Assembly: GCF_004216535.1 (NCBI RefSeq) | Contig: NZ_SGWX01000001.1 | Location: forward strand, 62,001 to 126,000 | Direction: 5' to 3' | DNA: 64,000 bases | Source of the DNA: Xylanimonas ulmi | GTDB taxonomy: Bacteria > Actinomycetota > Actinomycetes > Actinomycetales > Cellulomonadaceae | Part shown: positions 1-64,000 of the stretch, piece by piece | Position numbering within the stretch: the first letter of the stretch is position 1 | How the letters are laid out: the number at the start of each line of letters is the position of its first letter | Program-made: the position numbers and the translations under genes | The notes under the pieces: model-generated | Told to the model about the DNA's origin: nothing | What the model saw: the letters and a program-made list of their open reading frames with translations, nothing else | Database searches by the model: none

Positions 1-1062
1 GACCGGCAGGCGCACGGGCTCGGCCCGCGCGCCATCGTGCGCACGCTCGCGCAGCACCAGGCGTTGCTCGGTTCGGTGCGGGCCGGTTACCTGCTCGTCG
101 GCCCCGACCGGCGTGTCGAGCTGTGCAACGACGAGGCGGGTCGACTGCTGGGGCTCGACGACGTCGTCGGGCGCCGGATCGCCGACCTCTCGCTGGAGCC
201 CGGGCTCGCCGAGCTGATCGCCTCGGGACGCCGAAGCGCCGGGCAGGTCCACACGGCCGCCGGGCGGACCGTCATCGTGACGCAGGTGCCCGCGCGGAGT
301 GACGCGCACGCCCCCGGGTGGGTCACGACGATCGCCGACCACACCGATGTGGTGCGGATGGCCGGGGTCATCTCCTCCCAGAAGACGCTCATCGACGCGC
401 TGCGCGCGCGAGCGCACGAGGCGGACAACCGGCTGCACACCGCCGTCCTGCTGGTCGAGCTGGGCCGCGACGCGCAGGCCGTCGAGTTCGCGACCGGCGC
501 CCTGGAGCTTTCCCGCGAGGTCGCCGAGCGTCTGTCCGCCGCCGTCGACGACGCGGCGCTGGTCGCGCTCCTGCTGGGCAAGAGCGCACAGGCCCACGAG
601 GCCGGGGTTGAGTTGCGGTTCGCGCGGAGGTTCGCCATCCCCGCGACGCACCTGCCCGCCGAGGACCTCGTGGTGATCCTCGGCAACCTCGTCGACAACG
701 CCGTCGAGGCGGCCTGCGGCGCGGCCGAGCCGCGGTGGGTCGAGGTGCGCGCCTGGGTGTCGGACGCGCCGGCCGACGCCGGACCCGACGGGTCGACGCT
801 CGTGGTCGAGGTCGCCGACTCGGGGCCCGGACTGCCCGCTGACGCCGTCGCCCGCGCGTTCACGCGCGGGTGGACGACCAAGTCCCCCGCCCCCCAGTCG
901 CCGGGCGAGCGGGGGATCGGGCTCGCGCTCGTGGACAGCGCCGTGACCCGGCTGCGAGGCTCAATCGAGGTGCGCCGCGAGCGCGGCGCGACCTTCGCGG
1001 TGCGTCTGCCGCTGCGCAGCGCGGCGCCGCCCGTCCCGGCCGGGAAGGAGGCGCGCGGATGA
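1..1062 (+). CDS. Sensor histidine kinase, CitA/DcuS family (5' end outside window)
   Basis: The reading frame is open from base 1, so the sensor and membrane part lies upstream of the window. The visible part starts in the linker after the membrane segment, then a PAS domain (about residues 20-110 of the visible protein), then a CitA-type dimerisation/phosphotransfer helix with HEADNRLHT, where the histidine is the likely phosphorylation site. An HATPase domain follows, with N box DNAVEA, G1 box DSGPGL and a G2 box around GERGIGLAL. Family members sense extracellular di- or tricarboxylates and phosphorylate a partner regulator. The stop overlaps the start of the regulator gene by four bases, so the two are co-transcribed. 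The ligand cannot be told from this part. Confidence 0.9.
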   Translation, partial: DRQAHGLGPRAIVRTLAQHQALLGSVRAGYLLVGPDRRVELCNDEAGRLLGLDDVVGRRIADLSLEPGLAELIASGRRSAGQVHTAAGRTVIVTQVPARSDAHAPGWVTTIADHTDVVRMAGVISSQKTLIDALRARAHEADNRLHTAVLLVELGRDAQAVEFATGALELSREVAERLSAAVDDAALVALLLGKSAQAHEAGVELRFARRFAIPATHLPAEDLVVILGNLVDNAVEAACGAAEPRWVEVRAWVSDAPADAGPDGSTLVVEVADSGPGLPADAVARAFTRGWTTKSPAPQSPGERGIGLALVDSAVTRLRGSIEVRRERGATFAVRLPLRSAAPPVPAGKEARG

Positions 1063-1733
1063 TCCGCGTGCTGGTCGTGGACGATCAGCGAGCCGTGGCG
1101 GACGGGCATCGCGTGCTGGTCGACCGGGTGCCCGGGTTCGTGACCGTCGCGGTGACGCACAACGGCGAGGACGCGCTCGTGCGGGTCGCCTCGGGCGGGG
1201 TCGACCTGATCCTGTTGGACTTCGGCCTGCCCGGCATCCACGGGCTGGAGGTGTGCCGCCAGCTCCAGCAGACCGAGGCGCCCGTCGACGTCATCGCGAT
1301 CACCGCCGACCGGAACCTGGTCACGCTGCGGCAGTCGGTGCGCCTGGGCATCGTCGGCTACCTGCTCAAGCCCTTCTCGTTCGCCGCGCTGCGGCAGACG
1401 CTGGAGCGTTACGCGGCCTTCCGTGTCGCCGTCGCCGGTGACCGGCCGGTGGACCAGCAGGAGATCGACGCGGCGCTCGACCGGCTCCGGGAGCGGTCGC
1501 ACACCGAGATGCCCAAGGGCATGAGCCGCGAGACGCTCGACGACGTCCGGCACGCGGTCGCCGTCGCGCCGGACGGGCTCACCGCGGCGCAGGCCGCCGC
1601 CGCGACCGACGTCTCGCGCGTGACCGCGCGCCGCTACCTCGAGTTCTTGACCCACTCGGGCGGGTGCCTGCGTGAGCCGATCCGCGGCCATGCGGGCAGA
1701 CCCGAGATCCGCTACCGGGTGCGGCCCATCTGA
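1059..1733 (+). CDS. Response regulator, CitB/DcuR family
   Basis: 224 residues. The N-terminal receiver domain has the acidic pair at D8/D9, the phospho-acceptor D54 in LILLDFGLPG and the conserved K104 in LLKPFSF. The C-terminal part (about 165-210) is a helix-turn-helix (TAAQAAAATDVSRVTARRYL), as in CitB/DcuR regulators. The ATG overlaps the kinase stop (ATGA), with a GGAG-type ribosome site inside the kinase gene. It probably activates a dicarboxylate or citrate transporter gene, which is not in the window. Family assignment is firm; the target is inferred. Confidence 0.92.
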   Translation: MIRVLVVDDQRAVADGHRVLVDRVPGFVTVAVTHNGEDALVRVASGGVDLILLDFGLPGIHGLEVCRQLQQTEAPVDVIAITADRNLVTLRQSVRLGIVGYLLKPFSFAALRQTLERYAAFRVAVAGDRPVDQQEIDAALDRLRERSHTEMPKGMSRETLDDVRHAVAVAPDGLTAAQAAAATDVSRVTARRYLEFLTHSGGCLREPIRGHAGRPEIRYRVRPI

Positions 1734-1772
1734 GGGCGGCCGTGGGCGCGGCGCCCGTCGCCGCCTCGTCGC

Positions 1773-2078
1773 CTACTCGGGCCCCGGCCGCGTCGCCGGG
1801 CCCGCGGCGGGGCAGGAGGCGGCGATCGCGCGGACCGCGGTCTCGGACGCCGCGACGGCGGCCAGGATGCGCTCGGCGTCGTGGGCCAGCCGCAGGCCCG
1901 CGGGGGTCAGGGACACCTGCCGGGTGGTGCGGTCGAGCAGCCTGGCGCCCATCTGCGACTCCAGTTGGCGGATCGCCTGGGACAGCGCCGGCTGGGTGAT
2001 GTGGAGTTGGTGCGCGGCGCGGCTGAAGTGCAGCGTCGCGGCCAGCCCGGCGAAGTACCGCAGTTGGCGAAGCTCCAA
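1773..2078 (-). CDS. Truncated LysR-family protein, DNA-binding domain only
   Basis: The frame codes for a typical LysR N-terminus (MELRQLRYFAGLA, then QPALSQAIRQLE and LLDRTTRQVSLTPAG) followed by the linker helix, and stops after about 102 residues. Normal LysR proteins have about 300 residues with a C-terminal effector-binding domain; here the next gene ends only 40 bases away, so that domain is absent. I chose the TTG at 2078 because GGAGG lies five bases upstream and the protein then begins where LysR proteins usually begin; an ATG at 2153 would add 25 unlikely residues. It is divergent from the amine oxidase gene and may still bind DNA as a ligand-blind regulator, or be a decaying remnant. 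Confidence 0.75.
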   Translation of the reverse strand: MELRQLRYFAGLAATLHFSRAAHQLHITQPALSQAIRQLESQMGARLLDRTTRQVSLTPAGLRLAHDAERILAAVAASETAVRAIAASCPAAGPATRPGPE

Positions 2079-2257
2079 CGTGACCTCCAGGTCGGTAGGT
2101 GGCGCACGCGGGTGACGTGAGGACGTCGAGAAGACTCCTCGTGGCTTCCGCACTGGTCAAGCGGCGAATCCACCTGATGAGACGGCGTCGGGCGCGCCGT
2201 GCTCGGCGCCGGGATCTATCCGACCTTCTTATGACACATCGTGGCAATACGCGTGAA

Positions 2258-2269
2258 TCACCCGGGTGA
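2258..2269. promoter_or_regulatory. Perfect 12-bp palindrome in the lysR/amine oxidase intergenic region
   Basis: TCACCCGGGTGA is self-complementary over all 12 bases and lies about 90 bases upstream of the amine oxidase start, in a locally AT-richer stretch. It is a candidate operator for the divergent LysR-type protein or another regulator; no binding protein can be assigned from sequence alone. Confidence 0.35.
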
Positions 2270-2344
2270 CGTGCTGCTTCTACGTTCGCGCTGTGCCGAC
2301 GGCGCCCCGTGGAACCGCGGGGCGCGTGGCTCGCCAGACCGTGA

Positions 2345-4033
<1,689 letters not shown>

Positions 4034-4045
4034 CCCTCGCCCGTC

Positions 4046-4079
4046 GGCGCCGGGCCGTCCGTCCGGACGGCCCGGCGCC
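4046..4079 (+). terminator. 15-bp perfect hairpin between amine oxidase and tatA
   Basis: Arms at 4046-4060 and 4065-4079 pair perfectly around a four-base loop, starting 12 bases after the amine oxidase stop. No T-run follows, which is usual for high-GC terminators. It may end most oxidase transcripts and let only some continue into tatABC, or protect the oxidase mRNA 3' end. Confidence 0.7.
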
Positions 4080-4131
4080 CCGATCCCCACAGTGCGCGGC
4101 GTGCGCCGCCTGGAGCCAAGGAGTCATCGAG

Positions 4132-4335
4132 ATGGGCATGCTCAAGCCGTGGCACATCATCGTGCTGGTCGTCGTCATCCTGCTGATCTTCGGGGCGCAG
4201 CGCCTTCCCGACCTGGCCCGCAGCGTCGGCCAGTCGCTCAAGATCTTCAAGAGCGAGGTCAAGGACCTCACCTCCGACGGCGAGCAGCCGCCCGTCGTCT
4301 CGACGGGGGCGCCGACTGCGGCGCCTGAGGCCTGA
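4132..4335 (+). CDS. tatA: Twin-arginine translocase subunit TatA
   Basis: 67 residues, a little short for TatA. One N-terminal membrane helix (about 8-22), the FGAQRLPDL hinge, then an amphipathic helix (LARSVGQSLKIFKSEVKDL) and a short polar tail. TatA oligomers form the transport pathway for folded Tat substrates. The ATG has AAGGAG ten bases upstream. It lies 98 bases after the amine oxidase and 18 bases before tatB. Since actinobacteria normally keep a housekeeping tatA-tatC elsewhere and tatB apart, this looks like a second, dedicated set; whether another exists cannot be seen here. Confidence 0.93.
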   Translation: MGMLKPWHIIVLVVVILLIFGAQRLPDLARSVGQSLKIFKSEVKDLTSDGEQPPVVSTGAPTAAPEA

Positions 4336-4353
4336 CGGCGAAGGGCGCAGACG

Positions 4354-4764
4354 GTGCTCGACATCAACGGTGGTGAGCTGCTGGTCATCGCCGTGCTCGC
4401 CGTCGTGCTGATCGGGCCCGAACGCCTGCCGCAGTACGCGCAGCAGCTCGCGACGCTCGTGCGCGACGCCAAGCGCTGGCTGGCGCAGGCCAAGGACCGC
4501 GTCGCCGACGAGCTCGGCCCCGACGTCGACGTCGACTGGTCGCGACTCGACCCCCGGGCCTACGACCCGCGCGCGATCGTGCGCGAGGCGCTGCTCGACG
4601 ACCTGCTGCCCGGCGGGGTCCGGCGACCGGCCGGCTCGGTCGAGGACGTCGCCGTGCGGCGCCCCCAGGGCGCGGTGTCGCTGCCCGACGAGCCCGACGG
4701 CCCTGACGAACCGGACGGCGTGGCGCACGGCGTCGGCGGCGGCCGCCAGGCCGAGGCGGCCTGA
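4354..4764 (+). CDS. tatB: Twin-arginine translocase subunit TatB
   Basis: 136 residues from a GTG start with AAGGG upstream. N-terminal membrane helix with the TatB-type Glu near residue 8 and the hinge GPERLPQYA; a long amphipathic helix follows, then the block DVDWSRLDPRAYDPR that is typical of actinobacterial TatB, and an acidic Pro-rich tail. TatB binds TatC and helps receive the signal peptide. It sits between tatA and tatC; the tatC ATG begins one base after the tatB stop. Confidence 0.92.
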   Translation: MLDINGGELLVIAVLAVVLIGPERLPQYAQQLATLVRDAKRWLAQAKDRVADELGPDVDVDWSRLDPRAYDPRAIVREALLDDLLPGGVRRPAGSVEDVAVRRPQGAVSLPDEPDGPDEPDGVAHGVGGGRQAEAA

Positions 4765-4765
4765 C

Positions 4766-5593
4766 ATGGCGTCACCGACCACGGCGCCCGCGCGCGACGC
4801 GTCCCGCGAGGCGCTGACCGACTCGCCGCCCGTCGACGGAGCGCGGGCGCCGGGCCGCCGCGCCCGCATGCCGCTGCGCGGGCACCTGCGCGAGCTGCGC
4901 ACGCGGTCGTTGTGGGTCGCGGTCGGCTTGGCGGTCGGGGCGCTGTTGGGTTGGGCGCTCTACGACCCGCTGCTGGCGCTGCTGACCCGCCCGCTCCACC
5001 TCGCCGCGTCGACCGAGCACCGGGACATCGCCCTGAACTTCACGGCGCTTGGCGCGCCGCTCGACATCCGGCTCAAGGTCTCGCTGTTCCTGGCGGTGCT
5101 GGTGACCTGCCCGTGGTGGCTCTACCAGGTCTGGGCGTTCATCACCCCGGGCCTGACCGCGCGCGAGCGGCGGTACGCCGTCGGCTTCCTCGGCGCGGCC
5201 GTGCCACTGTTCCTCGGCGGCGGGGCGCTCGCCTGGTGGGTGCTGCCGCACGCCGTCAACATCCTCGCCTCGTTCGCGCCCGAGGGGACGTCTCAGCTCG
5301 TCAACGCGCAGGACTACCTGACCTTCGTCATGCGGCTGGTGCTGGCCTTCGGGGTCGCGTTCGTGGCGCCGGTGCTGCTGGTCGCGCTCAACCTCGCCGG
5401 CGTCGTCCGTCACGAGCCGCTCGCCCGGGGCTGGCGCTGGGCGGTGCTGGCCGCGTTCGTGTTCGCCGCCGTCATGACGCCGACGCCGGACGCGCTGACC
5501 ATGGTGCTGGTCGCCGCGCCGATCTGCGCGCTCTACTTCGCGGCGCTCGGGGTGGCGGTGTGGCACGACCGCCAGGTCGACGTGCGCGTGTGA
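4766..5593 (+). CDS. tatC: Twin-arginine translocase subunit TatC
   Basis: 275 residues. A polar N-terminal extension of about 35 residues leads to the conserved cytoplasmic HLRELRTR motif, followed by six predicted membrane segments and the conserved PWWLYQVWAFITPGLTARER stretch in the first cytoplasmic loop. TatC recognises the twin-arginine signal peptide. It is the last gene of the amine oxidase-tatABC block; beyond it the strand and base composition change. Confidence 0.95.
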   Translation: MASPTTAPARDASREALTDSPPVDGARAPGRRARMPLRGHLRELRTRSLWVAVGLAVGALLGWALYDPLLALLTRPLHLAASTEHRDIALNFTALGAPLDIRLKVSLFLAVLVTCPWWLYQVWAFITPGLTARERRYAVGFLGAAVPLFLGGGALAWWVLPHAVNILASFAPEGTSQLVNAQDYLTFVMRLVLAFGVAFVAPVLLVALNLAGVVRHEPLARGWRWAVLAAFVFAAVMTPTPDALTMVLVAAPICALYFAALGVAVWHDRQVDVRV

Positions 5594-5916
5594 GCCGGAT
5601 CCTTCAGCAGACGCCAGCCGGGCGATGTTTGGCGAGAGGGGGCGTCGTCAGGCTCCTGGGCGCACCGGAGGACTCGCGCCGACGGACGGTGGCCACGAGC
5701 TCCAAGCGCTTTCGGAGCACCACGGAAGCCCGGCTGCCCCATTCGGTGACGCGGTTGTTAGGAGCGCTCCGGGCCAACCTCGGACATGTGACGCCCGGCC
5801 GACGCCACAGATTGATGACCCCGCGCGGGTTGACCGCCAGAGACAGCGATGACTCTCATGGCCGATCCCAGGCATTCTCAGAGCCAGTTCCTGCCCGGGT
5901 GAGTGGCGGGGGAGAG
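5594..5916. other. 323-bp gene-free boundary between the tat operon and the lower-GC block
   Basis: Separates tatC (plus strand) from the last gene of the minus-strand block. Translations in all frames show no recognisable family. There is no attachment site, transposase remnant or clear terminator. It is the left edge of the change in base composition. Confidence 0.5.
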
Positions 5917-6579
5917 TCACCGATCGCCTCCACCAGCGTTCGTCAGACGGATCATGCGTCGCACGCCGTTGATCCAGTTCTCGCGCAGCGCCTCCTGCGC
6001 GGCCGGGATGTCTCCGTCGCACACGGCCCTCGCGATCTTCACGTGCTCAGCGGCCACACGCGAGACGACAGTGTGGTCGGAGACAAGCAGCCGCTCGTAA
6101 CGATGTATGGCCTGGCGCGTGTTCCGCATCATCTCGCCGAGCCTTTGGTTCGGGCAGCCGCTGGTGAGGAGTGTGTGCCATGCGTCGTCGTTCGCCGCGA
6201 CGTGTGCGAACTGGACGTGCTCGGCGCGGAAGTCCCCGGCGAGGGTCAGCAGGCGCCTCCCGATCTCCGGGAGCTGATCCGTTGCCGTGAGCGAGACCGC
6301 CAGGCCCTCGAGTGCGGAGACGATCGGCGCGAGCTCCTCGAGCTCCTCCGCGCTGAACGGCTTGAAACGAAAACCCTTTCCCTCAACCCAGTCGATCTGG
6401 TCGGCCTCCGCGAGTCCGATCAACGCCTCTCGCAGCGGAGTGCGACTCACTCCGAGGTCAGCCGCGAGTTGCGCCTCGCTGATGCTCTGGCCGGGCTCAA
6501 CAGCCCCTGAACGCATGCGAGCGAGCATCTCGTCGCGGACCTGGCTTCGCAGGGAGTGCCGTCGGATCTTCACGTTCAC
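5917..6579 (-). CDS. GntR-family regulator with FCD domain
   Basis: 220 residues from a GTG start that overlaps the stop of the upstream gene. N-terminal winged helix (LAADLGVSRTPLREAL) and an all-helical FCD ligand domain with conserved histidines around DDAWHTLL and AEHVKIARA, usually a metal site that binds a small carboxylate. It is the last gene of the nine-gene block and is probably the local regulator, responding to the substrate or an intermediate of the pathway. Its target operator is not evident. Confidence 0.9.
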   Translation of the reverse strand: MNVKIRRHSLRSQVRDEMLARMRSGAVEPGQSISEAQLAADLGVSRTPLREALIGLAEADQIDWVEGKGFRFKPFSAEELEELAPIVSALEGLAVSLTATDQLPEIGRRLLTLAGDFRAEHVQFAHVAANDDAWHTLLTSGCPNQRLGEMMRNTRQAIHRYERLLVSDHTVVSRVAAEHVKIARAVCDGDIPAAQEALRENWINGVRRMIRLTNAGGGDR

Positions 6580-7508
6580 CGCCCTTCGTCGGTCGTTCTC
6601 TGACTCAATCTCCGGGGCCAGATCGGCGGCATCTCGAGCCCGCGCCTGTCCGCACCTGCCTTCGGCAACTCCGCTCCGCGCGCTCCTCGTGTGTCGAGAG
6701 CCTGATTGCCAGAGTTGAGGAGCCGCACGGCCTGCGCGTGAAGCTCACGTGTCCCCGCTGCGAGACACGATGTGCCGTTGTGCAGCGTGATCGGCTCACC
6801 GAAGGCGTCGGTACACCACCCACCCGCGCCGTTGACGACCGGCACGAGCGCGCACACGTCCGACTCCACGACGTCACCACTCTCCACAGCGATGTCGAGC
6901 GCCCCCGACGCGAGACTTCCAAAGCCGAAGGAGCCAGAGCCATACACGCGCCAGGCCGTCGCCGCGCGGAGCGCGTTCGCTCCCGCCTCATGCTCCAGAA
7001 GGGTGACTTCTGGATATCCCCATGCGACAACCGCGTCTTCGAGGGATCGCAGGTCTCGAGTACTCGTCTCGACGCCGTTCCTCCGCGTGGCCGAGCCGAC
7101 CACGCCAACCCATCGATCTCCTGATGCGGGCGCATCGATGACGCCGATGACGGGCTCCGAGCGATGGCAAAGGGCGATCAGGGTGGTGAAGACCGGTATT
7201 CCCGCGGCAAAGGCACGGGTGCCGTCGATGGGGTCCAGGACCCAGACGAATTCGGCGTCCCTTCGCTCAGGCTCGAACTCCTCTCCGACGATGCCGTGCC
7301 GAGGATACTGGTCGTTGATTCGCGCACGAAGCGTGGACTCGACGACCAAGTCAAACTCCGTCGCCGGATTCGACTCGGATTTGCATTGAGCCGCGGCGCC
7401 CGCCGAGTTTCCAGAGAGCAGGCTGCGTGAGATGTCAGCGAGCTGCTCGGCGAACCCGACAAACTCCGCACGGCGAGGGTGATCCGAGAATGACTCAGTC
7501 TCGGACAT
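6576..7508 (-). CDS. Inositol-monophosphatase-family phosphatase
   Basis: About 310 residues. It carries the metal-binding motif WVLDPIDGTRAF of the IMPase fold, an upstream Glu (GIVGEEFE), and a C-terminal counterpart of the second motif, here ESDVCALVPVVNGAGG instead of the usual WDxAA. The changed second motif suggests a substrate other than inositol phosphate. I chose the ATG at 7508, two bases after the stop of the binding-protein gene; an ATG at 7532 would overlap it. Family members hydrolyse sugar, inositol or histidinol phosphates or PAP. In this block it may dephosphorylate a product of the neighbouring kinase-like protein, which is inference. Confidence 0.8.
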   Translation of the reverse strand: MSETESFSDHPRRAEFVGFAEQLADISRSLLSGNSAGAAAQCKSESNPATEFDLVVESTLRARINDQYPRHGIVGEEFEPERRDAEFVWVLDPIDGTRAFAAGIPVFTTLIALCHRSEPVIGVIDAPASGDRWVGVVGSATRRNGVETSTRDLRSLEDAVVAWGYPEVTLLEHEAGANALRAATAWRVYGSGSFGFGSLASGALDIAVESGDVVESDVCALVPVVNGAGGWCTDAFGEPITLHNGTSCLAAGTRELHAQAVRLLNSGNQALDTRGARGAELPKAGADRRGLEMPPIWPRRLSQRTTDEGR

Positions 7509-7510
7509 TC

Positions 7511-8506
7511 TTAACCCTGCGCCGCATTCCATGCCTCTTCGAACGCCTTGCGCTCGGCTGGGCTGTCCTTATCGTCGCGCACGATGTTCAAAGAGGACAG
7601 GCTCGGCAGGTCCAGGTATTCGCCAACTTCGATGTCGGTGCGGCTCGGGCGCCGGAACGTCTTCTCGAGAATCTTGATCTGTGTCTCCTTGGAGATCATT
7701 GCGTCGACAAGTCGCCGCGCGCCGTCGGGATTCGCTGCCTTCTCGATGACGGCGACCGCCTCGTAGGTGGTCGACACTCCGTCGCTGGGGTAGACGATCC
7801 TGATGCTCTCCTGGCCGCCGGCGATGTACGCGTAGATGTTGGACTCGTAACCGAGGCTCACCGCGTACTCGCCCTGCGCGACGGCGGGGTACAGCGTGTC
7901 CGTGTCGTCCGTGACCTCAAGATTCTGCACCAGCCGTGCGAAGTCGTCCCCGAGGGCCTTGTACGCGCCGTACAGCGCGGTGTACGTCGTGCCGGAGTCG
8001 AGGGGGTTCCCGGAGAGCACCTTTCCCTTCCAGCGAGGATCGGTGAGGTCGCTCCACGAACTCGGAATCGCACCCTCGGGCGTCTGGTCGAGATTCACCA
8101 TCAGCGCGGCCACATGGACGTTCTGCGCCGTCCATTTGTAGTCGGGCGCGACCGCGTCATCGGGTAGGGCGGCAGCTTCGGGCGACTGGTAGGAGGCGAA
8201 GAGTTCGGCATGCCCAGCGAGGACCCCGGGAACAGCGTTGCCGAAGACATCGGCGCTGTTGCTTCCGTCTTCGGCCGCAATGCGCTGCAGGAGCGCGCTC
8301 GTCGATCCCTGTTGCACGACGCTCACCTTGAGCGGGGGTTCGAGGGATCCGCCGGCTTCGGTGAAGTTCTGGTTCACCGTGGCGTTGTTGTTGCTGTAGA
8401 GCGTTACCGTGTCAGCGCTCGTTGGCGCGCGTTCGCCAGAGCACGAGGCAAGCGTCGCGGCAAGCACCAGCAGTGCCCCGCCTGTCGCCAGAGGTCGTCC
8501 CGTCAT
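7511..8506 (-). CDS. ABC transporter substrate-binding lipoprotein (Fe/2-AEP/polyamine type)
   Basis: 331 residues. Lipoprotein signal ending LAATLASC, with the lipidated cysteine at residue 22. The mature part has the type II periplasmic-binding fold: YSNNNATVNQNF strand, the ADVFGNAVPG region, and SWSDLTDPRWKGKV, which is common in FbpA/2-aminoethylphosphonate/thiamine binding proteins. AAGGAGTG lies upstream of the ATG. It follows the permease and ATPase genes. The ligand is unknown; the neighbours suggest an amino-containing organic compound rather than iron. Confidence 0.88.
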   Translation of the reverse strand: MTGRPLATGGALLVLAATLASCSGERAPTSADTVTLYSNNNATVNQNFTEAGGSLEPPLKVSVVQQGSTSALLQRIAAEDGSNSADVFGNAVPGVLAGHAELFASYQSPEAAALPDDAVAPDYKWTAQNVHVAALMVNLDQTPEGAIPSSWSDLTDPRWKGKVLSGNPLDSGTTYTALYGAYKALGDDFARLVQNLEVTDDTDTLYPAVAQGEYAVSLGYESNIYAYIAGGQESIRIVYPSDGVSTTYEAVAVIEKAANPDGARRLVDAMISKETQIKILEKTFRRPSRTDIEVGEYLDLPSLSSLNIVRDDKDSPAERKAFEEAWNAAQG

Positions 8507-8534
8507 GGTCTCACTCCTTCTGTGCGGTGGGCTT

Positions 8535-10214
8535 CTACGTGAACAGTCTGACTTTGAGAACTCGCGTTGCGACGAGAATGGGAGCCAGGGCGAGCACGCA
8601 AAGGACGAGCCCGTATGCCGCTGCCTGTCCGTTCATTCCGGCGAACATGAGTTGGAAGATCCGGATATTGATGGTCTCTTGGCCGGCGGAATAGACGACG
8701 AGAGAGGCGCTCAGTTCGCCAATGATGGTGACCCAAGTGAGGATCGCCGCTGCCGCAATCCCTGGAAGCATGAGCGGAAGGACCACGCGAGCGAAAGAGC
8801 GCAGGGGTGGGACGCCCAGACTGACCGATGCCTCCTCGATCGACTCCGGAATCGAGTGGATGCTGCCGGAGGCGCTTCGCACGCCGTGGGGGAGCCTGCG
8901 CACAACGAAGACGAGTATGATGATGAGCGCGGTGCCGGACATATTCCAGGGCCGTCCTCCGAACGACATGACCACTCCGATGCCGAGCACGGTTCCGGAC
9001 AGAGCCTGGGGGAACATGACGAGATAGGAGAGGAGGGGAGACAGGAGGTTCTTCTTTCGCACAATGACCGTGCTCACGACAGCGCTGAGAATGACGCCGA
9101 TGATACACGCGACACCTCCGAAAACCAGCGTATTCCTGATCGGGTAGGGATCCGAGACCATGATGCTTGCGAAGTTGTCGACGGAGAACTCCCCCCAGTG
9201 GAGCACGGGCCCGGTGCTCTTGGTGAACGCCATCACCGCGGTCAACCCGAAAGGCAGGAGCGTCGCTGCGACGATGATCGTTGCGATACTCGTCAACGCG
9301 AAGCCGTGCGGTCCTCGCAGGGGGATCGGCGTCCAGGATCTACCCTGGACCATGTGGTAGCGACGCCCGCCGATAAGGAGGTTCTGTCCGAGGAGCGTGA
9401 GAGCGATGATTGCCACTGACACGGTCGCCAGGGTGCTCTGCATCTTCGGATCGGCTCCCGTCTCGGCCAGGAAGACCCTGTAGGTCATCGGGGCGAGGAG
9501 TTCGACGCGCTTTCCCACAACCGTGGCGGTTGTGAAGTTGCCCAAGGTGAGAGAGAAGACGAGGATGGTTGTTGAGAGCACGGCGGGGAGGATTGCTGGG
9601 ATAGTGACTCGCACGCGGGCCCTGAAGGGCGTTGAGCCGAGGCTCACCGCCGCCTCCTCCAATTGTGAGTCGAACCCCTTGAATGCGGCCAGTGTCCCGA
9701 GGTAGACATAGGGAAATGAGAATAGCGGCATCACAAGCAGGAGGCCGGCCCAGCCGTACATGCTCGGGAACCCGATCCCCACGTCGCGCAGCCAGTTGCT
9801 GACCACTCCGTTGTTTCCCAGCAGCATGAGCCAGGACTGCGAGATGATCAGTTCGGGGATAAGGAGTACGGCGATGGGAAGTGTGCCGAGCACGGACTTT
9901 CCCCAGAACCGATAGCGCGTGTTGAAGTAGGCGAGAAAGACTCCGATGACTGTTGAGATCGCTGAGACGAGCGCAGAGAGCAAGAGCGAGTTCCTCAGCG
10001 CTCTGAAGTACTTCCCCTCCGTCACGAACTCTCGCCAGCCGTCGAGTCCGCCACCGGTGGCTACGGAGCGAAGGATCACGTTCGCGATCGGCGTCACAAC
10101 GAAGATGAGCGCGAGCGCGACCGAGATCACGGTGAAGACCAGCCATGGTGAGAGGCTCTGGCCGGGAGTCCTCGGCGCCGGCGGGTGTGTCGGCGCCGGG
10201 CGGGAGAGCCTCAT
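8535..10214 (-). CDS. ABC transporter permease, fused double-domain (FbpB/ThiP type)
   Basis: About 559 residues with two homologous halves, each of about six membrane helices and a binding-protein-dependent transport loop (EEAAVSLGSTPFRA in the first half, EEASVSLGVPPLRS in the second). Both coupling loops are intact, so one chain can form the whole membrane channel. The ATG at 10214 overlaps the ATPase stop; an upstream in-frame ATG would overlap further. This arrangement is typical of iron, thiamine, putrescine and 2-aminoethylphosphonate importers. Confidence 0.9.
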   Translation of the reverse strand: MRLSRPAPTHPPAPRTPGQSLSPWLVFTVISVALALIFVVTPIANVILRSVATGGGLDGWREFVTEGKYFRALRNSLLLSALVSAISTVIGVFLAYFNTRYRFWGKSVLGTLPIAVLLIPELIISQSWLMLLGNNGVVSNWLRDVGIGFPSMYGWAGLLLVMPLFSFPYVYLGTLAAFKGFDSQLEEAAVSLGSTPFRARVRVTIPAILPAVLSTTILVFSLTLGNFTTATVVGKRVELLAPMTYRVFLAETGADPKMQSTLATVSVAIIALTLLGQNLLIGGRRYHMVQGRSWTPIPLRGPHGFALTSIATIIVAATLLPFGLTAVMAFTKSTGPVLHWGEFSVDNFASIMVSDPYPIRNTLVFGGVACIIGVILSAVVSTVIVRKKNLLSPLLSYLVMFPQALSGTVLGIGVVMSFGGRPWNMSGTALIIILVFVVRRLPHGVRSASGSIHSIPESIEEASVSLGVPPLRSFARVVLPLMLPGIAAAAILTWVTIIGELSASLVVYSAGQETINIRIFQLMFAGMNGQAAAYGLVLCVLALAPILVATRVLKVRLFT

Positions 10215-11293
10215 GACCTCATCACCAGGACGTCTTCGCGTGGAAACTCCACGCACACACGGTCACCGGGTCCGAAGCCTGGCTCCGAGGCCGCCGTGGA
10301 CACCTCGATCTCCTGACCGCCCGGAACGCGCACACGGTGGACCTGGCGTGAGCCGAGGAACTGGTGCCTGGTCACTTCGCCGCGCACAGCGGCCCCCAAC
10401 GTGAGAGCCGCGGCGGAGGCCCCTGACAGCCGCAGGGCCTCGGGTCGCGCAACCGCGAAGACGTCGGCGCCAACGAGTTCGGTGCGCGCGACTCCGCAGA
10501 GGGTCGAATCTCCGAGACGAACATCGACGGGGTCACCCGGGACGAACCGCCTGCCCTCGGGAAGGGCCACGCGAAGGACGTTCGCCGCGCCGATAAAGTC
10601 GGCTGTATAGGTCGATACCGGGTTGCGGTAGACGTCGGAGGGGCTCCCCAGTTGGTCGATCGTTCCTGCGCGCAGGACGGCCATCCGGTCGGAAAGAGCA
10701 AGTGCCTCCTCTTGATCGTGTGTCACGAACACTGTCGTGATGCCGAGCTCACCCTGGATGTCGCTGATCGACTCCCGCACCTGAACGCGCAGCTTCTTGT
10801 CGAGATTCGACAGCGGCTCGTCCATCAGGAGCACCCTGGGCTTGATCACGAGGGCGCGTGCGAGCGCCACCCTCTGTCGTTGCCCACCGGAGAGCGCGGC
10901 AGGCATCCGATCCCCGAGTCCTGCGATGCCCACCCTCATGAGTACCTCGTCGACCAGTTCTGCGATATCAGATCGATTCGTCTGCCGTGCCTTGAGGCCG
11001 TAGGCGACGTTAGCGTTGACAGTTCGATCCGGGAACAGTGCATAGTCCTGAAACACCATGCCGATCTCACGGCGGTACACGGGCAGCTCTGTCACTGCGG
11101 TGTCGCCGAAGTGGATTTCACCGGACTCGGGGCTGATGAAGCCTGCGATCGTGCGAAGCAGTGTTGTCTTGCCGCAGCCCGAGGGTCCGAGGAGCGTGAA
11201 GAACTCTCCGTCCCCAATAGATAGACTGAGATCGTCGAGCACTCGGTTGCCGCCATACGCGACGCTGAGTCCGTCGATCGTAATCGAAGTCAT
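10211..11293 (-). CDS. ABC transporter ATP-binding protein (PotA/FbpC type, TOBE domain)
   Basis: 360 residues. Walker A GPSGCGKTT, Q-loop (VFQDYALFPDRTV), signature LSGGQRQRVALARAL, Walker B LLMDEPLSNLD and the H-loop THDQEEAL are all intact, followed by a C-terminal TOBE domain (about 240-355). It powers import through the fused permease. AAAGGAGT precedes the ATG. It starts 68 bases after the SDR gene, the largest gap inside the block, so an internal promoter is possible. Confidence 0.93.
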   Translation of the reverse strand: MTSITIDGLSVAYGGNRVLDDLSLSIGDGEFFTLLGPSGCGKTTLLRTIAGFISPESGEIHFGDTAVTELPVYRREIGMVFQDYALFPDRTVNANVAYGLKARQTNRSDIAELVDEVLMRVGIAGLGDRMPAALSGGQRQRVALARALVIKPRVLLMDEPLSNLDKKLRVQVRESISDIQGELGITTVFVTHDQEEALALSDRMAVLRAGTIDQLGSPSDVYRNPVSTYTADFIGAANVLRVALPEGRRFVPGDPVDVRLGDSTLCGVARTELVGADVFAVARPEALRLSGASAAALTLGAAVRGEVTRHQFLGSRQVHRVRVPGGQEIEVSTAASEPGFGPGDRVCVEFPREDVLVMRS

Positions 11294-11361
11294 TGCGGAC
11301 TCCTTTCGTTGTCGACGCTGACAACTGAACTGTGAGTGCGCTGGCCGCCCAGGGGTGGCGC

Positions 11362-12120
11362 CTAGGCGGTGCCTCCGCCGTCGACCACAATTGACGCACC
11401 GGTGATGTAGCTGGCTCTGTCGCTCGCGAGCCAGACGACGGCCTCGGCGACCTCGTCGGGAGTTCCCATCCTGCCCAAAGGGCGGTCGGCGGCTTGGTCC
11501 CTGAAGGCGATCTCATCCTGTCCCAACTGACGCGCCTCGTCGCGCACCATTTGGGTGAGGACGTCGCCGGGGTTGACGGAGTTCACCCGGATGCCCTGAC
11601 TGCCGTGGTCGATCGCGAGCGCCCGAGACATGTTGACCACGGCGCCCTTGGACGCGCAGTAGGAGATCGCGTTGTCGCCGCCCTTCAGTCCCCATCCGGA
11701 GCCTGTGTTGACGATCGATCCGCCGCCTTGGGCGGCCATGATGGGAATCACCCGTCGTGAGACGAGGAACACCGAGCGGACGTTGACGCCCATGACGAGG
11801 TCCCAGTCGTCGACGTTGGTGTCGAGGATGTTCGTGCGGCGAATGATGCCGGCGTTATTGAAGAGCACGTCGACGCGGCCGTATGCGCTGAGCACCTCAT
11901 CGACGGCGGCGTCGACGGCGATGGCGTCGCTGACATCCACCTCGATCGCGATCGACTCGCGTCCGGAGTCGCGGATGTCCTGAGCGACCTGCGCAGCCGC
12001 AGCGTGGTCGATGTCGAGCAGGGCGACCCGGGCTCCCTCGCGCGCCATGGCCTTCGATGTCGAGGCCCCGATCCCTCCGCCGCCTCCGGTGACGATGGCG
12101 ACTTTTCCCTCAAGCAACAC
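11362..12120 (-). CDS. Short-chain dehydrogenase/reductase
   Basis: 252 residues, the usual length. Cofactor motif TGGGGGIG at 11-18, NNAG at 88-91 and catalytic Y154/K158 in SYCASKG. D36 after the second strand suggests NAD(H) preference. The GTG start has AGGAGG five bases upstream and overlaps the end of the kinase-like gene. It probably oxidises an alcohol intermediate of the pathway encoded by this block; the substrate is unknown. The C-terminus (GASIVVDGGGTA) is normal for classical SDRs. Confidence 0.88.
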   Translation of the reverse strand: MLLEGKVAIVTGGGGGIGASTSKAMAREGARVALLDIDHAAAAQVAQDIRDSGRESIAIEVDVSDAIAVDAAVDEVLSAYGRVDVLFNNAGIIRRTNILDTNVDDWDLVMGVNVRSVFLVSRRVIPIMAAQGGGSIVNTGSGWGLKGGDNAISYCASKGAVVNMSRALAIDHGSQGIRVNSVNPGDVLTQMVRDEARQLGQDEIAFRDQAADRPLGRMGTPDEVAEAVVWLASDRASYITGASIVVDGGGTA

Positions 12121-13240
12121 GCGCTCCTCCTTTGGTCGCGCTCCGCAATCGGTATCGGCTCGTCGTCCGGACGCCGGTGATGACTGTCACGACTCCGCTG
12201 AGTCGGTCATCGGTGGCGGCGTCTCCTGAGTCGATGAGCAGGGGGCGCCCCTGCAGGTCCAGGAGTTTCTGCTCCGACGCCACGACGATGAGGTTCGTGG
12301 GTGGGATGGCGTCCAGGACGCGATGCGAGATCTGCTGGTTTCCGCGTCCGATGACAAATCCGTGCCCGCCGATGACCGAGACGACGATGCTGAGGGGTGA
12401 CCCGGTGGCGACTTCCAGGAGGTCGGCCTCTGACGCGTCGCGGACAAGAGGTACGCCGTCTCGCACGATGTCGACGCCGAGCGGGCCCTTGTCGTAGCCG
12501 ATCAGCCGTGCGAGCTCCCGCATCGTGCTGCCAGGACCGATGGCCGTCGTTCGCTCGGCGCTGACCCTTGCGAACGCCCCTTGGGCGGCGGCGGCGACGG
12601 CGTCTCGCTCGCCCGTGGGGACGGAGCCCTTTCGCGCCTGAGTTCGGCCTGCGATGACCGGCACCCTCATGACGCTGTACACCGTCGGGGCGACGACCTT
12701 CTGTCGCAGCGTCTCCTCGTCGACGTCGAGTACGTCTCGGACTGCCGTCGGCACGTGGCCGCCTTCCCAGGCCGCTGCGGTCGCGCCAGCCGCCTGGGGT
12801 GAGACTCCGAAGACGCCGGAGTACATCTTGACGCCGCTTGGCACGCCGAGTCCTGCGGCGCCATCGGGTAGCGACAAGGCCACGTCCCGTGCGGTTCCGT
12901 CGCCACCGGCGAAGAGCACGAGATCCACCCCCTCGTCGATGAAGGCTCGTACGGCGGCCACCGTGTCGCATGCTCTTGTCGGGTATGTCGGGCTGAAGAC
13001 CACTCGTGGCGAGAGCGCCGCTTCGCGGACGGCGTCCTCGCCCATCCTCCCCGCGACGGTGACCAGCCGGGCTGAGGGGACCTTCCGGGCGACCACACGC
13101 AGCGCCTGCGCCATGCGTTCGTGGGCGCGTGATCGTCCGCCGCGCGCCTCTGCAAGCCGCTGGATGTCGACGCCGTCGGAGCCGGACAGGCCCGCGGTTC
13201 CGCCGACCCCAGCCACGGGGTTCACCAGCACGCCGATCAT
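12110..13240 (-). CDS. ATP-NAD kinase-like protein, COG3199/AcoX family
   Basis: About 376 residues. Begins MIGVLVNPVAGVGG and has the diacylglycerol/NAD-kinase-fold motif FAGGDGTARDV (GGDGT at 112-116), then GVPSGVKMYSGVF, which is characteristic of the COG3199 family. That family includes AcoX of acetoin operons; its true substrate is mostly unknown. The ATG overlaps the stop of the GcvPB-like gene. Being encoded inside a catabolic operon rather than with NAD metabolism argues against ordinary NAD kinase. It may phosphorylate a pathway compound, with the phosphatase-family protein downstream acting later. Confidence 0.82.
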   Translation of the reverse strand: MIGVLVNPVAGVGGTAGLSGSDGVDIQRLAEARGGRSRAHERMAQALRVVARKVPSARLVTVAGRMGEDAVREAALSPRVVFSPTYPTRACDTVAAVRAFIDEGVDLVLFAGGDGTARDVALSLPDGAAGLGVPSGVKMYSGVFGVSPQAAGATAAAWEGGHVPTAVRDVLDVDEETLRQKVVAPTVYSVMRVPVIAGRTQARKGSVPTGERDAVAAAAQGAFARVSAERTTAIGPGSTMRELARLIGYDKGPLGVDIVRDGVPLVRDASEADLLEVATGSPLSIVVSVIGGHGFVIGRGNQQISHRVLDAIPPTNLIVVASEQKLLDLQGRPLLIDSGDAATDDRLSGVVTVITGVRTTSRYRLRSATKGGARVA

Positions 13241-14814
13241 GGCGACCCACGCGTTCCGAAGTACTTGCGGCGGTAGGCGCGCCAGGTGACTGCCCATCGC
13301 TCGGGATCATCGAGGTCCGCGTGCTCAGTCCGGTGCACGGTGGAGCGGTGCGGAGCAGTCTGAACTGTCTCGGGGCTCTCGTGCGCCTCGCGGCTCACCT
13401 CGGCGAGCGATGCCGCATAGAGATCGAGCTCCTGCCTCGAGTAGGACTCCGTGGGCTCGAGCGTGAACGGCTGTGGCACGACGTGCGGATGATGACTCGT
13501 CCAGTAGTGCAGGCCGTAGTCAGCCATCCGGAGTCCGATCTCCTCGGAGCTCACGCCCGTGGCCTCGAAGAGCTCTTTCCAGGAGTACCGCACTTGCTCG
13601 ATCCGGCGTCGGCCCTGGGCATAGGGGACGCTCGCCCCGGGAATCCGGCGCACGAGTTCAAGCAGATAGTTATTGTTGAGCACCGCGATTTCGGCGACCT
13701 CGCGAAGACCCTCTGCGCCGAGCGAGCGAATCCAGGAGTACGCGCGCACAATGTTCGGCACGACCCCGTAGAACGGCGCGACCGCACCGATCGATCGAGG
13801 CGCCGCACCCGTCGTGACGAATCGATCGCCCTTTTTGACCACTCGTGGACCAGGCAGGAGCTCCGCGAGCTTCTCAGTCACTGCGTTCACGCCGCCTCCG
13901 GGCCCGCCAGACCCGTGGGGCGTGCTGAAGGTCTTGTGAAGGTTGAAGTGGCAGAGGTCGAACCCGGCTTCGCGTGCACGGGTGATCCCGAGTATGCCGT
14001 TGGCATTGGCCTGATCATAGGAGGCGAGGGCGCCGACGGCGTGCGCTGTCTCCACCCAGCCTCGAATGTCTGGGTTGAAGATCCCCGTATCCTCTGGATT
14101 CGTGACCATGATCGCGGCTGTGCGGTCGCTGATCGCCGACTCGAACGCGCCGCGGTCCGGATAGCCGCTCTCGTCCGGATAGATGGTGATGACGTCGTAA
14201 CCCGCAGCCTTGGCCGCCGCCGCGTTCGACGGATGGCTGAAGATCGTCGTGATCACCTCGCGCCGCCGCCCGCCCTCGCCACGGAGGTCGTGATACGCGC
14301 GGATGAGCGAGGCGTTCATCCAGATTGCCGACGAGCCGCCTTGGGTCTGCAGCGACACCGCATCCATCCCGGAAATTGCCCTCATTATCTCCTGAAGTTG
14401 CCAGATGATCTCCAGCACACCCTGGACATCGTCGTCGTCCTGCATGGGGTGCAAGGACTTGAGCTTCGGTGTGTCGATGAGCCGTTCGTTGACCTTCGGC
14501 GAGTACTTCATCGTGCAGGTCCCTTGGCCGACATCGATGTTCAGATCCGCGCCAAGGGTTCCCTGCGACAGGCGCAAGTAGTGCTTCAGGACGCGCATCT
14601 GCCCGATCTCGGGGAGGTCGAGGCGCGATCTGCGACGGAGGGACTTCGGGACGAGGGCGGCCGCGTCGCCGACCACCGCGGAGACTTCGGATTCGACGGC
14701 GGACACGAGGACGCCCCGTTGCCCCGGCGCGTGGAGATCGAAGATGATCCGCTCGTCCCACCGGGCTTGGTGGAACCGGGGAAGATGCGGCTTCGGCAGG
14801 AGTGGAAGGCTCAT
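13237..14814 (-). CDS. Diverged GcvPB-like PLP enzyme (glycine dehydrogenase subunit 2 family)
   Basis: 525 residues, near the usual length. The PLP lysine K294 lies in NLHKTFSTPHGSGGPGGG, as in the glycine cleavage P-protein. Other normally constant pocket stretches differ: TQGGSS at 157-162, SHPSN at 193-197 where the family has a HGTNPAS-like segment, and DQANAN near 267-272 where the family has DGANLN. The start overlaps the GcvPA-like stop. P-protein subunits decarboxylate glycine and pass the aminomethyl group to a lipoyl H-protein. No H, T or L gene is present here, so it either uses housekeeping partners or acts on a different amino acid. Confidence 0.85.
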   Translation of the reverse strand: MSLPLLPKPHLPRFHQARWDERIIFDLHAPGQRGVLVSAVESEVSAVVGDAAALVPKSLRRRSRLDLPEIGQMRVLKHYLRLSQGTLGADLNIDVGQGTCTMKYSPKVNERLIDTPKLKSLHPMQDDDDVQGVLEIIWQLQEIMRAISGMDAVSLQTQGGSSAIWMNASLIRAYHDLRGEGGRRREVITTIFSHPSNAAAAKAAGYDVITIYPDESGYPDRGAFESAISDRTAAIMVTNPEDTGIFNPDIRGWVETAHAVGALASYDQANANGILGITRAREAGFDLCHFNLHKTFSTPHGSGGPGGGVNAVTEKLAELLPGPRVVKKGDRFVTTGAAPRSIGAVAPFYGVVPNIVRAYSWIRSLGAEGLREVAEIAVLNNNYLLELVRRIPGASVPYAQGRRRIEQVRYSWKELFEATGVSSEEIGLRMADYGLHYWTSHHPHVVPQPFTLEPTESYSRQELDLYAASLAEVSREAHESPETVQTAPHRSTVHRTEHADLDDPERWAVTWRAYRRKYFGTRGSP

Positions 14815-16199
14815 TGCCGCGCCCCGTTCTGCGCGTCGACGTCGCCCAGAGCCGCGGCGATGGCGTCTGCGAGACGGTCGATCTCCTCGCGCGTCGTCAT
14901 CTCCGTGACGCAGATGAGCAGACTCCGTTCGTCGAGCACGACACCCGCGTCGATCTGTGCGCGGCGGGTCGCCGCGACGACGTCGACCGCGCTCGCGCTC
15001 TCGAACTCGACGCAGAACTCTCGGAAGTGCAGCGCGGGGTCACTGAGCCTGGCGCCGGGGATCGCTGCGACTCGCCGCTGCGCGTAGGCGGTGCGGGCGA
15101 GGATGGTCTCGCCAATGTCGCGCATTCCGCGGGGTCCCATCAGGGCGAGATAGACGCCAGCGGCGATACCCCAGAGGGCGGCTGCCGTCCCCACCCACTC
15201 CTTCCCCTCTTCGCGCAGCGCGAACGACGTTCTTTCGTAGGCGACGTCTCCGAAGCCGAGTTCGCCCGGCACGGATGTGCTCGCGAGGCCGAAGAGGCGA
15301 GACGGCAGCTCCATCACGAACTGAGGGTCGTCGTGCAGTGCGATGAAGCCGCCGCGGGCGCCGCCAAACCACTGGTGCAGACCAAGTGACTGGATCTCGC
15401 CGGTGACGATGTCGGCACCCAACCCCGCGGGCGGCTCCAAGACGCCGTAGAGAAGCGGCTCCGTGCCGACCACGACGATTGCCCCCGCTGCGTGGGCGAG
15501 CTGCGAGATCTCTGACAGGTTCTCCTCGATCGATCCCCGCACGCTGGGTGTCTCAATCCAGACGGCCGCGACATCGTCGTCGAGTGATGCGGGAAGCGCG
15601 GAGATGTTGGCCACGCTGGCGCTCGTCGGGATTGTCTCGACGCTGAGGAACCCGCTGACGAAGTCGCGGACCTTGTCGAGCTTGTGCGGGTGAGGGTCGC
15701 TCAACTGCAACACGCGCCGACGCCCGGTGATGCGGCCCGCCATGGCGACTGCGGTTGCCGCCGCCTGGTAGCCGTCGTAGGTCGGAACGTTGACGACATC
15801 CATCCCGAGGAGCTCCCCCATCAGGGATTGGTATTCGAACAGCGCTTGGAACCGTCCGTGGTCGTCGTACGGTTCACCGGCGTAGGCGGTGAGGAACTCG
15901 CTCCGTCCGATGACCTCGTCCACTACTGCGGGCACCGAGTGCCGATAGACCCCGAAACCTAGAAACGAGGTCCGCTCATCCGTGGATGCGTTTCTGGACA
16001 GGAGATCCGCGACGTGTCGCGCGAGATCCTGCTCCACCGGCAGCGCCGGGGGGAGGTCGAGTGCACCCTGTACGCGCAACGCCTCGGGCACGTCTGCGAA
16101 GAGTTCTTCGACACTCGTCGCATTGATTGCGTCGAGCATCGCCTGACGCACCTCAGAGGCGGAGTTTGGAATGTACGGATGAACGTAAGACAGCGGCAT
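14811..16199 (-). CDS. Diverged GcvPA-like protein (glycine dehydrogenase subunit 1 family)
   Basis: 462 residues from the ATG at 16199, chosen because GAGG lies ten bases upstream and the protein then starts in the normal family position (YVHPYIPNS). The fold is clear (FEYQSLMGELLGMDV at 121-135, then NVPTYDGY). However, the stretch AGEPYDDHGR at 107-116 replaces the usual PYQPEISQG-type segment, and 325-338 (SFALREEGKEWVGT) replaces the highly conserved REQHIRREKATSNICT-type segment. These changes suggest altered substrate or partner recognition. It is the first gene of the nine-gene block and carries its promoter region. Confidence 0.83.
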   Translation of the reverse strand: MPLSYVHPYIPNSASEVRQAMLDAINATSVEELFADVPEALRVQGALDLPPALPVEQDLARHVADLLSRNASTDERTSFLGFGVYRHSVPAVVDEVIGRSEFLTAYAGEPYDDHGRFQALFEYQSLMGELLGMDVVNVPTYDGYQAAATAVAMAGRITGRRRVLQLSDPHPHKLDKVRDFVSGFLSVETIPTSASVANISALPASLDDDVAAVWIETPSVRGSIEENLSEISQLAHAAGAIVVVGTEPLLYGVLEPPAGLGADIVTGEIQSLGLHQWFGGARGGFIALHDDPQFVMELPSRLFGLASTSVPGELGFGDVAYERTSFALREEGKEWVGTAAALWGIAAGVYLALMGPRGMRDIGETILARTAYAQRRVAAIPGARLSDPALHFREFCVEFESASAVDVVAATRRAQIDAGVVLDERSLLICVTEMTTREEIDRLADAIAAALGDVDAQNGARQ

Positions 16200-16570
16200 C
16201 GCGACACCTCGCACAAGTTCGACATTGAACGGCGCAAGACTCATCGGGCATTCTGTGTGCAGTCGACAGTAGCGTCGCCGATTTGGGTGGTCAAGGGCGA
16301 CGGTCAGAGTGTTCGTCTCGTTCGCGACGCCTACGCGCTCCGCACACCTCGCTTGCGTTCCGCATGACGTGAGGCGAACGGGGTACGTGGGCGCCCAGGG
16401 GCGCGTTACCACTCTCGCGCGGAACAGTAGTCGCAGCGGCCGGCACTGAGCGCCGCCGTTGAGGATCGCCCGCGGCCCAGGCCGCGGCACCGCGACCCAG
16501 ACCGCGGTGCCCGCGACCCACAGGACGCGACACCGCCGCGCCTGCGCGCAGGCGCGGACGGGCCGTCGGA
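16200..16570. other. 371-bp promoter region of the lower-GC block, with hairpins
   Basis: No gene is seen. The half next to 16199 should hold the promoter and leader of the GcvPA-like gene. I looked for a glycine riboswitch and found no match to its core. Near 16391-16404 there is a 6-bp inverted repeat, and the far end holds the hairpin listed at 16487-16510. The right edge of the composition change lies here. Confidence 0.45.
16487..16510 (-). terminator. Hairpin downstream of the DUF4190 gene
   Basis: GCACCGCG and CGCGGTGC form an 8-bp perfect stem around an 8-base loop, about 60 bases beyond the stop of the DUF4190 gene. It is a plausible factor-assisted terminator for that gene; there is no T-tract. 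Confidence 0.4.
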
Positions 16571-17137
16571 CTACAGGTCCCGGTCGTCGCAGTACCCGCC
16601 CGCGGGGACGCGGTCACCGCAGGTGTCGCCGAAGCGCTCGTACTCGCTGTCGAACGGAGCCTGCATGTACAGCTCGTCGCAGGCCCCCATGTCGCCCGCC
16701 TCGCAGGCGTCCCACAACGTGTCGAGGACGGGGTCGTGGCCGAGGCCCGAGTCCCCGGAGCTGGCGATTGCGCCGACGACGAGCAGGACCGCCAGCACCC
16801 CGTAGGCCGCGGTCTGCAGCGCGCCGAGCACGATCCCGGCGATCGCCAGTCCGCCGCCGGAACGCCCCGTCCGGGCCACGCGCCGCAGCGCGACGATGCC
16901 GAGCGTCAACGGCACGACCGCCAGGCCGAGCAGGCCGGTGACCAGGGCGGCGATCGCCAGGCCGTCCGTGCCCTGCCGCGGGGGCTCGCCCCACACGCTG
17001 GCGGGGTGGAGGGGCGCGGCGGGGGCGCTCGAGGCGCCCGCGTACCGGTCGTCACCCGCAGGCCCGTACCCGCCGGGCGGCGGCGGGCCCGCGTCGTGCG
17101 GGCCGGGTGGCGTCGAGTGGTTGAGGGGGTTGGTCAC
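16571..17137 (-). CDS. DUF4190-domain membrane protein
   Basis: 188 residues from a GTG start with GAAGGGA upstream. A Pro/Gly-rich cytoplasmic N-terminus of about 55 residues is followed by two membrane helices (GLAIAALVTGLLGLAVVPLT and GLAIAGIVLGALQTAAYGVL plus its extension), as in DUF4190. The C-terminal tail has paired cysteines (WDACEAGDMGACDELY, then DTCGDR), a pattern often attached to DUF4190 in actinobacteria. Function is unknown. It is divergent from the sugar operon and probably not functionally linked. Confidence 0.8.
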   Translation of the reverse strand: MTNPLNHSTPPGPHDAGPPPPGGYGPAGDDRYAGASSAPAAPLHPASVWGEPPRQGTDGLAIAALVTGLLGLAVVPLTLGIVALRRVARTGRSGGGLAIAGIVLGALQTAAYGVLAVLLVVGAIASSGDSGLGHDPVLDTLWDACEAGDMGACDELYMQAPFDSEYERFGDTCGDRVPAGGYCDDRDL

Positions 17138-17299
17138 GGCGGTCCCTTCGTCGGTGTGAGGCTGGCCTGGCAGCCGGGCGATCAGGCCGTGTCGCGGCTA
17201 CTCAAGCAGTCGACGCGCATCCGAACGGCCAGGTGGCGCAGGAGGAGCGCAGGTGGCACTCAGCGTCCGCGCAGGCAAGGCGCTGAGGGGCCGAGTGAT

Positions 17300-17316
17300 C
17301 ACTTTGATGAAAAGTG
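17300..17316. promoter_or_regulatory. Candidate DeoR-type operator upstream of the SIS gene
   Basis: CACTTT and AAAGTG form a perfect inverted repeat around GATGA, in an AT-rich stretch 74 bases before the SIS gene start. DeoR-family operators are often A/T-rich repeats of this sort, and the operon ends in a deoR gene. Confidence 0.5.
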
Positions 17317-17334
17317 CGTGAACCCTCCCTACTG

Positions 17335-17346
17335 TGCTCATGAGCA
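17335..17346. promoter_or_regulatory. Perfect 12-bp palindrome TGCTCATGAGCA
   Basis: Self-complementary over 12 bases and 44 bases upstream of the GTG of the SIS gene, next to the inverted repeat at 17300-17316. It could be a second operator or a site for a global carbon regulator. Confidence 0.45.
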
Positions 17347-17389
17347 GTCATTCGCGGCCGCACGGGAGCGGCCTGTCGGGAGGTGGGAC

Positions 17390-18268
17390 GTGTCCGTCGT
17401 CTTCGTCCGTGCCGAGATCGCCTCGCAGCCGCGCACCTGGCGCGAGGCGGTGGGGCTGCTGCCTGCGGTCGCGGCCGCGCTGCCGCAGCCGGGTGAGCGC
17501 GTCGCCGTCGTCGGCTGCGGCACGAGCTGGTTCATGGCTCAGGCCTACGCCGCGCTGCGGGAGGCGTCGGGGCACGGGGAGACCGACGCGTTCTCCGGCT
17601 CCGAGTACCCGCTCGGCCGCGCGTATGACCGGGTGTTGGCCATCTCGCGCTCCGGCACGACGACGGAGGTCGTCGGGCTGCTCGACGGGCTCGCCGACCG
17701 TCCGACGACGCTCCTGACGGGCGTCACCGGCTCGCCCGCGGGGGCGCGCGCCCAAGCCAGTGTCGTCCTGGACTTCGCCGACGAGCACTCGGTCGTCCAG
17801 ACCAGGTTCGCCACGACGGCGCTGCTGCTCCTGCGCGCCCACCTGGGTGCCGACGTCGAGCCGGTCATCTCCGACTGCGCGGCCGCGCTCGCGGTCGACG
17901 TCGACCACCTGCTCGGCGTCGAGCAGGTGACGTTCCTCGGGCGCGGTTGGGCGTACGGCCTGGCCAACGAGGCCGCCCTGAAGGCGCGCGAGGCGGCGCA
18001 GTTCTGGGCCGAGTCCTACCCGAGCATGGACTACCGCCACGGCCCGATCGCCATCGCGCAGCCCGGCCGCCTGGTGTGGTCCCTGGGCCGCGCGCCGGGC
18101 GGCCTGCGCGAGCAGGTCGTCGCCACGGGGGCGCGCTTCGTCGAGCACCACCTCGATCCGCTCGCCGGGCTCGTCGTCGCGCAGCGCTTCGCGCTCGCGC
18201 TCGCGCTCGGCCGCGGCCTCGACCCCGACGTGCCGAGGTCGCTCACCCGCTCGGTGATCCTGCCGTGA
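17390..18268 (+). CDS. SIS-domain sugar-phosphate isomerase/deaminase-like protein
   Basis: 292 residues from a GTG with GGGAGG upstream. Two SIS domains: the first with CGTSWFMAQA and SRSGTTTEV (sugar-phosphate binding), the second with LGRGWAYGLANEAALKARE and ESYPSMDYRHGP. This arrangement resembles AgaS and the isomerase half of GlmS, so it likely isomerises or deaminates an amino-sugar 6-phosphate, for example galactosamine-6-phosphate to tagatose-6-phosphate. It is the first gene of a five-gene operon whose other enzymes (kinases, class II aldolase) fit such a route. Confidence 0.85.
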   Translation: MSVVFVRAEIASQPRTWREAVGLLPAVAAALPQPGERVAVVGCGTSWFMAQAYAALREASGHGETDAFSGSEYPLGRAYDRVLAISRSGTTTEVVGLLDGLADRPTTLLTGVTGSPAGARAQASVVLDFADEHSVVQTRFATTALLLLRAHLGADVEPVISDCAAALAVDVDHLLGVEQVTFLGRGWAYGLANEAALKAREAAQFWAESYPSMDYRHGPIAIAQPGRLVWSLGRAPGGLREQVVATGARFVEHHLDPLAGLVVAQRFALALALGRGLDPDVPRSLTRSVILP

Positions 18269-19215
18269 GCCCGACGCCGTCGCTCGGCGCGGGCCCGCCC
18301 GTCCTGGCGTTCGACGTCGGTGGGACGAGCATCAAGGGCGCGCTCATCGACGCCGCGGGGACCGCTCACGGCGTCACGCGTCTGCCGACGCCGGCCGCGG
18401 GCCCGACGTCCGCGCAAGCCGTGCTCGACGCCGTCGCGCGTCTCGCCCCCTCGCTGACCGCGCAGGCGCCCGAGGGCGTCGCGCCGACGGCGCTCGGCAT
18501 CGCGGTGCCGGGGGTCTTTGACGACGAGGCGGGCGTCGGCGTGTACTGCGAGAACCTCGGGTGGCGCGACGTCGACTTCCGCAGGCTGGTCCGGGCGGGC
18601 TTCGACCTGCCCACCGTGGTCGGCCACGACGTGCGGTCGGCCGGACTCGCCGAGATGGCGGTCGGCGCGGGCGCGGGCGCCCAGAACGCGCTCGTGCTCG
18701 CGCTCGGCACCGGGATCGCCGCCGCGGTCTTTGTGCGCGGCGAGCCCGTCACGAGCGGGGGCTTCGCGGGCGAGATCGGGCACACGGTCGTCGTGCGGGG
18801 CGGCGAGGCGTGCGCGTGCGGCAACCAGGGGTGCCTGGAGGCCACGGCCTCGGCCGCGGCGATCGCCCGGCGCTACAACCGGGCGCGCGGCGCCCGGGTG
18901 TCCGGATCGCGTGAGGTGCTGGCCGCCGCACGCGCCGGCGACGCGGTGGCGCGCGCGGTCTGGGCGTCCGCCACGGACGCGCTCGCCAGCGCGATCGCCC
19001 CGTGCGTCGGCCTGCTCGCGCCCGAGGTGGTCGTCCTGGCCGGTGGGCTCGCCGAGGCGGGCGACGCGCTGCTCGCCCCGGTCGTCGCGCGCCTCGACGA
19101 GCTGCTGACCGTCACCCCGGCGCCGCCCGTCGTCAAGGCGACCGCGGGCGAGAACGCGGGGCTGCTCGGCGCCGCCCTGCGCGCCCGGGCCGTGGCCGAG
19201 GCGGGCTCGCGGTGA
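18265..19215 (+). CDS. ROK-family sugar kinase
   Basis: 316 residues from a GTG overlapping the previous stop. ATP-binding FDVGGTSIKG near residue 16, the ROK catalytic region and the zinc motif CACGNQGCLE after GEIGHTVV are intact. There is no N-terminal HTH, so it is an enzyme rather than a ROK repressor. It likely phosphorylates the incoming sugar or amino sugar before the SIS protein acts. Spacing is tight, so it is translationally coupled with the genes on either side. Confidence 0.87.
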   Translation: MSPTPSLGAGPPVLAFDVGGTSIKGALIDAAGTAHGVTRLPTPAAGPTSAQAVLDAVARLAPSLTAQAPEGVAPTALGIAVPGVFDDEAGVGVYCENLGWRDVDFRRLVRAGFDLPTVVGHDVRSAGLAEMAVGAGAGAQNALVLALGTGIAAAVFVRGEPVTSGGFAGEIGHTVVVRGGEACACGNQGCLEATASAAAIARRYNRARGARVSGSREVLAAARAGDAVARAVWASATDALASAIAPCVGLLAPEVVVLAGGLAEAGDALLAPVVARLDELLTVTPAPPVVKATAGENAGLLGAALRARAVAEAGSR

Positions 19216-20183
19216 TCGTCACCCTGACCCCCAACCCCGCGGTCGACCTCACCATCGCCGCCGACGCGATCGCTCGCGGCGGCACGAGCGTCGTGGACGC
19301 CGCGTCCGCGCGCGCGGGCGGCAAGGGGATCAACGTCTCGCGCGTCCTGGCCCAGGTGGGCGTCGCGACGCGGGCCGTGGCGCCCGTGGGGTCCGCCGAG
19401 GCTGCCTGGTTCGCCGCCGACCTGGCCGGCGTGGGCCATGCGCTGATCGAGTGCGACCGGCCGACCCGCCGCTCGTACGCGCTGCACGAGGCCGCCGCCG
19501 ACGTCACCTCAGTCGTCAACGAGCGCGGCGCCCCACTGGCGCCCGGGGAGTGGGCGCGCGTGCTGCGCGCCCTCGACGCGGCGCTCGCCGCCGGCCCGCG
19601 TGGCGACCCGGCCGCGGCGCTCGCGGTGTGCGGCTCGATCCCGCCCGGAGCCCCGGACGACCTGGTGGCGCGCGTCGTCGCGCTCGGCGCCCGGTGCGGG
19701 GCGCCCGTCGTCGTCGACACCTGCGGCCCCGGCCTGTTGGCCGCCGCACGGGCGGGGGCGACGCTGGTCAAGCCCAACCGCGACGAGCTCGCCGAGGCGG
19801 TGGGCGACGCCGGTCCGCTCGCCGGAGCGGCGGCGCTGCAGGCGCTCGGCGCGCGCGTCGTGATCGTCTCGCTCGGCCCGGACGGACTGGTGGTCGTCCC
19901 ACCCCGCGGCCCGGCCGTCCGCGCGCGCCTGGCGGCGCCGCTGCGGGGCAACCCGACGGGCGCGGGCGACGCCGCCGTCGCCGGAGCCGTCTCGCTGCTG
20001 GTCGACGCCCCGCTCCGGCGCGCCCTGCTCGGCGGCGAGGTCGCCGCGACGACGGCGGTCGCGCGGCGCGCGGCGGCCTGGTCCGCGGCCGCGGTGCTCA
20101 TGCCCCGTGCGGGCGAGCTCCACCCCGACCACCCCCGGCTTGAGCGCGAGCTCATGGTCGAGGCCATCGACCGCAGGGAGTGA
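19212..20183 (+). CDS. PfkB-family hexose-phosphate kinase (tagatose-6-P / fructose-1-P kinase type)
   Basis: 323 residues from a GTG overlapping the ROK stop. N-terminal ribokinase motif GGKGINVSRVL at 36-46 and the C-terminal anion-hole motif NPTGAGDA with catalytic D253. The start MIVTLTPNPAVDLT is typical of FruK/LacC. With the following class II aldolase it would make a 1,6-bisphosphate and split it. FruK and LacC cannot be separated by eye, but the SIS and ROK neighbours favour tagatose-6-phosphate. Confidence 0.87.
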   Translation: MIVTLTPNPAVDLTIAADAIARGGTSVVDAASARAGGKGINVSRVLAQVGVATRAVAPVGSAEAAWFAADLAGVGHALIECDRPTRRSYALHEAAADVTSVVNERGAPLAPGEWARVLRALDAALAAGPRGDPAAALAVCGSIPPGAPDDLVARVVALGARCGAPVVVDTCGPGLLAAARAGATLVKPNRDELAEAVGDAGPLAGAAALQALGARVVIVSLGPDGLVVVPPRGPAVRARLAAPLRGNPTGAGDAAVAGAVSLLVDAPLRRALLGGEVAATTAVARRAAAWSAAAVLMPRAGELHPDHPRLERELMVEAIDRRE

Positions 20184-20185
20184 TG

Positions 20186-21019
20186 ATGCCGCTCGTCCCC
20201 ACGGCGCAGCTCATCGAGCGCGCCACCGCCCGGCGCCGCGGCGTCGGCGCCTTCAATGTTCTCCACCTGGAGACCGCCGAGGCGCTGGCCGGGGCCGCCG
20301 AGGACGCCGGCCACGGCCTCATCCTGCAGATCTCGCAGAACCTCGTTCGCTTCCACGGCGCCCTGCGGCCCGTCGCGTCCGCCACGATGGCCGTCGCGTC
20401 CGCGTCCAGCGCGCCCATCGCCGTCCACCTGGACCACGCGCAGGACGAGGACCTGGTCGACGAGGCGATCGCGCTCGGCTTCGGCTCGGTGATGTACGAC
20501 GGCGCGGCCCTGCCCTACGGCGAGAACGTCGCCGCGACCCGGCGGGTCGTGGCCAGAGCGCGCGCCGCGGGGGTCTTCGTCGAGGCCGAGCTCGGCGAGG
20601 TCGGCGGCAAGGACGGCGTCCACGCCCCAGGGGCGCGCACCGACCCCGACGAGGCGCGCGGGTTCGTCGCGGACACGGGCGTCGACGCGCTCGCCGTCGC
20701 CGTCGGGTCGTCGCACGCGATGGCCACGCGCACCGCCACGCTCGACATCGCACTCGTCGCCGACCTCGCCGACGCGGTCGCCCCGCCGTTGGTGCTGCAC
20801 GGGTCGTCGGGGGTCCCCGACGACCAGATGGTCGCGGCGATCCGCGCCGGCATCCGCAAGGTCAACGTCTCGACACACCTCAACAAGGCGTTCACCGGCG
20901 GCGTGCGCACCTGCCTCGCCGCAGACGCCGCCGTCGTCGACTCCCGCGCGTACCTGGGCGCCGGACGCGCCGCGATGCGAGACGAGGCGGCGCGCCTCCT
21001 GCGGCTCTTCGCCACGTGA
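20186..21019 (+). CDS. Class II ketose-bisphosphate aldolase (GatY/KbaY type)
   Basis: 277 residues. Zinc ligand region HLDHAQDED at 81-89, EAELGEVGGKDG, LHGSSGVPDD and IRKVNVSTHLNKAF are all present. It cleaves tagatose- or fructose-1,6-bisphosphate to triose phosphates. Possible starts are GTG 20180, ATG 20183 and ATG 20186; I chose 20186 for its five-base spacing from GGGAG. It is shorter than glycolytic class II aldolases (about 340), which fits the GatY/KbaY group. Confidence 0.87.
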   Translation: MPLVPTAQLIERATARRRGVGAFNVLHLETAEALAGAAEDAGHGLILQISQNLVRFHGALRPVASATMAVASASSAPIAVHLDHAQDEDLVDEAIALGFGSVMYDGAALPYGENVAATRRVVARARAAGVFVEAELGEVGGKDGVHAPGARTDPDEARGFVADTGVDALAVAVGSSHAMATRTATLDIALVADLADAVAPPLVLHGSSGVPDDQMVAAIRAGIRKVNVSTHLNKAFTGGVRTCLAADAAVVDSRAYLGAGRAAMRDEAARLLRLFAT

Positions 21020-21033
21020 CCGAAGGTGGGCGC

Positions 21034-21855
21034 ATGGACCGCGACGAGAGGCTGTCCCAGATCGCCGACGCCGTCACCGCCGACGGCTCGATGAGCGTCG
21101 AGCAGGTCATCGAGCGGTTCGGCGTGTCCGCGGCCACCGCGCGTCGCGACCTCGACGCGCTCGCGGGCCAGCAGCTCGTCACGCGCACCCGCGGCGGCGC
21201 CGTCGCGAACGCGACCTCGGGAGACCTGCCGCTGCGCTACAAGGCGGCCATCGCCTCGGGCGCCAAGCACGCCATCGCGGCGTACGCCGCCGGGCTGGTC
21301 CGCCCCGGCGCCATCGTCGCCTTCAACGGCGGCACCACCACCACACTGGTGGCGCGGCACCTCGCCATCCGCTCCTCTGCCGAGGACGCCTTCGGCGTGG
21401 CCGGGCTGACCGTCGTGACCAACGCCGTCAACATCGCCAACGACCTCATCGTCCGGCCCCGGATCCGCGTCATGGTCACCGGCGGCGTCGCCCGCACGCG
21501 CTCCTACGAGCTCGTCGGCCCGCTCGCCATGTCCACGCTCCCCAGGGTCCACGTCGACACCCTCTTCCTCGGGGTGAGCGCCGTCGACCCCGCGCGCGGC
21601 CTCTACGCCGACCACGAGGGCGAGGCGGAGGTCAACGACGCGCTGCGGCGCATGGCCGAGGCGACCTACGTCGTGGCCGACGGCTCCAAGCTGCGCGCCA
21701 CGGCCTTCGCGCTGATCTGCGGCCTCGACGACGTCACCGCCGTCATCACCGACGACGGCGCCGACCCGCACGACGTCGCGGCCCTGCGCGCCCGGGGCGT
21801 CGAGGTCGTGCTCGCCCCGCGGCCGGGCGCGCCGTCGCGCGACGCCCACCGCTGA
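21034..21855 (+). CDS. DeoR-family transcriptional regulator
   Basis: 273 residues from an ATG with GAAGG upstream; a GTG at 21016 overlapping the aldolase stop is an alternative. N-terminal HTH (VEQVIERFGVSAATARRDLD) and a C-terminal sugar-phosphate sensor domain of the isomerase-like fold with FNGGTTTTLVARHL and GVSAVDPARGLY. It is the last gene of the operon and likely represses it until a phosphosugar accumulates, acting on the inverted repeats upstream of the SIS gene. Confidence 0.9.
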   Translation: MDRDERLSQIADAVTADGSMSVEQVIERFGVSAATARRDLDALAGQQLVTRTRGGAVANATSGDLPLRYKAAIASGAKHAIAAYAAGLVRPGAIVAFNGGTTTTLVARHLAIRSSAEDAFGVAGLTVVTNAVNIANDLIVRPRIRVMVTGGVARTRSYELVGPLAMSTLPRVHVDTLFLGVSAVDPARGLYADHEGEAEVNDALRRMAEATYVVADGSKLRATAFALICGLDDVTAVITDDGADPHDVAALRARGVEVVLAPRPGAPSRDAHR

Positions 21856-21874
21856 CGGCCTGGCGCGCGGCGGC

Positions 21875-24800
21875 TCAGACGAGCACCAGCACCAGGTCGC
21901 CGCCCTCGACCGGCTGGGCGCCTGACAGCACGACGCGCTCGACGACGCCCGCGATCGGCGCGGTGATCGCGGCCTCCATCTTCATCGCCTCGATGGTCGC
22001 GACGGTGTCGCCGGCGGCGACCGTCTGGCCCGCCTCGACCCCGACGGTCACGACGCCCTGGAACGGCGCGGCGACGTGCCCGGGGCGCGCGGGGTCGGCC
22101 TTCTCGGCCGCGGCGACGGCCGCGGTGACCGAGGTGTCGCGCACGCTGGCGGGCCGCAGCTGGCCGTTGATGGTCGCGAGCACGGTGCGGAAGCCCTGCT
22201 CGTCGGGCTCGCTGATCGCCTGGAGGCCGAAGATGACGGTCTTGCCCTCCTGGAGCGTGACCGGGTGCTCCTCGCCCTGGCGCAGCCCGTAGAGGTACTC
22301 GCGGGTCGGCACGACGGACAGGTCGCCGTACCTCGCGCGCGACTCGGCGTACTCGCGGGTCGGGCCGGGGAAGAGCAGCTCGTTGAGCGTGCGACGGCGG
22401 GTCTGGCCGTCCGCGGCGAGGTCCGCCCGCTGCTGCGCCGTGAGCGCCTGCGGCGCGGGGGTGTGGCCGCGCCCCGCCAGGGCCTTGGAGCGGAACGGCT
22501 CGGGCCAGCCGCCGGGCGGGTCGCCGAGCTCGCCGTTGAGGAACCCGACGACGGAGCGGGGAATGTCGAACTTGCCGGGGTCGTCCGCGAACTGCGCCGG
22601 GTCGGCGCCCACGGCGACCAGGTGCAGGGCGAGGTCCCCGATGACCTTCGACGACGGGGTCACCTTGGGGATGTTGCCGAGGATGTCGTTCGCCGCCGCG
22701 TACATGTCCTCGATCTGCTCGAACTTCTCCCCGAGGCCCAGCGCGATGGCCTGCTGGCGCAGGTTGGACAGCTGGCCCCCAGGGATCTCGTGGCGGTAGA
22801 CGCGACCGGTCGGCGCCCGCAGCCCGGACTCGAAGGGCGCGTACGCGCGCCGCGTCGCCTCCCAGTACGGCTCGAGCGCGTTGACCGCGGCGAGGTCCAG
22901 CCCGGTCTCGCGCGGGCCGTGGTCGGTCGCGGAGACCAGCGCGGACAGGGGTGGCTGCGAGGTGGCGCCGGCCATGGAGGCGGTCGCCGCGTCGACGGCG
23001 TCGACCCCCGCGTCGATGGCGGTCAGCAGCGTCGCGAGCTGGCCTCCCGCGGTGTCGTGCGTGTGCAGGTGCACCGGCAGGTCGAAGCGATCGCGCAGCG
23101 CGGTCACGAGGGTGCGCGCTGCGGGGGCCCGCAGCAGGCCCGCCATGTCCTTGATCGCGAGCACGTGCGCGCCGGTCTCGACGATGCGCTCCGCCAGCCG
23201 CAGGTAGTAGTCGAGGGTGTACAGCCGCTCGCCCGGGTCCGACAGGTCGCCGGTGTAGCACAGCGCGACCTCGGCGACGCCAGTCCCGGTCTCGCGCACC
23301 GCCTCGATCGCCGGGCGCATCTGCTCGACGTCGTTGAGCGCGTCGAACACGCGGAAGACGTCGACGCCGGTCGCCGCGGCCTCCTCGACGAACGCCCGGG
23401 TGACGTCGGTCGGGTAGGGCGTGTACCCGACCGTGTTGCGCCCGCGCAGCAGCATCTGCAGGCAGATGTTCGGCACGGCCTCGCGCAGCGCGGCCAGGCG
23501 CTCCCACGGGTCCTCGGCCAGGAACCGCAGCGCCACGTCGTAGGTCGCCCCGCCCCAGCATTCGAGCGACCAGAGCTGAGGTGTGGTGCGTGCGACGTGG
23601 CCGGCCACCGCCACCAGGTCACGGGTGCGCACACGGGTGGCGAGCAGGCTCTGGTGCGCGTCACGGAACGTCGTGTCCGTGACGGCCACGTCGTCGCGCG
23701 CGCGCAGTCGCCGCGCGAACTCCTCGGGGCCCACCGCGCGCAGCAGTTGGCGGCTGCCGTCAGGCACGGGCGCGTCCCGGTCGATCGGCGGGAGCTTGGC
23801 CGACGGGTCGACGCTGATCGGCGCCGGCCCGTAGGGCTGGTTGACGGTCACGTCGGCGAGGTAGCTGAGCAGCTTGGAGCCGCGGTCGCCCGAGCCGCGC
23901 GCCTGGAGCAGGTGCGGGTGGGTCTCGATGAACGACGTCGTCGCCCGGCCTGCGGCGAAGTCGGGGTCGGCCAACACCGCCTGCAGGAACGGGATGTTCG
24001 TGGAGACGCCCCGGATGCGAAACTCGGCCACGGCGCGGCGCGCCTTCTGCACGGCCTGCTCGAAGGTGCGGCCTCGGCAGGTGAGCTTGGCCAGCATCGA
24101 GTCGAAGTGGGCCGAGACCTCGGCGCCGGTGTACGACGTGCCTCCGTCGACGCGGACGCCGCCGCCGCCGGGGGAGCGGTAGGTGGTGATGACGCCGGTG
24201 TCGGGTCGGAAGCTGTTGGCCGGGTCCTCGGTCGTGATGCGGCACTGCAGCGCCGCGCCGCGCAGCGTGACGGCGTCCTGCGCGAGCCCGAGGTCAGCGA
24301 GCGTCTCGCCCGCCGCAATGCGCAGTTGCGACTGCACGAGGTCGACGTCGGTGACCTCCTCGGTCACGGTGTGCTCGACCTGGATGCGCGGGTTCATCTC
24401 GATGAACACGTACTGGCCGCGCGGGTCGAGCAGGAACTCGACCGTGCCGGCGTTGCGGTAGCCGATCTCGCGCGCGAACCGCACGGCGTCGGCGCACATG
24501 CGCTCGCGCAGGCCGGGCGGCAGGTGCGGGGCGGGGGCGATCTCGACGACCTTCTGATGCCGTCTCTGGACCGAGCAGTCGCGCTCGTACAGGTGGATCA
24601 CGTCACCGGCGCCGTCGGCGAGGATCTGGACCTCGATGTGGCGCGGGTCGACGACCGCCTGCTCGATGAAGACGGTGGGGTCGCCGAACGCGCTTTGCGC
24701 CTCGCGCATGCAGGTCTCGATCGCCTCGCGCAGGTGCGCGGCGGCCGGGCCGGGCTCGTCGACGCGCCGCATGCCGCGCCCGCCGCCGCCGGCGACGGCC

Positions 24801-25306
24801 TTGACGAAGAGCGGGAACGGCAGCGCGGAGGCGGCCTCGATCAGCGCGTCCACGTCGGTCGACGGCGCGATGGACGCGAGTGTCGGCACTCCGGCCGCCC
24901 GCGCCGCGGCGATCGCGCGCGCCTTGTTGCCCGTCAGCTCCAGCACGTCGGGGCTCGGGCCGACGAACGTGATGCCCGCCCGGCGGCACGCCTCGGCCAA
25001 CGCGGGGTTCTCCGACAGGAAGCCGTAGCCGGGGTAGACGGCGTCGGCGCCCGCACGCTGTGCGACCCGCACGATCGCCTCGGGGTCGAGGTAGGCGCGG
25101 ACGGGGTGGCCGCGCTCGCCGATCTCGTACGCCTCGTCGGCCTTGAGACGGTGCTCGGACCGGCGGTCCTCGTGCGCGAACACCGCGACCGTGCGGGCGC
25201 CGAGCTCGTAGGCCGCGCGGAAGGCGCGGATCGCGATCTCCCCGCGGTTGGCCACCAGGACCTTGGAGAACATGCGCGGACCGGAGCCTTGCGGCTGAGA
25301 CGTCAT
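21875..25306 (-). CDS. pyc: Pyruvate carboxylase
   Basis: About 1143 residues, normal for the single-chain enzyme. Biotin carboxylase domain first (VLVANRGEIAIRAFRAAYEL, then the ATP-grasp loop GGGGRGMR and the EMNPRIQVEHTVTEE block), then the carboxyltransferase barrel (TDTTFRDAHQSLLATRVR, CWGGATYDVALRFL), then the biotinyl domain with the lysine in EAMKMEA near the C-terminus. It makes oxaloacetate from pyruvate to refill the citric acid cycle. I chose the ATG at 25306 (GGGG upstream); an ATG at 25273 is possible. It is convergent with the deoR gene and stands alone. Confidence 0.95.
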   Translation of the reverse strand: MTSQPQGSGPRMFSKVLVANRGEIAIRAFRAAYELGARTVAVFAHEDRRSEHRLKADEAYEIGERGHPVRAYLDPEAIVRVAQRAGADAVYPGYGFLSENPALAEACRRAGITFVGPSPDVLELTGNKARAIAAARAAGVPTLASIAPSTDVDALIEAASALPFPLFVKAVAGGGGRGMRRVDEPGPAAAHLREAIETCMREAQSAFGDPTVFIEQAVVDPRHIEVQILADGAGDVIHLYERDCSVQRRHQKVVEIAPAPHLPPGLRERMCADAVRFAREIGYRNAGTVEFLLDPRGQYVFIEMNPRIQVEHTVTEEVTDVDLVQSQLRIAAGETLADLGLAQDAVTLRGAALQCRITTEDPANSFRPDTGVITTYRSPGGGGVRVDGGTSYTGAEVSAHFDSMLAKLTCRGRTFEQAVQKARRAVAEFRIRGVSTNIPFLQAVLADPDFAAGRATTSFIETHPHLLQARGSGDRGSKLLSYLADVTVNQPYGPAPISVDPSAKLPPIDRDAPVPDGSRQLLRAVGPEEFARRLRARDDVAVTDTTFRDAHQSLLATRVRTRDLVAVAGHVARTTPQLWSLECWGGATYDVALRFLAEDPWERLAALREAVPNICLQMLLRGRNTVGYTPYPTDVTRAFVEEAAATGVDVFRVFDALNDVEQMRPAIEAVRETGTGVAEVALCYTGDLSDPGERLYTLDYYLRLAERIVETGAHVLAIKDMAGLLRAPAARTLVTALRDRFDLPVHLHTHDTAGGQLATLLTAIDAGVDAVDAATASMAGATSQPPLSALVSATDHGPRETGLDLAAVNALEPYWEATRRAYAPFESGLRAPTGRVYRHEIPGGQLSNLRQQAIALGLGEKFEQIEDMYAAANDILGNIPKVTPSSKVIGDLALHLVAVGADPAQFADDPGKFDIPRSVVGFLNGELGDPPGGWPEPFRSKALAGRGHTPAPQALTAQQRADLAADGQTRRRTLNELLFPGPTREYAESRARYGDLSVVPTREYLYGLRQGEEHPVTLQEGKTVIFGLQAISEPDEQGFRTVLATINGQLRPASVRDTSVTAAVAAAEKADPARPGHVAAPFQGVVTVGVEAGQTVAAGDTVATIEAMKMEAAITAPIAGVVERVVLSGAQPVEGGDLVLVLV

Positions 25307-25541
25307 CGTTACCCCATCGTTCGTCGTCGGCGGTGGGCCCGTCGACGCACCTCGGGCCGTCGCCCTCACCAGCGGGCGACGGGAGCGATGCGGTCAGCGG
25401 GGGCCGTGTGCGGCGCCGAGACTGTCGTGATCGTCCGGTGACGGTCGGCGACGACGCCCCGACGACCGGATGGGGAATGTACCACGCAGCGCGCAGGGGC
25501 CGAGCCGCGGGCGTTCGGCCCGACCGGAGGGCGTGACGCGC

Positions 25542-26585
25542 TCAGGCCGCGACGAGCCCGACGACGCGCATGGAGCCGTTGGCGTAGCAGGACTGGATCA
25601 TGACCGACCCGCTCAGGCCGATCACCTGGTCGGCGCCGTTCTCCAGGCCTGCGGCGACGTCGCGGGAGCTGACCACGCGGTAGACGCCGAGGCCCTGGAT
25701 CTCGACCAGGTCGCCGACGCGCAGGGCGAGGACGGGCTTGCCCCCGCAGTGGCGATGGATCGCGAGGTACGTGACGCCGAGATAGTCGCCGACCCCGCGC
25801 ACCTGGGTCAGCCCGCCCGTGCAGGCGTCGATCGCCGCCTGCGCGACGCCGTCTGCCGAGTTGGCCAGCCACGTCCGCCACGCAATGGGCGCCGGCTGCG
25901 CGTCATGCCCGGGTCGCTGCTCGGTCGCGGGTGGGGGTTCGGGGGCCTCGCGGGTCGCCGGCTCGACGCTCGTGAGGTAGGCGCCCGAGACGAACCCGCC
26001 GTCGAGGAGCCGGTAGAACGAGCCCCCACGGCCGTTGACCGTGACGCGGGCGCCCGCGCGCAGGACGCCGACCTTCGCATGGCCGGTTCCCGGGCCGGCG
26101 CGGACATTGAGCGTGGTCGTGGTCCACAGATCCCGCGCCGCGATGCTCTCCACGGCGATGTCCTCCACGGCGACGTCAACGGCCGCGACGGCCTGCGCGG
26201 GGGTGGCCTGCTCCTGCGCGGCCTCGGCGGCCGCGCGCTCGGCGGCGGCCGCCTGCTGCGCTGCCGCCGCTTCGGCTGCGGCCTGCTCCGCGGCCTGGCT
26301 GGCGGCGGCCTCCTCGGCGGCCGCGCTCTCGGCGGCCGCCAGCGCCGCGGCCTCTCGCGCGGCCTCGCGCGCGGCGGCCTCTTGCGCCGCGATCGCCTGC
26401 GCGACGGCGGCGCACTGGGCCTCGGCGCGCTCGCGCTCCAGGCGCGCGCGGTCGGCCGCGCTGAACGTCACCGACGGTGGTGCGGCAGCGGGCGTGGGCG
26501 GGCTCACCGCGGTGGCGGCGCACAGTGCGCCGCTGACGCCGATCGCGGTCAGCACGGTGGCGGCGCTGTGGGCGAGGCTTCTCAT
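25542..26585 (-). CDS. Secreted SH3b protein with C-terminal sortase-like domain
   Basis: 347 residues from an ATG with GGAGG upstream. Signal peptide, then a long Ala/Glu-rich coiled-coil segment (about 50-145), then an SH3b domain (LNVRAGPGTGHAKVGVLRAG), a Pro-rich linker, and a C-terminal domain that looks sortase-like: AIHRHCGG, LRVGDLVEIQGLGVYRV, and IQSCYANGSMRVVGL give His, Cys and Arg in sortase order. It may bind or modify the cell wall. The sortase-like reading rests on pattern only, and the usual TLxTC context is weak. Confidence 0.65.
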   Translation of the reverse strand: MRSLAHSAATVLTAIGVSGALCAATAVSPPTPAAAPPSVTFSAADRARLERERAEAQCAAVAQAIAAQEAAAREAAREAAALAAAESAAAEEAAASQAAEQAAAEAAAAQQAAAAERAAAEAAQEQATPAQAVAAVDVAVEDIAVESIAARDLWTTTTLNVRAGPGTGHAKVGVLRAGARVTVNGRGGSFYRLLDGGFVSGAYLTSVEPATREAPEPPPATEQRPGHDAQPAPIAWRTWLANSADGVAQAAIDACTGGLTQVRGVGDYLGVTYLAIHRHCGGKPVLALRVGDLVEIQGLGVYRVVSSRDVAAGLENGADQVIGLSGSVMIQSCYANGSMRVVGLVAA

Positions 26586-27248
26586 CGTGGTCCTCCGTGA
26601 GCGCGACGAGCCGCTGGGCTCGGCCTCCAACACGTGGAGCGGGGGCACCACAATTCTTTGTCGCAGGGAAGGATTTTGAGAGGTATGGATCTTACGTCCC
26701 GTCGTCTTATCCATGCCATCACGGGTCATGCGGGAGTATTGCGAGAATGCGGCCAGACTTCGCGCATGGTGACGAATGGCTCGCGACTCACCGACCCGGC
26801 CGGTGCGCGCCGTGCGGGCCCCGTCCCGTTCGCGCGCCGCCCGTTCGGCGGCCGAGGCCCGGGCTGACCGGCTGCGGGGAGGCGGCCCGACGGCGGCGGC
26901 ACGTCCTGGCGCAGTGCGGCGTCTGCGTCGACCCGGCCCGCCGGGTCGACGCGCCCGCCCCTCATCTCTGCGCAGGTCAGCGCGCTCGTGGCGGCCCGCT
27001 GGCGGCGGTCACGTTGTCGCGGGCGGCGCCTGCGTTCACCGCGGCGCAGCGCCTCGCGCCCGTGACGGCGCGGTCGCCACGACCGATCGCGCAGGCGCCG
27101 GGCGGGACGCCAACGATGCCGGCGGCGACGTCGTCGGGAGGACGACGGGGGGTCGATGTGCGGCGCCCGACGACCCCGCGCACACTTCGCATAGCATTCC
27201 CCGAACTGCTTTGGTGAGAATGTCGCGCCTTGTGCGCGCACTGTCACC
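26586..27248. other. 663-bp region without a recognisable gene
   Basis: The part next to 26585 (about 26640-26780) is clearly AT-richer and should hold the promoter of the SH3 protein gene. The rest is G/C-rich; its open frames give low-complexity Arg/Pro/Ala translations with no family match. It contains the perfect hairpin at 26925-26952. No riboswitch core was recognised. Confidence 0.5.
26925..26952. terminator. 12-bp perfect hairpin in a gene-free region
   Basis: GCGTCGACCCGG and CCGGGTCGACGC pair perfectly around a four-base loop. It lies about 300 bases past the end of the minus-strand fucose SDR gene, so it could end that transcript, or belong to an unrecognised small RNA. Confidence 0.45.
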
Positions 27249-28004
27249 TCAGGCGCGTGGCCGCATCCGCAGGTCGTTCATCCCGCCGTCGACGGCGATG
27301 GCCGTGCCCGTGGTCGATCCGGCCGTGGGGCTGGCCAGGTAGGCGACGGCGTCGGCGACCTCCTGCGCCTCGACCAGCCGTCCGTGCGGCTGGCGTGCCT
27401 CGAGCGCCGCACGCTCGGCGGCCGGGTCGTCGGCCCTCGCGAGCAGCCGACCGATCCACGGCGTGTCGGCCGTGCCGGGGTTGACGCAGTTCACCCGGAT
27501 GCCCTCGCTCAGGTGGTCGGCGGCCATGGCTCGCGTCAGCGCGAGCACCGCCCCCTTGCTGGCGCTGTACAGCGCGCGCTGCGGCAGGCCCGCGGTCGCG
27601 GCGATCGAGCCGGTGTTGACGATGGCGGCCGCCGGCGAGCGGCGCAGGTGCGGCAGCGCCGCGCGGGTGACCCGGACGGCGCCGAGCACGTTGACGTCGA
27701 GCACGCGCCGCCACTCCTCGTCGGGGTTGTCGGCGACGGTGCCCTGGGCGCCGACGCCCGCGTTGTTGACCAGGATGTCCAGGCGGCCCAGCTCGCGCAC
27801 CACGGTCGCTACCGCGTCGCGCACGCAGGCGTCGTCGGCGACGTCGGCGCGCACGCCCAGCGTGCCCGCCGGGGCTGCGGCGGGGTCGAGGTCGAGCACG
27901 GCGACGCGCGCGCCGCGGGCGGCGAGCGTGGTGGCCACCGCGGCGCCGATGCCGCTCGCGCCACCGGTGACGACGGCGACCAGGCCGTCGAGGTCGCCGC
28001 TCAC
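27249..28004 (-). CDS. SDR dehydrogenase of the fucose pathway (2-keto-3-deoxy-fuconate dehydrogenase candidate)
   Basis: 251 residues from a GTG overlapping the FAH-family stop. TGGASGIG cofactor motif near the start, NNAG, catalytic Tyr/Lys in YSASKG, and a D after the second strand favouring NAD. It is in a two-gene unit with the FAH-family hydrolase, where the non-phosphorylating L-fucose route needs oxidation of 2-keto-3-deoxy-L-fuconate to the 2,4-diketo form. An alternative is a fucose dehydrogenase, but the AKR in the divergent unit better fits that step. Confidence 0.82.
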   Translation of the reverse strand: MSGDLDGLVAVVTGGASGIGAAVATTLAARGARVAVLDLDPAAAPAGTLGVRADVADDACVRDAVATVVRELGRLDILVNNAGVGAQGTVADNPDEEWRRVLDVNVLGAVRVTRAALPHLRRSPAAAIVNTGSIAATAGLPQRALYSASKGAVLALTRAMAADHLSEGIRVNCVNPGTADTPWIGRLLARADDPAAERAALEARQPHGRLVEAQEVADAVAYLASPTAGSTTGTAIAVDGGMNDLRMRPRA

Positions 28005-28855
28005 GATCGCGTCCACGCGCGGAACTCCTGGCGCTGGCGGCCCAGGCCGTCGATCGCGAGCTCGACGACGTCGCCGGGTGCGAGGTACGGGAACCGCCCG
28101 CTGAGCGCGACGCCCTGCGGCGTGCCGGTCAGCAGCAGGTCGCCCGGTTCGAGCGTGAGGTACTGCGACAGGTGGTGCACCAGGTGTTCGACGCCGAAGA
28201 TCAGGTCGGCCGTCGTCGAGTCCTGGCGGGGCTCGCCGTTGACCCAGCTGCGCAGCCGCAGGCCGCGGTGGTCGACCTCGTCGGGCGTGACGAGCCATGG
28301 CCCGGTCGGGGTGAAGCCGGGGGAGCACTTGCCCTTGCTCCACTGCCCGCCCGACTGCTCCAGCTGGAAGGCGCGCTCCGAGACGTCGTGGACGAGCACG
28401 AACCCGGCGACGTGGCCCAGCGCCTCGTCGGGGGAGTCGAGGTAGGCCGCGCGGCGGGCGATGACGACGCCGAGCTCGACCTCCCAGTCGGTCTTGACGC
28501 TGCCGCGCGGGATGGTGACGGCGTCGTGCGGCCCGACGACGGTGTTCGGGGTCTTGAGGAACACCACCGGGACCGAGGGGGGAGCGGAGCCGGACTCGGC
28601 GGCGTGCGCGGCGTAGTTCATGCCGACGCAGATGACGGCGCCGGGGCGCGCGATGGGCGCGCCGACGCGCAGCCCGGCCGTCTCGATCGCGGGCAGTGCG
28701 CCCGCGGCGAGCGCGGCGGCCACGCGCTGGGGGCCGTCGCCCGCCAGGAACGCGCCGTCGATGTCGTCGGTGAGGCCGGACAGGTCGTAGGCGGTCTGGT
28801 CGTCGATGAGCACGGGGCGCTCGGCGTCGAGCGGGCCCAGGCGGGCGAGTCTCAT
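28001..28855 (-). CDS. FAH-family hydrolase (2,4-diketo-3-deoxy-fuconate hydrolase candidate)
   Basis: 284 residues. The FAH fold is shown by GMNYAAHAAE, metal ligands E125 and E127 in DWEVELGVVI and D157 in VHDVSER, plus the LLTGTPQGVA segment. FAH-family enzymes cut C-C bonds in beta-diketo acids. In the L-fucose pathway this step gives pyruvate and L-lactate. It is transcribed away from the fuconate dehydratase gene, with the palindromic operator between them. Confidence 0.87.
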   Translation of the reverse strand: MRLARLGPLDAERPVLIDDQTAYDLSGLTDDIDGAFLAGDGPQRVAAALAAGALPAIETAGLRVGAPIARPGAVICVGMNYAAHAAESGSAPPSVPVVFLKTPNTVVGPHDAVTIPRGSVKTDWEVELGVVIARRAAYLDSPDEALGHVAGFVLVHDVSERAFQLEQSGGQWSKGKCSPGFTPTGPWLVTPDEVDHRGLRLRSWVNGEPRQDSTTADLIFGVEHLVHHLSQYLTLEPGDLLLTGTPQGVALSGRFPYLAPGDVVELAIDGLGRQRQEFRAWTRS

Positions 28856-28956
28856 GGTGCTCCCGTTCGCGGCGTTCGGCGGCGCCGGGTCGGAGGGTCG
28901 GATGTCTGAGGCAGACTAGGGCAGGCGAAAGGGCTATGTCACCCCGTTGACGCACC

Positions 28957-28971
28957 AGACATCAGATGTCT
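28957..28971. promoter_or_regulatory. Perfect palindromic operator in the fucose divergent promoter
   Basis: AGACATCAGATGTCT is a perfect 7-1-7 palindrome midway between the FAH-family and fuconate dehydratase genes. A half site (GGATGTCTG) lies near 28900, and a degenerate copy stands upstream of the GntR gene at 32798. The ATC-N-GAT core fits a FadR-type GntR protein. Confidence 0.75.
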
Positions 28972-29020
28972 ACGGTGACGGTGTGTCACCACACGGTGGC
29001 CGGCACCCGAAAGGAGCGCC

Positions 29021-30304
29021 GTGAGCCGCTTCACCGCGTTCGTCACCGACGACGTGCGGTTCCCCACGTCGCAGTCGCTCGACGGCTCCGACGCCATGAA
29101 CCCCGACCCCGATTACTCGGCCGCCTCCCTGCGGCTGGGCTCCGACGCCGGCGACGGCCTGGAGGGACACGGCTTCGTCTTCACCATCGGCCGCGGCAAC
29201 GACGTCCAGGTTGCGGCGATCGAGCTGCTGCGCGACCACGTCGTGGGCCGCGACGTCGAGGCGACCCTCGCCGACCTCGGCGGGCTGTGGCGCGAGCTCG
29301 CGCACGACAGCCAGGTGCGCTGGCTCGGCCCCGAGAAGGGCATCGCGCACATGGCGATCGGCGCCGTGGTCAACGCGATGTGGGACCTGCGGGCCAAGCG
29401 CGAGGGCCGGCCGCTGTGGCAGGTCCTCGCGTCCTTGAGCCCGGCCGAGCTGGTCGACCTGGTCGACTTCCGCTACCTGTCCGACGCCCTGACGCCCGGC
29501 GAGGCGCTCGAGCTGCTCGAGAAGGCCGCGCCCACACGCGCTGATCGCGAGGCCGAACTGCTGCGCTCGGGCTACCCCGCCTACACCACCACGCCCGGAT
29601 GGCTCGGCTACGACGACGCCAAGCTTGTGCGGCTGTGCCGGCAGGCCGTGGCTGACGGCTTCACCCAGATCAAGCTCAAGGTCGGCGCCGACCGCGACGA
29701 GGACGTGCGCCGCCTGGCCCTGGCGCGCGAGGCGGTCGGACCCGCCGTCGCGATCGCCGTCGACGCCAACCAGCGCTGGGACGTGGCCGAGGCGATCGAG
29801 TGGACCGCCGCGCTCGCGCCCTACGACGTCGCGTGGGTCGAGGAGCCGACCAGCCCCGACGACGTGCTCGGGCACGCCGCGATCGCGCGCGGCGTGCGGC
29901 CCATCCCCGTGGCGACGGGCGAGCACGCGGCCAACCGGGTCATGGTCAAGCAGCTCCTGCAGGCCGGAGCCGTCGAGGTGCTGCAGATCGACGCGTGCCG
30001 CGTCGCGGGCGTCAACGAGAACGTCGCCAACCTGCTGCTGGCCGCCAAGTTCGGCGTGCGCGTGTGCCCGCACGCGGGCGGCGTCGGCCTGTGCGAGGTG
30101 GTCCAGCACCTGGCGATGTTCGACTACGTCGCCGTCTCCGCCTCGACCCAGGGCCGGTTCGTCGAGTACGTCGACCACCTGCACGAGCACTTCGTCACGC
30201 CCGCCGTCGTCGCCCAGGGCCGCTATGTGGCGCCGACGGCGCCCGGCAGCGGGGCCGAGATGCTCGCCTCCTCTCTCGAGGCCCACCGGCGCCGCCATGC
30301 GTGA
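29021..30304 (+). CDS. L-fuconate dehydratase (enolase superfamily)
   Basis: 427 residues from a GTG with AAAGGAG upstream. Enolase-superfamily features: base Lys in IKLKVGAD, metal ligands in [18 protein letters not shown] and TGEHAANR, and a His in CPHAGGVGL. The N-terminal capping domain ([20 protein letters not shown]) matches fuconate dehydratases of the mandelate racemase subgroup. It removes water from L-fuconate to give 2-keto-3-deoxy-L-fuconate. First gene of a three-gene plus-strand unit. Confidence 0.92.
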
Positions 30305-31268
30305 CGACGACCTGCTGCGTCGCCTCGCCGGCGCCGGACGCCTGGGCTACGGCGCCGCGAACGTCGGCAACCTCCACCGCGCGCTGTCCGACGACGACGC
30401 GCGCGCCGTGCTCGACGCCGCGTGGGAGGCGGGCGTGCGCCACTACGACACCGCGCCCCACTACGGCCTGGGCCTGTCCGAGCGCCGGCTGGGCGAGTTC
30501 CTGCGCACCAAGCCGCGCGACGAGTTCCTCGTGTCCACCAAAGTCGGGCGCCTGCTCGTTCCGCACCCCGCGGGCGCGGGCGCCGACGACCTGGCGAACG
30601 GCTTCGCGGTTCGGGCCGATTGGCGGCGCGTGTGGGACGCCTCGGGCGCGGGCGTGCGCCGCAGCCTGGAGGAGTCGCTCGGGCGGCTGGGCCTCGACGC
30701 CGTCGACATCGTCTACCTGCACGACCCGGAGCGGTACGACCTCGACCGCGCGTTGGGCGACGGGCTGCCCGCACTCGCCGCGCTGCGCCAGGCGGGCCTG
30801 GTGCGCGCGGTCGGCGTCGGGTCGATGGACCGCGAGGCGCTGACCCGTGCGGCCCGCTCCGGGCTGGTCGACCTGCTCATGGTCGCAGGCCGCCACACGC
30901 TCGCCGACCCGGGCGCCGGCGACGACGTGCTGCCCGCCTGCCGCGAACACGGTGTGCGCGTCGTGGCCGCCGCCGTGTACAACTCCGGCCTCACCGCGCG
31001 CTCGACGCCGCCCGACGACGCGCGCTTCGACTACGGCCCCGCGCCCGCGGCGCTGCTCGCGCGCGTGCGCCGCATCGCCGAGGTGTGCGCGGCGCACGGC
31101 GTCGACCTGCCCGTCGCGGCGACGCAGTACCCGCTGCGCGCCGACGTCGTCGACGCCGTCGTGATCGGCGGCGCCCGCCCCGACCAGGTGCGCGCCAACG
31201 CCGTCCGCCTCGCCACCCCCGTCCCGCAGGCACTGTGGGACGACCTCGCGCGCGCGGGGCTGGCGTGA
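30297..31268 (+). CDS. Aldo/keto reductase, D-threo-aldose (L-fucose) 1-dehydrogenase type
   Basis: 323 residues; the start overlaps the dehydratase stop by eight bases. AKR features: catalytic Tyr in [17 protein letters not shown], Lys in STKVGRLL, and HDPE in the substrate loop. The pattern matches D-threo-aldose 1-dehydrogenases that oxidise L-fucose to its lactone. This supplies the first step of the pathway whose next enzyme, a lactonase, is encoded immediately downstream. Confidence 0.88.
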
Positions 31269-32083
31269 TCGTCGACGCCCACCTGCACGTGTGGGACCGC
31301 ACGGTGAGCGAGTACGCCTGGATCCCGCCGGGCCCGCTCGCGCGGAGCTTCGGCCTCGACGACGTGCGCGTGGCGCTCGCAGCGGCGGGCGTCGAGGCGG
31401 TGGTGCTCGTCCAGGCCGAGGACTCCGAGGCCGACACGCACGCGATGCTCGCCGCGGCCGGCGACCCCCTGGTCGCGGGGGTCGTCGGCTGGGTGCGGCT
31501 CGACGACCCCACGACCGCGGCGGCCCAACTCGGCGCCTACGGGCGCCGTCTGTGCGGCGTGCGCCACCTGGTGCATGACGACCCGCGCGACGGCCTCCTC
31601 GACCTGCCCGCGGTGCGCGCGAGCCTGCGCCTGGTGGCCGAGGCGGGGCTCGCGTTCGACGTGCCCGACGCCTGGCCGCGCCACCTGGGCGCCGTCGCGG
31701 CGCTCGCGGACGCGCTGGAGACGCTGCCCGTCGTCGTCGACCACCTGGGCAAGCCGCCGCGCGGGACCGACGCCATGGACGCCTGGGAGCGCGCGCTGCG
31801 CGCCGTGGCGGCGCGCCCTCGCGCGGTCGCCAAGGTCTCGGGGCTGGCGCGGCCCGGGCAGCCGTTCACGGCGCAGGCGCTGCGACCCGTCTGGGACGTC
31901 GCGCTCGACGCGTTCGGACCCGCGCGGCTCATGTACGGCGGTGACTGGCCGATGACGGCGCCCGAGGGCGGGTACGGCCCGCACTGGGCCGTGGTGCGCG
32001 AGCTCATCGACGAGCTCAGCCCGGCCGAGCAGGCCGACGTGCTGGCCGGGACCGCGACGCGGACCTACGCGCTGCGTCGCTGA
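31265..32083 (+). CDS. Amidohydrolase-2 family L-fuconolactonase
   Basis: 272 residues from a GTG overlapping the AKR stop. The metal motif DAHLHVWD at the start, VVDHLGKPP in the middle and MYGGDWPMT near the end are typical of sugar lactonases such as L-fuconolactonase and L-rhamnono-lactonase. It opens the lactone to L-fuconate. The 3' end overlaps the convergent GntR gene by 19 bases, so read-through from either side would make antisense RNA. Confidence 0.9.
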   Translation: MIVDAHLHVWDRTVSEYAWIPPGPLARSFGLDDVRVALAAAGVEAVVLVQAEDSEADTHAMLAAAGDPLVAGVVGWVRLDDPTTAAAQLGAYGRRLCGVRHLVHDDPRDGLLDLPAVRASLRLVAEAGLAFDVPDAWPRHLGAVAALADALETLPVVVDHLGKPPRGTDAMDAWERALRAVAARPRAVAKVSGLARPGQPFTAQALRPVWDVALDAFGPARLMYGGDWPMTAPEGGYGPHWAVVRELIDELSPAEQADVLAGTATRTYALRR

Positions 32084-32778
32084 GACGTCCGATCCGGCTC
32101 CTGCGGCGCCGTCATGGCGCGCGCGAGCCACCGCTCCACGCCCGCGATATGCACGGTCAGGCACGCGCGCACCAGGTCGGCGTCGCCCGCCGCCATCGCC
32201 TCGACGAGCGCGCGGTGCTCATCGAGCGTGCGCCCGACGGCGTCGGACTCGGTGAGCCCTCGCCACACGCGCGCGCGGTGCGTGCCGCCCGAGAGCTGGT
32301 CGAGGATGCCGCTGAGGTAGGAGTTGCCCGACAACTCGGCGATGCGGCGGTGGAACGCGAGGTCGTGCGTGACCAGGTCTTCGACCGACGTGGTGTCGAC
32401 CGCGGCGACGAGCGCGCCCAGCGCGGCGATGTCGTCGCGTGACGCGCGGCGCGTCGCGAGCGCTGCGGCGGCCGGCTCCAGGAGGCGCCGCACCTCGAAC
32501 AACTCAAGCAGCGTGCTGTCGCGGTGCAGGTCGACGATGAACCCGACGGCCTCAAGCAGCAGGCGCGGCTCCAGGCTGGTGACGTAGGTGCCGTCGCCGC
32601 GGCGCACGTCGAGCACCCGGATCACCTCGAGCGCCTTGACCGCCTCGCGCAGCGAGCTTCGCGAGAGCCCGAGCCGCTCGCTGAGCTCCTTCTCGGGCGG
32701 CAGCCGGTCGCCCGGGCCGAGCTCGCCTGTCAGGAGCATCTCCTTGATCTTGACGATCGCCTCGTCGGTCACGGCCAT
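32065..32778 (-). CDS. GntR-family (FadR/FCD) regulator of the fucose genes
   Basis: 237 residues. Winged HTH with LSERLGLSRSSLREAVKALE and a helical FCD domain with histidines at VTHDLAFHRRI and DEHRALVEAM. It probably represses the divergent fucose units until a sugar acid such as fuconate is bound. An imperfect copy of the AGACATC/GATGTCT operator in its own upstream region suggests autoregulation. Confidence 0.9.
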   Translation of the reverse strand: MAVTDEAIVKIKEMLLTGELGPGDRLPPEKELSERLGLSRSSLREAVKALEVIRVLDVRRGDGTYVTSLEPRLLLEAVGFIVDLHRDSTLLELFEVRRLLEPAAAALATRRASRDDIAALGALVAAVDTTSVEDLVTHDLAFHRRIAELSGNSYLSGILDQLSGGTHRARVWRGLTESDAVGRTLDEHRALVEAMAAGDADLVRACLTVHIAGVERWLARAMTAPQEPDRTSQRRSA

Positions 32779-32797
32779 GGGGCCGAGTCTAGGCGCC

Positions 32798-32810
32798 AGA
32801 CATCCGATCT
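32798..32810. promoter_or_regulatory. Degenerate copy of the fucose operator upstream of gntR
   Basis: AGACATCCGATCT keeps the left half of the 28957 operator exactly and the GAT of the right half, 20 bases before the gntR start. It supports a shared regulator. Confidence 0.55.
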
Positions 32811-32868
32811 TTGTGCGCGTCGGGGAGCGGGGACGGGCCGCGCGTCGGGTCAGCCCGGGCCGCCGTCG

Positions 32869-34794
32869 TCAGTACGGGTGGCAGGCCACGCCGTGGTCGG
32901 GACGGTACGTCCAGGTGTGCGCCGTCTCGCTCACGAGGGTGCTGCCGCGGAACACCCGGCGCGTGTTGGTGATCGTGAAGCCGTCCTGCCCGACCGGGCT
33001 CGGCGCGCAGTTCGCGTCGGTCGAGACGTTGACGGTGGCCGGTCGGATGTTGCGCTTGGGGCCGGCGACCGACTCGACGCGGAAGTGCTCGGTGCCCCAG
33101 ATCTCCACATGCAACTGCCCACCGCTGACCCACGAGCGCAGCACGGCGCCGTAGGGCGTGTTGTTGCGGAAGCGCAGGTCGATCGAGCCGGTGAAGATCG
33201 TCGCCTCGCGTCCGGCGGGATAGCGGGGGATCCAGACCGAGTGCGGCTGACGCTCGACGATCTCGAACCCGGCGAAGTGGGCGGCGTTGTAGACGTTGGT
33301 CGCCATCTGCGACAGGCCGCCGCCCAGCCCCGGCACGAGCCGTCCGCCCACGATCACCGGCGCGTTGCCGAACCCGCGCGCGGGCGTGATCGGACCGAGC
33401 GCGTCGAGCAGCGAGAACGTCTCGCCGGGGCGCACCAGCGTGCCGGTGAGCAGTTCGGCGCCGCGCCGCAGGTTGTTGGTCCGCACGGCGTCGGCCGTGA
33501 CCCCGGTCGAGAAGCTCGCGACGACCTCGCTCACGCCGAGCGCCTCAAGCGCCTCGCGCGTGCGCTCGGGCGCCTGCTCGACCAGGTCGACCTGCGCCGT
33601 GCGACCGGCCCCGGAGGCGTCGGCCTCCTCGAAGAGGGCGGCCGCGCCCACCGCGGTCGCCAACGCGTCGGCGTCGAGCGTGGTGCCCGGGACGCCGCCG
33701 GCGATCTGGGGCCGTCCGGCCGCGAAGGTGAAGTGCGCGTTCTGCGGGGCGGCGAGCAGGCCGGTGGTGCGCTCGACGACGGCGGTGTGCAGCGCCTCGC
33801 CGTCGAACCCGACGACCAGTTCGCCGGCAGCGGGCTCGAAGGCCGCCGCGTCCGCGAGCACCGCGGCGGGCAGTTCGGGCCGCTGCCCGGCGACCTCGAC
33901 GACGACGGGCGCCGCGACGATCTGGCGGGCCTGGGCGTAGGCGGCGTCGGTCGCGTCCTGGCCGATCGCGGGGGGCACGGGCTGCGCGGGCACGTCCAGC
34001 GGACCCGTCTCGACCAGCCAGCGCGAGGCGAGGGCGTGTGCGGCGTCGTCGGGAGCGACGTGCGAGCCCTCCTGGGCGGCGGTGGTCACGGCCTGCGCGT
34101 CAGCGAATCCGACAGACCCGTCGACCGGCTCGACCTCAAGCCGCTCGGCGAGGGTCAGGGCGGCGGCGTCGAGTCGGGCGCGGTCGACCAGCACGACCGG
34201 ATCGGCCTCGTTGTGGCCGTCGATGTGCGCCCACAGGCGCAGGGGGTGCAGGGAGAAGCCCGTGAGCCGGTCGACGGTCGCGGCGGCGTCGAACGCGAGT
34301 CCCGCCTCAGCCGGGTCGACGGTCGCGCTCGCCGTCGCGGCGACCAGTTCGACGGGCTCGCCGACTCGGTCGGCGAGCGCGTCGTCGAGGGCCGTGACCG
34401 CGGCGTCGCGGGCGAGGCCGCCCAGGTCGACGCCTGCGACGGTGGTCCCCGCCGGGACGCGGCTCGACGCGAGCCATTGGGCCCCGGCGTAGGCGCCCGC
34501 CAGCACCGCGACGCCGGCCACGCCGGCGAGCGCGCGGCGCCTGCGGCGCGAGCGGGCAGCGCCGTCCATGGGCTCGGCGGGCGTCCCGGCGGCCGTCGCC
34601 GCTGCGGGCGTCTCTGCGGCGGGTGGGGTTGCGCTGGGCGGCTCGGTGGCCGGAGCCGCTTGCGGCCCGGCGGCGGGCGGTGGGACGGCGGGCAGCGCGA
34701 GGGTGACCGCCGTCGAGCGGGGGGTGCGCGGGCCCTGGCCGGCGCGCGGGGTCAGCGGCGCGGGCGCGAGGTCGCGCTCGGTCGAGTGGCCCAT
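32869..34794 (-). CDS. VanW-family membrane-anchored protein
   Basis: 641 residues. A Pro/Ala-rich cytoplasmic N-terminus of about 80 residues, an Arg cluster, one membrane helix (about 87-105), then extracellular repeats of the YoaR/peptidoglycan-binding type (GTTVAGVDLGGL, GTTLDADAL) and a C-terminal VanW domain (FSLLDALGPITPARGFGNAP, GGGLSQMATNVYNAA). Family members are cell-wall associated and of unknown enzymatic role; vancomycin resistance should not be inferred. It is divergent from bioY. Confidence 0.9.
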   Translation of the reverse strand: MGHSTERDLAPAPLTPRAGQGPRTPRSTAVTLALPAVPPPAAGPQAAPATEPPSATPPAAETPAAATAAGTPAEPMDGAARSRRRRRALAGVAGVAVLAGAYAGAQWLASSRVPAGTTVAGVDLGGLARDAAVTALDDALADRVGEPVELVAATASATVDPAEAGLAFDAAATVDRLTGFSLHPLRLWAHIDGHNEADPVVLVDRARLDAAALTLAERLEVEPVDGSVGFADAQAVTTAAQEGSHVAPDDAAHALASRWLVETGPLDVPAQPVPPAIGQDATDAAYAQARQIVAAPVVVEVAGQRPELPAAVLADAAAFEPAAGELVVGFDGEALHTAVVERTTGLLAAPQNAHFTFAAGRPQIAGGVPGTTLDADALATAVGAAALFEEADASGAGRTAQVDLVEQAPERTREALEALGVSEVVASFSTGVTADAVRTNNLRRGAELLTGTLVRPGETFSLLDALGPITPARGFGNAPVIVGGRLVPGLGGGLSQMATNVYNAAHFAGFEIVERQPHSVWIPRYPAGREATIFTGSIDLRFRNNTPYGAVLRSWVSGGQLHVEIWGTEHFRVESVAGPKRNIRPATVNVSTDANCAPSPVGQDGFTITNTRRVFRGSTLVSETAHTWTYRPDHGVACHPY

Positions 34795-35028
34795 CGGGAC
34801 GCTCCGTACGGTGGGTGGGGCAGCGGCGGGCGGAGGGCGGCAGCCACTGCGGGACAGCGAGCCGCGGGCAGCGGCCTGGTCGAGCCGACCCTAAGGGGCC
34901 GATGGCGCCGCGGAGCCGCCCCGTCGCGCTCGTGTGCGGGCTGGCGGCGGGCGGTGACCGTCCGCCCCGTGCCCGAGCGGCGGACTGTCCAGCCTGTGGG
35001 CACTTGCCCGGATCTGTCCCGCTCGGGC

Positions 35029-35054
35029 TTTCCAGCGGCGCGTCCTTCTGGAAA
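35029..35054. repeat. Inverted repeat just upstream of bioY
   Basis: TTTCCAG and CTGGAAA pair around a 12-base spacer and end ten bases before the bioY ATG. It could be an operator or a leader hairpin that covers the ribosome site; no known biotin-regulator motif was matched. Confidence 0.4.
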
Positions 35055-35064
35055 AGTGCGACCC

Positions 35065-35655
35065 ATGTCGCAGACCCTCACCGCCACGCCGTCGCGCACC
35101 CTCGTCGAGATCCTGCCCGCCGGGAGGGTCCGCACCGTCGCCGCCGTCGTCCTCGGCGCCGTCGTCGTCGCCGCGCTCGGACAGGTCGCCGTCCCGCTGC
35201 CGTTCACGCCCGTCCCGCTCTCGCTCGGCACGCTCGCCGTGCTCGGTGTGGGCGCCGCGCTCGGGCCGCGGCTCGCGCTTGCGTCGGTCGGGCTGATGGT
35301 CCTCGCGGGTATGAGCGGGCTGCCGGTCTTCGCGGGCGCCACGAGCGGCTGGGCGTTCGCCTCGTTCGGCTACGTGCTCGGCTACCTCCCGGCGGCCGCG
35401 CTCATGGGTCGGCTCGCGCGCTCGGGCGGCGACCGCTCGGTGTGGCGCACGTTCGCGGGCGCGGCCGGGGCCAGCGTGCTCGTGTACCTGGTCGGCGCGC
35501 CGTGGCTCGCCGTCTACGCCCACCTCGGGCTCGCCGAGACCCTCGCCGCGGGTGTGACGCCGTTCCTCGTGGGCGACGCGATCAAGTCGGCCATCGTCGC
35601 GGGCATCCTGCCGTCCCTGTGGGCCGCCCAGCGCTTCGTCGCCGCCCGCCACTGA
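35065..35655 (+). CDS. bioY: Biotin ECF transporter S component BioY
   Basis: 196 residues with about six membrane helices. The BioY signature regions are present: LGQVAVPLPFTPVPLSLGTL near the N-terminus, GMSGLPVFAGATSGWAFASF, GYLPAAALMGRLA, and VTPFLVGDAIKSAI near the C-terminus. It binds biotin and imports it alone or with an ECF energising module; no bioM or bioN gene follows. Biotin is needed by the pyruvate carboxylase encoded 10 kb away. Confidence 0.93.
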   Translation: MSQTLTATPSRTLVEILPAGRVRTVAAVVLGAVVVAALGQVAVPLPFTPVPLSLGTLAVLGVGAALGPRLALASVGLMVLAGMSGLPVFAGATSGWAFASFGYVLGYLPAAALMGRLARSGGDRSVWRTFAGAAGASVLVYLVGAPWLAVYAHLGLAETLAAGVTPFLVGDAIKSAIVAGILPSLWAAQRFVAARH

Positions 35656-35659
35656 CCGC

Positions 35660-35842
35660 CCGAGCCGCCCCAGCATGTCGGTGTAGGGGTTCGGCTCGGC
35701 GACTGCGGTCCAGCAGCATGCCCGTGCTCGCCGCCATCGACGCGCGAAAGGCGCCAGCACGTCGTCCGCGAAGCCGGCCGCCCAACCGCCGCTGCATGAC
35801 GCCGTCGAGGGTGACGCTCTCAAAGACGCTGATCGTTCCCAT
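35660..35842 (-). pseudogene. Decayed remnant of a RibD_C / dihydrofolate-reductase-family gene
   Basis: On the minus strand an ATG at 35842, with a good ribosome site (GGGAGGGGAAGG), begins MGTISVFESVTLDGVMQ, the usual start of the family. The frame then breaks: GGWAAGFADDVLAPFARR continues in a second frame, STGMLLDR returns to the first, and EPNPYTDMLGRLG is again in the second. The order matches an intact gene with internal deletions, and the 3' part is missing where bioY ends. It cannot make a working protein. Confidence 0.8.
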
Positions 35843-35923
35843 CGGGCCTTCCCCTCCCAGGAGCCAGCCTCGCGGGCCATGATGGAGGGCACCACTCGAC
35901 GGCGAGCAGGCAGGAGTAAGCCC

Positions 35924-36412
35924 ATGAAGGCGACGGTGGGGGATCGGATCATCCGAGCGTCGGGCAAGGTCGACGGCACGGTGCGCGATGGTGTGGTCAC
36001 CGAGGTCAGGGGCGCGGACGGCGCGCCGCCCTACACGGTGCGCTGGTCGGACACCGGAGAGGAGTCGCTGGTCTTCCCGGGCGGCGACTGCCTCGTCGAA
36101 CCGGTCGACGCGCAGGCCGACGTGGCACAGGTGGAGGTCGCACACCCGCGAAGCCGCTCGTGGGTGGTGCGGGTGGCGCTCGTCGAGTCGGGACCGAGCA
36201 CGACGGCGGAGGCGACGCTCGTCGCGGGCGACGTCGGCAGCCTGCGGGCCGTCGGGCGGGCGCAGAAGGACCCCGCCGACGCCGAGGTCCCCGTCGTCGG
36301 CGATGAGATCGCCGCCGGGCGGGCGCTGCGGCGCCTGGCCGACGCGCTGCTCGGCCAGGCAGAGGCGGACATCGCGGCGTCGACGGGCACGCACGGCCAC
36401 GTCCACACGTGA
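35924..36412 (+). CDS. DUF1918-DUF1876 fusion protein
   Basis: 162 residues from an ATG with CAGGAGT upstream. The first 60 residues are DUF1918 (MKATVGDRIIRASGKVDG, then PPYTVRWSDTGEESLVFPGG), an SH3-like barrel; the rest is DUF1876 (WVVRVALVESGPSTTAEATL, GRAQKDPADAEVPVVGDEI, ADIAASTG). Both families are small actinobacterial proteins of unknown function, often stress linked and usually encoded separately. Their fusion suggests that the two act together. Confidence 0.82.
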   Translation: MKATVGDRIIRASGKVDGTVRDGVVTEVRGADGAPPYTVRWSDTGEESLVFPGGDCLVEPVDAQADVAQVEVAHPRSRSWVVRVALVESGPSTTAEATLVAGDVGSLRAVGRAQKDPADAEVPVVGDEIAAGRALRRLADALLGQAEADIAASTGTHGHVHT

Positions 36413-36431
36413 GCAGGGCGCGCGCGCCGCG

Positions 36432-37103
36432 TCAGCCCAGGAGTGAGCCGCCGTACTTGAGCAGCACGATCGCGACCGTCGCGATCAACCAGGCGGCCAG
36501 GAGGAAGCCGAGGCCGCCGCTGCGCACGACCGACATCGCGACCCGTTGGACGCGGGGCGGCCAGTGGAGGTTGTTCTCCAGGATGTTGAGGTGCAGCATC
36601 GAGAAGAAGACCACCGTGGTCGCCAGTTGCACCGTCAGGCACCAGACGCACAGCGCGTGGATGGTGAACACGGCCTCGAAGAACAGCCAGTAGGCGAACA
36701 CGAACCCGAACAGGTAGATCGTCTGCGCGGCGATCATGAACCACTTCGGGAACCGCGTCCCGGCCAGGCCCAGCACCGCCACCGTGATGACGACCGGCTC
36801 GGCCGCCAGCCCCAGGAACGCGTTGGGGAAGCCGAACAATGACGCCTGCCACGACAGCGCGACCGTCGAGCACGAGAAGATCGCGCTGAAGTCGCACGCC
36901 AGGGAGGCCGCGGGATCACGCGCGAGGTTCACCGCCTCGGTCGACAGCACGAACGCCGCGAACAGTGAGATGAGCGCGCCGACGAGCATCTCGCCGAACA
37001 GCCAGCGACGGGAGTGGAAGAAGCCCGACGGTCGCAGGTCGCCGTCGGGCGTCGTGTCGCCGGGCGTCAGATCGTCCGGGACGGTGGTGGGCGCTGTGGT
37101 CAA
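36432..37103 (-). CDS. Vitamin K epoxide reductase family protein (VKOR)
   Basis: 223 residues. Five predicted membrane helices; the redox cysteines are in CDFSAIFSC (loop) and CVWC (active site), with the conserved Ser/Pro around SLFGFPNAFLG. It reoxidises an exported DsbA-like protein using menaquinone, driving disulfide formation. The start is a TTG with GGGAG upstream; a weak start but no better one is in frame. It is divergent from the DsbA-like gene, but that protein lacks a signal peptide, so it may not be its direct partner. Confidence 0.88.
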   Translation of the reverse strand: MTTAPTTVPDDLTPGDTTPDGDLRPSGFFHSRRWLFGEMLVGALISLFAAFVLSTEAVNLARDPAASLACDFSAIFSCSTVALSWQASLFGFPNAFLGLAAEPVVITVAVLGLAGTRFPKWFMIAAQTIYLFGFVFAYWLFFEAVFTIHALCVWCLTVQLATTVVFFSMLHLNILENNLHWPPRVQRVAMSVVRSGGLGFLLAAWLIATVAIVLLKYGGSLLG

Positions 37104-37189
37104 CAGGGCTCCCCTGATCGTTTTCGGGAGTGTCGCGGTCGTGGTCAGGCTAACGCGCGCCCCTGCGCGCGCGATGGCAGTCTGACACG

Positions 37190-37702
37190 GTGAGCGACCC
37201 GCACGTACTCGGCGCCCCGCTGGCCCCGGTGACGATCGTCGAGTACGCCGACCTGGAGTGCCCTTACTGCCGGGCCGCGGCGCCCGTCCTGCGCGAGGTC
37301 GTGGAGTCCTCGCAGGGCCGCGTCAGCCTTGAGTTTCGACACTTCCCGCTGTTCGAGACACACCCGCACGCGCTGACGGCGGCGCTCGCCGTGGAGGCGG
37401 CCGCCGAACAGGGCCGATTCTGGGAGCTGGTCGACGAGCTGTTCGCTCATCAGGACAGGCTGACCGACGAGGACCTGGTCGAGCACGCGCACCGCGTGGG
37501 CCTGCCGCGGCCGCACGAGGTCGCGGGCCCCGTCGCGCAGCGCCACGCCGAGCGTGTGCGCGAGGACTACGCCACGGGTCTTGCGGCCGGCGTCGACGGC
37601 ACGCCGACGATCTTTGTCGACGGCGTCCGGTTCCGCGGCCGCCCGACACCGGAGCGCCTGCGCGAGGCCGTCGAGCGGGCGGCGGCCGCGCGGTTCAGCT
37701 GA
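37190..37702 (+). CDS. DsbA-like thioredoxin-fold protein without signal peptide
   Basis: 170 residues from a GTG. Thioredoxin fold with the active site CPYC near residue 25 and the cis-Pro motif GVDGTPTIFVDG. It starts MSDPHVLGAPLAPVTIVEYAD, with no signal peptide. This domain is very close in pattern to the C-terminal thioredoxin-like domain fused to many actinobacterial NhaA antiporters, and nhaA is encoded next door on the other strand. It may therefore be a cytoplasmic partner of NhaA rather than a secreted oxidase. Confidence 0.85.
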   Translation: MSDPHVLGAPLAPVTIVEYADLECPYCRAAAPVLREVVESSQGRVSLEFRHFPLFETHPHALTAALAVEAAAEQGRFWELVDELFAHQDRLTDEDLVEHAHRVGLPRPHEVAGPVAQRHAERVREDYATGLAAGVDGTPTIFVDGVRFRGRPTPERLREAVERAAAARFS

Positions 37703-37728
37703 CCATCCCGGCGCCCCGCCGCTCGGGC

Positions 37729-39147
37729 TCACCCCGCGGCGGGCTCACCCTCGAACGGCTGGTCCGCGCCCGACTCCGGCGCGAGCCACGGCCCCCCGGG
37801 CAGCGTCGGCGGCGGGCCGTCGCCGCTCCCGGGCGAGCACAGTGGCCACCGCTCGCCCATCCAGCGCAGCAGCACCGAACCGGCCGCGGCCGCGACCAAA
37901 GAGCCCGCCAGGATGCCGATCTTGGCCTGGTCGCGCAGGGCCGGGTCGTCGAAGGCCAGCGCGGTGACGAACAGCGCGATGGTGAACCCGATCCCCGCGA
38001 GGGTCGCGCCGCCCAGCAGGTGTGAGTACCGCACACGCCCGGGCAGTTGCCCCAGGCCTGTGCGCAGCGCGATCGCCGAGAAGGCGAAGATGCCCGCGGC
38101 GTTGCCCACCACGAGCGCGACGGCGACACCGATGGTCAGCGACGACGTCGCCGCGACCCGAAGCGCCTCGCCGTCGACGCGCACACCCGCGTTGGCCAGC
38201 CCGAACACCGGCACGACGACGAACGCGCTCCACGGGTGCAGCACACGCTGCAGACGCTCGCCTGCGGGGACGGCGGCGCGTGCGGCGAGCTCGGTCAGGT
38301 GCTGTTGCTGGGCCGTCGTCTCCAGCGCGAGCCGGCGGGCATAGGCGGGGACGGCGGCGACGTCGTCGGGCCGGGCGCGCGAGGCGGGCACGAGCAGGCC
38401 GAGCGCGACTCCCGCGAGCGTGGGATGCACGCCCGAGGCGTACACCGCGAACCACAGCGCGACACCCACGATGGCGTACGGGCCAAGCCGCCACTCGCGC
38501 ATCCAGCGCAGCCAGCCGAGTGCGCCCACGAGCACCGCCGCCGCGCCGAGCGCGACCCAGCTCACGTGCGCCGTGTAGGCGACGGCCAGCACACCGATCG
38601 CGCCCAGGTCGTCGACGACGGCGAGGGTGAGCAGGAACAGGCGCAGTTGGTCGGGGCATCGCGGGCCGAACAGGGCCAGCACGCCGATGAGGAACGCCGT
38701 GTCGGTCGACATGACGACGCCCCACCCGTGCGCGGCGGGGCCGGAGTGGTTGAACGCGAGGTAGATCGCCACCGGCACGCACAGCCCGCCGAGCGCGCCG
38801 AGCGCGGGAACGGCGACGGCGCGGCGGTCACGCAGGTCGCCGACGGTCGCCTCGCGGCTGATCTCCAGGCCGATGACCAGGAAGAACAGCGCCATCGCGC
38901 CGTCGTTGACCCAGCCCTCCAGCGGCAGCGCGAGGCGGTGGCCGCCCAGGTCGAGGCCGAGTGGGGTGTGCCAGAACGCCTCGTAGGCGCCATGCCAGGG
39001 GCTGTTGGCCCACACGAGCGCGGCGAGCGAGGTGCCCAGAAGCAGCAGCGCGCCGCCCGCCTCGGTCGCCAGGAACGCGCGCACGCCCGGGGCGAGCGGG
39101 CGCAGCGTGACGCGCAGTGGCGGGCCCGGGCGTCGCGGATCGCTCAC
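37729..39147 (-). CDS. nhaA: Na+/H+ antiporter NhaA
   Basis: 472 residues with about twelve membrane helices. Family motifs include FFLVIGLEISREATVGDLRD, the VMSTDTAFLIGVLALFGPR helix, and LTLAVVDDLGAIGVLA with the paired aspartates that carry sodium and protons. The C-terminal tail is short and lacks the thioredoxin domain found fused in many actinobacteria. It exports sodium in exchange for protons. It is convergent with the DsbA-like gene, 26 bases apart. Confidence 0.95.
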   Translation of the reverse strand: MSDPRRPGPPLRVTLRPLAPGVRAFLATEAGGALLLLGTSLAALVWANSPWHGAYEAFWHTPLGLDLGGHRLALPLEGWVNDGAMALFFLVIGLEISREATVGDLRDRRAVAVPALGALGGLCVPVAIYLAFNHSGPAAHGWGVVMSTDTAFLIGVLALFGPRCPDQLRLFLLTLAVVDDLGAIGVLAVAYTAHVSWVALGAAAVLVGALGWLRWMREWRLGPYAIVGVALWFAVYASGVHPTLAGVALGLLVPASRARPDDVAAVPAYARRLALETTAQQQHLTELAARAAVPAGERLQRVLHPWSAFVVVPVFGLANAGVRVDGEALRVAATSSLTIGVAVALVVGNAAGIFAFSAIALRTGLGQLPGRVRYSHLLGGATLAGIGFTIALFVTALAFDDPALRDQAKIGILAGSLVAAAAGSVLLRWMGERWPLCSPGSGDGPPPTLPGGPWLAPESGADQPFEGEPAAG

Positions 39148-39225
39148 CGTGCCATGCTCGCAGCGTCACGCCGCTGGCGCCGCGCGGGGAGCCAGCGGGG
39201 CCGCGGGAGCGGCTGGAGCGGCGGC

Positions 39226-39609
39226 TCAGGGCTGGGCGTACTCGGCCTTGACCACGAGCACGGGCACCGACGCGTCGAGCAGCACGCGCTGGGTCGTCAT
39301 GCCCAGCACAAAGGTGCCCTCGCTTGAGCGGTTGCGCGTGCCGATGGCCACCAGGGTCGCGTGCGCGTCGTCGGCGGCGTCGAGGATGGCGTCGCTCGGC
39401 TCGTCGTCGGCGGCGCGGAAGGTCACGGCGGGCGGGGCGACGCCCGCGGGCAGCGCGTCGAGCTCGGCGGCGAGCGAGGCGGGCACGGAGTCGCCGGGGT
39501 TGAGCACCAGGACGGCGAGAGGCAGGTGTCGCCGTGCGGCCTCGGCGATGCCCGCGCGCAGTGCGGCCACGCCGTGATGGGAGTCGTTGCAGGCCACGAG
39601 CACGGTCAT
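39226..39609 (-). CDS. Universal stress protein (UspA family)
   Basis: 127 residues, one Usp domain. Starts MTVLVACNDS and has an ATP-binding-like tail (GTRNRSSEGTFVLGMTTQRV, then SVPVLVV) near the G-2x-G-9x-G pattern. Such proteins are induced on growth arrest; the exact function is unknown. It is between nhaA and the IclR gene, all on the minus strand, with gaps that leave room for separate promoters. Confidence 0.88.
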   Translation of the reverse strand: MTVLVACNDSHHGVAALRAGIAEAARRHLPLAVLVLNPGDSVPASLAAELDALPAGVAPPAVTFRAADDEPSDAILDAADDAHATLVAIGTRNRSSEGTFVLGMTTQRVLLDASVPVLVVKAEYAQP

Positions 39610-39663
39610 GCGATCACCTTCTCACGCATGCGCGCTGGGCACAGCCACTTCGGCGCGTCATTC

Positions 39664-40431
39664 TCACGGGCCGACGCCCGGTGTCGTCAGGCCGGCGGGC
39701 AGCAGTGTGGGGAGGGTGTCGAGCAGGGCGCCGACGCGCGCGCGCCGCGCAGCGCCGGACAGGCGCTCGGCGGGCGCCGTGATGCTCACGGCGGCGATCG
39801 GGCGCCCGGCGCGCAGCACGGCGACGGCGACGCACGCGATTCCGGGCTCGTTCTCCTGGTTCTCCTCGGCGTATCCGCGCGCGCTGGCCTGGGCGAGCGC
39901 GTCGCGCAGCGCGGCGGGGTCGGCGTCGTCTCCCGCCAGGCGCGCCAGGGCGGCGTCGTCGAGCGCGTCGCCCGCGGCCTGCGCCGCCGCGAGCCAGGCG
40001 CGGCCCAGCGCCGTCGTCGCCGCGGGGCGGTGGCGCCCGACGGCGGACCACACGCGCACCGCCCGCTGCGGCTCGACCTTGTCGAGGTAGACGATCTCGC
40101 GCCCGGCCAGGGCGCCCAGGTGCACGAGCTCGTCGACCTGCTCGCTCAGGGCCGTCAGGGCCGGGCGCAGCAGGCCGGGCAGGTTCTCCTCGCGCAGGAA
40201 CGTGCTGGCCAGCGTGAGCGCGGCGGCGCCCAGGCGGTAGGCGCCGCCGGGCGTCTGCTCGGCGTAGCCGCGGTGGCGCAGCGCGGCCAGCGTGCGGTGC
40301 AGCGTCGTCTTGTGGACGCCGACGTCGGCGGCGAGGTCGGCGAGCGGGGCGCCGTCGGCGCCGGCGCGCGCGAGCGCGTCGAGCGCGAGCAGTGCCTTGT
40401 CGACGGCGCCGATGGGGCTCGGGTCGGCCAC
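39664..40431 (-). CDS. IclR-family regulator of the KDG/KDPG genes
   Basis: 255 residues from a GTG with AAGGAG upstream. N-terminal winged HTH (LAADVGVHKTTLHRTLAALR) and a C-terminal IclR effector domain (LHLGALAGREIVYLDKVEPQ-like segment, later PGIACVAVAV and SITAPAERL). It is divergent from eda-kdgK and likely represses them in the absence of a keto-deoxy sugar acid, as KdgR does in other bacteria. Three copies of CGTTTCG or its complement lie in the shared promoter. Confidence 0.9.
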   Translation of the reverse strand: MADPSPIGAVDKALLALDALARAGADGAPLADLAADVGVHKTTLHRTLAALRHRGYAEQTPGGAYRLGAAALTLASTFLREENLPGLLRPALTALSEQVDELVHLGALAGREIVYLDKVEPQRAVRVWSAVGRHRPAATTALGRAWLAAAQAAGDALDDAALARLAGDDADPAALRDALAQASARGYAEENQENEPGIACVAVAVLRAGRPIAAVSITAPAERLSGAARRARVGALLDTLPTLLPAGLTTPGVGP

Positions 40432-40451
40432 GGGGGACTCCTTCGGGTAGT

Positions 40452-40517
40452 CTGCGTTTCGCAGGTTACAACATGCGTTCACCATCACGAAACGCACTTC
40501 GAACTCATCACGAAACG
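40452..40517. promoter_or_regulatory. Cluster of candidate IclR operators before eda
   Basis: The 94-bp divergent promoter holds CTGCGTTTCGCAG (40452-40464, a 5-3-5 palindrome), TGCGTT paired with AACGCA at 40474-40496, and another CGAAACG at 40511-40517. The shared CGTTTCG/CGAAACG core suggests several binding sites for the adjacent IclR protein. Confidence 0.65.
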
Positions 40518-40525
40518 GAGCACCG

Positions 40526-41179
40526 ATGGACGCCACAGTCCTCGACCGGATCGCCGCGCTGCGCATCGTCCCCGTCGTCGTCGTCGACGGCGCGGACGAG
40601 GGCGCGCGCCTCGCCGACGCCCTCGTGGCGGGCGGTCTTCCCGTCGCCGAGATCACCCTGCGGCTGCCGGGCGCGCTCGACGCGCTGCGCGCCGTCGCCG
40701 CCGAGCAGCCCGACGTGCTCGTGGGCGCCGGCACCGTGGTCACCGCCGACCAGGTCGACGAGGTCGTCGAGGCCGGCGCCAAGTTCCTCGTCTCGCCCGG
40801 CACCTTCGAGCCCGTGGTGCGGCGCGCGCACGAGCTCGGCGTGCCGATCCTGCCCGGCGTCGCGACGGCGTCGGACGTCATGCGCGCCCTCGACCTGGGC
40901 GTGCGCGTCGTCAAGCTCTTCCCCGCCTCGATCGCGGGCGGCCCCGCCGCCATCAAGGCCCTCTCGGCCCCGTTCGGCCAGGTCCGGTTCATGCCCACGG
41001 GTGGCGTCAACGCCGCCAACCTGCACGACTACCTCGACCTGCCCTCGGTCATCGCCGCGGGCGGCTCGTGGATGGTCGAGCGCCCGCTGGTCACCGCGGG
41101 CGACTGGGCCGAGATCACCCGCCGCACGGCGCAGGCCGTCGCGCTCGCCGCGCCCCGCTCGACGACCACGGAGGGCTGA
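40526..41179 (+). CDS. eda: 2-dehydro-3-deoxy-phosphogluconate (KDPG) aldolase
   Basis: 217 residues. Class I aldolase barrel with catalytic Glu at AEITLRLPGA (E42), the VGAGTV phosphate region, and the Schiff-base lysine K130 in VVKLFPAS, followed by FMPTGGV. It cleaves KDPG to pyruvate and glyceraldehyde-3-phosphate. It is translated from an ATG with CGGAG upstream and is two bases from kdgK, so the pair is an operon for the end of hexuronate or Entner-Doudoroff-type breakdown. Confidence 0.94.
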   Translation: MDATVLDRIAALRIVPVVVVDGADEGARLADALVAGGLPVAEITLRLPGALDALRAVAAEQPDVLVGAGTVVTADQVDEVVEAGAKFLVSPGTFEPVVRRAHELGVPILPGVATASDVMRALDLGVRVVKLFPASIAGGPAAIKALSAPFGQVRFMPTGGVNAANLHDYLDLPSVIAAGGSWMVERPLVTAGDWAEITRRTAQAVALAAPRSTTTEG

Positions 41180-41180
41180 G

Positions 41181-42284
41181 ATGAGCACCTCGATCACCAC
41201 CCGCCCCGCCGCCGAGTGCCGCTACGACGTCGTCGCGCTCGGTGAGGTCATGCTGCGCCTCGACCCGGGCGACCGCCGCATCCGCACCACCCGCACCTTC
41301 GACGCGTGGGAGGGCGGCGGCGAGTACAACGTGGCCCGCGGCCTGCGCCGCGCCTTCGGCCTGCGCGGCGCCGTCGTGACCGCGCTCGCCGACAACGAGG
41401 TGGGGCGCCTCGTGGAGGACTTCATCCTCACCGGCGGGCTGGACACCTCCTGGATCCAGTGGCGCGCGTACGACGGCATCGGACGCACAGTGCGCAACGG
41501 CCTCAACTTCACCGAGCGCGGCTTCGGCGTGCGCGGCGCCGTCGGCGTCTCCGACCGCGGCAACACCGCGATCGCGCAACTGCGCCCGCAGGACGTCGAC
41601 TGGGACGCGCTGTTCTCGCAGGGCGTGCGCTGGCTGCACACCGGCGGCATCTTCGCCGCGCTGTCGGAGTCGTCCGCCGACGTGGCCGAGGCCGCCATGA
41701 CCGCAGCGCGCAAGCACGGCACGATCGTGTCCTACGACCTCAACTACCGCCCCTCGCTGTGGAAGGGCATCGGCGGGCCCGAGCGCGCGCAGGAGGTCAA
41801 CAAGCGCCTCGCCTCGCTCGTCGACGTGATGATCGGCAACGAGGAGGACTTCACGGCCTCGCTCGGCTTCGAGGTCGAGGGCGTCTCCGAGGACCTGACC
41901 GACCTGGACACGGGCGCGTTCCGCGCGATGATCGAGCAGGCCTCGGCCGCCTACCCGAACTTCCAGGTCATCGCCACCACGCTGCGCGGCGTCAAGACGG
42001 CGACGCGCAACGACTGGGGCGCCATCGCCTGGTCGCGCGCCGAGGGCTTCGTCGAGGCGACCCACCGCCCCGACCTGGAGATCTACGACCGCGTGGGCGG
42101 CGGCGACTCGTTCGCCTCAGGCCTGGCGTACGGGCTGCTCGAGCTCGACACGCTGGAGCAGGCGGTCGAGTACGGGGCGGCGCACGGCGCCATCGCGATG
42201 ACCACGCCGGGCGACACGACGACGGCGACGCTGGCCGAGGTCGCCAAGCTGGCCGGCGGCGGCAGCGCCCGCGTCCAGCGCTGA
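41181..42284 (+). CDS. kdgK: 2-dehydro-3-deoxygluconate kinase, PfkB family
   Basis: 367 residues. PfkB fold: VVALGEVMLRLDPGDRRI, the substrate-lid region EGGGEYNVARGLRRAFGL and the catalytic C-terminal motif DRVGGGDSFASGL. The start is one base after the eda stop, with GAGGGCTGAG as ribosome site. It phosphorylates KDG to KDPG for the aldolase encoded before it. It is somewhat longer than many KdgK proteins (about 310-340), with extra residues between 230 and 300. Confidence 0.9.
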   Translation: MSTSITTRPAAECRYDVVALGEVMLRLDPGDRRIRTTRTFDAWEGGGEYNVARGLRRAFGLRGAVVTALADNEVGRLVEDFILTGGLDTSWIQWRAYDGIGRTVRNGLNFTERGFGVRGAVGVSDRGNTAIAQLRPQDVDWDALFSQGVRWLHTGGIFAALSESSADVAEAAMTAARKHGTIVSYDLNYRPSLWKGIGGPERAQEVNKRLASLVDVMIGNEEDFTASLGFEVEGVSEDLTDLDTGAFRAMIEQASAAYPNFQVIATTLRGVKTATRNDWGAIAWSRAEGFVEATHRPDLEIYDRVGGGDSFASGLAYGLLELDTLEQAVEYGAAHGAIAMTTPGDTTTATLAEVAKLAGGGSARVQR

Positions 42285-42334
42285 CCCGCCCTCCCCGCAC
42301 CCGCCAACCCGCACGCGCTCGGTAGGGTCGGCGG

Positions 42335-43321
42335 GTGCGGCGCGTTCTGGGGCAGTGGGTCGATCCGTTCATCGTCACGCTGCTGGCCGTCCTGGCGGTC
42401 GGGCTGCTCCTGCCGCTGCCCGGCGCCGCGCTGCGCGCGCTCGACGTCCTCGCGCGCGGCGGGGTCGCGCTGCTGTTCCTGCTCTACGGCGCCCGCCTCT
42501 CGACGCGCGAGGTATGGCGCGGGCTGGCCCACTGGCGGCTGCAGGGTGGAATCCTCGCCGCGACGTTCGTGCTCTTCCCGGTCGTGGGCCTCGCGCTCGC
42601 CCGCGTGGTCGAGCCGTGGGTCGGCGCCGCGTTCGCGCTTGGGGTCGCCTATGTCGCCCTGCTGCCCTCGACCGTGCAGTCCTCGGTCGCGTTCGTTTCG
42701 GTCGCGCGCGGCAATGTCGCCGGGGCGATCTGCGGCGCCACGGTCTCGAACATGCTGGGCATGTTGGTCACGCCGCTGCTCGTGCTGACCCTCCTGAGCG
42801 ACGCCGTCGCGGGCGGCGCCGACGTCGCCACGGTGGGCCTGACCCGGCTCGGTGACGTGCTGCTCGGGCTGCTGGCCCCGTTCGTCGTCGGGCAGCTCGC
42901 CCAGCCGTGGGTGGGCGGATGGGTGCGCGCGCGCCGCCCGCTGACGCTCGCGGTCGACCGCGGCGCGATCCTGCTCGTGGTGCTCGCCGCGGTCGCGGGC
43001 GCGACGGCGGCCGGCACGTGGGCGGGGGTCTCGGCGTGGGCCGTGCTCGCGCTGCTGGGCGTGTGCGCGATGCTGCTCGCCGTCGTGCTGGCGGCCACCT
43101 GGTGGGGCGGCAAGGCGCTGGGCCTGGACGTCCCCGACCGCATCGCGCTGTTGCAGTGCGGGGCGACCAAGTCCCTTGCGACCGGCCTGCCGATGGCGGG
43201 CGTGCTGCTCCCCGCAGCGGCCGTGGGCTCCGTCGTCGTCCCGGTCGTCCTGTTCCACCAGCTCCAACTGGTCGTCTGCTCCATCCTCGCCCGCCGCCTA
43301 GCCCTCCGCCCACCCCTCTAA
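42335..43321 (+). CDS. SBF-like (bile acid:Na+ symporter family) transporter
   Basis: 328 residues from a GTG. About ten membrane helices with the family's conserved stretches LLFLLYGARLSTREVWRGL, LPSTVQSSVAFVSVARGNVA and LLQCGATKSLATGLPMAGVL. This is the PF13593-type branch (YfeH/Rch1), whose substrate is not bile acid in most bacteria and is unknown; some relatives affect calcium balance. It is 50 bases after kdgK but the gap and function make co-regulation uncertain. Confidence 0.88.
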   Translation: MRRVLGQWVDPFIVTLLAVLAVGLLLPLPGAALRALDVLARGGVALLFLLYGARLSTREVWRGLAHWRLQGGILAATFVLFPVVGLALARVVEPWVGAAFALGVAYVALLPSTVQSSVAFVSVARGNVAGAICGATVSNMLGMLVTPLLVLTLLSDAVAGGADVATVGLTRLGDVLLGLLAPFVVGQLAQPWVGGWVRARRPLTLAVDRGAILLVVLAAVAGATAAGTWAGVSAWAVLALLGVCAMLLAVVLAATWWGGKALGLDVPDRIALLQCGATKSLATGLPMAGVLLPAAAVGSVVVPVVLFHQLQLVVCSILARRLALRPPL

Positions 43322-43377
43322 CCCCGACCTCCCCGACCCCCGACCCCGACCGCTGCCGCCGAGGTACCGGTTCTCCG

Positions 43378-43437
43378 GCGAGGTACCGGTCCTCGGTCAC
43401 GAATCGGGGGTGTGGTGACCGAGGACCGGTATCTCGC
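43378..43437. repeat. 23-bp inverted repeat (one mismatch) with adjacent partial copy
   Basis: Arms 43378-43400 and 43415-43437 pair over 23 bases with one mismatch around a 14-base loop. The core GAGGTACCGGT recurs in a third, partial copy at 43360-43375. It lies between two convergent genes, so it can act as a two-way terminator, but its length and the extra copy suggest a dispersed palindromic (REP-like) element. Confidence 0.75.
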
Positions 43438-43440
43438 GGG

Positions 43441-43884
43441 TTAGGCGGGGTGGAGTTGGGTGCGGATTTGGCGCTTGGCGCGGGTGAGCATTCCCGTCAT
43501 GCCGTTGAGGCGGAGGGGGCTGACGGCGCGGGTCAGGCCGAGGGTCATCGCGAAGTCGTCCGGGACGGCGAGCACCTGCTGCGGGGTCAGGCCCGTCAGC
43601 CCCTGGGCGAGGATCGAGGCGAAGCCGCGCGTCGTCGGCGCCTCACGCGGAGCCGTCGCGTAGAAGTGCACGCCGTCGGCCTCGACCTCCGCGAACGCCC
43701 GCACGGGGGACTGGCACTCCTCGACCTTCTCCAGCAGGGCCGGGCTCGCCGCGTACCGCTCGGGCAGCTCGGGCAGCTCGCCCGCGAACTCCAGCAGGAG
43801 TTGCAGCCGGTCGCGCTCGCCGAGTTCCAGGAAGCTGTCGCGGATCTCGGCGAGCGGGGCGGGCAGGTCGGTGGAGTCGGTCAT
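43441..43884 (-). CDS. sufE: SufE-family cysteine desulfurase activator
   Basis: 147 residues. SufE fold with the sulfur-accepting cysteine in KVEECQSPV, followed by VHFYATAPREAPTTRGFASI and LGLTRAVSPLRLNGMTGML. It takes persulfide sulfur from a SufS-type desulfurase for iron-sulfur assembly. A longer frame upstream reads through the repeat region; I chose the ATG at 43884 because SufE homology starts there. It is co-directional with the rhodanese gene, a pairing common in actinobacteria. Confidence 0.92.
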   Translation of the reverse strand: MTDSTDLPAPLAEIRDSFLELGERDRLQLLLEFAGELPELPERYAASPALLEKVEECQSPVRAFAEVEADGVHFYATAPREAPTTRGFASILAQGLTGLTPQQVLAVPDDFAMTLGLTRAVSPLRLNGMTGMLTRAKRQIRTQLHPA

Positions 43885-43905
43885 GGGTGCAGTCTCTCGC
43901 GGATG

Positions 43906-43970
43906 GGCCGGGGTCTCGACAGGCTCGACCGCCGGGGTCGCGGCCGGGGTCTCGACAGGCTCGACCGCCG
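43906..43970. repeat. Two 29-nt direct repeats between the rhodanese and sufE genes
   Basis: Copies at 43906-43934 and 43942-43970 are identical, with core GGTCTCGACAGGCTCGACC, separated by seven bases. The second copy with the following CGAGACC can fold into a hairpin. The core resembles intergenic repeats that I recall from Micrococcales genomes. Confidence 0.75.
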
Positions 43971-43988
43971 AGACCCCGGGGCTCGGGG

Positions 43989-44918
43989 TCAGGCGGCCGC
44001 GACCGCGGTGCGCAGCGCGGCCGGGACCTCGCCGGGCTCGTCGCCCGTCACGATCGGCACGCGCACCGCGTTGCCCCATTCGGTCCACGAGCCGTCGTAG
44101 TTGCGCACGTTCTCCAGGCCGAGCAGGAAGCGCAGTGCGAACCACGTGTGCGAGGACCGCTCGCCGATGCGGCAGTAGGTGATGACGGCGTCGTCGGCCT
44201 GGATGCCGAGGCCGCCCTCGCGGTAGATGGCCTCAAGCTCGGCGCGCGTCTTGTACGTGCCGTCGGCCGCGACCGCGGTCGCCCACGGGACGCTGCGCGC
44301 CGTGGGGATGTGGCCGCCGCGCAGCACGCCCTCCTCGGGGTAGTCCGGGATGTGCAGGCGCTCACCCGTGTACTCCTGCGGCGAGCGGATGTCGACGAGC
44401 GGCCCGCGGCCCAGGTGGGCGAGCACGTCCTGCCGGAACGCGCGGTAGGTGACATCGTCGCGCTCGACGACGGGGTAGTCCACCGCGACCGGCTCGACGA
44501 CGTCGGTGGTCAGCTCGCGGCCCTCGGCGGCCCACAGGTTGCGGCCGCCGTCGAGCAGGCGCACGTCCTGGTGGCCGAACAGCGTGAACACCCACGCCGA
44601 GTACGCGGCCCACCAGTTGTTCTTGTCGCCGTAGAGCACGATCGTCGTCTCGCGCCCGATGCCCTTGGAGCCGAGCAGCGCGGCGAAGCCGGCGCCGTCG
44701 AGGTAGTCGCGCTCGACGGGCTGCAGCAGGTCGGTGTGCCAGTCGACCTTGACGGCGCCGGGGATGTGGCCGGTCTCGTAGAGCAGCACGTCCTCGTCGG
44801 ACTCCACGACGACGACGTCGGCGTCGTCCAGGTGCTGCGCGAGCCACTGCGTCGACACGAGGCGGTCGGGGTGGGCGTACTCGGCGAACTTGGGCGACGG
44901 GTCGAGCGGTGCGGTCAT
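43989..44918 (-). CDS. Thiosulfate sulfurtransferase (two-domain rhodanese)
   Basis: 309 residues from an ATG with AGGAGGAG upstream. Two rhodanese domains: the first inactive ([15 protein letters not shown]), the second with the active-site cysteine in [10 protein letters not shown], the CRxGER loop of thiosulfate sulfurtransferases (SseA/CysA type). It moves sulfane sulfur from thiosulfate to an acceptor. The downstream sufE suggests a common sulfur-handling unit, interrupted by the repeat element. Confidence 0.92.
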
Positions 44919-45200
44919 GGCTCCTCCTGAGGTGCGTGCGGTGTGGCGGGGACGGTCGGTGGGTCGGGTGCGCCCGGGCCTCGGGCGGGGCTCCGGTCGT
45001 GGGCCGGCGAGCGTCGACCCGTCCGCATACAGAACCACTCCGGGCCTGTCGTGCGTCCCAGACGATCACGCCGTCTCGCGATGTGGGACCGTCATATGGA
45101 CCCTCGCGCCTCGCGCGCGGCGCGCCCGCGAGGGCTTCTGTGATGCGCGTCACCATGTCTACACTGACGATCAGTCCCGGACGACGACGTCGGAGGCAGC

Positions 45201-46583
45201 ATGCGAGCGCGCACCGTCCCCACCGCGAGCGGTCGGACCGCCTCGGGCGGGCGGTCCCGTCGGGGCTCGCGGTGGGTGCGCGCCGCGCACGACAGGTTCC
45301 TCGCCACGGGCACGCCGCCCGCGGGGCTCGACCCTGTCGTCGCCGAGTCGTGGCGGCGCAGCCTGCGCTCGGGCGTCGACCCCGACGAGCCGCACCCCGG
45401 GCGCATCCTGAGCGCCGACGAGCTCGCGCAGTACCGCGAGCGCCACCCGCTCGCGGCCGCGATGCCGCTCGCGCGCGCCATGCTCATCGAGTCGGCCGTC
45501 GACGACGGCCTGGTGGTCGCGGTGTCCGACGACGTCGGCCGGCTGCTGTGGGTCGAGGGCGCCAGCCGGGCGCGCGGCGCCGTCGACCGTGTGGGTTTCG
45601 TCGAGGGGGCGGTCTGGCGCGAGGAGTCCGCCGGCACCAACGCCCCGGGCACGGCGCTGGCAACCCGCCGCCCCGTCCAGGTCCTGGGCGCCGAGCACTT
45701 TGCGCGCCCGGTCCAGGCGCTCAACTGCGCCGCGGCGCCCGTGCGCGACCTGCGCACGGGCGCCGTGCTCGGCGTGCTCGACGTGACGGGCGGACGGGCG
45801 GCGGGCTCGCGCATGGTGCTCGCGCTGGTGCGGGCCACGGCGGCGAGCCTGGAGGCCGAGCTCGCGCGGATCGCGCGCGAGCACTCCGGCGCGCACACGG
45901 CGCCCGGCGCGTACGCCGCGCCCGACGCGCTTGTCGCGGCGAACGGGCTCGTCGCGGCCAACGGGCTCGCGGCAGCCGAGGGGCTCGGCGCGGCGCTCAC
46001 GCCCGGCGCCGCCGTCGACCTGTCCGTGCTCGGACCCCGCCCGGCCTTCGCCACCCCGCGTGGCCCGGCGCCCCTGCCCCTGCGCCACGCCGAGATCCTG
46101 CTGCTGCTGGCCGCCCACCCGGCAGGCCTCGGCGCCGACGAGCTCGCCGTGCTGCTGCACCCCGGCGAGCTGTCCGACGTCGCCGTGCGCGTCGAGATGT
46201 CACGCCTGCGCCACTCGGTCGGGCCGGTCCATGTGGGCTCGCGCCCCTACCGGCTCGCCCGGCCGCTGCGCACCGACGCCGACGTCGTGCGCGGCTGCCT
46301 CGCAGCCGGTGACGCCGTCGGCGCCCTGGCCGCCTATCCCGGGCCGCTGCTGCGCCGCTCCACGGCCCCCGGCGTCGAGCGGCTGCGCGCCGACCTGTCC
46401 GCAGAGGTGCGCGCGGGGGCGCTCGCCGCGGGCGGGCCCGCGCTTGAGGCGTGGGTCGCCTCACCCGAGGGCGCCGACGACCACGAGGCGTGGACTCGCC
46501 TGGCCGCGCTCGCCCCGCCCGGCGGCCCGCTCGCCGCGCGCGCCCGCGCGCACCTGAGCGTGCTCGACGACCTGCTGCGCTGA
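45201..46583 (+). CDS. GAF-domain transcriptional regulator of the aldehyde dehydrogenase
   Basis: 460 residues. Starts with the AcoR-like N-terminal segment ([20 protein letters not shown]), then a GAF domain (about 90-210) with the [19 protein letters not shown] signature, a low-complexity Ala linker with repeated LVAANG units (about 236-255), and a C-terminal winged-helix region ([20 protein letters not shown]). The sigma-54 AAA domain of classical AcoR is absent. Such actinobacterial proteins lie upstream of exaC-type aldehyde dehydrogenase genes and probably activate them. Confidence 0.85.
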
Positions 46584-46598
46584 GGTCCCGTGCGTGGG

Positions 46599-46616
46599 TG
46601 CAACGCAGATGCAACG
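46599..46616 (+). promoter_or_regulatory. Tandem TGCAACG motif upstream of the aldehyde dehydrogenase
   Basis: TGCAACG occurs twice with an 11-base period (46599-46605 and 46610-46616), one helical turn apart, with a related CGCAACG 20 bases later. It lies 68 bases before the start codon, where an activator such as the GAF protein could bind. Confidence 0.45.
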
Positions 46617-46683
46617 TCGCGCGCCCTACGGTGCGCGCAACGGCACGAGGTCGTGCCGCGACCGCTGCAGAGAGGCAGGACAG

Positions 46684-48207
<1,524 letters not shown>

Positions 48208-48303
48208 TCGGCGTGCGGCGACCGGACCTGTCGGGACCGCGCGGCATGACGCGGTCTCGGCGGGCCCGCTCGCCGGGGCGCATGACGACCTCGGGGGTGT
48301 GAG

Positions 48304-48708
48304 ATGACGACGGCGGTGGCTCGCGTCGCCGTGACCGACGACGCCGCGGCGCTGCTCGCGCGGCTGCGACGACGGCACGGCGAGCTCATGTTCCATCAGT
48401 CGGGTGGCTGCTGTGACGGCTCGAGCCCGATGTGCTACCCGCTGGGCGACTTCATCACGGGCGACGCCGACGTCCACCTCGGCGACCTCGCGGTGACGCC
48501 CGAGGACGGGGAGGCGTTCGCCGTGCCCGTGTGGATGAGCCGTGCGCAGTTCGAGTACTGGCGGCACACGCACCTGACGATCGACGTCGTGGCGGGGCGC
48601 GGGGCCGGGTTCAGCCTGGAGGCGCCCGAGGGCGTGCGGTTCCTCGTGCGCTCGCGCCTGCTGACCGACGCCGAGTGGGAGGCGCTCGGCGAGCGCCCCG
48701 GACGGTGA
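48304..48708 (+). CDS. DUF779 protein
   Basis: 134 residues. It has the cysteine-rich motif ELMFHQSGGCCDGSSPMC and YPLGDFITGDADVHLG that define DUF779, a family almost always encoded next to ExaC-type aldehyde dehydrogenases. The three cysteines suggest metal or thiol chemistry. Function is unproven, perhaps maturation or protection of the dehydrogenase. It is 96 bases after the dehydrogenase gene. Confidence 0.92.
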   Translation: MTTAVARVAVTDDAAALLARLRRRHGELMFHQSGGCCDGSSPMCYPLGDFITGDADVHLGDLAVTPEDGEAFAVPVWMSRAQFEYWRHTHLTIDVVAGRGAGFSLEAPEGVRFLVRSRLLTDAEWEALGERPGR

Positions 48709-49473
48709 CTAGGCCGCTGACTGGTCCCCGGGCTTGGCGGTGAAGCGCGCGTAGATGTCGGTGAAGATCGGCTTGTCGTTCTGGTACCAGAACCACACGC
48801 CGATGCCGCCCAGTGGCAGCAGGCTCCACTCGGTCAGGAACCACGTGACGGTCGCGGCGATCAGGACCAGCGCGAACACACCGAACGTCGACCGCTTGGC
48901 CATCGCGAGGTAGTAGACGGCCAGGCGCGCGACGTCGCGCGTGCGGAAGGCGAAGAACGTCGCGATGGCCACGGCGTGCAGCGCCCACACCCCCACGAGC
49001 GCCGAGATGAGCGCCAGCACGATGCGGTACGCGGCGCCTAACCCGGCGAGGTCGCCGTGCGCGAGCGTGAACCCGATGATGGCGAGCACCACGACGGCGG
49101 GCGCCCACACCCGCAGCACGTCGGCCCAGTTGAGGCGGTAGCCGCGCCAGAACGCCCGGGCGGGCGCCAGGTCCTCGTCGGTGTAGCGCGCCCGCACCGT
49201 GTACAGCGCGGCCGACAACGCCGGGCCCAGCGGCAGCGCGGCGATCGCGATGAACGGCGCGTTCGCCGGTGACGGGTCGATCACCAGCATGAACGCGAGC
49301 GTCGGCAGGCTGACGAGCGCCATGAGGGCGGTCAGCACGATGTACCAGTAGATGGACTTGGTCGCGCGGCCCAGGGCGCCCTCGCCGAAGTCGCCGGGGA
49401 CGCGGCGCGCGGGGCGCTCCGGGGGCTCGAACGGGGTCGGCTGGCCGGGCTGGCCGGGCTCGTCGGTGGTCAC
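48709..49473 (-). CDS. DUF624 (YesL-like) membrane protein
   Basis: 254 residues from a GTG. A Pro-rich cytoplasmic N-terminus of about 40 residues is followed by five or six membrane helices, with FWRGYRLNWADVLRVW and the conserved tail GGIGVWFWYQNDKPI of DUF624. These proteins are often encoded with oligosaccharide or uronic-acid utilisation genes; role unknown. It is divergent from the LacI gene and shares its promoter region, so it may be under LacI control. Confidence 0.82.
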   Translation of the reverse strand: MTTDEPGQPGQPTPFEPPERPARRVPGDFGEGALGRATKSIYWYIVLTALMALVSLPTLAFMLVIDPSPANAPFIAIAALPLGPALSAALYTVRARYTDEDLAPARAFWRGYRLNWADVLRVWAPAVVVLAIIGFTLAHGDLAGLGAAYRIVLALISALVGVWALHAVAIATFFAFRTRDVARLAVYYLAMAKRSTFGVFALVLIAATVTWFLTEWSLLPLGGIGVWFWYQNDKPIFTDIYARFTAKPGDQSAA

Positions 49474-49818
49474 GTTCCTGAGGCTAACGTCCGGTGAAGC
49501 GCGCATCGTCGAGCCGACGCGGCTGCGGCGGTCGGGGGACCGGCGTTCCCCTGATGCGGTCGGGTCACCGCCTCCCGTGATCGGGACGCTCGCCACCGCC
49601 GTGGGCTGTCGCGCCACTCGCTCGCGAGTCTTCCGCGATCCCGGGGTCGCTTCTGAGTGCGGTGATGACCAAAACCGTGGGCTGGCACGGGATTTGCTTG
49701 ATCAAGTGGTGTGTTTCGCCCGCTCCTGCGGGCCAAACCTTGCATCTGTGCAGGTCGTCGCTTGGTGTGCTGTAGGGTCCGGCGTCTACTGAAAGTTTCG
49801 AACCCGCGGGAGCAGTCG
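49474..49818. other. 345-bp divergent promoter region of DUF624 and lacI genes
   Basis: No gene seen. AT-richer stretches near 49690-49710 (with the perfect palindrome CTTGATCAAG at 49697-49706) and 49780-49800 should hold the lacI promoter. The site at 49791-49799 is a likely operator. Confidence 0.5.
49791..49799. promoter_or_regulatory. LacI-type operator GAAAGTTTC before lacI
   Basis: GAAA-G-TTTC is a perfect palindrome with flanks resembling actinobacterial LacI-family boxes, 20 bases upstream of the lacI ATG. It suggests autoregulation. Confidence 0.5.
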
Positions 49819-50844
49819 ATGACCATGTCCAAGCCGACCGTCGTGGACGTCGCGCGGGCCGCCGGCGTGTCAGCGCCGACCGTGTCGAAGGTGCTCAACG
49901 GGCGCAGCGACGTCGCGGACCGCACGCGCGCCCGCGTCGAGCAGGCGCTCGACCGCCTGGGCTACCAGGCGCGCCGCCCCGCGCCGCCCGCCGAGGGCAC
50001 GGGCCTCATCGACCTCGTGTTCCACCGGATCGGCTCGCCGTGGTCCATGGAGCTCATCGCGGGCGTCGAGCGCGCCGCGGCCGAGGCGCGCCTGTCGGTC
50101 ATCGTCACCGAGCTCGATGGTCGTCACCGGCCCAGCGACGCGTGGGTCGACGCCACGCTCGCCCGTCCGCCGCGCGGCGTGCTGCTGGTCGCCTCGCACC
50201 TCGCCGCGGATCAGCGTGAGCGGTTGCAGCGACGCTCGATCCCCGTCGTCGTGATCGACTCCGACGGCGACATCGGTGAGAATGAGGTGACGGTCGGCTC
50301 CGACAACTGGCGTGGCGGGCTGCTGGCGACCCGGCACCTGATCGCACTCGGGCACACGCGCATCGCCGCCGTCGGCGGTCCGGACGACCTGCTGTGCAGC
50401 CGCGCGCGCCTCGACGGCTACCGCAGCGCGCACGACGAGGCGGGCCTCGTCATCGACCCGCGGCTGATCCGGTCTGGGGACTTCTACATCGAGGCAGGGC
50501 ACCGGGCCGGTCGTGACCTGCTCATGCTGCCTGAGCGCGAGCGCCCGACGGCGATCTTCGCCGGGTCGGACATGCAGGCGCTCGGCGTGCTGCGCGCCGC
50601 CCAGGAGCTCGGGGTCAGCGTGCCGGGTGACGTGTCGGTCGTGGGCTACGACGACCTGCCCGTGGTCGAGTGGGTCCATCCGGCGCTGACCTCGATCGAC
50701 CCCAAGCTCGCCACACAGGGGGCGGTCGCCGCCCGGCTGCTGGTGGACCTGGCCGAGGGCCGGACCCCGCCCGCGAGCGGCATCAACCTCACCGCCGAGC
50801 TGGTGGTCCGGGCCTCGACCGCGCCGCCGCGCACCGCGGCCTGA
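49819..50844 (+). CDS. LacI-family transcriptional regulator (hexuronate genes)
   Basis: 341 residues. HTH VVDVARAAGVSAPTVSKVLN at 8-27, hinge RVEQALDRLGYQARR, and a periplasmic-binding-like sensor domain (LIDLVFHRIGSPWSMEL). Starts are ATG 49819 (GGGAG upstream) or ATG 49825. It ends 21 bases before the convergent uxaC stop. It likely controls uxaC and perhaps DUF624, responding to glucuronate or an oligouronide. Confidence 0.9.
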   Translation: MTMSKPTVVDVARAAGVSAPTVSKVLNGRSDVADRTRARVEQALDRLGYQARRPAPPAEGTGLIDLVFHRIGSPWSMELIAGVERAAAEARLSVIVTELDGRHRPSDAWVDATLARPPRGVLLVASHLAADQRERLQRRSIPVVVIDSDGDIGENEVTVGSDNWRGGLLATRHLIALGHTRIAAVGGPDDLLCSRARLDGYRSAHDEAGLVIDPRLIRSGDFYIEAGHRAGRDLLMLPERERPTAIFAGSDMQALGVLRAAQELGVSVPGDVSVVGYDDLPVVEWVHPALTSIDPKLATQGAVAARLLVDLAEGRTPPASGINLTAELVVRASTAPPRTAA

Positions 50845-50865
50845 CGAGCGGGCAGCCCGCGCGCC

Positions 50866-52293
50866 TCAGCGCGCCGCGTAGGCCTCCAGCGGCAGGCGGT
50901 AGGCCAGGTCGACGGCGGTGTCGACCGCCTCGTCGAGGTCCAGGCGGTGCTCGGCGACCAGACGGGCCAGGTAGCCGGCGTCGATGCGCCGCGCCAGGTC
51001 GTGGCGCGCGGGAATCGAGCAGAACGCGCGCGTGTCGTCGACGAACCCGGACAGGTTGCCGAAGCCTGCCGTCTCGGTCGCCGTCTCGCGGAAGCGCCTC
51101 ATGGCCTCGGGCGAGTCGATGAACCACCACGGGGCGCCCAGGCGCATGGCCGGGTACACGCCCGCGAGCGGGGCGAGCTCGCGCGAGTACACGTCCTCGT
51201 CGAGCGTGAACACGATGGTGCGGAAGTTCGGGTGGTGCCCGAACGCGTCGAGCATGGGGCGCAGCGCGTGCGTGAACTCGACGGCGAACGGGATGTCGTA
51301 GCCCTTGTCGGGGCCGTAGCGGCGGGTCATCTGGGTCGAGTGCCCGCGCACGACGCCTGGGTGGATCTGCATGACCAGGCCGTCCTCGGTGGACATCTGC
51401 GCCATCTGGAACAGCATGTGGGCCGCGAAGGCGGCCGCCTGCGCGTCGCTGACGGGCCTGCCGGCCAGGGCGGCGTCGAACAGGCGCGCGGCGTCGTCCT
51501 CGGGCAGCGGCGTGGTGTCGGCGGTGTGGCAGCCGTGGTCGGTGGCCCGGGCGCCGGCCGCCTTGAAGCGCAGGCGCTGGGCGCGCAGCGCGTCGAGATA
51601 GGTCGCGTAGTCGCGCACCTCGACGCCGGCGGCGGCGCCGGTGGCCAGCACGTCGTGGGTGAACGTCAGGTTGTCGAGCTGGAGCAGCGGGTCGGGGCGG
51701 AATGTGGGCAGCACGCGCTGGCCCAGCCCGTCGGCCGTGAGCCGCGCGTGGTGTTCGAGGGACGCCCACGCCGGGTCGGTGGTGCCGATGACCTCGATGT
51801 CGAAGCGGTCCAGCAGCGCGCGCGGGCGGAAGCCTGGGGTGGCGATCTCGGCGGCGATCTGGTCGTAGATCGCGTCGGCGGACTCGGCCGACGGGCGCTG
51901 GGTCACCCCGAAGATCTCGACGAGCACGTGCTCCATCCAGAAGCGGGTCGGCGTGCCGCGGAACGCCTTCCAGTGCTCGCAGAACCGGCGCCAGACCACG
52001 CGCGGGTCGGCCTCCGTGGTCGCCGACCCGTCGATGGCCGGCACGCCGAGCTGGTGGAGCGCGTACCGGCCCTGCGAGACGATCATGCGCAGCAGGTAGT
52101 GGTCGGGCACCACGAGGAGCTCGGCGGGGTCGGGGAACTGGGTGTCCTCGGCGAACCACTCGACCGGGACGTGCCCGTGCATCGAGACGATGGGCAGGGC
52201 CCGCGTCTGCTGGTAGATCTCGCGTGCGATCGGCCGGGTGACCGGGTCGGCGGGCAGGGCGCGATCCTCGTGGAGGGTCCAAGGCTGCGTCAT
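50866..52293 (-). CDS. uxaC: Glucuronate isomerase
   Basis: 475 residues, normal length. Conserved regions include SMHGHVPVEWFAED with metal-binding histidine, the EHVLVEIFGV region, DHGCHTAD, and GHSTQMTRRYGPDKGYDIP. It converts D-glucuronate to D-fructuronate (or galacturonate to tagaturonate), the first step of hexuronate breakdown. Later steps made in this window are KdgK and Eda; mannonate dehydratase and fructuronate reductase are not seen. Confidence 0.95.
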   Translation of the reverse strand: MTQPWTLHEDRALPADPVTRPIAREIYQQTRALPIVSMHGHVPVEWFAEDTQFPDPAELLVVPDHYLLRMIVSQGRYALHQLGVPAIDGSATTEADPRVVWRRFCEHWKAFRGTPTRFWMEHVLVEIFGVTQRPSAESADAIYDQIAAEIATPGFRPRALLDRFDIEVIGTTDPAWASLEHHARLTADGLGQRVLPTFRPDPLLQLDNLTFTHDVLATGAAAGVEVRDYATYLDALRAQRLRFKAAGARATDHGCHTADTTPLPEDDAARLFDAALAGRPVSDAQAAAFAAHMLFQMAQMSTEDGLVMQIHPGVVRGHSTQMTRRYGPDKGYDIPFAVEFTHALRPMLDAFGHHPNFRTIVFTLDEDVYSRELAPLAGVYPAMRLGAPWWFIDSPEAMRRFRETATETAGFGNLSGFVDDTRAFCSIPARHDLARRIDAGYLARLVAEHRLDLDEAVDTAVDLAYRLPLEAYAAR

Positions 52294-52338
52294 CGTGCGG
52301 TGCTCCTCGCTCGGGCAGTGGCGTCGTCGCCAGGTAGT

Positions 52339-52350
52339 GCGAACGTTTGC
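52339..52350. promoter_or_regulatory. LacI-type operator GCGAACGTTTGC upstream of uxaC
   Basis: A near-perfect palindrome centred on CG, the hallmark of LacI-family sites, 46 bases before the uxaC start. The adjacent LacI protein is the obvious candidate ligand. Confidence 0.7.
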
Positions 52351-52383
52351 AGCATAGTCAGCGGCGTGGCGCCGCCGCGGCGC

Positions 52384-53595
52384 TCAGCGCCGAACAGTGC
52401 GTGTGACGGTGAAGCGCGGGTCGCGCGCCGCCTGCGTCGTCGGGCCGATCGTGCGCTCCAACGCCCCGCGATGGCGCAGCGCGGAGTTGTACACGCACCA
52501 CAGCTCGCCGCCCGGGCGCAGCACACGCGCCGCGGTCGCGAACATCCGGTGCGCCGCGTCGGTGGACAACGCCGCGCGGTCGTGGAACGGCGGGTTGCAC
52601 ACGACCAGGTCGGCGCTCGCGTCGGCGAGGCCCGCCCCCGCGTCGTCGCGCAGCACGGCGACGCGCTCGCCGACCCCGTTGGCCTGCGCCGTCGCGTGGG
52701 CCGACGTCGTCGCCGCGGCCGAGCGGTCGGTCGCCACCACGCGCGCGCCGCCGTCGCGCAGCGCCAGCACCGCGGCGAGCAGACCCGTGCCGCAGCCCAG
52801 GTCGACGGCGTCGGCGGCCGCCGGCCACTGGCCCGCGGTGCGCAGCAGCGCGCGCGTGCCCAGGTCGAGCGTCGCGCCCGCGAACACGCCGCCGTGCGCG
52901 ACGACCGTCACGGCGCCGTCGGCGGGCAGGCGTGCGGCGGCCAGCAGCTCGGCGTCGCGCAGCCTCGCCGTGACGGGGTACGACGGCGGCGCCGACCGCG
53001 CCTGCGGAAGCGGGCCCGAGGCGACCAGCACGCGCGACTTGCCGCGCGCGAGCGTCGCGCGCACGTGGGCGAAGCACGCGCCGAGCACGTCGTTCATGGC
53101 GTGCGTCATGTGCTTGACGCGGCCGCCCGCGAGCAGCGTGACGCCGTCGGCGCCCTCGCGCGCGACGAGTTCGGCGACCTCCTGTAGCTCCGAGAGCGAG
53201 CGGGGGAGTTGGAGCAGCACGACGCGCGCGCCCTGCGCCAGCGCGGGGCCGAGGTGGTCGAGCACCCTCAGGCCGCCGACCGCGTCAGGCGCGGGCGAGG
53301 CCGCCTGGTTGGCGAGCACGGCGCGCTCGGCGGTGACGGCGTCGGTGTGCAGGCGCACCCGCCCGGCGCCCAGGGCCAACGCGCCGAGGCTCAGCGCGCC
53401 GAACCGGTCGCCGATCACGGCGACGTCCTGCGGCCCGGCGCCGGCGAGCAGGGCGGCGGCCTCGTCGAGCAGCAGCCGGTCAGTCGCGTCGACGGCGACG
53501 GGGCCGTCGGCCCGCGACCCGTCCTCGGGCCACGGGGTCAGCGCCGCGAGCGCCGCGGCGAGCGCGGGGCTCGCGGCGGCGTCGGCCTCGGGCAC
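52384..53595 (-). CDS. Class I SAM methyltransferase, RlmG/RsmC type
   Basis: 403 residues from a GTG directly after the DUF5997 stop. Two Rossmann-like halves: a degenerate N-terminal one and a C-terminal catalytic one with SAM motif VDLGCGTGLLA and the N-methyltransferase motif VCNPPFH. This layout matches 16S/23S rRNA guanine-N2 methyltransferases. The exact target guanine cannot be told. Confidence 0.85.
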   Translation of the reverse strand: MPEADAAASPALAAALAALTPWPEDGSRADGPVAVDATDRLLLDEAAALLAGAGPQDVAVIGDRFGALSLGALALGAGRVRLHTDAVTAERAVLANQAASPAPDAVGGLRVLDHLGPALAQGARVVLLQLPRSLSELQEVAELVAREGADGVTLLAGGRVKHMTHAMNDVLGACFAHVRATLARGKSRVLVASGPLPQARSAPPSYPVTARLRDAELLAAARLPADGAVTVVAHGGVFAGATLDLGTRALLRTAGQWPAAADAVDLGCGTGLLAAVLALRDGGARVVATDRSAAATTSAHATAQANGVGERVAVLRDDAGAGLADASADLVVCNPPFHDRAALSTDAAHRMFATAARVLRPGGELWCVYNSALRHRGALERTIGPTTQAARDPRFTVTRTVRR

Positions 53596-53596
53596 G

Positions 53597-54004
53597 TCAG
53601 CGTGGCGCGCGGCGGGCGGCGCGCTCGGCCTCCTGCGCGGCCTTGGCCGTGAGCCGGTCCTCCTCCTCGCGCACCTTGGCCGCGACCTCGCGCTCGTGGA
53701 CGAGCCAGGCGGGCGGGTCGGCGCGCAGCGCGTCGATCTGCTCGGTCGTCAGCGCATCGGTGAGGCCGCCGCGCGCGAGCCCCGCGATCGAGACGCCCAG
53801 CCGACCGGCCACGACGGGGCGCGGGTGCGGTCCCTCGCGGCGCAGCGTGGCCAGCCACTCGGGCGGGTTCTTCTCGATCTCCTCGAGCTCGGCGCGCGTC
53901 AGGCCTTTCTCCTGGAACTCCGGGGGAGTGGCGGGCAGGTAGACGCCCAGCCGCTTGGCGGCGTTCGACGGCTTGAGGACCTGCTGCGAGAAGGGTGTGG
54001 CCAT
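53597..54004 (-). CDS. DUF5997 protein
   Basis: 135 residues. Starts MATPFSQQVLKPSNAAKRLG and continues YLPATPPEFQEKGLTRAELE, the DUF5997 pattern, with a Lys/Ala/Glu-rich helical C-terminus. Unknown function; the family is restricted to actinobacteria and is usually encoded divergently from a LysR-substrate-domain protein, as here. An upstream extension is not supported. Confidence 0.87.
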   Translation of the reverse strand: MATPFSQQVLKPSNAAKRLGVYLPATPPEFQEKGLTRAELEEIEKNPPEWLATLRREGPHPRPVVAGRLGVSIAGLARGGLTDALTTEQIDALRADPPAWLVHEREVAAKVREEEDRLTAKAAQEAERAARRAPR

Positions 54005-54090
54005 GCCGCCAAGGGTACGTGGCGCGCCGTGGACGCGGCGTCCGCCAGGCACGCCGCGGGGGCGCAGCGCCTGGCACGTAGCCTGGCCCC

Positions 54091-55008
54091 GTGAGCGAGC
54101 AGCCCGTCGAGACCTTCCGCCTCGGCTACGTGCCCGGCGCGACCCCCGGCAAGTGGGCGCGCACGTGGCGCGAGCGCCTGCCCGGAGTGAGGCTCGACCT
54201 GGTCCAGGTCGAGGCCGCCGACGCCGTCGCCGCGCTCGAACGCGGCGAGGTCGACGCCGCGATCGCGCGCCTGCCCGTCGACAAGACCAGGCTGAGCGCC
54301 ATCGCGCTGTACGAGGAGGTCCCCGTCATCGTCGTCTCGCGCGACCACCTGCTCGCGGCGAGCGGCGACGACGAGGCGGTCACGCCCGCCGACCTCGCCG
54401 ACGACGTCGTGCACCTGGCCGACGACGACGTGCTGTTCGCGCCCGGCGCGCCGGTCCCGGGCCTGCGGCCCGCGGCCTACCGCGAGGACGGGACGCTCGA
54501 CCCCGGTGGCCTCGCGCCGCGCCCGACGACGACGGCCGAGGCCGTCGCGTGGGTCGCCGCGGGCGCGGGGGTGACGATCGTGCCCATGTCGCTCGCTCGG
54601 CTGCACCACCGCAAGGACGTGACTCACCGGGTGCTCGACGGCGGGCCGAGTGCGCCGGTCGGGCTCGTGTGGGTCTCCGAGCGGACGACTGACCTGGTCG
54701 ACGAGCTCATCGGCATCGTGCGCGGGCGCACCGTGAACAGCTCACGTGGTCGTGGCGGGGCCCGGCGCGACGAGGACGGCACGGGTGGCCGGGACGGGCG
54801 GGATGGGCGCCGCGGCGCGGGCCGCGGCGGGCAGGGGCGCGGCGCGGGCGGTCAGGGGCGCGGCGCGGGCGGCCAGCCCGGCCGCGCGGGCGCCGGCAAG
54901 GGCTCGTCCGGCGGCGCCGAGCGAGGGTCGGCGCGCGGCTCAGGACCGGGAGCGGGCCGGGGCAAGGGCCGACCGGGCTCCACCGGCAAGGGGCGCCGGG
55001 GTCGCTGA
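54091..55008 (+). CDS. LysR substrate-domain protein without HTH, with RG-rich tail
   Basis: 305 residues from a GTG. Residues 10-215 form a LysR effector-binding domain (FRLGYVPGATPGKWARTWRE, then VSRDHLLAA and GAGVTIVPMSLARL). No DNA-binding domain precedes it. The last 85 residues are almost only Gly, Arg, Ala, Ser and Gln, with repeated GQGRGAG units, a disordered RNA-binding-like tail. It may sense a small molecule with DUF5997 as partner. The tail could also reflect expansion of G/C repeats. Confidence 0.85.
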   Translation: MSEQPVETFRLGYVPGATPGKWARTWRERLPGVRLDLVQVEAADAVAALERGEVDAAIARLPVDKTRLSAIALYEEVPVIVVSRDHLLAASGDDEAVTPADLADDVVHLADDDVLFAPGAPVPGLRPAAYREDGTLDPGGLAPRPTTTAEAVAWVAAGAGVTIVPMSLARLHHRKDVTHRVLDGGPSAPVGLVWVSERTTDLVDELIGIVRGRTVNSSRGRGGARRDEDGTGGRDGRDGRRGAGRGGQGRGAGGQGRGAGGQPGRAGAGKGSSGGAERGSARGSGPGAGRGKGRPGSTGKGRRGR

Positions 55009-55108
55009 CCAAGAGGGGCGAAAGGCAACGTAGATCCTTTCTGTCCGTTTCGATACAGTTCGCTCCGGCACGTTTCCGCGCGCCATTCCCCACTGCCAAG
55101 GAGCGTCA

Positions 55109-56131
55109 GTGCGCACCCCCCTCCTGCCCGGAATGTCGTCGTCCCGTCGTCCGCTGACCGCTCGTGCGCTCGCCGTGGGCATGCTCGCGCTCGGCCTCGC
55201 CGCCTGGGGCGTCACCCCCGCCTCAGCCGCAGGGCCCGCAGCCGCGACCCGATCGGGCGACGGCCACGTCGGCGCCCACTGGGACGGCGGCTCGGCGCGC
55301 TCGGGCGGCGTCGAGTACTCCTGGGCGCCGCGCACCTACGACTACGAGGCCGACGCCTGCCCGCGCCTCGACTCGGGCACGCAGACCGCGCGCGGCGCAC
55401 ACGAGACCCTGGTGATCCAGGCCGACCCCGGCAAGGTCATCAGCGCCTACTGCGTGACCGCCGGATCGCGCCGCACGGGCGAGGGCCCCAAGCTCGTCGA
55501 ACTCGACGAGCCCGTCGCCCGCCTCACCATCGCCTACCCGGCGGGCGGCCGCTGCCAGTCGATCGCGCACTACTCGTACGCGCAGCAGGACGCCCCGCGC
55601 GCCGACACGCCCGGCGCCCCGGGCGGCGGCGCCGCACCCGTCACCCCGGCGACGCCCCGCTCGGGAGGGTCCGACGAGGACGCCCCCACCGCGGGCGGCA
55701 CGTCACCGTCGCCCAGCGGTGAGGGGCAGGCCCCGCAGGCGGACGCTCCCACGCCGGACGCGCAGCCCGACGACGTCGCACCCCTCTCGGCGGACGCCGA
55801 GGCGGCGGACGCCGGCACGGATGCCGCCCCCAAGGCGTCCGGTGACGCGGGCAGCCTGACGGCGGACGAGGCCGTCGCGGTGGCGAACGTGACGCAGGCG
55901 GGCGACGTCAGCACCGCGCCCGTCGACGAGGCGGCCACCGCGGCCGAGGCGACGAGCACCGCAACCGCTCCGACGCCGGCCGACGCGGCGCCGGTCGTGC
56001 GGGCGGGCGCCGAGCGGCTCGCGCTCACGGGAGGGGCGGTCGCCACGGCTGCCGTCGTCGCCGTCGCGCTCGTGGCGCTGGGCGTGCTCGCGGTCCTCGT
56101 GGCGCGCCGTCGGCGCGGCGCGCAGATCTGA
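55109..56131 (+). CDS. LAxTG cell-wall-anchored surface protein
   Basis: 340 residues from a GTG with AAGGAG upstream. Signal peptide to about residue 41 (TPASA), a conserved-looking region of about 130 residues with two or three cysteines (YEADACPRL, ISAYCVTAG, GRCQSIAHYS), then about 130 residues of Pro/Ala/Asp linker, and a sorting signal LALTGG near 305 followed by a membrane helix and RRRR. It is likely linked to peptidoglycan by a class E sortase. The N-terminal domain is not recognised. Confidence 0.82.
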   Translation: MRTPLLPGMSSSRRPLTARALAVGMLALGLAAWGVTPASAAGPAAATRSGDGHVGAHWDGGSARSGGVEYSWAPRTYDYEADACPRLDSGTQTARGAHETLVIQADPGKVISAYCVTAGSRRTGEGPKLVELDEPVARLTIAYPAGGRCQSIAHYSYAQQDAPRADTPGAPGGGAAPVTPATPRSGGSDEDAPTAGGTSPSPSGEGQAPQADAPTPDAQPDDVAPLSADAEAADAGTDAAPKASGDAGSLTADEAVAVANVTQAGDVSTAPVDEAATAAEATSTATAPTPADAAPVVRAGAERLALTGGAVATAAVVAVALVALGVLAVLVARRRRGAQI

Positions 56132-56209
56132 GGCTCGCGACGGCATGCTCGACGGCGCCGCGCCCGCGCACGTGGCCGCGGCGTCGTCGGGCTGCGGGTG
56201 AGGTCGGCG

Positions 56210-57928
56210 TCAGGCGCCGACGAGCAGCGCCCGGACCGCGTCGAGGGTGTCGGCCTCGGCCGCCGTCTTGTCGTCGCGGTAGCGCACCACGCGCGCGAAC
56301 CTCAGCGCGACGCCACCGGGGTACCGCGACGAGCGCTGCACGCCGTCGAACGCGACCTCGACGACCTGCTCAGGGCGCAGGCGCACGACCCAACCGTCGG
56401 CGGGGCCGTCGGCGAGCTCGGTGAAGCGCGCGGTCTGCCAGGCGAGCATCTCGTCGCTCATGCCCTTGAAGGTCTTGCCCAGCATGACCCAGCCGTCCCG
56501 GCCGTCCTCACCGGCGTCGGGCACGCGCGCGCCCAGATGGATATTCGACAGCCACCCGGCCCGGCGCCCCGATCCGCGCTCGACGGCGAGCACCACAAGG
56601 TCGAGGGTGTGCCGCGGCTTGACCTTGACCCACGCGCTCCCGCGGCGCCCGGCGTCGTAGGGGGCGGTGAGGCTCTTGACCACGACACCCTCGTGGCCCT
56701 GGGCGAGCACGTCGGCGAAGAACGCGGCGGCCTCCGTGAGGTCGGCCGTCACCGTGCGGCGCACCAGGGCCGACGGCGGGGCGACGCGCGACAGCACGGC
56801 GAACCGCTCGGACTCGGGGGCGTCGAGGAGGTCTTGGCCGTCCACGTGCAGCGCGTCGAACAGGTACGCGGTCAGCGGCGTGCGCGCGGCGGCGCCGTCG
56901 CCCTGGGAGCCCGTGCGCGCCGCGGTGTCTTGGAAGGGCAGGGGGCGTCCATCGTCACCGAGCGCGATCGCCTCGCCGTCGAGCACGACGGCGTCGGCGG
57001 GCAGGGAGCGCGCCAGCGCGACGAGTTCGGGCACGCGGTCGGTGACGTCGTCGAGCGAGCGCGTGAAGATCGCGACGTCGTCGCCGCGGCGATGCAGTTG
57101 CACGCGGATGCCGTCGATCTTGGCCTCGACGGCGACGCCCGCCGGGGCGGCCACCCCGGGGCTCTGGGGCGCGGGCGCGTCATCGGCGCGTGAGGCGGCG
57201 TCGGCGCCGCGGTGGGCGGTCGCGCCGAAGCTCGCGAGCGCCGCGGCGACGTCGGACGCCGGGGAGGCGAGCATGGGCCGCACCGGCCGGCCGACCTCAA
57301 GCCGGAACTCCGCCAGCGCCGCCTCGCCGCCCGTCAGCGCGGCGCGCGCGATCGGCCCCGACAGCGCGCTGAACATGGCCGCGCGCCGGACGGCGGTGAT
57401 CGGCACGCCCGCGGCCGCCGCGACGGCGTCGAGCAACAGCGCGTCGAGCGCGCCCTGGCGCAGCTCGCCCAGCAGGAGCCCCCGCAGGAACCGCTGCTCG
57501 TCGGCGGTGGCGGCCGAGAGCAGGCCGTCGAGCGTGGCCGCGCGGGCGGCCTGCGATCCGGGGCCGGCGGTCGAGGCGAGCGCGTCGAGCGCGGCGTCCA
57601 CGTCGAGCGGCGTCAGGCTCGCGGCGTCGGCCGGGTCGGGCGCGCGGGTGAGCGAACGCCAGCCGACACCCGTGCGCCGCTGCCGCGCACGCCCTGAGAG
57701 GAACGACGCGACGACCTCGACGAGCTCGCCCGCGCGGTCAGCTTGCGTTCCGTGGTGCGCGCCGCCGTGGTGCGCGCCGCCGTCGTGCGCGCCGCCGTGG
57801 TCGGAGGCGTCGGGCGCGCCGACGGCGGCCGCCGCCCGCAGCGCTGCGGCGAGCAGATCCCGCTTGGCCGTGCGCGACCGCGTGGCGGCCACCGCTGACC
57901 AGGTCGCGACGACGTCGTGGAGCAGCAC
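56210..57928 (-). CDS. ATP-dependent DNA ligase
   Basis: About 572 residues from a GTG chosen where family homology starts ([21 protein letters not shown]). N-terminal DNA-binding domain, nucleotidyltransferase domain with motif [11 protein letters not shown] (adenylated lysine), [15 protein letters not shown] and WVKVKP motifs, and a C-terminal OB domain. It seals nicks using ATP and is extra to the NAD-dependent LigA. The N-terminal part has a His/Gly repeat ([11 protein letters not shown]) coded by a 15-nt tandem repeat near 57750-57800. Confidence 0.9.
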
Positions 57929-58095
57929 GCCGTCGATGCTGCCACCGTGGCGCGAGGTGCGCCTGCGAGCGCCGCAGGCCAGCGCGACCTCGGTCCGGGC
58001 GGCGTCGCGGCCGCCCGGCCGGGAGGCGGTCGGCGCACCGCACCGTTCGCAGGAGAGCGCAGGGGCGACCCCACACCGTATGGGCTGGCCGCGAT

Positions 58096-58132
58096 GAGCA
58101 GCCCCGTGTTGAGCAGCCCCGTGTTGAGCAGC
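58096..58132. repeat. 15-nt tandem repeat upstream of the DNA ligase gene
   Basis: GAGCAGCCCCGTGTT occurs at 58096-58110 and 58111-58125, with a third partial unit GAGCAGC after. The surrounding 57929-58217 has no recognised gene. Confidence 0.7.
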
Positions 58133-58217
58133 GGGGAGTTCGCGGTCAAGGAGATCGGCGCGGGCCTGGCTCACCTCTCGATCGACGAGGCATCGCGGAC
58201 GCCGGCACCCCCACTGG

Positions 58218-58886
58218 CTATGCGGCGACCGGGTACGGCACGCCCGTCGTCGCGTGGCAGCGGTACCCGTGCGGGTTCTTGTCGAGGTATTGCTGGTGGT
58301 AGTCCTCGGCGTAGTAGAAGGGGCCCGCCTCGGCGGCCGGGCGCAGCTCGGTGGTGATGGGGTCGTACCCGCGCGCCGCCAGGACCTGCTCGTACACGGC
58401 CTTGGTCGCGTGGACCGCGGCCTCCTGCTCGGGCGTCGTCCAGTAGATCGCCGAGCGATACTGCGTGCCCACGTCGTTGCCCTGCCGGTTGCCCGACGTC
58501 GGGTCGTGGCGCTCCCAGAACACGCGCAGCAGCTCCTCCTCGCTCACCCGGCTCGGGTCGTAGGCCACCAGTGCGGTCTCGGTGTGGCCCGTGAGCGCGG
58601 TGCACACCTCGTCGTAGGTCGGGTGCGGGGTGATCCCGCCCATGTACCCGACGGCGGTGCTCACCACGCCGGGCTCCTGCCAGAAGATCTCCTCGGCGCC
58701 CCAGAAGCAGCCCATCGCCAGGTACAGGACGCGTGTGCCCTCAGGCCACGGCCCGGTGATCGATGTGCCGAGCACGGTGTGTGGCCTGGGGCTGGCCAGG
58801 ACGGGCGAGGTGCGCCCGCGCAGGGCCTCGTCGGACTGCACCATGGACTGCTTGTCGGAGCCGAACAGGCGGTCGAAGATCGTCAC
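58218..58886 (-). CDS. msrA: Peptide methionine sulfoxide reductase MsrA
   Basis: 222 residues from a GTG with a strong AAGGAGG. Catalytic motif GCFWGAEE with C60, [21 protein letters not shown]-type stretch, [19 protein letters not shown] and the tail [12 protein letters not shown] with a resolving cysteine region. It reduces methionine-S-sulfoxide with thioredoxin. The N-terminal extension of about 50 residues is common in actinobacterial MsrA. Confidence 0.95.
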
Positions 58887-58966
58887 GTCATTTACCTCCT
58901 TGTGGGGCGCCCGGCGCTCCCGACGCCCGCGGCGGCGCTCCCGCAACCAAGAACCGCGCGCCGCCA

Positions 58967-59041
58967 CCGGGTGTTCCACCCGCCCGCCACACCGTCCCCG
59001 AATCCGCACCGGGTTCCACCCGCCCGCCGCACCGTCCCCGA
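58967..59041. repeat. Two imperfect 33- to 35-nt direct repeats
   Basis: The unit with core CCACCCGCCCGCC then CACCGTCCCCGAA occurs at 58967-59001 and 59009-59041, about 40 bases apart. It abuts the inverted repeat to its right. Confidence 0.7.
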
Positions 59042-59067
59042 AGCCGTGCCCGAGCCGCCGTCGGGGT

Positions 59068-59168
59068 GTTCGAGCATTTGGGCCACGTTCGAGCATCCGC
59101 GTCGAGTTCGAGCACTCGGGCGCTCGACCACCTCGACGATTGCTCGAACGTGGCCCAAATGCTCGAAC
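59068..59168. repeat. 28-bp perfect inverted repeat with 45-nt loop
   Basis: Arms 59068-59095 and 59141-59168 are exact reverse complements over 28 bases. Inside each arm the motif GTTCGAGCA appears at both ends, and the loop has a further TTCGAGCA copy. The structure could form a cruciform or an RNA hairpin. It looks like a non-coding palindromic element rather than a plain terminator because both neighbouring genes diverge from it. Confidence 0.85.
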
Positions 59169-59251
59169 GCGTGAGGGCCGTGGCGCGCAGGTGGGGCGGG
59201 TGGGCTGCGGATGGCGGGTCGTGGGCGGGTGGGCGGCGTAGCGTGCGGCGC

Positions 59252-59902
59252 ATGGTTGCGGGTCCGCTTCCGGACGAGTTGGTCCTTCCCGACGTCGCGG
59301 CCTGGCGCGCCTGGCTCGACGCGCATGAGGAGGAGCCTGACGGCGTCTGGCTCGTGCTCGCGCGCAAGAGCCGCGACGCGCCGACGACGCTGACACACGA
59401 CGTCGCGCTGGAGGAGGCCCTGTGCAGCGGCTGGATCGACGGGCAGGCCCGCTCGCGCGACGAGGACACGAGCCTGCAGCGGTTCACCCCGTGTCGGGCC
59501 CGCAGCGTCTGGTCGGCCCGCAACGTCGGCATCGTCGGCCGGCTCACCGAGCAGGGGCGGATGCGTCCGCGCGGGCTCGCGGAGGTCGAGCGGGCCAAGG
59601 CCGATGGCCGTTGGGAGCGCGCCTACGGCGGCAGCCAGGACATCGAGGTCCCGCCCGAGTGGGCGGCGGTGCTCGCGGCCAGTCCGCTCGCAGCCGCCAA
59701 CTTCGCGCTGCTGACCGCGCAGAACCGGTTCGCGATCCTTTTCCGGCTCACGCACGCGAAGCGGGCCGAGACCCGTGCGCGCAACGCCGCGATGTACGTC
59801 GCGATGCTGGAGCGTGGGGAGAGCGTCTACCCGCAGCGTCGTCGCCTGACGGCGCAGCCCGCGCCCGACGACACCGGGACTGGTGGGCAGGACGGACCAT
59901 AA
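59252..59902 (+). CDS. YdeI/OmpD-associated family protein
   Basis: 216 residues. The family pattern is clear: [57 protein letters not shown], and the helical C-terminal OmdA part ([20 protein letters not shown]). Homologues are called bacteriocin-protection or YdeI-like; biochemical role unknown. No strong ribosome site is visible before the ATG, and metB follows nine bases after the stop. Confidence 0.87.
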
Positions 59903-59911
59903 GGTTGACCC

Positions 59912-61138
59912 GTGACCACGCATGACTGGACCGAGACCGGGTTCGCCACACGAGCCATCCACGCCGGGCAGGACCCGGACGCCGCCACCGGGGCGGTCGT
60001 GCCGCCGGTCTACCTGACCAGCACCTACAAGCAGGACGGTGTCGGCGGGCTGCGTGGCGGGTACGAGTACTCGCGCTCGGCCAACCCGACGCGCACCGCC
60101 CTCGAGACGGCCCTTGCCGCGGCCGAGGCGCCCGCGGGCGGCCCGTCGCCGCACGGTTTCGCGTTCGCCTCGGGCCTGGCCGCTGAGGACACGCTGCTGC
60201 GCGCCGTGCTGCGTCCGGGCGACCACGTGATCCTGCCCGACGACGCGTACGGCGGCTCGTACCGCCTCATCGCCCGCGTCTTCGGCGCGTGGGGAGTCGA
60301 GCACACCGCCGTCGACCTGACCGACGCGGGCGCCGTCGGCGCCGCGGTGCGGCCGACGACGCGCGTGCTGTGGGTCGAGACGCCCACCAACCCGCTGCTC
60401 GGCGTGAGCGACATCGCCGCGCTGGCCGCGCTCGCGCACGACGCCGGGGCGCTGCTGGTCGTCGACAACACCTTCGCGACCCCGTACCTGCAGACGCCGC
60501 TCGCCCTCGGCGCCGACGTCGTCGTGCACTCGACCACCAAGTACGTGGGCGGGCACAGCGACGTCGTCGGCGGGGCGCTCGTCGTGGCCGACGGCGTGCC
60601 GCTGCCCGGCGGACGCCCGGCGCCGAACGGTGAGGACGACGTCGCCGCGGCCGTCCGGTTCCACCAGAACGCCTCGGGCGCCGTGGCCGACCCGTTCGCC
60701 GCATGGCTCACGCTGCGTGGCCTGAAGACCCTCGCGGTGCGCATGGACCGCCACCAGGCCAACGCGCTCGCCGTCGCCCAGTTCCTCCAGGCGCACCCGC
60801 GGGTGACGCGCGTGCTCTACCCGGGGCTCGCCTCCCACCCGGGGCACGCGCTCGCGGCGCGCCAGATGCGCGGGTTCGGCGGCATGCTGTCCTTCCAGGT
60901 CGGGTCCGAGGCCGCGGCGCTGGCCGTGGTGGACCGCACGCGCGTGTTCACGCTCGCCGAGTCGCTCGGCGGCGTCGAGTCGCTCATCGAGCACCCCGGG
61001 CGCATGACGCACGCGTCGGTCGCGGGCTCGGCGCTCGAGGTTCCGGCCGACCTGGTGCGCGTCTCGGTGGGCATCGAGGACGCCACGGACCTCATCGCCG
61101 ACCTGGAGCAGGCTCTGGCCCCTACGGTGTCGCAATGA
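59912..61138 (+). CDS. metB: Cystathionine gamma-synthase
   Basis: 408 residues from a GTG. PLP enzyme of the Cys/Met metabolism family: FATRAIHAGQDPD near the start, the YSRSANPTR motif, and PLP lysine K210 in HSTTKYVGGHSD, then GGVESLIEHPGRMTH. It joins an activated homoserine and cysteine in methionine synthesis. Cystathionine gamma-lyase has nearly the same pattern, so the direction is not certain from sequence. Confidence 0.88.
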   Translation: MTTHDWTETGFATRAIHAGQDPDAATGAVVPPVYLTSTYKQDGVGGLRGGYEYSRSANPTRTALETALAAAEAPAGGPSPHGFAFASGLAAEDTLLRAVLRPGDHVILPDDAYGGSYRLIARVFGAWGVEHTAVDLTDAGAVGAAVRPTTRVLWVETPTNPLLGVSDIAALAALAHDAGALLVVDNTFATPYLQTPLALGADVVVHSTTKYVGGHSDVVGGALVVADGVPLPGGRPAPNGEDDVAAAVRFHQNASGAVADPFAAWLTLRGLKTLAVRMDRHQANALAVAQFLQAHPRVTRVLYPGLASHPGHALAARQMRGFGGMLSFQVGSEAAALAVVDRTRVFTLAESLGGVESLIEHPGRMTHASVAGSALEVPADLVRVSVGIEDATDLIADLEQALAPTVSQ

Positions 61139-61184
61139 CGAATGCGCGTGGACGGGCAGTGAGCGGTCGCGGGGAGAGGTCGCG

Positions 61185-62522
61185 GTGAGCGCTGGGCCGT
61201 CGCTGTCCGGGGCCGAGTCCGTCCCGCCCGCGGTGCGGGCGGCGGCGGCGTGGTCGTGGCGCCTGCTCCTGATCGGCGCGCTCGTCGCGGGCGTGCTGTG
61301 GTTGGTGTCGCAACTGCAGACCATCGTCGTGCCGGTGGCGGTCGCGCTGCTGGTCGCGGTGCTCCTGCGGCCCTTCCGTGACGGCTTGGAGCGCAGGGCG
61401 CGCCTGCCGCGCGGGCTGGCGACGGCGGTCTCGGTCGTCGGCCTGCTCGCGCTCGTCGCCGCGCTCGTCTCGCTCGCGGGCCGGCAGATCGTCGCGGGCT
61501 TCTCCGACCTGGCCGATCAAGCCGTCGCGGGCGTCAACGAGGTGCGCGAGTGGTTGGCCCACGGCCCGCTCGGCATCGGCAACGACCAGCTCAACGCGTA
61601 CTGGGAGCAGATCAGCGACGCCCTGACCAGCGGCGACGGCACCTCAACCATCGTCACGGGCGCGCTCGGGGCCGCGACGACCGCCGGGCATGTGCTGGTC
61701 GGCGCGCTCATCGCGCTGTTCTGCACCATCTTCTTCCTCATCGACGGGCGTGGGATCTGGACCTGGCTGGTCAACCTGCTGCCGGTCACCGCGCGCGAGC
61801 GGGTCCACCAGGCGGGCCGGCGCGGCATCGTCACGCTCTCGGCCTACGTGCGCACCCAGGTGCTGGTCGCCTTCGTCGACGCCGTGGGCATCGGCGTCGG
61901 CGCCGCGTTCTTCGTCCCGGCGCTCGCGCTGCCGCTGGGCATCCTCGTGTTCGTCGGGTCGTTCGTGCCCATCGTCGGCGCGATCGTGACCGGGGCGATC
62001 GCGTGCGTCGTCGTGCTCGTGGCCCAGGGGTGGGTCGCGGCGCTGATCATGCTGGCCATCGTGCTGGCCGTGCAGCAGATCGAGGGCCACGTGCTCCAAC
62101 CCTTCCTCATGGGCCACGCCGTCTCGCTGCACCCCGTGGCCGTGGTGCTGGTGGTCGCCGCGGGCTCGCTGGCCGCGGGCATCGTCGGCGCACTGTTCTC
62201 GGTGCCCCTCGTCGCGGTGCTCAACACGGTGATCCTGTACCTGCACGGCACCGACAAGTTCCCCGCGCTCGGCACCGACGACCATGTGCCGCTGCTGCGG
62301 CGGCGCCCGTCGCTGCCGGCCATCTCGCTGCCGGGGCGTACCGGGCTGCGCTGGACGGCCCGCGGCGGCGACGCCGTCGCGCAGGGCGAGAGCGCGGGCG
62401 TCCACAGCGCGGGCGGCGAGGGCGCAGAGGCAGAGAGCGCAGAGGCCGAGAGCGCGGGCGACGAGAGCGCGGGCGACGAGGACGCGCGCGGCGTGCGGCG
62501 CTCGAGCGGAGCCGACCGATGA
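61185..62522 (+). CDS. AI-2E family transporter
   Basis: 445 residues from a GTG with GGGAGAGG upstream. About eight membrane helices with the family regions LVAVLLRPFRDGLERR, LFCTIFFLIDGRGIWTWLVN and QQIEGHVLQPFLMGHAVSLH. Relatives export autoinducer-2 or work as Na+/H+ antiporters. The last 60 residues are an acidic, repetitive tail of ESAG-like units. The stop overlaps the ilvA start. Confidence 0.9.
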   Translation: MSAGPSLSGAESVPPAVRAAAAWSWRLLLIGALVAGVLWLVSQLQTIVVPVAVALLVAVLLRPFRDGLERRARLPRGLATAVSVVGLLALVAALVSLAGRQIVAGFSDLADQAVAGVNEVREWLAHGPLGIGNDQLNAYWEQISDALTSGDGTSTIVTGALGAATTAGHVLVGALIALFCTIFFLIDGRGIWTWLVNLLPVTARERVHQAGRRGIVTLSAYVRTQVLVAFVDAVGIGVGAAFFVPALALPLGILVFVGSFVPIVGAIVTGAIACVVVLVAQGWVAALIMLAIVLAVQQIEGHVLQPFLMGHAVSLHPVAVVLVVAAGSLAAGIVGALFSVPLVAVLNTVILYLHGTDKFPALGTDDHVPLLRRRPSLPAISLPGRTGLRWTARGGDAVAQGESAGVHSAGGEGAEAESAEAESAGDESAGDEDARGVRRSSGADR

Positions 62523-63796
62523 GCGCCGGGCCGCCGACGACGTCGGGCGTCGCCCCGCACGCCGGACCTCCCGTGGTGACCATCGACGACGTGCGCGCCG
62601 CCGCACGGCTGCTGGAGGGCGTGGCGATCCGCACGCCCGTCCAGCCGTTCCGCGCGCTGGCCGAGGCCGCCGGCGTGCCCGTAGTCCTCAAACTGGAGAA
62701 CCTGCAGCGCGCCGGCTCGTTCAAGGTGCGCGGCGCCTACACGCGCATGGCCCGGCTCTCGCAGGCCGAGCGCGACGCCGGCGTGGTCGCGGCGTCTGCG
62801 GGCAACCACGCGCAGGGCGTGGCGCTCGGCGCGCAACTGCTCGGCATCGACGCGGTCGTGTACATGCCCGTCGACGCGCCGCTGCCCAAGCTCGCGGCGA
62901 CGCGCGGGTACGGCGCCGATGTGCGCCTGGTCGGGACCAGCGTCGACGAGGCGCTCGTCGCCGCGCGTGCCGACGCCGCGCGCTCGGGGCGCGTGCTCAT
63001 CCACCCGTTCGACCACGTCGACGTCGTCGCCGGACAGGGCACCGTCGCGCTCGAGATCCTTGAGCAGACGCCCGACGTCGGCACGATCGTCGTGCCGCTC
63101 GGCGGCGGGGGGCTCGTGGCCGGGATCGCGACCGTGCTGGCCGAGGCCGCGCCGCACGTGCGCGTCGTCGGCGTCCAGGCCGAGATCGCGGCGGCCTATC
63201 CGGGCTCGCTCGCGGCCGGGCATCCGGTGTCGCGCGCGCTCGGGCCGACCATGGCCGACGGCATCGCGGTCGGCACACCGGGCGAGGTGCCGTTCGAGAT
63301 CCTCGAACGCCTCGGCGTCGAGGTGCGCACGGTCAGCGAGGAGCAGATGTCGCGCGCGCTGCTGCTGGTCGCCGAGCGCGCCAAACTCGTCGTCGAGCCG
63401 TCGGGGGCCGCGGGCGTCGCCGCCGTCATGGCCGACCCGCGCGGGATGCCGGGCACCGTGGTGCCGCTGCTGACCGGCGGAAACATCGACCCGCTGCTGC
63501 TGATGCGCGTGATCCAGCACGGCATGGTCGCGGCCGGGCGCTACCTGCAACTCCAGGTGCGGGTCGACGACCGGCCCGGCGCGTTGGCGACGCTGGTGCA
63601 GACGGTCGCCGCGGCGGGCGGCAACATCATGCACGTCGACCACACGCGCACCGATGTCGCGCTCGGCGTCTTCGACGTCATGGTGACGATGCAGGTCGAG
63701 GCCAAGGGGCCCGAGCACTGCGCCCAGATCCTCGCGGCCCTGCGCGAGGCGGGATTCGAGACGCATCCCACCCGCGGGGCGCACCCGGCCGGGTAG
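62519..63796 (+). CDS. ilvA: Threonine dehydratase (ammonia-lyase) with ACT domain
   Basis: 425 residues. PLP lysine K69 in GSFKVRGAY, ASAGNHAQGVAL, the phosphate-binding loop PLGGGGLVAG, and a C-terminal ACT-like domain (VRVDDRPGALATLVQTVAAA, then MHVDHTRTDVALG). It converts threonine to 2-oxobutyrate; the single ACT-type domain and length resemble the catabolic/biodegradative-like actinobacterial form. The ATG overlaps the transporter stop. The gene is followed by a strong terminator. Confidence 0.92.
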   Translation: MSAGPPTTSGVAPHAGPPVVTIDDVRAAARLLEGVAIRTPVQPFRALAEAAGVPVVLKLENLQRAGSFKVRGAYTRMARLSQAERDAGVVAASAGNHAQGVALGAQLLGIDAVVYMPVDAPLPKLAATRGYGADVRLVGTSVDEALVAARADAARSGRVLIHPFDHVDVVAGQGTVALEILEQTPDVGTIVVPLGGGGLVAGIATVLAEAAPHVRVVGVQAEIAAAYPGSLAAGHPVSRALGPTMADGIAVGTPGEVPFEILERLGVEVRTVSEEQMSRALLLVAERAKLVVEPSGAAGVAAVMADPRGMPGTVVPLLTGGNIDPLLLMRVIQHGMVAAGRYLQLQVRVDDRPGALATLVQTVAAAGGNIMHVDHTRTDVALGVFDVMVTMQVEAKGPEHCAQILAALREAGFETHPTRGAHPAG

Positions 63797-63830
63797 CGGC
63801 GGCGTTCGCCCGACGCGGCCCCGAACGACA

Positions 63831-63876
63831 GAGCCCTCCGCCGGCCGCGGGTCGTGCCGCGGCGGGCGGAGGGCTC
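63831..63876. terminator. Strong hairpin terminator between ilvA and greA
   Basis: GAGCCCTCCGCC with its G/C-rich extension pairs with the mirror segment ending GGCGGAGGGCTC, around a short loop near 63851-63856. It lies between the convergent ilvA and greA genes and can serve both. Confidence 0.85.
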
Positions 63877-63915
63877 GGGGCCACGGGGCGTCAGCGCCCG
63901 CGGCGAAGCCTGCGC

Positions 63916-64000
63916 TCAGCCCACAAAAGGCTTGGCGCCGGTGATCTCGACGGTGAACACCTTGCCGTTCGGGGCGGTGTAGCTCACCGTGTCGCCGATG
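63916..64000 (-). CDS. greA: Transcription elongation factor GreA, C-terminal end (cut by window)
   Basis: Only the last 27 codons are visible. The translation IGDTVSYTAPNGKVFTVEIT followed by GAKPFVG and a stop matches the GreA C-terminal domain, which binds RNA polymerase next to the secondary channel. The rest, including the coiled coil that rescues stalled polymerase, lies beyond the window edge. Confidence 0.88.
   Translation of the reverse strand, partial: IGDTVSYTAPNGKVFTVEITGAKPFVG

Follow-up and report, generated by a model that had tools for sequence, protein, structure and literature searches.

A compositionally foreign gene block with a GcvP-like enzyme pair and a kinase: a possible operon for hydroxy-amino-acid catabolism

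CobD is an L-threonine-phosphate decarboxylase that is paired with a threonine kinase, and TrpB2 is an O-phospho-L-serine-dependent enzyme. The pal genes of a phosphonoalanine cluster are reported in PMC10574752. Here we analyse a block of nine genes in a 64-kb window (the whole stretch of DNA under analysis), in which relatives of the two subunits of the glycine-cleavage P-protein (GcvPA-like, PA; GcvPB-like, PB) are encoded together with a kinase, a short-chain-type oxidoreductase (SDR), an ABC importer, an IMPase-like phosphatase and a GntR regulator. In our best explanation, to which we give a probability of roughly 0.4, the block is a horizontally acquired operon for the catabolism of a hydroxy-amino acid in O-phosphorylated form, and O-phospho-L-serine (or -threonine) would be the leading substrate candidate. 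The literature searched holds no description of a pathway with this gene set, in agreement with an earlier note on this DNA, made from its letters alone, which knew of none.

Organization and origin of the block

The nine genes, read as open reading frames without internal stops, all lie on the minus strand between positions 5917 and 16199 in the order PA, PB, kinase, SDR, ABC ATPase, fused permease, solute-binding protein (SBP), IMPase and GntR (Table 1; the start codons of PA and the kinase are our choice). Neighbouring genes overlap by 4 (PA/PB), 4 (PB/kinase), 11 (kinase/SDR), 46 (ATPase/permease), 22 (SBP/IMPase) and 4 (IMPase/GntR) bases, and gaps of 68 and 28 bases separate the SDR from the ATPase and the permease from the SBP. 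The earlier note had described just such a unidirectional, overlapping series in this order.

Table 1 Features of the block and its left flank
Feature	Coordinates	Strand	Size and evidence
GcvPA-like subunit	14811..16199	-	462 aa; Pfam GDC-P 4e-61 (longer start)
GcvPB-like subunit	13237..14814	-	525 aa; NCBIfam PRK04366 534 bits
NAD-kinase/diacylglycerol-kinase superfamily kinase	12110..13240	-	376 aa; Pfam NAD_kinase 3e-16, NAD_kinase_C 4.5e-13
SDR oxidoreductase	11362..12120	-	252 aa; adh_short_C2 2e-65
ABC importer ATPase	10211..11293	-	domain search and identity to cassette ATPases
Fused ABC permease	8535..10256	-	two BPD_transp_1 stretches
Solute-binding protein (SBP)	7511..8506	-	lipoprotein-like N-terminus (LASC, by eye)
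IMPase/HisN-like phosphatase	6576..7532	-	318 aa; Inositol_P 9e-42
GntR/FCD regulator	5917..6579	-	domain search
Left flank, amine oxidase to TatC	2231..5593	+	kept in same-genus G010; outside block

The block has a foreign composition and was probably acquired horizontally. Its G+C content is 65.0% (0.650), against 74.5% (0.745) for the remainder of the window, and 76 windows of the block's size to its right range from 0.732 to 0.760. The low and non-uniform G+C content that had been noticed from three hand-counted 60-base lines is thus real, and the counts themselves (32 at 8521-8580, 41 at 13741-13800 and 48 at 18961-19020) were exact. GC3 is 0.73-0.85 in the nine genes and averages 0.917 in 27 other likely genes of at least 250 aa, a comparison that is biased because the filter that picked the 27 genes required GC3 above 0.8. 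The left flank is 85% identical in the same-genus genome G010, in which the match stops at about 5581, close to the left edge of the block; no exact empty site was found, and the G010 DNA to the right of TatC differs. The kinase gave a single weak 42-residue match and nothing stronger among 58 relatives, and two strong (E<1e-55) and nine weak (4e-6 to 9e-4) matches among 395 further genomes sampled from a phylum, in which the IMPase had no match at 1e-45. The flanks of the block share a 15-base direct match with each other. Rfam and tRNA scans of the 64-kb window were empty, a search for a sigma-70-type promoter gave no match, and there was one terminator-like site, below the number in shuffled sequence.

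The full nine-gene order, which the earlier note had proposed to look for in other genomes, did not recur among the loci examined. The block is a mosaic rather than the single nine-gene unit described in that note, although the nine genes are real. The first part is the core of PA, PB and kinase, often with the SDR, which is present across bacterial phyla and archaea. The second is the GntR gene, which is common to the closest actinobacterial core relatives (4 of 44 core loci); in L031, L032, L033 and L037 its homologs, of 46-55% identity, precede the core and are encoded on the opposite strand. The third is a cassette of importer and IMPase, which recurs in Paracoccus and Shinella, the closest arrangement found.

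The core and its neighbours in other genomes

We counted as core any locus with PB and/or PA as well as the kinase, and found 44 such loci in several bacterial phyla and in archaea: 35 of 80 genome loci, 7 of the 12 plasmid regions read (of 13 matching records; H12 was left out), L007 and L008. A true glycine-cleavage locus, L089, was excluded from this set, and the window's own locus, re-fetched as L002-L005, was left out of later counts. PA and PB both lie within 4.5 kb of the kinase in 39 of the 44 loci; the contig or locus ends at the core in L008, L049, L070 and L007, and in L039 the distance to a PB fragment is about 9.6 kb. An SDR homolog scoring above 230 bits is present in 14 of the 44. 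With one query each, GcvH was found in no core locus and GcvT in one (L040), whereas the true locus L089 has both. We know of no activity for any member of the core.

One point against our explanation is that the window's nearest core relatives sit in glycoside loci. A GH42 beta-galactosidase lies upstream of PA in four loci (by Pfam in L031; as tblastn homologs in L032, L033 and L037), a GH2 enzyme adjoins the core in three (by Pfam in L035; as homologs in L039 and L055), L055 also has an MGH1-like hydrolase and an aldose epimerase, and L037 a sugar-type SBP. The core might instead degrade a glycoside aglycone, such as an amino-polyol or aminosugar acid, which a glycosidase would free, the SDR oxidise, the kinase phosphorylate and the PLP-dependent pair decarboxylate or cleave. 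We consider this doubtful, since the window block is without a glycosidase and other core loci carry amino-acid permeases (identified by Pfam in L039, L070 and L080 and annotated as APC in L018 and L020), M20 deacylases (six loci, three of them tested), class III aminotransferases and one MTTB. It would be compatible with the O-phosphate explanation if the aglycone were a hydroxy-amino acid. Sphingosine-type, hydroxylysine and 1-amino-2-propanol pathways were also considered because of the combination of kinase, PLP enzyme and glycosidase, but no gene specifically supports them.

The kinase and its PLP-enzyme partners

The kinase, which the earlier note labelled COG3199, has a conserved GGDGTARD motif and exceeds the Pfam cut-offs for NAD_kinase (60.4 versus 25.5 bits) and NAD_kinase_C (49.5 versus 23.7). 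A search of solved sequences with its profile (A1) gave no match at 1e-3, not even to NAD kinases, and a Foldseek search with its AF2 model (pLDDT 90) returned weak partial matches, diacylglycerol kinases among them, and none at 1e-3. The family is common: of 196 genomes sampled from one archaeal phylum, 97 have it. Among 30 archaeal loci, taken as the best matches to one Methanothrix kinase with flanks of only about 1.5 kb, it directly follows TrpB2 in 13; the other 17 have no strong TrpB2, two of them having a weak 29% match. It also directly follows TrpB2 in L077 (L075 and L153 are one contig). The window kinase shares a clade with the TrpB2-adjoining kinases (support 0.993, midpoint root), and the gene for a related kinase in Peptoclostridium overlaps that for a HisC/CobD-like PLP enzyme, which scored below both cut-offs. 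These genomic partners suggest an amino-acid substrate, and we propose the kinase as a candidate hydroxy-amino-acid O-kinase; its TrpB2 neighbourhood is the first line of evidence that points to a phospho-amino acid. By contrast, the kinase family occurs without PA or PB in 45 of the 80 genome loci and 5 of the 12 plasmid regions, with neighbours (for example, Tex, chorismate synthase, a 5'-3' exonuclease and a disulphide oxidoreductase) that give no hint of a phospho-amino acid and thus count against our explanation.

The same kinase domains might also be taken to indicate cofactor metabolism, with an NAD or vitamin-B6 kinase and a pyridoxal phosphate importer in a block that supplies its own PLP enzyme and SDR. 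The partners of the kinase (TrpB2, CobD-like and GcvP-like) are all PLP enzymes, in 12 loci the stand-alone kinase has a member of a PdxB-like gene family no more than 10 kb away (with a Pfam test in L054 only), an ECF transporter component is nearby in L048 and L096, and the SBP matches the PLP-binding protein 6wce (1.5e-15). We nevertheless find this improbable: the source genome has four further NAD-kinase-domain matches, three of them over the cut-off, the lack of profile matches to solved sequences extends to NAD kinases, a cofactor kinase would be unusual in a glycoside or catabolic operon, and relatives of the importer adjoin phosphonoalanine-type enzymes.

A family separate from the glycine-cleavage P-protein

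PA and PB match the solved Thermus subunits 1wyt_A (8e-57, with alignment) and 1wyt_B (9e-81), and both exceed the NCBIfam GcvPA and GcvPB cut-offs (436 versus 364 and 534 versus 441). The PLP lysine K294 (HKTF) is present in 43 of 43 core-module rows of the PB alignment and in 51 of 51 rows of true P-proteins, and H293, D267 and N270 near it are kept in the PB-like proteins. Together with plasmid homologs annotated as gcvPA/gcvPB (glycine dehydrogenase), these features would fit a second glycine dehydrogenase that passes the aminomethyl group to a lipoylated H-protein encoded elsewhere, the kinase and SDR being incidental.

Several observations make this reading very unlikely. PA has AGEPYDDHGR in place of the YTPYQPE[IV]SQG loop of true GcvPA (L089), Thermus GcvPA and human GLDC, and the loop is missing from all 29 module PA rows printed (of 37; eight printed nothing), whereas, of four true rows, the only one printed has it, the Thermus and human sequences being compared in addition. 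Eight PB positions fully separate the 43 module rows (the number after also dropping L008, the same gene as L184) from the 51 true rows; positions 99, 195, 242 and 406 in window numbering, for instance, are T, P, D and E/D in every module row and S, G, T and H in every true row, and the family-specific residues include T99, P195, D242, N247, W361, R409 and H441. In a tree that left out sequences of 380 aa or fewer and exact duplicates, and from which six of 48 PB rows (L134-L139) are absent as re-fetches, the PB-like proteins separate from the true P-protein. A better-scoring second GcvP2_C match (E<1e-16) is found in 24 of 30 core-bearing genomes, and the source genome likewise encodes elsewhere a full-length true GcvP that scores better than the block pair. 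GcvH and GcvT are not among the nine block genes, a weak criterion as they may lie elsewhere. On the tree, the residue signature and the coexisting true GcvP, we rejected glycine cleavage. The enzymes had been described as diverged GcvP-like proteins; the kinship stands, but they go beyond mere divergence and form a separate family with a residue signature of its own, apparently unstudied.

The PB proteins of this family also have a conserved C-terminal extension, and their module-specific residues (R404 in 42, R409 in 43, H441 in 43, R512 in 41 and K517 in 41 of 43 rows) would suit an anionic substrate. Because the plasmid copies are annotated as glycine dehydrogenase and the window copies exceed the NCBIfam cut-offs, metabolic reconstructions may falsely credit glycine cleavage, and the residue signature allows such GcvP look-alikes to be re-annotated.

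The importer and phosphatase cassette

The block ATPase is 56% and 54% identical to the cassette ATPases of P. pantotrophus and P. denitrificans and 49% to that of Variovorax; the permease is 46-48% identical to the Paracoccus and Shinella cassettes and 36-46% to three phosphonoalanine-type clusters; and the IMPase is 39-44% identical to the cassette IMPases. The IMPase scores 213.4 bits against NCBIfam HisN (TIGR02067), under the cut-off of 275.15, and the source genome has two further IMPase-family places. The SBP is 35-41% identical to six counterparts encoded in phosphonoalanine-type clusters and IMPase cassettes (35-40% for those of three phosphonoalanine-type clusters), and in a tree it groups with neither set, which speaks against our explanation. 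Homologous importers in Variovorax, Pseudosulfitobacter and Sinorhizobium adjoin a PLP aminotransferase and a phosphonopyruvate hydrolase or a member of its superfamily, and this kinship is the second line of evidence that points to a phospho-amino acid; the two lines rest on different genes. Two further features also count against it. The P. pantotrophus cassette continues into proline-racemase-family and Ldh-family genes and may therefore serve a hydroxyproline-like ligand. The best solved relative of the SBP (8x1a, 9e-19; further matches are 4r72, 7e-17, and 4r6y, 6e-9) is named an iron-binding protein, and the resemblance of the SBP to the PLP binder 6wce adds to the doubt.

A phosphonate (2-aminoethylphosphonate) degradation operon, which the best NCBIfam names of the transporter and regulator (PhnS/PhnS2, PhnU2, PhnT2 and phnR) would suggest, is very unlikely, and uptake of aminoethylphosphonate by name was rejected, as all scores against the PhnSTUV/PhnS2T2U2 and phnR families fall far below their curated cut-offs (SBP 84.1 versus 310 and 78.7 versus 392.75; permease 169.1 versus 593.25; ATPase 338.1 versus 457.7; regulator 65 versus 272 bits) and Pfam and NCBIfam name no C-P cleaving enzyme among the nine proteins.

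Proposed pathway

For the hydroxy-amino-acid O-phosphate explanation, we infer the class of substrate, the sequence of steps and what the PLP enzyme catalyses, as follows. The ABC importer would take up a phospho-amino acid, or the kinase would phosphorylate the free hydroxy-amino acid to give it. The GcvPA/GcvPB-like enzyme would bind the phospho-amino acid as an external aldimine and release CO2, after which either protonation would give an amino-alkyl phosphate or expulsion of phosphate would give an aldehyde and ammonia. Dephosphorylation of either the imported or the decarboxylated compound may be the task of the IMPase-like enzyme; the SDR would oxidise the hydroxyl group and GntR would control the operon. 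A kinase and a phosphatase acting on one compound would be futile, which speaks against this scheme unless the two work on different molecular species. The earlier suggestion of uptake, PLP chemistry on an amino compound, SDR oxidation and a phosphorylation/dephosphorylation step is consistent with the data. If our reading is right, it would mean a new reaction for the GcvP family, by a P-type PLP enzyme without a lipoyl partner, a function for a common kinase family and a way to make from serine the O-phosphoserine required by TrpB2.

A bolder and unlikely extension is an undescribed amino-acid pathway of bacteria and archaea, in which the NAD-kinase-fold kinase would make serine- or threonine-like O-phosphates, a lipoate-independent relative of glycine dehydrogenase would couple decarboxylation to phosphate elimination, and the same kinase family would separately supply O-phosphoserine to archaeal TrpB2.

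Comparison with known systems

The kinase shares the GGDGTARD motif and both NAD_kinase domains with the NAD-kinase family (COG3199 type) and differs from it in having no solved relative by profile and in partners that suggest an amino-acid substrate. The phosphonoalanine cluster (Variovorax Pal2) has an ABC importer that resembles that of the block by homology only; judged by Pfam and NCBIfam, however, the nine block proteins include neither the PalB aminotransferase nor the PalA phosphonopyruvate hydrolase, and the block has the IMPase and the PA-PB-kinase-SDR core instead. With the split Thermus GcvPA/GcvPB (1wyt), the pair shares a two-subunit PLP enzyme, the HKTF lysine region and homology over most of its length, whereas the block family lacks the YTPYQPE.SQG loop, replaces HG by HP, T by D242, Y/F by W361 and H by E/D at 406, and has the new R404, R409 and H441 and the C-terminal extension; it further differs from the glycine-cleavage P-protein in adjoining a kinase. 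The proposed logic, in which a kinase would make an O-phospho-amino acid that a PLP enzyme decarboxylates, is that of CobD and its threonine kinase, but CobD is a single-chain HisC-type enzyme, whereas the block enzyme is a GcvP-type pair.

Composition and distribution of the block

The source genome consists of one contig of 3.97 Mb, from which the window takes bases 62001–126000. The nine genes of the block are open reading frames (ORFs) without internal stops, and their G+C content is 0.650 versus 0.745 for the remainder of the window; same-size windows to the right of the block never fall below 0.732. The low-G+C, single-direction nine-gene block described in an earlier note is thus borne out, and its three hand counts of G+C lines were all exact on recount. 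The best match to the window kinase in 58 relatives is a single weak one of 42 residues, and 395 other genomes of the phylum sample yielded 2 strong and 9 weak matches. This rarity agrees with that of the GcvPB-like subunit (PB), for which only two other genomes of the same sample clearly exceed ordinary GcvPB (755 and 492 bits; next, 347). The left flank matches a same-genus genome at 85% as far as about position 5581, where the match ends. Together these findings support acquisition of the block from elsewhere; the comparison showed no clean empty site.

The genes left of the block look like a dedicated Tat export unit (Table); their stretch is 85% conserved in the same-genus genome, and a second TatC-type match lies at 1229351 in the genome. 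Those on the right are likely a sugar-phosphate operon of native composition.

Table. Window features and PB residues (window PB numbering) in core-type (module) and true glycine-cleavage P-protein rows
Feature	Location	Strand	Remark
FAD amine oxidase, small ORF, TatC	2360–5593	+	Tat-like N-terminus of oxidase judged by eye
Nine-gene block	5917–16199	−	ORFs without internal stops
ROK kinase, PfkB kinase, class II FBP-type aldolase in series	18364–21019	+	right of block
T99 (module), S (true)	PB		43 vs 51 rows
P195 (module), G (true)	PB		43 vs 51 rows
D242 (module), T (true)	PB		43 vs 51 rows
N247 (module), E or D (true)	PB		43 vs 51 rows
W361 (module), Y or F (true)	PB		43 vs 51 rows
E or D406 (module), H (true)	PB		43 vs 51 rows
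R409 (module), V or I (true)	PB		43 vs 51 rows
Y, W or F458 (module), E (true)	PB		43 vs 51 rows

The core in bacteria and archaea

We scanned genomes with the kinase alignment A1 and used the best 80 of 587 confirmed matches as genome loci; a plasmid search with the kinase matched 13 records, and 12 regions were examined. The kinase occurs with PB and/or the GcvPA-like subunit (PA) in 44 core loci, comprising 35 of the 80 best genome loci, 7 of the 12 plasmid regions and two loci (L007, L008) of the phylum sample. L089, where GcvT and GcvH accompany GcvP in a true glycine cleavage system, was left out. Of the 44, 39 have both subunits no more than 4.5 kb from the kinase; L008, L049, L070 and L007 are cut off there by the end of the contig or locus, and L039 has a PB fragment about 9.6 kb away. 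The recorded taxa include Actinobacteria, Chloroflexi, Bacillota, Pseudomonas, Bathyarchaeota, Heimdallarchaeota, Marinimicrobia and Gemmatimonadetes. The kinase occurs without PA or PB in the remaining 45 loci from genomes and 5 regions from plasmids. Homologs of the window SDR (>230 bits) occur in 14 of the 44 core loci and of GntR in 4, and neither the window IMPase nor the solute-binding protein (SBP) had a match among them. Searches of literature that leaves out most subscription journals showed no description of the core, which is weak evidence of absence; the earlier note likewise knew of no described pathway with this gene set.

PA and PB form a putative paralogous family

In a FastTree phylogeny of 95 PB-type sequences, to be taken as a split because its root is arbitrary, the 44 module members group together on a long stem (support 0.41, branch 0.76) with no true P-protein inside. 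Eight positions completely separate 43 module rows (one re-fetched gene removed) from 51 true rows (Table), and H441 is found in 43/43 versus 1/51. The loop YTPYQPE.SQG, in which Y161 and Y164 of human glycine dehydrogenase (GLDC) presumably sit, occurs in the true GcvPA sequences of L089, Thermus and human and is missing from all 29 module PA rows that displayed this region (37 rows in all). Both tyrosines are marked as active site in PMC7259800. An additional, better GcvP2_C match (E<1e-16) exists in 24 of 30 core-bearing genomes and was not found in 6, several of them partial metagenome bins; the source genome has a full-length GcvP at 3294101. The window PA and PB nonetheless exceed the NCBIfam GcvP cut-offs. 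The residue signature, PB split, lost PA loop and coexisting true GcvP make a glycine dehydrogenase very unlikely and indicate, at the sequence level, that PA and PB are a paralogous family with its own signature; the earlier description as diverged GcvP-like enzymes thus holds for the likeness, and not as mere divergence.

The kinase and its candidate substrate

Within the NAD-kinase/diacylglycerol-kinase superfamily the kinase is a remote member, and profile search returned no solved relative of it; it is present in 97 of 196 genomes sampled from the phylum of the Methanothrix bin. In 13 of the 30 best archaeal loci TrpB2 lies immediately upstream on the same strand, and strong TrpB2 is absent from the other 17 within the flank of about 1.5 kb examined; L077 is a further case. 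L075 and L153 are one contig, and another kinase of that genome also adjoins a TrpB2-type match. TrpB2 enzymes take O-phospho-L-serine (Busch et al. 2014, as cited in PMC11917138). The archaeal loci with TrpB2 directly upstream (L153–L160, L168, L173, L175, L176, L178, L077) suggest an unrecognised serine kinase feeding TrpB2.

A single clade (support 0.993) of the midpoint-rooted kinase tree contains the window kinase, actinobacterial and plasmid core kinases and TrpB2-linked archaeal kinases, and the core kinases are not monophyletic (several nodes are weak), which suggests that one common activity was recruited repeatedly. A related kinase gene in Peptoclostridium overlaps that of a HisC/CobD-like PLP enzyme, which falls under both cut-offs; NCBIfam names CobD a threonine-phosphate decarboxylase. 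From gene neighbourhood, we infer a serine/threonine-like hydroxy-amino acid as the simplest common substrate, and the neighbours of some stand-alone kinases give no hint of one. Gammaproteobacterial stand-alone kinases lie near a PdxB-like dehydrogenase (L046, L054, L093, L099, L106 and others; PF02826 and DUF3410 confirmed in L054 only), and in others the neighbour is EpmC (L044 tested) or YfcL (L023 tested).

Beside the core are GH42 (L031; homologs in L032, L033, L037), GH2 (L035; homologs in L039, L055), amino-acid permeases (L039, L070, L080), M20 deacylases (6 core loci), MTTB (near the core, L061), a Kbl-type enzyme (L042) and a threonine-dehydrogenase-like gene (L036). An amino-polyol is a serious rival substrate, given that the closest relatives of the core sit in glycoside loci. 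Taken together, the glycosidase, deacylase, phosphatase and amino-acid permease settings would be accounted for by a hydroxy-amino acid, one compound releasable from a glycoside, amide or phosphate ester and importable as an amino acid.

Importer and proposed mechanism

We compared 6 regions from 15 plasmid records with an SBP homolog. Next to the importer, the Variovorax, Pseudosulfitobacter and S. meliloti regions encode a PLP aminotransferase together with phosphonopyruvate hydrolase or a member of its superfamily. Plasmids of P. pantotrophus, P. denitrificans and Shinella have the order IMPase-ATPase-permease-SBP (L231, L233, L235; ATPase split over two features in Shinella), to which the window proteins are 39–44% (IMPase), 54–56% (ATPase, two compared), 46–48% (permease) and 36–41% (SBP) identical. 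Since O-phosphoserine has phosphonoalanine as its carbon isostere, a putative importer and phosphatase cassette for a phospho-amino acid would fit the phosphonoalanine-type settings and these cassettes. The P. pantotrophus cassette continues into proline-racemase-family and Ldh-family genes, the best solved SBP relatives are iron-binding by name with a PLP-binding protein third, and the window SBP is neutrally placed in its tree, so no firm ligand identity follows.

Most likely, an O-phospho-amino acid would be supplied by import or by the kinase. A PLP aldimine would form on K294 of PB and decarboxylation would proceed as in the parent enzyme, followed by protonation or phosphate loss, with the module-specific R404, R409, H441, R512 and K517 as candidate phosphate binders. 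The SDR may oxidise the free hydroxyl, and the IMPase substrate would be either the imported ester or the product of decarboxylation; IMPase and kinase acting on one compound would be futile, the weakest point of the scheme.

Comparison with known systems

PB resembles the glycine cleavage P-protein in retaining the PLP lysine K294, H293, D267 and N270, invariant in module and true rows alike, whereas module PA differs from true PA in lacking the YTPYQPE.SQG loop. The Variovorax, Pseudosulfitobacter and S. meliloti importer loci resemble in gene setting the phosphonoalanine cluster, palA–palE and palR, as described in PMC10574752.
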